This document shows positions 1 to 31,011 of a stretch of DNA of 31,011 nt, in pieces; position 1 is the stretch's first letter, and the number at the start of each line of letters is the position of its first letter. A program made the position numbers and the translations under genes. The DNA is from Promethearchaeota archaeon (lineage in GTDB: Archaea; Asgardarchaeota; Lokiarchaeia; Sigynarchaeales; SOKP01), in contig JAEOTJ010000219.1 of the NCBI GenBank assembly GCA_016839905.1, positions 1-31,011 on the forward strand, in the 5' to 3' direction. The notes beneath the pieces are model-generated. The model was given only the letters and a program-made list of their open reading frames with translations, did not search any database and was not told the origin of the DNA.

Positions 1-138
1 ACCCGTACAACATGTTAACCCTAACACATCAATGAAAAATAAAAATAAATCCTTAGGCGCCTTTTCGAATTCACGATTAATGCGCATTATTTCCTCTTCT
101 GAGATGATTTTTTCACAACAGAAACATCTTTTAGCCAT
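1..138 (-). CDS. Partial RPB10/RpoN-like zinc-binding protein
   Basis: This gene runs off the left edge; 46 codons are visible from an ATG preceded by a strong AGGAGG ribosome binding site about 9 bases upstream. The protein begins MAKRCFCCEK and has a second cysteine pair at residues 43-44 in LGLTCC. Archaeal RNA polymerase subunit N (RPB10) has the same plan: an N-terminal RCFxCG knuckle, then a D-x-LGL segment and an adjacent CC pair near residue 43. The cysteine spacing is close to that family, but the second half differs (LGL-T-CC, where RpoN has LGL-KRY-CC) and the C-terminus is missing. It may be a diverged RPB10 paralogue or an unrelated small zinc protein. A base-pair count cannot settle this because the end lies outside the window. 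Confidence 0.5.
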   Translation of the reverse strand, partial: MAKRCFCCEKIISEEEIMRINREFEKAPKDLFLFFIDVLGLTCCTG

Positions 139-360
139 TTATCTAATCCTCCTTTTAATTTTTTACAATTCTTTAAGCATGTTAGCTCACTATTCTTCAC
201 ATTCCACTTATCGCACCCGAAACCACTGCAAAACCACTTGGAGTTATTCCTACGCCTTGGTAATGGGAAAGGCTCACACATTTTTTCTAAAACAACTTGA
301 ATATATATTTCATACAGGGCTATTTAATATCCTATATTTTTTGAATACATAATACCCCAT

Positions 361-624
361 TCAAAGTTCACTATTTTTCTTTAGCAAGAACAAGGAAATC
401 GAAATACCATTGCAAGCAAAAGAGATCAATGTCATGATCCCGACAAGTACCATAAATTCTGGTGTTATCAAAAACACCAACCACTCCCAGTTAATTAGAC
501 TGTCAATGAAATAACCTCCGAAGTAAAAAAGAATATTGAATACCAAGAAAAATGTCATTAATATGAATAAAGATCCAATTCCGACCCCCTTGATTGTTCT
601 TTTTAACCATTCTTTACTTTCCAT
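361..624 (-). CDS. Small two-helix membrane protein, unknown function
   Basis: An 87-residue protein with a short charged start (MESKEWLKRTIKG) and two long hydrophobic stretches, roughly residues 16-38 and 44-72, ending in a lysine-containing tail. It is probably an integral membrane protein with two to three helices. The ATG has a GAGGAG-type ribosome binding site about 10 bases upstream, which supports it being real. It lies alone between the partial zinc protein and a gap with no genes, on the same strand as the genes to its right. I do not recognise a family. It could be cargo of the transposon or the flanking chromosome, because the left transposon end was not found. Confidence 0.55.
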   Translation of the reverse strand: MESKEWLKRTIKGVGIGSLFILMTFFLVFNILFYFGGYFIDSLINWEWLVFLITPEFMVLVGIMTLISFACNGISISLFLLKKNSEL

Positions 625-1011
625 CTAACTATCAACTCCTCATTGTTTTAATTTACATGAATTTTTTTTTTCATTTTAATTTAAAGTTGATAATCTTATT
701 TTTCTCGTTTTATTTAAAGAAAAAGATTAAAACGCAATCACAGAATTTAGTATTTAACCAAAACAAATTGTCTAAAATAAATTATAATAATCTGCAATGA
801 ATTTATTCAATTTTTAATGATTAATACATTAAAAAACTAGTAGGAAATGTCTCTAAAAAGTGTCCATGACCTTAATTTCCTTTATATAGGTGCCTTTATT
901 TGAAAATTAGATAAGAATAAATATATGAATTTTCATTAATACCAAGGAGTAAAAAAGTAATCCTTTTTTACAGGTTGAGGTTTTAAGGGAATATAAATAA
1001 TGAGAATCTCA
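625..1011. other. Gene-free AT-rich stretch
   Basis: About 390 bases with no convincing coding region. It holds the promoter side of the small membrane gene and the 3' flank of the unknown gene to the right. I looked here for inverted copies of the 17-bp repeat found near 26 kb and saw only one weak candidate (ending in TCTGCAA near 798), so no transposon end is called. No tRNA or hairpin stands out. Confidence 0.4.
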
Positions 1012-1030
1012 TTAAGGGAATCTCATTAAG
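1001..1030. repeat. Tandem 14-bp duplication at a gene 3' end
   Basis: GAATCTCATTAAG occurs twice, at 1004-1016 and 1018-1030, with a 14-base period. The first copy also forms the odd palindrome TGAGAATCTCA (1001-1011). The repeat spans the stop codon of the gene at 1012-1917, so a small duplication may have fixed or moved the end of that protein. Confidence 0.6.
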
Positions 1031-1917
1031 AGGTTAAAAATGGATATTCTAAAATTAATTAAATTTATTCCTGTTTGAATAAATTTTATTCCGAGTATTA
1101 GAGCCTTATATAAGGAATCAGCTTTTAAATTGATTTGAGCAAATTGGGTCGATCTAAATAAAGATTCATTTTTCTTTAGAAATTCAGTCTTTTCAGGTTT
1201 TAATGTGAGAAGACATTTACCAATTTTTATATCTTTATATAGAGTTACTCCAATAATTGGTATAATTATTGTAAAGTCTCGTCTTCTCGTATTCAAGCTT
1301 TTTAAAGTAGATCTACTATCTTTTAATTCAAAAAGCTCAGCGGTAAATCCAAAAAAATCAACAACATTATTTTTGTTTAAGGATAAATTAGCTGTAAGTT
1401 TAAAAATTTCAAAGAGACAGGAATAATCTTCACAATAAACAGAATAAATACTAAAAGGAGATTCTATAGGGTGGATATAATTAATAAATCCTCCAAATAA
1501 TATCTTGTCTTTATATTTAAACTCAATTTTTTCTCTAAGGTCTATATAATTGAAATCTTGGTTTTTTTTATAATCTTCCAAGTTAATATTAAATCTCAAC
1601 TTAGCTTTAATATGTCTTTTAACTAATTCTCTTTCATAAAAAGTAATTTGAAAATTTGAAAATTCCCAACCTGAAATAAAAAATTTTAAATCTTCAAATT
1701 TTAGAAACGGTAAGTCTCTAAAGCCAACAAAAGTTTTATCAAAATAATCAGTGAGATCAAAATCCCATGAGTCTATATCGAACTTTTTTATTTCTTTAAC
1801 TTTCTTTAGTTCTATTTGGATTTTTACTTTTTCTTTATTGAAGTAAGTGACTCTTGTTAATTTATATCCATCAATAACTAAACTCTGAATAGTCTCTATA
1901 ACTTTCACTCTTTTCAA
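1012..1917 (-). CDS. Hypothetical protein, 301 residues
   Basis: An intact open frame of 301 codons from an ATG. The product is rich in aromatic residues, lysine and isoleucine, with alternating hydrophobic and charged residues that suggest a mostly beta-strand soluble protein in the first 200 residues. No signal peptide, cysteine cluster or catalytic motif is visible. Residues 265-301 are hydrophobic and could form an amphipathic or membrane-associated C-terminus. The stop codon lies inside a tandem 14-bp duplication, so the C-terminus may differ from relatives. It is transcribed in the same direction as the HNH nuclease gene upstream, about 85 bases away, and the two may be co-transcribed. 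I do not recognise the family. Confidence 0.55.
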   Translation of the reverse strand: MKRVKVIETIQSLVIDGYKLTRVTYFNKEKVKIQIELKKVKEIKKFDIDSWDFDLTDYFDKTFVGFRDLPFLKFEDLKFFISGWEFSNFQITFYERELVKRHIKAKLRFNINLEDYKKNQDFNYIDLREKIEFKYKDKILFGGFINYIHPIESPFSIYSVYCEDYSCLFEIFKLTANLSLNKNNVVDFFGFTAELFELKDSRSTLKSLNTRRRDFTIIIPIIGVTLYKDIKIGKCLLTLKPEKTEFLKKNESLFRSTQFAQINLKADSLYKALILGIKFIQTGINLINFRISIFNLLMRFP

Positions 1918-2002
1918 CCTAATAATTATTTGTTTTTAAAATGATCGATTTATTCCTTTTTTAACATCTTTACAGCTAATCCAGAATATTCATTCCCGTT
2001 TT

Positions 2003-2977
2003 TTAAATATTTTTTAGTTTCTCGAGGAGAAAGTGAATTTTTTGAACAATTTCCTCGCTTTCACCATTCTGTTCATAAGTATCCAACTTTTCATATAGCA
2101 TATCCCTTAACTTTGATTTTTGTTTCTTTAGTTTTGGCGACCCTAGATCGCTTGTTAGGATATTTATAAAGTCAATGTTTTTTTCATCTATTGCCGTTGA
2201 GATCCAGAGAATTCGATCCTCAAAATGTCCATACCGAAATAAAATCTCTAATAAATCATAATGACGTTTCTTCTCGTCCAATAAAGATTTTAAATAATCA
2301 TAGAATATGGATTTAGCTGAGTTTAGCATTTCGGATCTGCATATCCAAGTCAAGATTTTTAAAACCCCGATTAATGTAGTTTCTCCCTTACCCTTCAAGT
2401 AATCAAATAAAAATTCTAAAAGATTTTGTAAAGTAATTTTACTTTCTTCTCTTAATGTCTCGATATAGGAGATGTCTGAAAGATCATTAGAAATATCACT
2501 TAATATCCGTTCCTCAGCTTTAGGTGTGATGTCATTTTTCTTTAACTTAGATACGCAATAATTAATATCGTCTAATTCCAATAAATCCTTTTTAGATGGG
2601 CTAAAACCACCAAATCCTTTTACTGATTCGGTCGTCTGTCTATTGGAGATGATATATTCATGTTCCTTCTTCATTTTTCTGACTACTTGTATCGTATATA
2701 TCTGTTCATTATACTTATCATCTACTAATTTGTGATGAGAACCACAAAGGAGGATTCTATTCTCATATGTGTCCATCTTATCATCAGCATAATTTTCAAG
2801 GAATCTTGCTGAATCCTTAGTCTTACCAACGATGTGACACTCGAATCCAACTACAGTTTCACTTCCATTTGGAGCCTCGATCATTTTTTGGGTGCAATTC
2901 TTCCCTTTATATCTATATGAACATTGATTCCCCGCTTTTGCCCATAAAATTTTCCTATCTCGATCACTAAAAACCAT
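2003..2977 (-). CDS. HNH endonuclease with helical C-terminal domain
   Basis: A 324-residue protein. Residues 1-100 show an HNH/treble-clef nuclease: paired cysteines C19 and C28, the ECH motif with H48, N73 in YENRILLCG, and the HH pair at 81-82 followed by LVDD. This is the typical arrangement for a metal-dependent DNase that nicks or cuts DNA. From about residue 125 onward the protein is helical and repeat-like with many leucines and charged residues, probably a partner- or substrate-binding region. The ATG lies downstream of an AT-rich stretch. HNH proteins with such C-terminal extensions are common in restriction and defence loci, and here it neighbours a methyltransferase module. It is the only HNH-type candidate near that methyltransferase, but the two genes are about 3 kb apart and a functional pairing is only inference. 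Confidence 0.8.
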   Translation of the reverse strand: MVFSDRDRKILWAKAGNQCSYRYKGKNCTQKMIEAPNGSETVVGFECHIVGKTKDSARFLENYADDKMDTYENRILLCGSHHKLVDDKYNEQIYTIQVVRKMKKEHEYIISNRQTTESVKGFGGFSPSKKDLLELDDINYCVSKLKKNDITPKAEERILSDISNDLSDISYIETLREESKITLQNLLEFLFDYLKGKGETTLIGVLKILTWICRSEMLNSAKSIFYDYLKSLLDEKKRHYDLLEILFRYGHFEDRILWISTAIDEKNIDFINILTSDLGSPKLKKQKSKLRDMLYEKLDTYEQNGESEEIVQKIHFLLEKLKNI

Positions 2978-3289
2978 AATTATTATAATTATAATATTAA
3001 TATAATATGATTTGTTAATTCAATATGTTTGAATGAAAAAGATTTATGTCTTTTGTGTTTATTATAGAGTTGGATAAAAATTAATTAAAAATGTGAGAAT
3101 GACTAAAGTATCTAGGTGATTTTATTACCAATAAAATAAAATAGGAATTAAAGAAGTAATGAATTGTTTTAGATTTGAAATGCCTATTATTGCTTAATTT
3201 CTTTAATTATCTCATTCATTTTTCTAACTTCAAACCATCTTATTATAACTCACAGAATCTCTTTTTCTAATTTTTAATTCCTAAGACTT
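2978..3289. other. Gene-free AT-rich stretch
   Basis: About 310 bases between the HNH gene and a small membrane peptide gene. Apart from a run of alternating A/T just upstream of the HNH start, which may hold its promoter, I see no gene, structured RNA or repeat here. Confidence 0.4.
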
Positions 3290-3421
3290 TTATTTGAGCA
3301 TATTCTCGTTCGACTCTCTTTCTTTCCTTGACTTTCTTGATTGAAGGAAATGATTGATGAGATATAGAATAGCTGAAACTAATCCAATAATTGCTGTTGC
3401 CAAATTTACGAGTTCAGACAA
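3290..3421 (-). CDS. 43-residue single-helix membrane peptide
   Basis: A short frame starting with TTG, preceded by an excellent AAAGGAGGATAT ribosome binding site, and ending at TAA. The peptide begins with SELVNLATAIIG, has one hydrophobic helix at about residues 3-26, and a strongly basic and polar tail (QSRKSRKERESNENMLK). A single helix with a charged cytoplasmic tail is the architecture of small membrane effectors or toxins, but no family is recognisable at this size. The ribosome binding site is the main evidence that it is expressed. It lies between the HNH gene on the same strand and the divergent gene starting at 3568. Confidence 0.55.
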   Translation of the reverse strand: MSELVNLATAIIGLVSAILYLINHFLQSRKSRKERESNENMLK

Positions 3422-3567
3422 TATATCCTCCTTTTGTTTTCTCTATAATTTTTTTTATTTATTAATAATTTTTAAATAGCAAAATTGATTTATTTTATTT
3501 ATTATGATTAAAGTAGTCAATATTGACTTTAATTTTTAAAAAATAATCAACAAATAACATCAAGAAC

Positions 3568-4602
3568 ATGATAAATAAAGCAAATCTTCATAGTGTTTCT
3601 TTAATATTAGAGTATATATGGTATAATCCAAATTGTAAAATGGAAGAGCTCATAAAAAATAACGTAAGGAGTAAAAATACACTAAAGAGATACTTATATG
3701 GTCAAAAATATGGTTATAGTGATACTGAAAGTTTAATTGAGCAAGGAATTATAATCGCTCATTCGACTACTATGAAAAAAAATAGAAAATCTGGAAAAAA
3801 TAGATCTTATCCAGATGGATTTGAAGTAAATCAAGATTGGTTATTATCGAATATAGATAAATTTCCACGCATTAAAAAAATAATTCGTTTTGGAAATGAG
3901 GATTTTGGTTATTATTTCTACACAATCCGCGAAGCAGAGAAAAAAATCGAGGAGGATAAAGAATATAGAGAAATGGATGCAGTTTTCCAAATTTATGAGA
4001 GGATTTTTGCTCATTCTACATCCCATAAAATAATTCAAGACCCAAATTCAAAAACATTCTATTTTTCTGATGAGCAGAGAATAGTGAAAAGTTGGTTAAT
4101 ACACGGATTATTACTTATATCTTTTGCATATAATCCAGATTTGTGGAATTCAATAGAAAAAGGAGAAGATTTTAATATAGAAATGTCCATTAAATTAAAT
4201 ATTCCAATAGAATACCGAACAGATTTATTCAAAGCGTTTCAGACAATTAGAGATTTTTGCATTAATAAAAAGAAGATCCCTTACATTCCTGATTTTCCTC
4301 TTAATAAAGGTATCGCACACATAAAGAGAATGAATAAAGGTCTTCTTAAGAAAAATCCATTTAAGACATTAAAAGAAGGCAGAAAAACAATACCATTTCA
4401 TAATGACCTTGATGCTTTTGATGCTATTGCTTACAAACAGCATAGAACTAATGAAGAAGATAAAGCAAGAAAAAAAATTAAAATTGAAAAAGATTTTAAA
4501 GAATTTATGAATGTTTTAAAAGAATCAGAACCTTTTTACTTGGGAAGCCAAGAATTAAAGACGATTGATTCGCAATTAAAGAAAATAAAGAAAAAAAAAT
4601 GA
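3568..4602 (+). CDS. Winged-helix-like protein of unknown function
   Basis: A 344-residue protein. Residues 8-100 resemble a winged helix-turn-helix: SLILEYIWYNPNCKMEELI, then SKNTLKRYLYG as a recognition-helix-like segment and a basic wing (KKNRKSGKNRSY). The middle, about 110-240, is helical with many aromatic residues. The end is strongly basic (KKIKKKK) with a predicted coiled-coil character. It may bind DNA or RNA. It is the first of three genes on the plus strand (with the HEPN and glycosylase genes), with a 63-base gap before the next. Within that gap and upstream there are AT-rich promoter-like sequences. I do not recognise a named family. Confidence 0.6.
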   Translation: MINKANLHSVSLILEYIWYNPNCKMEELIKNNVRSKNTLKRYLYGQKYGYSDTESLIEQGIIIAHSTTMKKNRKSGKNRSYPDGFEVNQDWLLSNIDKFPRIKKIIRFGNEDFGYYFYTIREAEKKIEEDKEYREMDAVFQIYERIFAHSTSHKIIQDPNSKTFYFSDEQRIVKSWLIHGLLLISFAYNPDLWNSIEKGEDFNIEMSIKLNIPIEYRTDLFKAFQTIRDFCINKKKIPYIPDFPLNKGIAHIKRMNKGLLKKNPFKTLKEGRKTIPFHNDLDAFDAIAYKQHRTNEEDKARKKIKIEKDFKEFMNVLKESEPFYLGSQELKTIDSQLKKIKKKK

Positions 4603-4665
4603 TTATAAGTGCTTTTTAAAAGATTTTCCTGATTTACTCTATAATGAAGAAAAAGAGAATGAGAA

Positions 4666-5292
4666 ATGACTGAATATATAGATGAAATATGGAAGATATT
4701 AAATGGATTTAATCTTTCAACGATTTATTCATTTTATATTGATGAAAATAGATTAAACTACGATTTTACACCCACTCTAACTCATAAACCATACACTTTC
4801 GCTTGGATCAATTTTAATTTTAATATAAATAAAGTTATTGAAAATTTAAGAATCGCATTAAATTTAGATGACAAAAAACATCCTTATTACATAATGTGTG
4901 ATAATGCATTAGTTCTACTAGTTTCTGCCTTTGAAAGTTATTTAACCTCTAATTATAACAATATAAGAAAAATTATAGGTAAAAATAAAATTAATCCAAA
5001 AAGTCTTACATTTCAACGGAAAGAAAAATTAAAGGAAAAATACAATGAATTAGGTATTGATATTACTCATTTAGATGAAAATCTATGGAGAGAGATATTT
5101 TCTTCAAGTGAAAGTGAAAAAGGAATAATAAAATTAAGAAATATTATTGTTCATAATGGTTGGAAAGGATTTGAAAAAAAAACAGATATGCTAAATCATA
5201 TTTATGTAAAAAACTCAATTCTTATTATATGTAAATTTATTAAGATTGTAGAAAAGACTCTTATTAAACAATATCCAAATCTATGTAACTAA
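4666..5292 (+). CDS. HEPN-domain protein, possible RNase
   Basis: A 208-residue, mostly helical protein. The key sign is R158-NIIV-H163 followed by NG, which matches the R-x4-6-H motif of HEPN ribonucleases. Upstream, about residues 76-100, the helix ALVLLVSAFESYLTSNY resembles the first HEPN helix with its conserved glutamate. Proteins of this class act as toxins or effectors that cleave RNA, often in defence or toxin-antitoxin loci. No minimal nucleotidyltransferase antitoxin is visible beside it; the neighbours are a winged-helix-like protein upstream and a mismatch glycosylase downstream, all on the same strand. The family assignment rests on the motif and its position near the C-terminus, so the activity is an inference. 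Confidence 0.65.
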   Translation: MTEYIDEIWKILNGFNLSTIYSFYIDENRLNYDFTPTLTHKPYTFAWINFNFNINKVIENLRIALNLDDKKHPYYIMCDNALVLLVSAFESYLTSNYNNIRKIIGKNKINPKSLTFQRKEKLKEKYNELGIDITHLDENLWREIFSSSESEKGIIKLRNIIVHNGWKGFEKKTDMLNHIYVKNSILIICKFIKIVEKTLIKQYPNLCN

Positions 5293-5334
5293 AAAATCAT
5301 AAAGAACAAGAATAATTTCTTATTTCTTTTAATA

Positions 5335-6006
5335 ATGAATTCTAATATTAGTCCTCATAAAGATTATTTTCATAGCAATTTGTTAAAATGGGGAAGAGAA
5401 AATTTTAGGAACTTTGAGTGGCGTAAAGATATAACTCCATATAAAGTGCTAATAAGTGAATTAATGCTTCAAAGAACAACGTCAACTCAGGTTAAGATTA
5501 TATTCCCTTCCTTTCTAAAAAAATATCCAAACACAACAAAGTTATCATCGAGTGATACTGAAAAGCTTACAGAAATAATAAAACCATTAGGATTATATCA
5601 GAGGAGAGTAAAAGTATTTCAAACAATTGCTAAACAAATTGAAGAGGACTTTAAAGGAAAAATTCCAACAGAATATGAGGATTTAATTGGATTATTTGGG
5701 GTAGGAATTTATATCGCTAATGCGATTTTGTGCTTTAATTTTAATGAGAAAGTCCCTCTTGTTGATACAAATATAATTAGAATCTTCCAGCGTTTTTTTA
5801 ATTTTAAATCAAATAAGAAGTATATTGAATCTGATAAAAAAATATGGGAATTTGCTAAAAAGTTATTACCCGAAGAAAATTATCAATTGTATAATTACAC
5901 ATTGCTAGATTTTGGAGGTTTAGTTTGTAAATCAAAAAATCCAGAATGTGATAATTGTGTTTTGAATGAAAAATGCTATTTTTCTAATTTAAAAGAAGAG
6001 GATTAA
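5335..6006 (+). CDS. mig: T/G mismatch DNA glycosylase, Mig type
   Basis: A 223-residue HhH-GPD superfamily glycosylase. The helix-hairpin-helix is at about 118-131 (LIGLFGVGIYIANAIL), the catalytic aspartate is D144 in VDTN, and the C-terminus has a 4Fe-4S loop with C198, C205, C208 and C214 (C-x6-C-x2-C-x5-C). Y126 stands where endonuclease III has its lysine, as in MutY and in Mig.MthI of Methanothermobacter, whose Y126 and D144 have the same numbers; the length (Mig.MthI about 221 residues) also fits. Mig removes thymine from T/G mismatches made when 5-methylcytosine deaminates. The gene ends 3 bases from the convergent cytosine methyltransferase gene, the partner expected for this role. 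MutY-like adenine removal is the main alternative, but MutY is longer. Confidence 0.88.
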   Translation: MNSNISPHKDYFHSNLLKWGRENFRNFEWRKDITPYKVLISELMLQRTTSTQVKIIFPSFLKKYPNTTKLSSSDTEKLTEIIKPLGLYQRRVKVFQTIAKQIEEDFKGKIPTEYEDLIGLFGVGIYIANAILCFNFNEKVPLVDTNIIRIFQRFFNFKSNKKYIESDKKIWEFAKKLLPEENYQLYNYTLLDFGGLVCKSKNPECDNCVLNEKCYFSNLKEED

Positions 6007-6009
6007 TCT

Positions 6010-7245
6010 CTACGCTTTTTTATTCAAATTATCAATAAAGTTTGTAAGTTCTGAATTGCTTTTATACTCTAACATTTTTAATACTCCTTCAGCTATAGCT
6101 TGTGAGAGTAAAGGTGGAACTGAATTTCCTACTTGCTGAACCTGGCAACAAGAAAACTTTCTCCTGTTTCCACCAGTTGTACGAGTTCCATGAAAAATAT
6201 AATCATCAGGAAAACTTTGGAGTCGTGCCATTTCTCTAATAGTAATGATCCTATCAAGGGAATAATGAATAAAATCTTCATTACAACAAGTAATTGTCCT
6301 TGATTGTTTATTTTGTTCCATTCTCTGAACAGATCTTCTATTATTTTGAAGATCTCGGGGTAAATCTTCTATGCCCTGTCCTGGTTTTAACATTGAAAAC
6401 ATCTTTAAACTGTTTTCTCTATGTTTAGTAGTAATATGGTTAAATAATTTCTCAGAATTCTTCCTCATAAATTTTTGATAAATTGATGTTGCTTTCTTTC
6501 TATATTTGATCGGGCTTTCATTTACTTTCACATAAGCTATATCATCAAGTGCATCATATATTGATACTTTATTCTTAACAACTGGAACGACATCATAATT
6601 AGGTGGCTCTAATTCTAATTTTTCTATATCTTGATATAGTCCTTCATAATTTGATTTTTTTGGAAAAAAAACACTATTAATGTTTTTACTTCCAATGATA
6701 ATCAGCCTTTTACGATTTTGAGGTACGCCATAATCAGAAGAGTTTAGTAGATCTATGCCTATATGATATTTCAGCTTTTCTATTCTCTTTATAATTGAAA
6801 GTAAAAAGGCTCTATTATTCTTCATTAGTAATCCAGATACATTTTCAAAAACAAATATCTCAGGTTTAACTTCATCAACAATCCGAAAAAACTCAAAAGC
6901 TAAATTGTTCCTGGGATCATTTATTTCTCTTTTTCCTCTTAATGAAAAGCCTTGACAAGGACTACCACCTATAACAACATCAATTTTCGGTTTTTTTTTA
7001 AAGGATTTAGCAATCGCATTGTCTATATTGCTTTTTTTAATATTTCTTATATCATCTATTAAAAAATTAAGTTTATTCCGCTTTTCAAGTCTGTTGTTAA
7101 TATAAGTTTTAACAGGATCTGAGTGATTTTCCACTGCGCATAGGATTTGGAAACCTGCATTTTCAAAACCTAATGATAATCCGCCCGCTCCACAAAACAG
7201 GTCTAAAACTTTTGGATTATCATCGAGAAAATCATGTTTTTGCAT
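6010..7245 (-). CDS. DNA (cytosine-5) methyltransferase
   Basis: A complete 411-residue C5 methyltransferase. Motif I is VLDLFCGAGGLSLGF near residue 13, motif IV GSPCQGFS with catalytic C97, motif VI FENV at 133-136, motif VIII QNRKRLIIIG, motif IX REMARLQSFPDDY and motif X QVGNSVPP near the end. The target recognition domain lies between motifs VIII and IX. The enzyme transfers a methyl group from S-adenosylmethionine to carbon 5 of cytosine in a specific duplex sequence, protecting DNA from a cognate nuclease or regulating it. The target sequence cannot be read from the protein. It converges with a Mig-type glycosylase gene. No canonical restriction endonuclease follows it, so it may be a solitary methyltransferase or work with the HNH or GHKL proteins nearby. 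Confidence 0.97.
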   Translation of the reverse strand: MQKHDFLDDNPKVLDLFCGAGGLSLGFENAGFQILCAVENHSDPVKTYINNRLEKRNKLNFLIDDIRNIKKSNIDNAIAKSFKKKPKIDVVIGGSPCQGFSLRGKREINDPRNNLAFEFFRIVDEVKPEIFVFENVSGLLMKNNRAFLLSIIKRIEKLKYHIGIDLLNSSDYGVPQNRKRLIIIGSKNINSVFFPKKSNYEGLYQDIEKLELEPPNYDVVPVVKNKVSIYDALDDIAYVKVNESPIKYRKKATSIYQKFMRKNSEKLFNHITTKHRENSLKMFSMLKPGQGIEDLPRDLQNNRRSVQRMEQNKQSRTITCCNEDFIHYSLDRIITIREMARLQSFPDDYIFHGTRTTGGNRRKFSCCQVQQVGNSVPPLLSQAIAEGVLKMLEYKSNSELTNFIDNLNKKA

Positions 7246-7503
7246 AAAGGTTAGAATATATCTTTTTAATTTGAATTAATAAAGATCATTCCTGGATTTA
7301 AATGTTTTGGTAATTCCTAGATTTTTTTTGGTTTTTTAAAGGAATAATTCTGCGAGAATGAATAGTTACTATCTATGGTTGGATGTATAAATAGCTTTTT
7401 CAAGAAAATAGTTATTTCATTTTATAAATTGGAAATTAACATCATTCTATCGTCATAGAAATTATAACTTATTTAAATTAGTAAGAGAAAGAAGAGGTTT
7501 TTT

Positions 7504-8268
7504 TTATAAAGAGAGGTGATTTTTAATACTATCTTTTATTCTAATTTTATCATAATTGAGTTTCTTTATTTCTTTTATAATTTTACTCAAATTTTGTTTT
7601 TTATTAATAACCCTAATTTGTTCATAAAACACTTTTTCATTTTGTGTTAGATTATTTGCTTTTACATAATTCATTTTACCAATCCAAATCGATTCAGTCA
7701 CAAATGGCTTCAATTCTTTAATCAATGAAATAAGATTACTATCTAGTATTGGTTCTATTGAAACACTTGTTTTATAGCCCATATCAAAAGCATATTTTAA
7801 AGTCATTAATCTTTCTTCAAATAGAGGGGCTTTTGGCTCCCAAAATTTTAGGATTTTATCGTTATTTGAAGTTATCGTAAAGCGAAATTGTATATTATCT
7901 TTATTATTGTTGAATTTATCACAAACATTTTTTATACAATCATAGCAAGGTTTTGATGTAATAAGAACGGTGTTTTCTGATTTCAATAATTTATTTAAAA
8001 CTTTTAAACAATCATTTAAACTTTCAGTTGTTATATCGTGTGATGTAGGAAACATAATTCTTCCTTTTCGCTTGAGATATTTCTTATTAATAGCTTTTTG
8101 ATTAGGTTCCATTATTTTCCAGTTATCGTTGGATTTTCTTTTAAAACGAATCGCCATAAGTTTAGCATAACAATATCGGCAATTATTTGAACATCCAAAA
8201 AAGCAATTTACATTACTATCTGCCCATTCTTTAGTCCCTAAAGTTATTTTACGATTTTGAATTGATAT
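7504..8268 (-). CDS. Radical SAM protein of the SPL-like group, unusual start codon
   Basis: The radical SAM cluster motif C-SNN-C-RY-C (C26, C30, C33) lies upstream of the first ATG in this frame (8157). The preceding in-frame stop is at about 8274, and between it and the cysteines there is no ATG, GTG or TTG. A strong GGAGGT ribosome binding site stands 8 bases before ATA at 8266-8268, so I place the start there, giving 254 residues beginning SIQNRKITLGTKEWAD. The second half has FWEPKAPLFEERL and SIEPIL, typical of spore-photoproduct-lyase-related and DUF5131-like radical SAM proteins. It should bind a 4Fe-4S cluster and cleave S-adenosylmethionine; the substrate is unknown. It follows a methyltransferase-like gene, which resembles the known pairing of three-Cys-motif proteins with TcmP. 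Confidence 0.8.
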   Translation of the reverse strand: MSIQNRKITLGTKEWADSNVNCFFGCSNNCRYCYAKLMAIRFKRKSNDNWKIMEPNQKAINKKYLKRKGRIMFPTSHDITTESLNDCLKVLNKLLKSENTVLITSKPCYDCIKNVCDKFNNNKDNIQFRFTITSNNDKILKFWEPKAPLFEERLMTLKYAFDMGYKTSVSIEPILDSNLISLIKELKPFVTESIWIGKMNYVKANNLTQNEKVFYEQIRVINKKQNLSKIIKEIKKLNYDKIRIKDSIKNHLSL

Positions 8269-8326
8269 TTTTCTTTACCTCCTCTATTTAAGTATAATAA
8301 TTCTTAATATCTATATCCATAATTAA

Positions 8327-9190
8327 TTAAATATTCACTTTAAACTCAGGAATTCCTAAATTTGATGTTTTTATTGTTCCATCTTCGATTATCTTTATTT
8401 TTTGGAGAGGGATTGATTCTATTTTTTGAATATTTATTAGCGAACTAAAATCAATTGCGTTTTGTGTTTTAATGAGTCTAAATACAAAATGAACCATTGG
8501 AGAGTTGGAATCTCCTTTATAATAGATTATCTCAGTACATTCAATTGAGAAATTGCTACATTTCGTAAATAACCATACTGGAAATATCGTCATTATTTTA
8601 TGATATTGTTTTCCTTTATTTTTGATCCAATCACAGATTTCATTAAAATTACTATTTTTTAATGAGTCAAATATTGTTAAACCTTTAAGAAGTGTGTCTA
8701 AGGCATTATTTAAATCCTCAGAATCATTTCTAGTCCCATAAAAAGTTACTAGCAATATCATTTCTTCCATATTGTCAAATTTCTCTGCTTGAATTTGAAT
8801 TAATCTTTCTATAGCATTTAATTTTGCATTTCCTTTTAAATCACAAGTCGAACTAACAAGAACTCCTGTGAAATCTAAATTGATTAATTGATATTTTTTA
8901 AAAAATTGCTTCAAAAACTCATCATTTAGAATATCACATATGTCTCCGTTAAAAAGAGCCTTATTATAAGAAAAATTAAGCTCCATTAGTTTTAAATCTA
9001 ATTTGGCAACATTACCCTTATCCCACTCGACAGCATGTACAAATTTAATTTTGTCTTTCCAGCATTCTATATCGAAAGCATTAACTCCTGGTAATCCAAA
9101 ATAACCTAGTTTATTCTTTTTTGCCACCATTGAAATATATTTTAAGTCAATTTTTCTGACAATTTCTTTATTTTTTGTTGAATATTTCAT
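8327..9190 (-). CDS. SAM-methyltransferase-like protein, possible TcmP relative
   Basis: A 287-residue protein. Residues 25-55 (LGYFGLPGVNAFDIECW then VHAVEWDKGN) and the later NGDICDIL and LINLDFTGVL segments resemble motifs I, II, III and IV of a Rossmann-like methyltransferase, where LINLDFTG takes the place of the LIFLDPYG seen in three-Cys-motif partner (TcmP) proteins. The C-terminal third is beta-rich and has no motif I know. Gene context supports the TcmP idea, since a radical SAM three-cysteine protein follows 58 bases downstream and such pairs are known in bacteria and phages. It starts 2 bases after the stop of the GHKL-type gene, so it is probably in the same operon. Enzymatic activity is uncertain because motif I lacks the usual glycine-rich loop. 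Confidence 0.5.
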   Translation of the reverse strand: MKYSTKNKEIVRKIDLKYISMVAKKNKLGYFGLPGVNAFDIECWKDKIKFVHAVEWDKGNVAKLDLKLMELNFSYNKALFNGDICDILNDEFLKQFFKKYQLINLDFTGVLVSSTCDLKGNAKLNAIERLIQIQAEKFDNMEEMILLVTFYGTRNDSEDLNNALDTLLKGLTIFDSLKNSNFNEICDWIKNKGKQYHKIMTIFPVWLFTKCSNFSIECTEIIYYKGDSNSPMVHFVFRLIKTQNAIDFSSLINIQKIESIPLQKIKIIEDGTIKTSNLGIPEFKVNI

Positions 9191-9192
9191 AA

Positions 9193-10329
9193 TTATGCTT
9201 TTACTTGTTCATTTAGCAATAATAATATCCTATTTACAATATTCTTTTTATCATCATCGTTTTCGATATACAAATCTACTATATCAATGAGTTCTACTAA
9301 TAAACCTGCTTCAAGATTATTAAGTTCATAAGAAGAGAAGACAAATTCTTTAAATTGTTCCCATTCGTTAATTTCTTCCTCTGATTCCTCCTCTTGTTTA
9401 TCATCTGCCTTTTTGGCTTCTACCTTTTCTGGTTCTTGTTTATCATCTGCCTTTTTGGCTTCTACCTTTTCTGGTTCTTGTTTATCATCTGTCTTTTTGA
9501 CTTCTTCCTTTTCTGGTTCTTGTTTATCATCTGCCTTTTTGACTTCTTCCTTTTCTGGTTCTTGTTTATCATCTGCCTTCTTGGTTTCTTTCTTTATTCT
9601 TTGCTCCTCTTTTAGTTTTGTTTTTTCCTCCCTATACTGTATTCTATCTAGAATACTTTTGATATAATTATCTAAAAGCGGAAAAAAACTGCTAATTTGA
9701 TTCTTGGCATCTTTTATCAAAGTATCTAAACCGTCTATTACATAATTTAAAGTTTTAATCTTTTCAAACTCATCTTCCATTGTTTTTATTGCTTTATCGA
9801 GTTTATCTTTTAATGCTTTGTAATCCTTTTTTTTCCAATTCTCTAAAAAATTCTTAACTATATCTAATTTAATTCTATAGTTCTTAGTTTTACCAGATAA
9901 TTTAGTTGCTATATTTTCGATAGATGCTTTTACTCTATTATTATTTTCTAAAACTTTCTTCCAAGAAGTTTTTTCATGGCGACGGTTTTCTGTATATTTT
10001 AGAGTCTCCTCAATCCACTTCTTTATTTCTTCCCTTATAGTTTTAGTAAGTCCCTCATTTACAAAATTCTCCCTCTTGGGATCAATCATAATTTTTTCAT
10101 TGAATAGGTAAATTTCACCCCAGATTTGACCAACTGGTTGGTGTGATATTTTTACATCAAACATTCCATATACTCTATTATAAGGTATTACTTCAACATT
10201 GTATAATCGTATCTGAATCCCTTGAATTGGTTTAGTCTTAAAAACACCAGTAGCTTCAATTGGTTCCTTAAGATTCTTGCCCTTCTTAAGTCTTGAGCCC
10301 CTGATTACTGCCCAACCAATTCCAACCAA
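9193..10329 (-). CDS. C-terminal part of a split GHKL ATPase, with acidic/lysine repeats
   Basis: This 378-residue frame appears to be the second half of the protein encoded at 10405-11280. Both lie in the same reading frame, separated by one TAA and 25 sense codons. Its start (VGIGWAVIRGSR, GIQIRLYNV, then GEIYLFNEKIMIDPKRENF) looks like the S5-fold middle domain that follows the ATPase domain in Hsp90- and MORC-like proteins, which would make little sense alone. A helical coiled-coil region follows (about 100-235), then five copies of a 14-residue unit (KADDKQEPEKEEVK type), and a leucine-rich helical end. The listed start is a TTG with no good ribosome binding site. It may be translated by reinitiation, by readthrough, or be the broken end of a pseudogene. 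Confidence 0.65.
   Translation of the reverse strand: MVGIGWAVIRGSRLKKGKNLKEPIEATGVFKTKPIQGIQIRLYNVEVIPYNRVYGMFDVKISHQPVGQIWGEIYLFNEKIMIDPKRENFVNEGLTKTIREEIKKWIEETLKYTENRRHEKTSWKKVLENNNRVKASIENIATKLSGKTKNYRIKLDIVKNFLENWKKKDYKALKDKLDKAIKTMEDEFEKIKTLNYVIDGLDTLIKDAKNQISSFFPLLDNYIKSILDRIQYREEKTKLKEEQRIKKETKKADDKQEPEKEEVKKADDKQEPEKEEVKKTDDKQEPEKVEAKKADDKQEPEKVEAKKADDKQEEESEEEINEWEQFKEFVFSSYELNNLEAGLLVELIDIVDLYIENDDDKKNIVNRILLLLNEQVKA
9394..9603 (-). repeat. Five tandem 42-bp repeats inside a coding region
   Basis: A 42-base unit begins at 9394, 9436, 9478, 9520 and 9562, with few differences between copies. It keeps the reading frame and encodes the acidic and lysine-rich unit KKADDKQEPEKEEV. In-frame repeats of this kind expand and contract by slippage, so copy number may vary between strains. 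The encoded stretch is probably a disordered linker. Confidence 0.9.
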
Positions 10330-10404
10330 TTCCTCTATCCCTTCTTCATTATTAACTTTAAATTCCTTAAATCTCCATGATTCTTTTGAATCTAATGGTT
10401 CCTC

Positions 10405-11280
10405 TTATACTCCTCCTTTGGGGTATGGACGAAATATAGGAACTCCATTAAATTTAATGGTTACATTATTGTATCGACAAGAAAAAGACATTCCATTCTG
10501 TGCCATCTTGTCTTCTAGAACTTCTTTTAACCAATTAAGAAAATCATTAGTTCCATCTTGAATTTCCAATTCATTCAATTTATCTGGTATGAATTTCGTA
10601 ATTGTTAAGCTCATTTCTGGGTCATAATCAACAGGGACTATTCTACTCAATTGTTCAATAAAATTTTGTCTTTTTGAATTATTTTTGAAGATTTTCTTTA
10701 TTTTATCATCTAAATCGTGTAGAGTCACAATTGTAAAATGTTTATTCTTATATTTTATATCTTTAGTTTGTTTTTTTTCGTATCTAGTTGTTTTGAATAA
10801 ACTTGTAAACCTTGCATCTTTTGAATATAATTTTTCCATCCATTCACCCATAGGGATTAAAGCTTCGACCAATAAATCCGAACCTTCTGTAGTTGTTTGA
10901 ATTTCTATCGTTTTACATATTTTACCTCCTGAAAAAAAACCAATTCCAAAATATCCTATAGGAGGATGGCGTTTAATCATACTTTCATCCTTTTGTATAC
11001 TCATCATTAAAGATAAAGCTTTTTCCATTTCATCTAGGTCTTTTATTCCAACTCCGTCATCACGTATGATTATTCGATCATAAGTAGGCTTAGTACAGTC
11101 AATTTGTATCTTATTTGCTGACGCATCTACTGCATTTGAAACATATTCTCTAATCACTTGAAACGGTTCGGAGTATAGTCTATTCACAAAAGTTTCTAAA
11201 AATCCTACACCAATTTCGGTAATATAATCCTCTTCAAAACCGTCTTTTGTTTTACTCATATTTTTAATTCCCTTATCCAT
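10405..11280 (-). CDS. GHKL (Hsp90/MORC-like) ATPase, N-terminal part
   Basis: A 291-residue GHKL ATPase module. The N box is REYVSNAVDA (N49, D52), the G1 box is DDGVGI at 74-79 and the G2 region is GYFGIGFFSGG near 108-118. These residues bind ATP and magnesium in Hsp90, gyrase B, MutL and MORC proteins. The frame ends at TAA in FRPYPKGGV, but the same frame continues without other stops into the next gene with domain sequence expected of the full protein, so a nonsense mutation or deliberate truncation is likely. Prokaryotic MORC-like GHKL ATPases are known from restriction-modification-like operons, which fits the nearby cytosine methyltransferase. The ATG follows 28 bases after the small gene at 11309-11806 in a likely operon. 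Confidence 0.85.
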   Translation of the reverse strand: MDKGIKNMSKTKDGFEEDYITEIGVGFLETFVNRLYSEPFQVIREYVSNAVDASANKIQIDCTKPTYDRIIIRDDGVGIKDLDEMEKALSLMMSIQKDESMIKRHPPIGYFGIGFFSGGKICKTIEIQTTTEGSDLLVEALIPMGEWMEKLYSKDARFTSLFKTTRYEKKQTKDIKYKNKHFTIVTLHDLDDKIKKIFKNNSKRQNFIEQLSRIVPVDYDPEMSLTITKFIPDKLNELEIQDGTNDFLNWLKEVLEDKMAQNGMSFSCRYNNVTIKFNGVPIFRPYPKGGV

Positions 11281-11308
11281 TTTATTTTCTTTTTTTGCCT
11301 AAAAATTA

Positions 11309-11806
11309 TTAAAAATATATTTCTTTTAAAAATTTTGTATAGGTCTCATTAATTTTATAATTATTAGAATGAATGTTGAAAAATTTCTCCTTCTTCAATC
11401 TATTTATTCTACTATTCAATCCCGCAACGATTCCAGCTAATGATTTATTATTCAAAAATTCTTCATTATCAAGTTGTTCATTCAACTGTTCAACTAAATT
11501 ATCTCTGGTTATGGTTTCTTCTTTGGTTATAATTTTAATAATTTCTTGTTGTGCTTCTGATAAAGTTTCTAAAAAGTTATGTAGCTCCCCTTTGCTCCAA
11601 TTTTCAATTCTATTATCATCTTCAAAAATAATTGAGAAATCGACATATTCTTCAATGATACTAAATGCTTCAAGAAATTTACTAGTAAAAAATGTGATTG
11701 GCATTTCCTTTTTTAGGGGAATCTTTTTCTCATTTATCTTCAAGGAAATTACTGATTTATTTTGAAATACTGGAGCAACCTTATCAAATTTTTCTTTTTC
11801 AACCAT
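11309..11806 (-). CDS. Small protein with HTH-like C-terminus, unknown
   Basis: A 165-residue protein. The first 75 residues look beta-rich (VISLKINEKKIPLKKEMPITFF). Residues 80-160 are helical, with TISEAQQEIIKII-like and DNLVEQLNEQLDN segments followed by GIVAGLNSRINRLKKEKFF, which resembles a winged helix as seen at the ends of some small regulators. It is the first gene of the leftward operon leading into the GHKL ATPase, and its own promoter contains four ATCGAT sites, so it might be an autoregulator or a partner of the ATPase. The evidence for either is only its position. The ATG lies right after an AT-rich leader and no strong ribosome binding site is visible. Confidence 0.6.
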   Translation of the reverse strand: MVEKEKFDKVAPVFQNKSVISLKINEKKIPLKKEMPITFFTSKFLEAFSIIEEYVDFSIIFEDDNRIENWSKGELHNFLETLSEAQQEIIKIITKEETITRDNLVEQLNEQLDNEEFLNNKSLAGIVAGLNSRINRLKKEKFFNIHSNNYKINETYTKFLKEIYF

Positions 11807-11835
11807 TTAATTTGACCATTTATTTTTTTTTATTA

Positions 11836-11903
11836 ATCGATCCACATCGAATCGATCATTATTAATATTAAATCGATCCGAATATATAAAGATTGTGATC
11901 GAT
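11836..11903. promoter_or_regulatory. Four ATCGAT operator-like sites at an operon promoter
   Basis: ATCGAT occurs at 11836-11841, 11851-11856, 11872-11877 and 11898-11903, with a further ATCGA at 11846. On the minus strand a TATA-like TTTATATATT lies between the last two sites, about 75 bases upstream of the ATG at 11806. Four perfect palindromic hexamers within 68 bases of the start of an operon, in such AT-rich DNA, suggest operators for a dimeric regulator. The regulator is not known; an operon product is one candidate. Confidence 0.6.
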
Positions 11904-12083
11904 TAATTAAAAATTTTTAAAAATCAAAATATGATATATTTATGGAAAAAAACAGATTCATTATTGACACTTGACATCTAATGAAGATTTACTTTTCTAA
12001 TTACCCCCTCAATCACCTATATGGCTCAGCTAGTAGAATAGAGATATAAGTATTCTTTATAAATAAATTCAAAATCGTTAAAA

Positions 12084-12380
12084 CTAATGTTGAGGTTGAT
12101 CTGGTAATTCTACTATGTCTTCAAGGCTTACTAAAGTAAAACCTTCATGAAAATCAAAGATATATTTATACTTATATCTGCAATATTCACACTCAAAATC
12201 CACTGAGAAACTTTCCTCATTTCTGTCTTTATCATCTTTCCAATGGGTAACATTTGATGGGTGTATATATTCTCCATTACAGATCGGGCAAGCAAGTAAA
12301 TAATCACCTGCTTGTTTTTTTAAGGAAAGAACTACTTCTTCTCCATCTATTACTCTTCGGTTAAATCCTGGTTCTCCCAT
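12084..12380 (-). CDS. Small zinc-ribbon protein, unknown
   Basis: A 98-residue protein with two cysteine knuckles, CPIC at about 31-34 and CEYC at about 64-67, each followed by polar or aromatic residues, as in a zinc ribbon. The histidines around HPSNVTHW may also take part. The start MGEPGFNRRVIDGEE has no signal peptide. It is acidic overall and could act as an adaptor or transcription-related zinc ribbon. It stands alone, with a 277-base gap on the right side of its 3' neighbour and 280 bases of gene-poor sequence upstream. I do not recognise a specific family. Confidence 0.65.
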   Translation of the reverse strand: MGEPGFNRRVIDGEEVVLSLKKQAGDYLLACPICNGEYIHPSNVTHWKDDKDRNEESFSVDFECEYCRYKYKYIFDFHEGFTLVSLEDIVELPDQPQH

Positions 12381-12660
12381 TTTTACAACCTTATTTTTTT
12401 TTATATTTAATATTATTTTAATGTTTTTTAATTAATTTTAGTTTTACCCTATTATAAATGCAACAGATAATTGAGGGTAAAAAAATTATTTGTCCCAACA
12501 TAGCGTCCTTTTAAACTCTTTTCTTTTTTTTGTGTATAATAAAAATTAATATGACATAAAATTAAAGGAATATATGCGAGCAATTAGAAATTCTCATCAT
12601 GGATATAATCATTGTTCAAATAATATCAATGAATTAATGAATCAGAGTGGTGAAATGTTT

Positions 12661-12951
12661 TTATTTCTTTTTTAATTTAATGTCTATACCTAATTCATCG
12701 CCAGCTTTAAGATCAAACCTTTTTATTATATTACTTTTAACACTTGCTCCTTTTGAAGTTCCTCCAATTCTAATTACCTTCCTCGTCATAAATTCAGAAA
12801 CTTCTGTAGGTTCTTTTCCTTTTTTGATTATTTTAAATATTTCTATTTCAATAGAATTACCAAAGTCAAGACCCATTTCTTTGTGGATAGCAGGTACTAT
12901 TGAAAATCTCAAAGAAGAACTTTGTGCGGTTAATCTGACGGTATCCTTCAA
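12661..12951 (-). CDS. AbrB/SpoVT-like DNA-binding protein (copy 1)
   Basis: A 96-residue protein with two swapped-hairpin-like repeats: SIVPAIHKEMGLDFGNSIEIEI at about residues 17-38 and KVIRIGGTSKGASVKSNIIKRFDLKAGDELGIDI toward the end. The pattern of basic strand, turn, then hydrophobic beta strand with a GD or GN turn is that of AbrB/MazE-type transcription factors, here as a tandem duplication in one chain. It is about half identical to the protein at 16244-16540, and a third broken copy lies at 18105-18185. The three copies share the RKxIxIGG(T/G)SKG core. It may regulate the neighbouring secreted-protein or zinc-finger genes, which the two intact copies flank, but that is inference. 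Confidence 0.8.
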   Translation of the reverse strand: MKDTVRLTAQSSSLRFSIVPAIHKEMGLDFGNSIEIEIFKIIKKGKEPTEVSEFMTRKVIRIGGTSKGASVKSNIIKRFDLKAGDELGIDIKLKKK

Positions 12952-13240
12952 CTTTCTCTATAAACTCATAAAAATATATAATCTTCTATAAATTGTCTAA
13001 TTTTATTATTATTCTTATTGTAATAAATATTGTTACATTACCATATGAGTAAAAAACAAATATTTTATTCAATATTTATCTACTTTTCGTTATTATAATC
13101 GAAATTTCAATTAGATTATTTGGATAGTCTTGGGAGTCTCTATTCTTATATATATATCATCTGGAAGATCTATATTTCTCGATGAAAATATGCAAAGTTT
13201 AAAAATGATCTCAAATATAGGGATACTTAGGTGATTAATC

Positions 13241-14098
13241 TTGAAAAAAAAGTTTTTATATTTAACTATATTTCTTTTTTTATTTTTTCTCATTATTGGA
13301 GAAAATTCACGAAATAAAAATAATAATGATTTAAAATATTCAATTAACAAAATTCCCCATACTAGTGGTTCAATAACAGTCACGAGTCCAATTAGTTCTG
13401 ATTCTTGGATGATGGGAATGGTAAATACGATTCAATGGCAAAAAACTGATGTTGACGCCGTTAAAATCGAGCTTTATAAGGGAGGGTCTTTCGATCGAAG
13501 CATATTTTCATATTGGACAGGAACTTCATTATCTTGGACAGTACCAACAGATCTTGTTGAAGGGTCAAATTATCGAATAAAAGTTACAGATTTTTCTGAT
13601 AGTTTAACGTATGATTTTAGTGATTATTTTACAATTATTGAAGCTGAAGCAAAATCCATTACCATTACTAACCCAACAAGCTCTACTTCTGTTAAAATAG
13701 ACTCAAGTTTAGGAATTTCTTGGACTTCTACAGGAGATATTGATACGGTGAAGATTGAGCTATATAAAGGAGGGTCGCAACATAAATCTATCTTTCCAAC
13801 TGCAATTAACGATGGTTATTTCTCTTGGACGGTCTCAAATGATTTAACTGTAGGAACAAATTACCAAATTAAAATTACTGATACCAGCGATGCCACAGTT
13901 AATGATCTTAGTGATTATTTCACCATAACAGATTCCAGCGAAACAACAGATGACGATGATACAAACTATAATGATAATAATTCGAATGATACTATTCTTG
14001 GTTATGATTTTATTATTCTATTTATAGCGATAAGTTTATCTTCAATATTCATAGTTAAGAAATTAGAAATTAGGGAAATGATAGTAAGGAAGGGTTGA
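13241..14098 (+). CDS. Secreted, membrane-anchored protein with two Kre9/KNH-like repeats
   Basis: A 285-residue protein starting at TTG (AGGTGAT eight bases upstream). It has a signal peptide of about 20 residues (KKKFLYLTIFLFLFFLIIG), two similar beta-sandwich repeats at about 46-135 and 138-228, an acidic and asparagine-rich spacer, and a transmembrane helix at about 250-272 followed by basic residues. The repeats share IxWxxTxDxDxVKIELYKGGS, SWTVxxDL and YxIKITDxSD, the signature of the Kre9/KNH-type (Ser-Thr-rich anchored) family, common in archaeal surface proteins. It is probably displayed on the cell surface. The gene lies between the first AbrB copy and the second zinc-finger selector, and its link to them is unknown. 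It could be cargo or an older chromosomal gene. Confidence 0.85.
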   Translation: MKKKFLYLTIFLFLFFLIIGENSRNKNNNDLKYSINKIPHTSGSITVTSPISSDSWMMGMVNTIQWQKTDVDAVKIELYKGGSFDRSIFSYWTGTSLSWTVPTDLVEGSNYRIKVTDFSDSLTYDFSDYFTIIEAEAKSITITNPTSSTSVKIDSSLGISWTSTGDIDTVKIELYKGGSQHKSIFPTAINDGYFSWTVSNDLTVGTNYQIKITDTSDATVNDLSDYFTITDSSETTDDDDTNYNDNNSNDTILGYDFIILFIAISLSSIFIVKKLEIREMIVRKG

Positions 14099-14164
14099 TC
14101 ATAATCCTTTCCTTTCTTCTGTACAAAGAAGACTATATTAATAATCATTCTATTATAAAACAAT

Positions 14165-16033
14165 CTATCCCTTATGTTTTCGAATTATATGACTCTTTAA
14201 ATCGCATTTTCTTTTTGCCTGATACTCACAATGAGGACATTTATGCCATGTAACACCAATATTATGCCTATTGGCTAGGTGTTGCTTTAATGTTGATGTT
14301 GTTTTCGCTTTATAATCACATTCAGGACACTTATGCCAAGTTACTCCTATATAATGTTTATTTGATAAATGTATTGTTAAATGATTTGTTAATTTTGCTT
14401 TATATTCACAATAAGAACATTCATGCCAAACCACACCAATATCATGTTTACATGCTAAATGAGATTTTATCCTTTCTGAATGTTTAGTTTTGAAATCACA
14501 ATGGGGACATTCGTGCCAAATAACATTAATTTCATGAATATTTCTAAGATGTCTTTGTAGACTACCATTTCTTTTACTTTCGAAAGAACAATGAGAACAT
14601 CTAAATATTTTAACACCAATATCATGTTTATCGGCTAAGTGTTGCGTTATGTTATTCTTTCTAATACTTTTGTAATCACATTGAGGACACTCATACCATT
14701 TGACATTAATATGATGCTTACCCGCTAAATGAGATTTATATCTTTGTTTATTTTTGGTTTGAAATGTACAATGAGGACATTTAAAAGTATTTTTTCCAAT
14801 ATTATGTTTTCTTTCTAAATGTGAGATCAAGCTATTCTTATGTTTAGTTTCAAATGTACAATGGGGACACTTATGTAATATAACACCAATATCATGAATA
14901 TTTGCTAAATGATGTTTTAGACTTGTTTGGTGTTTTGTTTTAAATTCACAATAAGAACATTCATGCCACACAACCCCAATATCATGATTCACAGCTAGAT
15001 GTCGAGTCAAATACTCTTCAATCTTTGCCTTGTAATCACAATGAGGACATTCATGCCATTCTATTTCTTTTTCATGTATGACTTTTATATGACGGTTCAA
15101 ACTTCCCCTGATCTTTGTTTGAAATTCACAATGAGGACATTTATACCATTTTACATCTATATTGTGTTTATTAGCTAAATGAGATTTTAATCCTTGTCTT
15201 TGTTTAGATTTAAAGGTACAATATGGACATTTATGCCAAGTAACCTTAATCTCATGTTTGATTGCCAAATGTTTTTTAATATCTTCTTTTGATTTAGGTT
15301 TATATTCACAAAATGGACAATTATTAGCAATATCATCAATTAAATGTTTATTCTTTTGATGTCTTTTTAAATGTGATTTGTTATGTGTTTTATAATCACA
15401 TATAGAGCAGTGATAAATTTTTCTCTTGATTTCATGAATATCAGCTAAATGAACAAAATAATCACTCCTTCTATTTGTTTTATAATCACAAAATGGACAT
15501 TCATATATGTATAATCCTAATGAGACATGATCAGTAGCCTTATGTTTTTTTAAATCATATTTATACTTAGTCTTAAAATTACAGAGAGGACATTCATACC
15601 AACTAACATTCATATCATGTTTAAGAGATAAATGACGATCTAAACTAGATTTTCTATATGTATGATAATTACATAGAGAACACTTGTATAATTTACCAAG
15701 GTGATGAATATCCGCTAAATGTAGAAAAGTTTGATATGGTTTTTGTCCAAGATAATCACAATCAGCAATGGGACATTTCTTAATATTTTCCCAAAACTTC
15801 AATCTGAATTCATTATCCCTTTTAGCTATTTCTTTTATTGATAATCCAGTTAAATTGTAGAGAGCTTTAGAAAGACCAATATCTTTAGAAAGAGCTCCTA
15901 CATAAACGAATAAAGTTTTAAATTTAACCTTATTGGCTTTTGCTAATTTAACGATCCATTGTCCTATACTGTCTTTTGTTTCGGGAAGAGGATGAATTGG
16001 GAGTGGATTGATTGCATATTTCAAAATAATCAA
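14165..16033 (-). CDS. TniQ-like protein with 18 tandem C2H2 zinc fingers (second selector)
   Basis: A 622-residue protein. Residues 1-85 form a TniQ/TnsD-like N-lobe (PLPIHPLPETKDSIGQWI, then KLAKAN and LTGLSIKEI), clearly homologous to the N-lobe of the selector at 20390-22156. From C87 there are 18 zinc fingers. Finger 1 has a C-x4-C spacing; the others follow C-x2-C-x12-H-x4-H with a 30-residue period and an H-(D/N)-I-(G/N)-V-x-W-type linker instead of TGEKP. The helix positions -1, 2, 3 and 6 vary from finger to finger, for example RSSR, YYDK, RSDV and NSHR in fingers 2 to 5, while the framework is nearly fixed, as expected for DNA readers. Start is a TTG at 16033; TTG at 16024 is also possible. 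It is likely a target selector for the TnsABC machinery encoded 4 kb away. Confidence 0.88.
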   Translation of the reverse strand: MIILKYAINPLPIHPLPETKDSIGQWIVKLAKANKVKFKTLFVYVGALSKDIGLSKALYNLTGLSIKEIAKRDNEFRLKFWENIKKCPIADCDYLGQKPYQTFLHLADIHHLGKLYKCSLCNYHTYRKSSLDRHLSLKHDMNVSWYECPLCNFKTKYKYDLKKHKATDHVSLGLYIYECPFCDYKTNRRSDYFVHLADIHEIKRKIYHCSICDYKTHNKSHLKRHQKNKHLIDDIANNCPFCEYKPKSKEDIKKHLAIKHEIKVTWHKCPYCTFKSKQRQGLKSHLANKHNIDVKWYKCPHCEFQTKIRGSLNRHIKVIHEKEIEWHECPHCDYKAKIEEYLTRHLAVNHDIGVVWHECSYCEFKTKHQTSLKHHLANIHDIGVILHKCPHCTFETKHKNSLISHLERKHNIGKNTFKCPHCTFQTKNKQRYKSHLAGKHHINVKWYECPQCDYKSIRKNNITQHLADKHDIGVKIFRCSHCSFESKRNGSLQRHLRNIHEINVIWHECPHCDFKTKHSERIKSHLACKHDIGVVWHECSYCEYKAKLTNHLTIHLSNKHYIGVTWHKCPECDYKAKTTSTLKQHLANRHNIGVTWHKCPHCEYQAKRKCDLKSHIIRKHKG

Positions 16034-16170
16034 CTTTAATATAATTTAAATTCAATAATCCTTTTATTAGTAATCATAAAAAAATTAATATAAAAACTCT
16101 AGCATATTAACTGATTAATTTGATCAATCCGAATAAACTAGTCGTAAAGGAAAATAAAATTTATGGGTAA

Positions 16171-16185
16171 AAACTATTATAGTTT
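16171..16185. promoter_or_regulatory. Perfect 15-bp palindrome upstream of the second selector
   Basis: AAACTATTATAGTTT reads the same on both strands around its central base. It lies about 138 bases before the start of the zinc-finger selector gene and about 58 bases past the stop of the AbrB-like gene. It might be an operator for a dimeric factor. It is short and AT-rich, so chance is possible. Confidence 0.35.
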
Positions 16186-16243
16186 ATTAAAATTTATTAT
16201 AGATTATATGCATATATTATAAAAAAAGAAATTCCGTAATTAT

Positions 16244-16540
16244 CTACTTACTTTCCAACTTTACATCCACTCCGACCATATCCCCTGCTTTAAGTTCAAA
16301 TTGTTTAACGATATTATTCTTTATAGTTACTCCTTTCGAGCCCCCTCCAATTGTTATAATTTTTCGGGACATAAAGATTGAAATCGGTCTTGGATCTTTT
16401 CCTTTTACAATTTCATATATTTCAATTTCAGCTAGATCGCCTAAATCTATTCCTAATTTCGATAAAAGATCAGGATTAATAGTAAAACCAATTGAACGAC
16501 CTATAGAGGTTATATTTACTGTATCTTTCATTGTTTTCAC
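16244..16540 (-). CDS. AbrB/SpoVT-like DNA-binding protein (copy 2)
   Basis: A 98-residue protein with the same two-hairpin layout as copy 1: GFTINPDLLSKLGIDLGDLAEIEI near residues 18-42 and KIITIGGGSKGVTIKNNIVKQFELKAGDMVGVDV toward the end. It is probably a dimeric or pseudo-dimeric transcription factor. Its stop is about 210 bases from the start of the second zinc-finger selector on the same strand, so it could control or be co-transcribed with that gene. Between them sits a perfect odd palindrome AAACTATTATAGTTT at 16171-16185, which may be an operator or a terminator-like element. Confidence 0.82.
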   Translation of the reverse strand: MKTMKDTVNITSIGRSIGFTINPDLLSKLGIDLGDLAEIEIYEIVKGKDPRPISIFMSRKIITIGGGSKGVTIKNNIVKQFELKAGDMVGVDVKLESK

Positions 16541-16810
16541 GAAATTTTAATATAGTTTTAAAATAGATTGATAAAATTCTAAATTTTATTATATCTAATT
16601 AAAGATTCACACACTAATTATTTAAAATTTATCAAACTTTTATTTTCCAATTATACATTTTTTAAATTTGATATTGATATTATTATAATAATTTATAAAG
16701 TAGTTTCAAATTAGTTTCAAAATATATCAAAAAATTTATAAAGTTAAAAATTATTCATCTTATTGTCTAAATTGATAGAAAATAAAAAAACTGTATGAGG
16801 AAAAAGTAAT
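16541..16810. promoter_or_regulatory. Divergent promoter region with TATA-like boxes
   Basis: The 270 bases between the divergent AbrB and HD genes are gene-free. TTTATAAAG occurs twice, near 16701-16709 and 16735-16742, as good archaeal TATA-like boxes for the rightward HD gene. A direct repeat TAGTTTCAAA lies between them, at about 16709 and 16721, and may bind a regulator such as the AbrB protein. Confidence 0.45.
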
Positions 16811-18088
16811 ATGAAATCAATAAAAAATGAAAGGAAATTAACTAATATTAATAAAAAAGAGGATTCAATTGAAGATACTGTATTTTCAGGTGCATTTACA
16901 AAAGGACAATATTTAGGGTTAACAGGATATATAATCGTTGAAGAAGATTATATTGAATATGAACTTAAATATGAATGGGATCAAATAAAGAAGCTATATA
17001 ACATAGATATTGTTATACTAAGAGATGTCTTTACTCTAAGAACAGTAGAACATAGTTTTAATGGTATATTAAATATTAAATTTGAGAATGTAGGCAGATC
17101 GAAATATTTAAAATCATTCTCATTCAAGTCTAGCCTTCCAAAAAGTATAATCTTTAGAAAATCAAATTTAGATCATATATGGGATTGGTTAGTAGAAGAA
17201 ACTGATGAAAAGATTAATGTTATCAATGATTTAAGTTATGGTAAGTTAAACATCTCGAATACCAAAGAAAGAAAGAATGTATTAAAAATTAGAAAAACTT
17301 ATGATTTAGACTCAAATGCTATTATTCTGCATGAGAATATTAACCAACTAAATACTCAGTATAACGAACTTGGTTTATATTTTACCCTCAATAATTCAAT
17401 TATAAAAATCTCCGAATATACTGAATATCTTCTAAATAATTTTCCAGAAATAAAGGATTTTCTCGTAAAACGATTGAGAGCTAAATTCAATAATGTAAAC
17501 AAATGGTACATTGGGAAAAACGGAATAAGATATTTAAGATCAAGAAGAATCAAATTTAATCCTAGTAGAACTAAAGAAATCTTAATATCTAAACTAATCA
17601 ATATTATTAATCAGATCAAGGAAGAAAAACTTAGGGAATCTATTAAACAGTTCTTAAAGAAGCATCAAGAGTTTTTTGAAGCCCCTGCAGCAGTAATACA
17701 CCATCATAATTATAAAGGAGGATTATTAGAACATACTGTTCAAACGGTTGAAATCGCTTTAGCTATTGCTATACTTTTTAACTTAAAAGATAGAATAAAT
17801 ATGGATGTATTAATTGCAGGTGCTATATTACACGATATTGGAAAAATTAACTGTTATGAATATAATCAAAGAAATATCGACATAACAGAATTATTCCTAA
17901 AACATGAGCATATTATCCAAGGTGTAAAGATAGTGACTCAATATGTTAGATCGAAAAAAATAGATAATATCTTACATATTATTGCTAGTCATCATAATTT
18001 TAAGGAATGGGGATCTCCTATAAAGCCCAATTGCATTGAAGCTTGGATAGTACATTATGCTGACAATATTTCTGGGAAGATTGGTTAA
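16811..18088 (+). CDS. HD-domain hydrolase, YhaM-like C-terminal domain
   Basis: A 425-residue protein. The C-terminal 150 residues are an HD phosphohydrolase: HHHNYKGGLLEHT (metal-binding histidine), then ILHDIGK (the HD pair), KHEHI, ASHHNFKEWG and the final HYADNISGKIG aspartate. This is the arrangement in YhaM-type 3'-5' exoribonucleases and related phosphodiesterases. The N-terminal 260 residues do not show the OB-fold motif of YhaM that I would expect and are not recognised. Two TATA-like boxes (near 16705 and 16736) lie upstream, and the ATG has a GAGGAAAAAG region as a weak ribosome binding site. It starts 270 bases from the divergent AbrB gene. Within a defence-rich element it may act on nucleotides or RNA. 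Confidence 0.85.
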   Translation: MKSIKNERKLTNINKKEDSIEDTVFSGAFTKGQYLGLTGYIIVEEDYIEYELKYEWDQIKKLYNIDIVILRDVFTLRTVEHSFNGILNIKFENVGRSKYLKSFSFKSSLPKSIIFRKSNLDHIWDWLVEETDEKINVINDLSYGKLNISNTKERKNVLKIRKTYDLDSNAIILHENINQLNTQYNELGLYFTLNNSIIKISEYTEYLLNNFPEIKDFLVKRLRAKFNNVNKWYIGKNGIRYLRSRRIKFNPSRTKEILISKLINIINQIKEEKLRESIKQFLKKHQEFFEAPAAVIHHHNYKGGLLEHTVQTVEIALAIAILFNLKDRINMDVLIAGAILHDIGKINCYEYNQRNIDITELFLKHEHIIQGVKIVTQYVRSKKIDNILHIIASHHNFKEWGSPIKPNCIEAWIVHYADNISGKIG

Positions 18089-18104
18089 AAAGGTCTAATG
18101 AAAA

Positions 18105-18185
18105 AGGATATTATAATATTACACTTAACATTTGCTTCTTTTGAAGTTCCTCCAATTCTAATCACCTTCATTGTTATAAATTTAA
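18105..18185 (-). pseudogene. Remnant of a third AbrB-like gene
   Basis: Read on the minus strand this stretch encodes MKVIRIGGTSKEANVKCNII, which matches the second hairpin of the AbrB copy at 12661-12951 (KVIRIGGTSKGASVKSNII), and the DNA is nearly identical over about 35 bases around AAGTTCCTCCAATTCTAAT. There is no first hairpin and the frame stops soon after. It therefore looks like a broken copy left by a duplication or insertion, lying between the HD and thymidylate synthase genes. Confidence 0.75.
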
Positions 18186-18298
18186 TCCTTTATATTTTAA
18201 AAAATCTTTATATAATTTATTTTTGGATTGATATGAATAATAAAAAAGAATGTATAATTACAGAAGTAAAACAATTTATCGTTTATAATAGATGAGAA

Positions 18299-19273
18299 AT
18301 GGCATCAGTTATTTATATTGAAGCGGAAGATGTTGGAACCGCATGGTTAGAGGCTCTTAAGAGAGTGTTGGAGGAGGGAGATGAGATTTCCACTGAATAT
18401 GATAAAGTAAGTGATATCCCTTCAAAAGATAGTACTGTGTTAATTAAAATTAAATCTCCACTTAGCAATCCTATTAGAAGTAGGAGGGGGAAAGAAAAAA
18501 AGATACTAAAAGTTAGATCAAATTTTGGAAATTCTTATGAAGTATATGGATCTCTACCAGACATTTTCCTTATTGGCTCAATTCAAAGTGGTTATATTGA
18601 AGAAGTTTTAGATGGAGTGAATGATCACTATTTATGGGAATCGTCTCATAGCTTTCCATATTCATATCATGATAGAATCTATAATTATGCTCCGTTTTCT
18701 TTAGAGGATGTGGCAAAAAAAGATTATTTGGTAGATTTAATTGAGAATGAGAAAGTTAAAGAGCATGAAAAATTGAAGCATGCTAAAAAGGTTTATAGCT
18801 CTGAGGATAAAGAAGTATGGAGATTGGAGAATGGAATCGAAATAGATTTAAATAAAGAAATAAGCGAGCAAGTTGGGATTGATAAAATTAGTTTAAGTCT
18901 CCTTAATTTACCAAGAATTAATCAAATCAATTATGTAATTGAAAAGTTAAAAGAGAACCCTAATACTAGAAGAGCCCAAGCAATAACTTGGAGACCATAC
19001 ATTGATCCATATTCTGATGACCCACCTTGTTTACAGAGGCTATACTTCAGGATAAAAGATGAGAAATTGATTTTGCAAACTACTTGGAGGAGTAGAGATT
19101 TATTTAAGGCATGGGAACCGAATGTAAATGGAATGATAAAAATACAAGAATTAGTTGCTAAAGAATTAGGACTAGGGTTAGGCGAATATATTGATTTCAG
19201 CAATTCTTTACATATTTATGGGAAAGACATAAAAGATGTAAAAGAATTGTTAACCTCAGTGAAGGAATTGTAA
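18299..19273 (+). CDS. thyA: Thymidylate synthase, ThyA family (archaeal type)
   Basis: A 324-residue protein with the folate-dependent thymidylate synthase core in its second half: NTRRAQAITWRP (phosphate-binding arginines near 224-225), catalytic C244 in PPCLQR, TTWRSRDLFKAWEPNVNGM (R264 to N277) and SLHIY with H305 and Y307. It methylates dUMP to dTMP using methylene-tetrahydrofolate. The asparagine that picks uracil over cytosine is present, so dCMP hydroxymethylation is less likely. The N-terminal 200 residues are less conserved, and the protein is longer than the bacterial ThyA of about 264 residues. The ATG has a GATGAG ribosome binding site. Its place 1 kb from the transposition genes suggests it is cargo or captured viral-type nucleotide metabolism rather than a chromosomal operon gene. 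Confidence 0.88.
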   Translation: MASVIYIEAEDVGTAWLEALKRVLEEGDEISTEYDKVSDIPSKDSTVLIKIKSPLSNPIRSRRGKEKKILKVRSNFGNSYEVYGSLPDIFLIGSIQSGYIEEVLDGVNDHYLWESSHSFPYSYHDRIYNYAPFSLEDVAKKDYLVDLIENEKVKEHEKLKHAKKVYSSEDKEVWRLENGIEIDLNKEISEQVGIDKISLSLLNLPRINQINYVIEKLKENPNTRRAQAITWRPYIDPYSDDPPCLQRLYFRIKDEKLILQTTWRSRDLFKAWEPNVNGMIKIQELVAKELGLGLGEYIDFSNSLHIYGKDIKDVKELLTSVKEL

Positions 19274-19304
19274 TTTTTACTTCTAAAACTATTTTAAATC
19301 TATT

Positions 19305-20354
19305 TTATCTAAATTCTCTAAATAAATTCAATGCTGATGGAGTGGTTAGGTATAACTTCTCGGGAATTGGCCCCATAGTCCCCATATATCTTGCAATAAA
19401 AGAGTCCCGTTTCTTTTTGGAAATTTGAGACCATTTATTAGGAGATACAAATAAATTTCCACAATGAACAACAATTATCTGTGAAAAAATATCCTCTAAT
19501 TGTGATTTATTAAATTTAGCTAATTGATCAAATGTTTTCTTATAACTTTTTAGTTGGTCTGAAAAACATGAGAATATTATATTCGTTTTATCTCCTTGTG
19601 GAAACACATTCAGAAAAATTGATGGTAGTTCAATTGAATAGTCATAAGGATTATATATCTGATTTCCATCAAAATCATAATAGATAGAAAAAACTGAATT
19701 TACAGCTAATAATGAAGCTCCATCTAACTCAAATCTTTTTGAATGAATTACATCATAATCTCTGTCTTTTTCGGATTTGATAAACTCTTTAGAAAAACGA
19801 TCTATTTTTTTTTTCATATCATCTAGATCAGTTTTATCTTTAAGATTCTTAGAATTATAGAGCATCTTTTGTACATCATTTTTAGCCAATTTCGCCATTT
19901 CTTTAGAATGACAGACAGCATATTTACACATTGCATATTCAAAAGCACAGGCTCTATATGCAAACAGAAAATTTTGTTTTTTGGAATTTACATAATCTTT
20001 ATCTTCTATGTCTGAGAAAACCCAATTATCATGATTGCTACAAAAGCCAAAAAAAGTAGATGCATCACCAATACCCACCAAGCCAAAATCTTTATCAAAA
20101 AAAGATTTTCTAACATCGAAACATTGAACTTCTCCTGAATTGGATATCGACTTTAGAATTTTATTTTTTTGTATTGAATGAGCTTTAATACTATTAGGAG
20201 CAGAGCAAGAACTTTTATCTGGGAAAAGACAACCTTTAAATCGGCATTTTTTATTAACTTGAGATATCAGTTTACTTAATTTCACTTTTTCTTCAAAAAT
20301 CTTACTATTCTGTTTTCCTTTCTTTTTTTGTTGTAGTTCTTTTGGCAATTTCAT
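19305..20354 (-). CDS. HNH-like treble-clef nuclease family protein
   Basis: A 349-residue protein with an N-terminal zinc-binding nuclease-like core: C37, C42, C50, then KAHSIQ with H59, a long insert, and FFGFCSNHD with C105 and H108 followed by WVFSDIE. This cysteine and AHSIQ/GFCxxHD pattern is one I associate with a widespread uncharacterised bacterial family found in defence islands, probably an HNH-type DNase. The C-terminal 230 residues are helical and then mixed, with no other motif. It converges with the thymidylate synthase gene and is transcribed in the same direction as the transposition operon; it starts 35 bases downstream of the zinc-finger gene's stop and could be cotranscribed. 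Its cleavage activity is inferred, not shown. Confidence 0.65.
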   Translation of the reverse strand: MKLPKELQQKKKGKQNSKIFEEKVKLSKLISQVNKKCRFKGCLFPDKSSCSAPNSIKAHSIQKNKILKSISNSGEVQCFDVRKSFFDKDFGLVGIGDASTFFGFCSNHDNWVFSDIEDKDYVNSKKQNFLFAYRACAFEYAMCKYAVCHSKEMAKLAKNDVQKMLYNSKNLKDKTDLDDMKKKIDRFSKEFIKSEKDRDYDVIHSKRFELDGASLLAVNSVFSIYYDFDGNQIYNPYDYSIELPSIFLNVFPQGDKTNIIFSCFSDQLKSYKKTFDQLAKFNKSQLEDIFSQIIVVHCGNLFVSPNKWSQISKKKRDSFIARYMGTMGPIPEKLYLTTPSALNLFREFR

Positions 20355-20389
20355 AATTATATATTAATTAATAGTCTTTATAATCTTCA

Positions 20390-22156
20390 TTATTCGCTTT
20401 CATGAATTTTTATAGTATGTCTCTTTAAACTGTTTGAATATTTGGTTTTGAAAGAACAGTAAGAACATTCATATACTTCTGCATTCTCATCGTGTTTAAG
20501 CAGATGCCTTTTAAGGTTTCCTTTAGATTTTGATTTATAGCTACAATATTGGCAATTGTGCCATTTACTGTTTTTATTATGTTTATTTCTAATGTGATTT
20601 CCTAAGCTGTCTTTATTTTTGGTTTTGAATTCACATTGAGGGCATGAATGTAATTCTGTTTTAGTATCATGTTTATTCCTGACATGCCTATTTAGATGAG
20701 ATTTATTTTTCGTTTTATAATCACAATGAGGACATTCATGCCAAATAACTCCTTTATTATGTTTCTCAGCTAAATGTTGTTTTAAATTACATCTCCTGGT
20801 AGTTTTATAATCGCAATCAGGACACTCATACCATTTACAGTTAATTTTATAAGTTTCCTTAATATGTTTAGTTAAATTCGATTTTATTTTAGTTTCATAT
20901 TCACAGTGAGGACACTTATGAGATATAGCATTAACATCATGTTTATTCGCTAAATGACTTTTCAAGCTTTCTTTATGCTTAGTTTTAAACTCGCAGTGAG
21001 GGCAATTATGGAATTTAACTCTAAATTCATGTATATTTCTTATATGCCTATTTAAATTTGATTCAGCTTTAGTTTTAAACTCACAGTGAGGGCACTCATA
21101 CAAAATAGCTCCAATATTATGAGTAAAAGCTAGATGAAATTTTAATGAATTCTTAGATTTTGCTTTATAATCACAGTGAGGACATTTATACCATTTCACA
21201 CCAATATTATGCCTACTTGCTAAGTGTTCTTTAAGATTTTTCTTTCTGGTTGTCCTATATCCACATTCAGAACACTCATACCATTTACAATCGATTTTAT
21301 GAGTTTCACTTACGTGTTTTGATAAATTTGATTTTGATTTAGTCTTAAACTCACAGTGAGAGCATTTATACCACTTAACTCCAATATCATGCTTGAATTT
21401 CAAATGAGATATTAATCCTTGATTGTTTTTAGCACGAAAGGAACAATAAGGACAATCATACCATTTTACATTAATATTATGAATATTTGACAAATGGCTT
21501 TTCAAACTACTTGGATGCTTAGTTTTATAATTACATTGAGGACAATTATGCCATTTCACATTAATATCATGTTTTTGGGCTAAATGTTGGTTTAGATTGG
21601 CTCGTGCTTTTGCTGTAAATTCACACAATGGGCACTGATAAAATTTAACTCCAATATCATGAGTAAATGCTAAATGTTCTTTTAGTGCGTTTTTAGTTTT
21701 TGCTTGATAATTACATTGAGGACAATCATACCATTTCACATTAATATCATGTTTATTTGCCATATGTTTAGTTAAATTGCTTAAAGATTTTGCCTTATAT
21801 TCACAATGAGGACATTCCTCCCATTGAGTTCCTATATTATGCTTCATTGCAAGATGTCTATAAATTTTATGTCTATAATCATTTGCATAATCACAATTCT
21901 TAATTGGACACTCGCCTTTAAATTCCCAAAATTTTTCCTTAAACTCATTCTTCATATTTAGTATTTCTTTTTTTGAAACACCCGTTAGGATATTTAATCC
22001 TTTAATTAATCCAACATCTTTAAAAATTGAAATTAAATAAATAAACATATCTCTAAATTTCGTATTATTAGCCTTTGATAGTTCTTCAATCCATTTACCA
22101 ATCGAACTCTTAGTATCAGGTAATGGATGAATTGGTATTGGTTTATAGTTGAGCAT
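20390..22156 (-). CDS. TniQ-like protein with 17 tandem C2H2 zinc fingers (operon selector)
   Basis: A 588-residue protein, third gene of the transposition operon. Residues 5-65 carry a TniQ/TnsD-like N-lobe (PIPIHPLPDTKSSIGKWI, ELSKAN, LTGVSKKEI). From C83 there are 17 fingers; finger 1 is C-x4-C, the rest C-x2-C-x12-H-x3-4-H with a 30-residue period. Helix positions -1, 2, 3 and 6 differ between fingers (SSNK, TNAE, AANQ, HSSS, NQGS, SSNK, RKNE and so on), while framework residues are almost constant. Finger 12 has tyrosine for the last histidine. In Tn7, TnsD binds the target and recruits TnsC; here fingers replace its usual DNA-binding part. The ATG lies 14 bases inside tnsC after a strong GAGGAGGAGGATC ribosome binding site. 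A zinc-finger-directed selector is an inference from the fusion and operon. Confidence 0.92.
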   Translation of the reverse strand: MLNYKPIPIHPLPDTKSSIGKWIEELSKANNTKFRDMFIYLISIFKDVGLIKGLNILTGVSKKEILNMKNEFKEKFWEFKGECPIKNCDYANDYRHKIYRHLAMKHNIGTQWEECPHCEYKAKSLSNLTKHMANKHDINVKWYDCPQCNYQAKTKNALKEHLAFTHDIGVKFYQCPLCEFTAKARANLNQHLAQKHDINVKWHNCPQCNYKTKHPSSLKSHLSNIHNINVKWYDCPYCSFRAKNNQGLISHLKFKHDIGVKWYKCSHCEFKTKSKSNLSKHVSETHKIDCKWYECSECGYRTTRKKNLKEHLASRHNIGVKWYKCPHCDYKAKSKNSLKFHLAFTHNIGAILYECPHCEFKTKAESNLNRHIRNIHEFRVKFHNCPHCEFKTKHKESLKSHLANKHDVNAISHKCPHCEYETKIKSNLTKHIKETYKINCKWYECPDCDYKTTRRCNLKQHLAEKHNKGVIWHECPHCDYKTKNKSHLNRHVRNKHDTKTELHSCPQCEFKTKNKDSLGNHIRNKHNKNSKWHNCQYCSYKSKSKGNLKRHLLKHDENAEVYECSYCSFKTKYSNSLKRHTIKIHESE

Positions 22157-23063
22157 TTAATAGATCCTCCTCCTCTATCCTTTTATGGTTATTCCTTAAT
22201 GCTATAACTGAAGCTGTCTTTATTAAAATAGCTATATTTCGGCGGTTCGTCATTCCAAGATATGGTTTGGGAAATTCCACTTTATTCCAAATTATCTCAG
22301 CAAAATCATCTGAACCTAAATCTGAGGGTTCTGGAAAAGGTTGGAATTTTTCATATCCATCAAGGAATTTAATATATTCATCATCATCAAATGTTAAAAA
22401 CTTTAAATGCGAGTAAGGTCTAACTGGACAGCGATTTGATAACTGCATATCTGTATCAAGGATATCTTTCGTTTCTGGCATACCTACGGGAATAAAGGGA
22501 ACTTGTGATGCTAACATTGTCCTTTTTAGCATATTTAAGATTGCTCTCTGGTTTCTTCCTTTTGTGTGTTGAAATTCATCAATAATGAATAGTTTTGTTC
22601 CTGTTTTTCTTAACATATCTATGAAGACATCTTCTAACTCAGAAATTTTAATATTTGACATTTTTAAGGCTTGCTCCTTAGCTAAAGGATGTCCATAAGC
22701 GGATAATAGCGAAGTATATAATCCCTTTAGGCCGGTTATTGAATCTTTTAGTAAGCAATATGCTACAGGATATTTTTCATATGTTGGATTATGTTGACGA
22801 GAATGAGTTCTTCTTAGTTCATTTATAATACTAGATTTTCCAAGCCCAGTATCGCCTATTATAGATAATCCTTCCATATCATGAATCAAATCCTCTGTAT
22901 CATCATAAACAAATGTTTGTTCATATATCCAATTTAATTTATTCAAACATTGAATAGCTTTTGGATGATAAACGAAATGATCCATTCTTACCCATCTAAT
23001 CTTAGCTTGAATATTTTTTTCAAGTATGGGTATTGCTGTTTTATCTAAATGTTTATAGGGCAT
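22143..23063 (-). CDS. tnsC: TnsC/TniB-type AAA+ transposition regulator
   Basis: A 306-residue AAA+ ATPase. Walker A is GDTGLGKSS at 70-78, Walker B is KLFIIDEFQH at 157-166, the sensor-1 stretch is PFIPVGMPET, and SNRCPVRPYSHLKF carries the arginine-finger-like basic residues. This matches the TnsC and TniB family, which uses ATP to bridge the target selector and the transposase and provides target immunity. The ATG overlaps the stop of the transposase gene by one base (TAATG), and its own 3' end overlaps the zinc-finger gene by 14 bases, so all three are translated as one unit. The length is close to TniB (about 300) and shorter than Tn7 TnsC (555). Confidence 0.95.
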   Translation of the reverse strand: MPYKHLDKTAIPILEKNIQAKIRWVRMDHFVYHPKAIQCLNKLNWIYEQTFVYDDTEDLIHDMEGLSIIGDTGLGKSSIINELRRTHSRQHNPTYEKYPVAYCLLKDSITGLKGLYTSLLSAYGHPLAKEQALKMSNIKISELEDVFIDMLRKTGTKLFIIDEFQHTKGRNQRAILNMLKRTMLASQVPFIPVGMPETKDILDTDMQLSNRCPVRPYSHLKFLTFDDDEYIKFLDGYEKFQPFPEPSDLGSDDFAEIIWNKVEFPKPYLGMTNRRNIAILIKTASVIALRNNHKRIEEEDLLNAQL

Positions 23064-25834
23064 TAGTTCTCATCCTCCTTTTCATTTTCTTCATCATAAA
23101 ATATAGATAAGGTCATATGTTTTTTAGCATCCTCCCAATTTGTTGCATAGGGTATAATTTCTTTAGGATCATCTTGTTCTGGTCTTATTTCTGAGATTTT
23201 TGGATTTTGCACTACTTTGATTTGTTCGAGGTCTTTATCAGTATATGCGGGAATCGGCTTTTTATCCATTTGTGCTAATTTCATTCGTTTATTGATTTCT
23301 CTCTTACCTTCTTTAGTTTTTTTTAATTTTTCCCATTCGTTAATCTCTTTTTTACTTTGTTCTGCTTTCACAATCATTTTCTTGCTCATATTGTCTAAGA
23401 TAGCTGATCTCTCAATATTATTATATTTTTTTGTTGTACCTAATTCTTTTTCTAATGATTTGAGATCATTTAATGAAATAGGAAAGGGCTTATATCCTGG
23501 TTTCTTTCCCAATCCTCTTAGTAGAAATTCTAATCCACGGTCATCTTTCGCATAATTATAAGCTTCTAATATTTCTATTTCACCTGTATTTGGATTCTTC
23601 ATATATGCATGTCTAATATCCCAATGTGAAATTTTAAACTCATACTTCTGTTTATCTATTAGTATTTTATTCTTCCTTGCTTTTCTGAGCCATTTACTTG
23701 AATAGTAAATATTTTCATATCGAAAACCTCTTTCTGAAAGAGATAGCTCAACTTCTTTTTTAGCTTCATAGTCATATATTTCATATTCATCGATATCAAT
23801 AATTCTTAAGGCTCCACCTAATGGATGATATTTATCCCCTCTTAATCCATCAACCCATAATTCATTAGGAGAATGATTTTGTTTAGCCCTAATATCAGCA
23901 GAATATTTTATGACAAAGTAGTTGAAGAGCCATTCTCGAAAATCCTCCAAAGTTATCCCTCTTTTTTTACAATCTTCTTTAGCATCATAACCAGGAGGTT
24001 TTTTAAATTTGGGGCGTGAAACAGATCGTCTAGTCTTTTGTATTGGAAAAACCCTACCAGGAAGTTTTTTATTTCGTATTTCATCATTAATAGTATCCCA
24101 AATACTCTCAACAAATCCTCCATATTCGGGTGTTTTTACTGGACGAAATTCTAAGGTGATATTATGTTTCATACAAAATTTTTTTACCTCGTTTGCTCGA
24201 AAATCCATCCCATTATCAACTTGAAGCATGGAAGGAAATCCCGCACAAGGGAGTTCATATTGACTTGGATCAAAACCTGTTTTTATTTTATCTGATTCAA
24301 AAAATTTCCAATCAGGCAAAAGATTTTTTGGAATTAACCCTCTTACAATTGTGTGCAAAACAGTTTCTCGTGATGGATTATTGAAAGAGAGAAAATAGCT
24401 CCATATTGATCTAGAATATACATCAATACCTAATGTTAAATGAGGTCTACCAAATGGTTGTTTTGTCAGAGGGTCTCTTAACCATATATCTAGTGGCGTA
24501 TGATCCATTTGAATGACGCATCCAGGATATCTTCCCTCTCGGTAGGTACTTTTAAATCCCCGTGTAATGAAGGATTGCGTTTTAGGTCTATATTTTCCAT
24601 GAACTTCAGACGCAGGTAAGGCATTCACTCTATTATATACGGTTTTTCGAGAAGCTGGTTTTAAGCCCTTGATTTTGCATTCATTTTCAAATTCTTCAAT
24701 AGCTCCCTTAACTTGAGTCCATTTTCCATGATTAAAATCATTTAAAACCTTTTGTAGTATTTCCTCAACTCTAGGATCTAAATGAGATTTATTATGCTTT
24801 CTTGACCAATTTGGATAAAGAGCCTCCTCACCACTCTTCTTATATAAAAGATAATACTTGTATGTTCGATGAAATGGTTTATCATTTTCTTTACAATATT
24901 TTTCAACATCACTTTTTTTACCATCTTTTCCAAATTTATCGAATAAGGGCTTTATTAATTCAATTCTTTCCTGAAATTTATGCTCATCATTTTCTCGTCT
25001 AATAATAGTTTTATTGTCTAACTCTGGTTTTACTAAAGTAGTCAATATTGGTGTTTGAGGATTTTCGGGTAATTCATAAATAGGAATTAGTGGGATTATT
25101 TCATTTGATGATACTTCAGTTTCTTCTAAGGGTTTGCTCCAATCAATAAAAGTATTTTGATAGTAAATGTTGAATTTTAATAAAGAGATGATTTCTTCAA
25201 TTTCTAAGGGAACAAATGGTTTTAATAATTTTGGGAGCATTTGAAATTTCTTTGGACTTTCTAAAAATTTCTCTAAGTGTGAAAAAAATGAACCAATTTT
25301 TTTGTTAATATTCATTGGGGAGTAATGCTTCGCACCTATAATTAAATCTTTAATGATATCTAATCGTAAACAATTAATCTTAAGTTCTGTAATAACTTGA
25401 TATGTCCATCCCCTTTTTTTGCAATATTCTTGAATGACTTTTATTCTCGTACTCCAATTTTCATCTTCAATTAATTTACTATATTCTTGTTCCGATTTAA
25501 TTTCATATAAAAATTCTCTACCATTTGTAAAATATGCCCAACAATCAGGATAAATTAATTCTTTCCTGCCCTTGACCGTAGTGTAAGGAATAGCAACAGG
25601 TTGAGGCTGAAGATCCACGCAATTTGGATCATGGTCAAGTAGAATAAGAAAATCTCTCTCTAATACCGATTCATAATCTAAAACAAGATTATTTAAATGA
25701 GGTTTCAATGATGGCAAAAAACCTCTATTGCTTCGATATTTTAAAGGTATTTTCCGTGCTTGGGTTGGACGATAGTAAGTATATTTCTCGTTTTTATATA
25801 TTACCTCAGTATGAACAAATTTATGGGTTTTCAA
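23063..25834 (-). CDS. tnsAB: TnsA-TnsB fusion transposase
   Basis: A 923-residue fusion. Residues 40-170 are a TnsA-type endonuclease: E55 and E59 in LDYESVLERDFL, D97 in YPDCWAYF, and E111 and K113 in YEIKSEQE. TnsA cuts the 5' strands at the transposon ends. Residues 280-410 are helical and DNA-binding, and 430-600 form the DDE integrase core with D444 (IQMDHTPLD), D540 (LQVDNGMDF) and E576 (FVESIWD), 35 residues apart at the D-E step. TnsB-like activity joins the 3' ends to the target. The C-terminal third is beta-rich then helical, as in TnsB. A natural TnsA-TnsB fusion occurs in several Tn7-like groups. The start is TTG at 25834, preceded by AAAGTGAT; upstream sequence holds the transposon right end. 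Confidence 0.95.
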   Translation of the reverse strand: MKTHKFVHTEVIYKNEKYTYYRPTQARKIPLKYRSNRGFLPSLKPHLNNLVLDYESVLERDFLILLDHDPNCVDLQPQPVAIPYTTVKGRKELIYPDCWAYFTNGREFLYEIKSEQEYSKLIEDENWSTRIKVIQEYCKKRGWTYQVITELKINCLRLDIIKDLIIGAKHYSPMNINKKIGSFFSHLEKFLESPKKFQMLPKLLKPFVPLEIEEIISLLKFNIYYQNTFIDWSKPLEETEVSSNEIIPLIPIYELPENPQTPILTTLVKPELDNKTIIRRENDEHKFQERIELIKPLFDKFGKDGKKSDVEKYCKENDKPFHRTYKYYLLYKKSGEEALYPNWSRKHNKSHLDPRVEEILQKVLNDFNHGKWTQVKGAIEEFENECKIKGLKPASRKTVYNRVNALPASEVHGKYRPKTQSFITRGFKSTYREGRYPGCVIQMDHTPLDIWLRDPLTKQPFGRPHLTLGIDVYSRSIWSYFLSFNNPSRETVLHTIVRGLIPKNLLPDWKFFESDKIKTGFDPSQYELPCAGFPSMLQVDNGMDFRANEVKKFCMKHNITLEFRPVKTPEYGGFVESIWDTINDEIRNKKLPGRVFPIQKTRRSVSRPKFKKPPGYDAKEDCKKRGITLEDFREWLFNYFVIKYSADIRAKQNHSPNELWVDGLRGDKYHPLGGALRIIDIDEYEIYDYEAKKEVELSLSERGFRYENIYYSSKWLRKARKNKILIDKQKYEFKISHWDIRHAYMKNPNTGEIEILEAYNYAKDDRGLEFLLRGLGKKPGYKPFPISLNDLKSLEKELGTTKKYNNIERSAILDNMSKKMIVKAEQSKKEINEWEKLKKTKEGKREINKRMKLAQMDKKPIPAYTDKDLEQIKVVQNPKISEIRPEQDDPKEIIPYATNWEDAKKHMTLSIFYDEENEKEDEN

Positions 25835-25952
25835 GTTAAATCACTTTGATATTAATATTCTTTTAATTTTTTATAATCTTTTTATAAATTATTTTTAATT
25901 TTTTATAATCTGATATATAGATAGATACATTCATATTTAAATGTCTAGAGAG
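25835..25952. promoter_or_regulatory. Promoter region of the transposition operon
   Basis: These 118 bases separate the transposase start from the first 17-bp repeat. A near-repeat of TTTTTTATAATCT occurs twice (25866-25879 and 25897-25910), which on the minus strand gives AGATTATAAAAA, a TATA-like box about 40 and 70 bases from the start codon. TGTCTAGAGAG at 25942 is inside this stretch next to the first repeat. The operon is thus expressed from a promoter adjacent to the transposon end, where TnsB binding could repress it. Confidence 0.45.
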
Positions 25953-26123
25953 TGGCGAAAAAAAATACAATTGTCAAAAATTTGCAAAAAAAAGTTCAAA
26001 ATGGTTTAGGTTGTAGAAAAAACTACATTATTCTAATAAGAAAATTTTAAGTTGTTATAAAAAGTTCATAAAACATTATATTATCTTAAAGACTTGATTT
26101 AAATAGTTGCAGAAAATAGTTCA
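25953..26123 (+). repeat. Five 17-bp TnsB-binding-site-like repeats at the right end
   Basis: Five 17-base units match TTGCAGAAAAAAGTTCA: TGGCGAAAAAAAATACA (25953-25969), TTGCAAAAAAAAGTTCA (25982-25998), TTGTAGAAAAAACTACA (26011-26027), TTGTTATAAAAAGTTCA (26052-26068) and TTGCAGAAAATAGTTCA (26107-26123). Start-to-start spacing is 29, 29, 41 and 55 bases, all in the same orientation. Multiple direct binding sites for TnsB near each end are the hallmark of Tn7-like elements, and the last unit resembles the ACAAAATAGTT core of the Tn7 site. Their place upstream of tnsAB marks the right end. Matching sites at a left end were not found in this window. Confidence 0.85.
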
Positions 26124-26202
26124 GTAACCAATTTACCCAAAGAGATTATTGAGATGATGAGATGATCTTTTTTTAAAATCTGACTTTTTAGACTAAGATC
26201 TC
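26124..26202. other. Probable right boundary and target-site flank
   Basis: The transposon should end a few bases past the last 17-bp repeat. GTAACCA ends at 26130 and gives 7 bases between the site and the end, similar to the 8 bases in Tn7, with terminal TGG on the inward strand; TTACCCA ending at 26139 is an alternative. From there to the stop codon of the longin-like gene at 26203 is about 70 bases. This is the spot where a TnsD-like selector would direct insertion if it recognised the 3' end of that gene. The exact boundary is not proven. Confidence 0.45.
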
Positions 26203-27117
26203 TTAAGCATTCATATATTTTATCCAAGTAATATTATCTTTTTTGATAAGTTCTTGAACAGAAGAAATTGTATCAAGATAGGGTAAATCTTTATAACTTT
26301 CTTTTAAGTTTGTTACTAAATCATGAGCTTGAGCTATTTCATTAGCTTGTATTAATTTATCATATTGAGCATCTATCCATGATGCAAATTCTTCAATTTG
26401 GGAAATTGTATGCTCCTTTTGTAATTTTTTAGCAATATTATTTATAAATTCTTGTTGTTCTTTCATATAAGAGTGTAGATCATATTGAATTGCTATTCTA
26501 ATTATTTGTTCCGCACACGTAATTGCATCATCAAATGCGCCATTTAATTTATATTGTTGAGCATCTGCTTTTAAATCACTTATTCGAGAAATAGCTTCTA
26601 ATTTTTTTATATTTTTTTCAGGATCTGTATTCTTATCAGATTTTTTTAGTTTTTTTACTTCCTTTTTTGGTTCTTTAGCTTCTTTTTTTGTTTCTTTTAC
26701 ATCTGCGATTGGTTCTTTTACTTCCTTTTCTATTTTTTCTATTAATAAATGCTTAATTAAAGTCTGAAATTCTTTAAAATAACCGATTTCTCCATCCCAA
26801 CTCTTTAAATCTATGATATCGTATTTTTTAAAAAAAAAAGTTTGTATTTTTTGTAAATCCCTTTCTACTTTTTTATCCTTTTTTTTTTTATCCGAACTTG
26901 CAACAAATAAATAACCCTTCCTTTTGATAAGAGTAAATCTTTTATTTATCAGATCGAAATTTGTCAAACCTCCATCAGAAACTTTTTCTGCAAATGTATT
27001 TAAGGCACTCATTAGCCCTCCAAGTAGCTGTGCGTCCAGTTCGGGTTCAAGATTATGGTTAAATAATACAATCCCGCTTTCTTTAATGATCCAAATGTCT
27101 TGTATGACTCTTTCCAC
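26203..27117 (-). CDS. Longin/roadblock-like protein with helical C-terminus
   Basis: A 304-residue protein. Residues 1-125 resemble a longin or roadblock-like fold (WIIKESGIVLFNHNL, LLGGLMSALNTFAEKV, LIKRKGYLFVASS, and IQTFFFKKYDIIDLKSW), like the protein at 28035-28904. This class binds small GTPases and is expanded in Asgard archaea. A lysine and glutamate-rich linker follows (130-165), then helices resembling tetratricopeptide-type repeats (DAQQYKLNGAFDDAITCAEQII). It is probably a GTPase partner or scaffold. Its 3' end lies about 70 bases from the transposon's right end, which makes it the likely anchor gene for site-specific insertion. The nearest GTPase is encoded 2 kb upstream on the same strand. 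Confidence 0.75.
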   Translation of the reverse strand: MERVIQDIWIIKESGIVLFNHNLEPELDAQLLGGLMSALNTFAEKVSDGGLTNFDLINKRFTLIKRKGYLFVASSDKKKKDKKVERDLQKIQTFFFKKYDIIDLKSWDGEIGYFKEFQTLIKHLLIEKIEKEVKEPIADVKETKKEAKEPKKEVKKLKKSDKNTDPEKNIKKLEAISRISDLKADAQQYKLNGAFDDAITCAEQIIRIAIQYDLHSYMKEQQEFINNIAKKLQKEHTISQIEEFASWIDAQYDKLIQANEIAQAHDLVTNLKESYKDLPYLDTISSVQELIKKDNITWIKYMNA

Positions 27118-27213
27118 GAATATATCCTAATTTTTTTTTTGTTATGTTATAATAATGATAAAAAATCTATTAATATCTTATATACAGATATATTAAAATA
27201 TTCAGTATTTATT

Positions 27214-27984
27214 TTATTTAAAAATTTTAGGAAAAATAGTTATGGTGTTTTCTTTTATTTGGTTTTCTAATTCCTCTTTAGGAATTCCTTTTAATTTAGA
27301 TATTGAAATTAAAACATCTTTAATCATTGAGGGTGTGCCTACTTTTCCCTTATATTCAACAGGTCCATCACTTTCTAAAAGAAGATGATCTATATTTACC
27401 ATCATTACTGTTTTTCTCACTGCTGGAGAGTAACTAATTGCAGGCGTAATTGAAAAAAAATAACCTCTATCTATTCCTAATTTTAAGAATTCTTCAGGAC
27501 CAGAATACCAGTGAATATTAACATTAGGAATCTTATAAGATGGTAAAATATCAAATACTAATTTTTCTGCTCCTTTAGTATGTAAATTAATAGGTAATAC
27601 TAATTCTTGGGCTAAAGCGAGCATTTTTTCAAAAACATCTTTCTGTAAAGGATATAATTCTTTTTCCTTGATGAAATGATGATCTAAGCCGATCTCACCA
27701 ATGGCACATACCTTATTTTTATTATTTCGAATAAGTTCTAATATAGAATCTAAGTCTTCTTCAATATTTGGATTAATTTTTACTTCTTCTGGATGAATGC
27801 CTAAAGCAGCGTATATCATTTCAAACTGATTACTTAATATGAGGTTTCTGTTAAGACTAGTAGCACTCATACTAACAGATAGAACTTTTTCCACTCCTGC
27901 TTGTTTTGCCTCATTTAGAATTTCTTCAAGAATTAAATAAAGATTTGCATGGCAATGAATATCAATTAACATTTTAACTTCCAT
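27214..27984 (-). CDS. tatD: TatD-family metal-dependent hydrolase/DNase
   Basis: A 256-residue TatD-family protein with the expected metal-site motifs in order: DIHCHAN at about 7-13, GEIGLDHH near 97, LHTKGA near 137, NIHWYSG near 158 and LLLESDGP near 206. TatD enzymes are metal-dependent DNases or phosphoesterases with a TIM-barrel fold and are found in all domains. The start MEVKMLID may be two to four residues too long, since M5 is also possible. The gene lies between the two longin-like genes on the same strand, spaced 96 and 50 bases away, so they are probably cotranscribed chromosomal genes. Confidence 0.93.
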   Translation of the reverse strand: MEVKMLIDIHCHANLYLILEEILNEAKQAGVEKVLSVSMSATSLNRNLILSNQFEMIYAALGIHPEEVKINPNIEEDLDSILELIRNNKNKVCAIGEIGLDHHFIKEKELYPLQKDVFEKMLALAQELVLPINLHTKGAEKLVFDILPSYKIPNVNIHWYSGPEEFLKLGIDRGYFFSITPAISYSPAVRKTVMMVNIDHLLLESDGPVEYKGKVGTPSMIKDVLISISKLKGIPKEELENQIKENTITIFPKIFK

Positions 27985-28034
27985 TTTATCTATATATTAT
28001 AAACAATTAAGAAAAAAAGACCTATTAAAATTAA

Positions 28035-28904
28035 CTACTTCAATAAAAAGAGTTGGAGGAAAAAATCTTCTATATTAAGCCTTTTTAACAAGGTTATATT
28101 CTTAAAAATATAATTGAAAATATTATATTCGCTAAAATAATTTAAGCTTAAATCATGACCTAATTCACTTTTAATAACTTTTACGATTTGTATGATTAAA
28201 TTCTTTAGTAATTTTTCAACAACATTAACATCAATGTGAGTTGGATTTATATTTATAATATTAAATCCTGATTCCCTTGAATAAGTAATTTTATCTAATT
28301 CTCGAATTTTTATTATATCCATTCGGTTTTGAAATTCTTTGAATATTTTTTCTATTCTTTTATAAATAACATCTTGCTTGTTAAAATCAATTTGATTTCT
28401 AATAATATCATGTAATAAATTTAAGATTTGTTGAAAAATACCAATTATATCAAAAAAATTTGCATAAGTATCGATATTTTCCGCTGCTTGCCATTGAATG
28501 TAGTAATCTTCTACTATATCGTTAAAAGGTTTAAATAATTCAACGTCACCTTTCCAATTTTCTTTCCAATGATCCTGATTTATCACGTATTGGGTGATAA
28601 ACAATTGTTGGATAAATTCTAATCTTGACCTTAAAGTCATAACATTCACATCCTTGGAGTCAGCAGCAACAAATAAGAGATTATATTCAGGAACTAAAAT
28701 ATAAACCCATTTATATCCACCCATATCGATAGAATCAATAGGTTCATTAAATTCAAACAATGTAAATTGATTTAATGCCGTTAGAAGCCCAGAAACTAAG
28801 TCATCCTTAACAGGAAGCTCTAAGAACGGTTTATATAATAAAGTGATCCCCTTAATACTGTCAAGTATCCATAAATTCATTTTATAAACCACATTTTTCT
28901 TCAA
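28035..28904 (-). CDS. Longin/roadblock-like protein beside a small GTPase
   Basis: A 289-residue protein. Residues 8-125 resemble the longin-like fold of the protein at 26203-27117: LWILDSIKGITLLYKPF, LVSGLLTALNQFTLFEF, YKWVYILVPEYNLLFVAAD and IQQLFITQYVINQDHW-K followed by WKGDVELFKPF. The rest is helical. The stop of the GTPase gene is 3 bases upstream of this start, so the pair is almost certainly expressed together. In eukaryotes longin and roadblock modules bind and regulate small GTPases, and Asgard archaea have many such pairs. The most likely role is a regulator, effector or membrane recruiter of the adjacent GTPase. Confidence 0.78.
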   Translation of the reverse strand: MKKNVVYKMNLWILDSIKGITLLYKPFLELPVKDDLVSGLLTALNQFTLFEFNEPIDSIDMGGYKWVYILVPEYNLLFVAADSKDVNVMTLRSRLEFIQQLFITQYVINQDHWKENWKGDVELFKPFNDIVEDYYIQWQAAENIDTYANFFDIIGIFQQILNLLHDIIRNQIDFNKQDVIYKRIEKIFKEFQNRMDIIKIRELDKITYSRESGFNIININPTHIDVNVVEKLLKNLIIQIVKVIKSELGHDLSLNYFSEYNIFNYIFKNITLLKRLNIEDFFLQLFLLK

Positions 28905-28907
28905 TTA

Positions 28908-29429
28908 TTAATAAATAAATCGTTTTAAAATTTCTTTTGTTAATATTTTAAAAAGATTATCAATATTTTCACCAGTTTTAGAGGATACTTTTATATAATC
29001 AATAAAATTAAACTCTTCTTTAATATCCAAAACATAATTTTCATCTATTGTGATTTCCTCACCTAGATCCGATTTAGTACCAATTAAAATCATTGCTATA
29101 TTATCATCACCTTTTTTACAAATATTAACCCATTCTTCTATATTTTCAAGTGATTGAAATCTAGTTAAATCAAACATTATTATTGCACCTCTAGCTCCAG
29201 TAACATATCTTTGAAGCATGAACCGAAATTGTTTTTGACCTCCAAAATCCCATAGTTGAAGAAAAGTTGTATCCTCCCCAATTTTTATTTCTTTTCTGAA
29301 GAATTCTACTCCTAAAGTCATTTGAGTATCTTGGATAAATTTACCTTCAATATATCTATGAAGCAATGTTGTTTTTCCAACACCTCCATCTCCAGCAGTT
29401 AAAACTTTAAAAACAACAGATCGCGACAT
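28908..29429 (-). CDS. Ras-superfamily small GTPase, Asgard type
   Basis: A 173-residue GTPase with all five G motifs: GDGGVGKTTL at 13-22, switch I threonine near T38 in QMTLGVEF, DFGGQ at 61-65, GTKSDL at 117-122 and SSKTGEN at 149-155. The DFGGQ form mixes Rab/Ras DTAGQ with Arf-like DxGGQ, and G4 has TKSD in place of NKxD. It ends in RFIY without a cysteine, so it is not prenylated in the eukaryotic way. Nucleotide-driven switching is expected. It is coupled to the longin-like gene downstream by a 3-base gap. Small GTPases of this type are the clearest lineage sign in the window. Confidence 0.95.
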   Translation of the reverse strand: MSRSVVFKVLTAGDGGVGKTTLLHRYIEGKFIQDTQMTLGVEFFRKEIKIGEDTTFLQLWDFGGQKQFRFMLQRYVTGARGAIIMFDLTRFQSLENIEEWVNICKKGDDNIAMILIGTKSDLGEEITIDENYVLDIKEEFNFIDYIKVSSKTGENIDNLFKILTKEILKRFIY

Positions 29430-29595
29430 TGTAATTTAAAAGATTTAAGATTTTTTTTAAAATATAATGCTATTGAATTTTCTTAATAATTATTATATTA
29501 TATTAACTTATTGTTCATATCTAAAAATTATTGTGAAATTATATTTTTATTAATATAAGTGATATAATAAATTAATTAGTTTATAATGAAAGATA

Positions 29596-29931
29596 TTATA
29601 TTCTACTGATTTCAGCTCTTAGATCAACAATTTTCTTTACTAATTCAAATTTTTTTCTTTGATTGTTATCATTGGCATCTAAGAGATTTTTTAATTCTAC
29701 TAATTGTTTTAGCAAAAAATTTTTAAGATCTTCTTTAGTTCTTATTTTACTGAGTTTGGGGGGTAATTCTATTTTAGAAATCTTTTTTATTCTTAATGCA
29801 GATATTGTTTTAGCAAGTTGTGCTTGGAATCCATGAGATTTTAAGGGGTCAGTTCCTTCAAGGGAATCAATGGAGTGTTTTAACCCATCAATAAAAGCTT
29901 CCAGATCTTCGATATCAATCGAGTGCTCCAT
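29596..29931 (-). CDS. Small helical protein, unknown
   Basis: A 111-residue acidic, charged protein, almost entirely helical: EDLEAFIDGLKHSIDSLEG, then QLAKTISALRIKKI and DLKNFLLKQLVELKNLL with QRKKFELVKKIVDLRAEIS at the end. It is likely a coiled-coil or helical-bundle protein. There are no cysteines or membrane segments. It is on the same strand as the GTPase, 166 bases upstream, and may share a regulatory unit. No family is recognised. Confidence 0.6.
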   Translation of the reverse strand: MEHSIDIEDLEAFIDGLKHSIDSLEGTDPLKSHGFQAQLAKTISALRIKKISKIELPPKLSKIRTKEDLKNFLLKQLVELKNLLDANDNNQRKKFELVKKIVDLRAEISRI

Positions 29932-30097
29932 AATTTAAAACCACGATCTTTAGAATTTAATCAAAAAATAAATAGATGAAAAAATTATATTTATTATTTT
30001 ATAGAAAGAAAACGTCTAATATAAATTTTTAAAAACTTTTTAAATAACTTAATTTAAAATGATTATTAATAATTAAAAATCTTAAAATAAACTTAAA

Positions 30098-30391
30098 GTG
30101 ATTTGCTTGAAAGCAAGATTTATAATAATGAATCTTAAAGATAATTGTGCGACCGTCCTTGATGATATACAGCAAAATGAGGCATTAAAAATAAATCAAG
30201 ATTTAATAATACTCGCTAAGGAAAAAATTCCTTTTGGCCATAAAATTGCTCTAAAAGAAATAAAAAAAGACAATTATGTATATAAATACGGAGAAATAAT
30301 CGGTAAAGCTTCAGAGAATATAGAACTTGGAGATTGGATACACACGCATAATATAAAATCAGCTTATTTGGAGAGAGCGAATGATGACTGA
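30098..30391 (+). CDS. UxaA-type dehydratase, N-terminal SAF domain subunit
   Basis: A small protein of up to 97 residues matching the N-terminal SAF domain of altronate/galactarate dehydratases: LKDNCATVLDDI, then LAKEKIPFGHKIALKEI, and YGEIIGKASENIELGDWIHTHNI. In these enzymes this domain helps bind the sugar acid and is either fused to or encoded just before the catalytic subunit. Here the GTG start at 30098 keeps the strand ARFIIMNLKDN, while ATG at 30128 is a possible alternative. Its stop overlaps the start of the larger subunit by 11 bases, so the two are translated together. Confidence 0.85.
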   Translation: MICLKARFIIMNLKDNCATVLDDIQQNEALKINQDLIILAKEKIPFGHKIALKEIKKDNYVYKYGEIIGKASENIELGDWIHTHNIKSAYLERANDD

Positions 30392-31011
30392 AGAATTCAA
30401 GGGATATGAACGACCAAAAGGTCAGGTTGGTATTAGAAATAAAATTGTTATATTACCTAGTGTTGTATGTGTAAATAATGTCGCTAAGCAAATTGCAAAT
30501 AAAGTCGAAAATTCTGTGGCATTACCTCATCCTCTTGGCTGTGGGCAAATTGGGCCTGATTTTACACAAACCCTTAGAACACTAGCAGGTCTTGGTAGTA
30601 ATCCTAATGTATTTGGCGCAATCGTGATAGGATTAGGGTGTGAAAATTTAACAAGCAAGAAATTAGCAAGACAAATTAAAAGAACCAAAAAACCAGTTGA
30701 ATTTTTTGATGTTCAAGAGGTCAGTGGTGGTACTACTGCTGCCATTGAAAAAGGAGTAAAAATTGCTAAAAAAATGGCATCAGAAGCAAGTGAAATGAAA
30801 CGTCAACCTTTTGATTTTTCCCATTTAGTATTGGGATTAGAATGTGGAGGATCTGATTCAATATCAGGAATAACTACAAATCCAGCTGTTGGAATACTCT
30901 CAGATAAATTAATAGAATTAGGTGGTACCTCAATTTTACCTGAATTTACTGAATGGATTGGAACTGAACATCTCTTAAAAAAAAGAGCAGTAAATGAAAA
31001 AGTCGCAAGCA
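30381..31011 (+). CDS. uxaA: UxaA-type altronate/galactarate dehydratase catalytic subunit (partial)
   Basis: This gene continues past the right edge. About 210 codons are visible, starting MMTEEFKGYERPKGQVGIRNKIVILPSV. The GYxRPxGxxGxRN signature, HPLGCGQ, GLGCE and LECGGSD segments are those of the UxaA/GarD dehydratase family, which removes water from sugar acids such as D-altronate or D-galactarate to give 2-keto-3-deoxy acids. GGAGAGAG lies 7 bases before the ATG as a ribosome binding site. With the SAF-domain gene it forms a two-subunit form of the enzyme common in archaea and Firmicutes. It is a metabolic gene outside the transposon, and the exact sugar acid is not known. Confidence 0.93.
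   Translation, partial: MMTEEFKGYERPKGQVGIRNKIVILPSVVCVNNVAKQIANKVENSVALPHPLGCGQIGPDFTQTLRTLAGLGSNPNVFGAIVIGLGCENLTSKKLARQIKRTKKPVEFFDVQEVSGGTTAAIEKGVKIAKKMASEASEMKRQPFDFSHLVLGLECGGSDSISGITTNPAVGILSDKLIELGGTSILPEFTEWIGTEHLLKKRAVNEKVAS

Follow-up and report, generated by a model that had tools for sequence, protein, structure and literature searches.

How does a Tn7-like transposon find its landing site when the protein encoded next to its tnsC gene carries a long row of zinc fingers? The question is raised by contig JAEOTJ010000219.1 of a Promethearchaeota archaeon, of which we analysed a stretch of 31,011 nucleotides, here called the window. Tn7 target selectors surveyed so far are HTH-type TnsD, TnsE, CRISPR and TnsF with zinc fingers, and the accessible main text of this survey does not use the term C2H2 (PMC10293859). 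We consider it quite probable that the locus is a compact archaeal Tn7-like transposon with a TnsD-like homing selector that joins a TniQ N-lobe to a polydactyl C2H2 array. The novelty is a Tn7-like transposon whose proposed selector retains only a TniQ-like N-lobe. An earlier note on this DNA had proposed a TniQ-like/zinc-finger target selector in a Tn7-like operon; the N-lobe profile and the recurring gene order support this interpretation, in which the fingers would read the target.

A Tn7-like operon within the last codons of a gene

Three overlapping open reading frames (ORFs) on the minus strand of the window form the operon. The element and its target gene comprise the following features:

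19269..26131, no strand assigned: transposon of roughly 6.86 kb, with an uncertainty of a few bases at either border, within the last codons of a thymidylate-synthase-like gene
23063..25834, minus strand: tnsAB, fused TnsA-TnsB transposase of 923 aa (PF08722, PF00665, PDB matches, catalytic-type motifs)
22143..23063, minus strand: tnsC, TnsC/TniB AAA+ ATPase of 306 aa (PF05621, VchTnsC match, 42 relatives)
20390..22156, minus strand: proposed target selector of 588 aa, a TniQ-like N-lobe followed by 17 C2H2 fingers (finger count, TniQ profile, conserved gene order)
19305..20354, minus strand: protein of 349 aa with no function assigned, the sole further long ORF retained as a gene within the element
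18299..19273, plus strand: body of the thymidylate-synthase-like target gene without its C-terminal codons (PF00303, 1.7e-16; C-terminus compared with 17 relatives)
26133..26165, plus strand: C-terminal codons separated from the target gene body (LPKEIIEMMR and a stop; profile for the first nine codons, sequence)
25952..26127, plus strand: right-end array of five direct sites, putative TnsB sites, starting at 25952, 25981, 26010, 26051 and 26106
19267..19286, minus strand: left-end site in opposite orientation with terminus TGTAA (matrix score, at the independently found break)

The N terminus of TnsAB matches the TnsA-like Pfam model PF08722 above its cut-off (5.9e-11), indicating a TnsA-like endonuclease. 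A match to the rve model PF00665 (1.3e-4) stays under the curated cut-off (22.6 versus 32.6 bits), and seven of eight matches among PDB sequences, none of the seven weaker than 5.6e-10, are TnsAB or TnsB proteins, the eighth being an integrase; the protein thus belongs with the TnsB group of DDE transposases. TnsC is an AAA+ protein of the TnsC/TniB type according to Pfam TniB (PF05621, 2.1e-27); its family profile finds VchTnsC in the PDB (7.9e-21), and a protein search returned 42 relatives besides the window's own protein. TnsAB carries TnsA- and DDE-type motifs, and TnsC carries Walker-type motifs. The tnsAB stop and tnsC start overlap in TAATG, and the tnsC stop and selector start share 14 bases. 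The fused transposase, the TniB-type ATPase, their order and both overlaps are therefore as the earlier note had described them. For the 349-aa protein there is no Pfam match at E <=0.1, no PADLOC match at E <=0.01 and a single weak NCBIfam match far under cut-off. None of the four genes between the element borders has a Pfam or NCBIfam match to a CRISPR effector.

The element has split the thymidylate-synthase-like (thyA-like) gene at its last codons. A profile of the C-terminus built from 17 relatives reaches its top score in the whole window at 26133 (16.89, next 12.75, among 32,759 stop-free frames). As the thyA-like gene stops early and its C-terminal codons lie at 26133-26165, the element spans about 19269-26131; its left terminus TGTAA is the source of the stop codon of the truncated gene. 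A convincing 5-bp target duplication was not found at the two borders. The neighbouring TatD gene (27214-27984) has a match in 53 of the 62 related genomes searched; its identity reaches 73% with genes from the group to which the Sigynarchaeum and Lokiarchaeota genomes belong. TatD and the thyA-like gene are adjacent and convergent in 12 of 20 loci of relatives and two to five genes apart in five, while the thyA-like gene was not found in three (L094, L100 and L110, the contig ending in L110). In the window they lie 7.9 kb apart, with a longin-type gene (26203-27117, sub-threshold Pfam match) between the remnant and TatD.

Tn7-like transposons have ends with repeated transposase-binding sites in inverted orientation. 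The candidates in the window are the five putative TnsB sites of the right border and a single putative site of opposite orientation at the left. A score as high as that of the left-end site occurs at only 0.026% of minus-strand positions, and the site is in the 15th row of the two-strand list. The five array sites of the window and the seven of a related locus in Candidatus Sigynarchaeum springense (L001, 12631-12846) were chosen by eye, and the two arrays were therefore tested against each other. On the window, the matrix of L001 sites ranked site 26010 first (16.5, next 11.3) and 26051 twelfth, the other three falling outside the top 15. The matrix of window sites on L025 placed array sites of L001 first, second and fourth, with the rest of the array outside the top 15. 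A second array was not found elsewhere in the window. Between the end of the L001 array and the stop codon of a gene that we named sugar-isomerase-like lie 11 bases, so that this array, too, adjoins a gene 3' end. A comparison of the two sides of the L001 operon revealed no inverted repeats, so that the far end of this element could not be placed, nor was it brought out by comparison with a relative.

N-lobe and finger arrays of the selector

The N-lobe comprises residues 1 to about 82 of the selector. Pfam returned no TniQ (PF06527) row for it at a limit of E 10, where the HMMER filters drop most matches above about 0.1, and NCBIfam gave no TniQ row either. Profile comparison by hhalign, however, relates the N-lobe to TniQ with Prob 92 and E 5e-7. 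The alignment has 14% identity over 63 columns, and its profile score exceeds those of all 200 shuffles; reversal and row-drop controls were also run. Fold comparison gave weak matches, and the N-lobe profile against full-length solved structures found finger proteins and chance matches, with no TniQ in the best 60 of 73. The profile comparison supports a kinship of the N-lobe with the N-terminal helical domain of TniQ. Thus, the earlier claim of a TniQ-like N-lobe stands on profile comparison, while the Pfam model misses the domain and fold matches are weak. Neither the selector sequence nor Pfam revealed the zinc domain or the second helical domain of TniQ; C2H2 fingers occupy their place.

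A protein search with residues 1-95 recovered none of 31 candidates at E <=1; it is of little value, since the protein of the window itself was missed as well. Full-length selectors found 59 matches among 7990 candidates scored, of which two (P0046, P0049) have a clear N-lobe; in the remaining 57 there was no N-lobe match better than E 0.13. Viral contigs and phage records gave no match. Among the matches, P0044, P0047, P0050 and others have a similar finger scaffold, likewise with a period of about 30 residues, and no N-lobe match; by our reading of 12 of the 59 sequences their C-terminal part resembles VSR/EDxHD-type nucleases. Unlike for the present selector, no transposase context is known for P0044, P0047 and others of this type.

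The array of the selector consists of 17 C2H2 fingers with a period of about 30 residues, the number given earlier, when C-x2-4-C and a closing H or Y are permitted in the search pattern. One thousand shuffles of the protein contain 0.18 fingers on average and two at most. Variation between fingers is concentrated at the DNA-contact positions: -1, +2, +3 and +6 are the most variable of 495 position quadruples (61 fingers, five selectors). Furthermore, all 70 fingers of seven proteins are mutually distinct (the 2-finger protein of L001 left out). Both observations are expected from DNA reading with diverging specificity. In a weak test with a crude finger code, a recognition table from the literature, the insertion flank was not singled out for Sel1 or L001a, Sel2 did not single out the window's flank, and the flanks were without enrichment for all three.

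The window contains a further gene of this type:

14165..16033, minus strand: gene beyond the element borders that joins an N-lobe to 18 C2H2 fingers, the second N-lobe gene of the window

Its surroundings do not have the gene order of the relatives, and no tnsABC gene was seen there among the window ORFs scanned or read (part of the ORFs at 1-18 kb). It is possibly a trans-acting selector or a leftover of another element.

Related loci in Asgard genomes

A search for further TnsAB-TnsC operons of the same architecture, as envisaged in the earlier note, was successful. Locus L001 encodes tnsAB, tnsC, an N-lobe gene with nine fingers and then a second N-lobe gene with two fingers. Locus L002 (Lokiarchaeota CR_4), with masked bases in its sequence, encodes tnsAB, a tnsC whose match is split in two and, ahead of the contig end, an N-lobe gene that has seven fingers by pattern. 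Hence, the order tnsAB, tnsC, N-lobe finger gene is found at all three readable loci of this TnsC clade (window, L001 and L002). PF06527 has no match in either genome with this operon (G001 and G002), both of them metagenome assemblies. Two named TnsC relatives are Promethearchaeota; Sigynarchaeum is placed in Promethearchaeati.

Of the group's 227 genomes, 12 have a TnsC match at E 0.001, six an N-lobe match and eight a PF06527 match (seven above cut-off). Six of the 12 TnsC matches lie in tnsB operons (G001, G002, G161, G085, G092 and G091). The other six are weak (E 4.6e-5 or worse) and include, by our reading, two ABC-type ATPases and one other P-loop protein. Among the N-lobe matches, those of G095 and G117 are fragments, while G111 and G035 have N-lobe genes without a TnsC match. 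In G111, two N-lobe genes lie on opposite strands beside a helicase-like ORF (L047, 6148-7967); one has ten fingers, the other one finger-like motif and what we take to be a SWIM-like N-terminus.

At two more Asgard loci, finger arrays are joined to canonical TniQ, which Pfam recognises. In L017 (G161), tnsC is followed by a gene that runs off the contig and whose product has a canonical TniQ domain, then 13 C2H2 fingers and then another TniQ domain; the tnsB ORF as called has no TnsA match. In L125 (G037) a gene for canonical TniQ with six C2H2 fingers adjoins a TnsAB gene, and no tnsC was identified on this 10.6-kb contig. The operons of L019, L020 and L021 have canonical TniQ without a finger array. 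In L018 (6073-7623) the product of the third gene of a TnsAB-TniB operon is repeat-like, and Pfam recognises no TniQ domain and no zinc finger in it; it may be a selector of a different type.

In a TnsC tree of 29 rows, the window, G001 and G002 form one set (100/100) with 21 database proteins, apart from G161, G085, G092 and G091; the tree is unrooted with long branches and a bootstrap that has not settled, and the 21 proteins are half of the 42 relatives, themselves found by likeness to the window. Because the G161 TnsC falls apart from the set of window, G001 and G002, finger arrays have likely been recruited twice. We lean towards a wider reading, with somewhat less confidence than a firm claim would need: an Asgard family of Tn7-like elements may use exchangeable C2H2 arrays, on TniQ or on the N-lobe, as protein-coded address readers. 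In such a family, arrays would have been recruited at least twice and given new addresses by changes at their contact residues; the process would be the natural equivalent of zinc-finger-guided integration.

Choice of the landing site

The finger protein probably chooses the landing site. Following steps established for Tn7, the finger array would bind the target close to the 3' end of a gene in the chromosome, in this case the thymidylate-synthase-like one, and the N-lobe, the part in common with TniQ, would recruit TnsC. TnsC would then act as a bridge, and TnsAB would cut and join the ends, inserting the element beside the bound site. What the sequences show is the gene content, the kinship of the N-lobe with TniQ, the recurring architecture, the borders with the insertion in the last codons of the target gene, and finger variation focused on contact positions; reading of the target by the fingers, contact of the N-lobe with TnsC and continued mobility of the element are inferred. 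Tn7 itself inserts at a gene 3' end, the same position as in the present element.

An unlikely alternative gives the finger protein an accessory role, as selector or regulator, and leaves the recruitment of TnsC to a canonical TniQ acting in trans. Short TniQs that seemingly need partners, and TnsF with several zinc fingers, are described in the accessible text of PMC10293859, and for the source organism it was the window that was read, leaving room for a TniQ elsewhere in the genome. However, the finger protein bears a TniQ-like N-lobe itself, and no PF06527 match was found in G001 or G002, which share the operon, although both are metagenome assemblies. We likewise regard it as improbable that the array acts on the element's own ends, on RNA or on protein as a binding partner, or serves to repress the operon, insertion near gene ends having another cause. 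Such roles would fit the lack of a target match with the crude code, the arrays having been judged from their sequences alone, but finger variation sits at DNA-contact positions, and two elements with different arrays have similar putative end sites.

That the likeness of the N-lobe to TniQ is convergent and the gene unrelated cargo within the operon seems very improbable. While the low identity (14% over 63 columns) and the weak fold matches would agree with it, the profile score lies above all 200 shuffles, the selector gene overlaps tnsC, and it occupies the same place at the three readable loci. Returning to target choice by the finger protein, a modular finger array would be a further route to site choice for Tn7-like elements, beside HTH-type TnsD, TnsE, TnsF and CRISPR. 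The target of an array might be readable from its own sequence, which makes the idea directly testable.

Several known systems share parts of this design. Zinc fingers have reportedly been used to retarget the Sleeping Beauty transposon; that retargeting is man-made, whereas here the arrangement is natural and in a Tn7-like system. The bacterial-plasmid TniB proteins belong to the same TniB family (1702 plasmid records match, with 29% identity for the top match listed), but in the present element TnsA is fused to TnsB and canonical TniQ is replaced. Type I-F3 CAST systems (Tn6677 and relatives) provide TnsC and TnsAB among the best sequence matches of solved structure; in contrast to them, no CRISPR effector gene was recognised in the present element, which has one additional gene with no function assigned. 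TnsD of Tn7 and the TniQ/TnsD proteins of Tn7-like transposons share with the present selector the TniQ-like N-terminal domain and the gene position beside tnsC. The TniQ/TnsD core described in the accessible text consists of a helical domain, a zinc finger, a connector and another helical domain, and the C-termini of TnsD contain several HTH domains (PMC10293859), whereas here a C2H2 array follows the first helical domain. TnsF of Tn6022 likewise has zinc fingers in a Tn7-family target selector; according to the same text it has a separate TniQ partner, and its fingers lie in the first 199 aa beside tyrosine-recombinase-like domains (PMC10293859). The present array, by comparison, is fused to a TniQ-like head and makes up most of the protein.

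The earlier note knew of no polydactyl zinc-finger selector, and our literature search, with subscription papers and preprints outside its range, did not find TniQ joined to a C2H2 array either. In the accessible parts of these sources, "zinc finger" occurs once, in an abbreviation list (PMC11406308), TniQ and C2H2 both occur unconnected (PMC7043111, PMC7240848), TniQ itself is termed a zinc-finger protein (PMC10761935), and an account of Asgard mobile elements contains no Tn7, TniB, TniQ or TnsC (PMC8813620). Our finding places Tn7-like transposons in Asgard archaea, in contrast to a 2021 survey, according to whose accessible text no archaeon had yielded a homologue of Tn7-like transposases (PMC8649781).

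Outside the element, the stretch at 2003-11280 of the window carries defence-like genes:

2003-2977: protein matching HNH-type effector models
5335-6006: HhH-GPD protein with a match to a nicking-endonuclease model
6010-7245: C5 cytosine methylase
10405-11280: HATPase

Three related stretches (12661-12951, 16244-16540 and 18111-18182) are presumably AbrB-like; Pfam gave no match on 12664-12951. The one at 18111-18182 is an apparent remnant directly upstream of the thyA-like gene.
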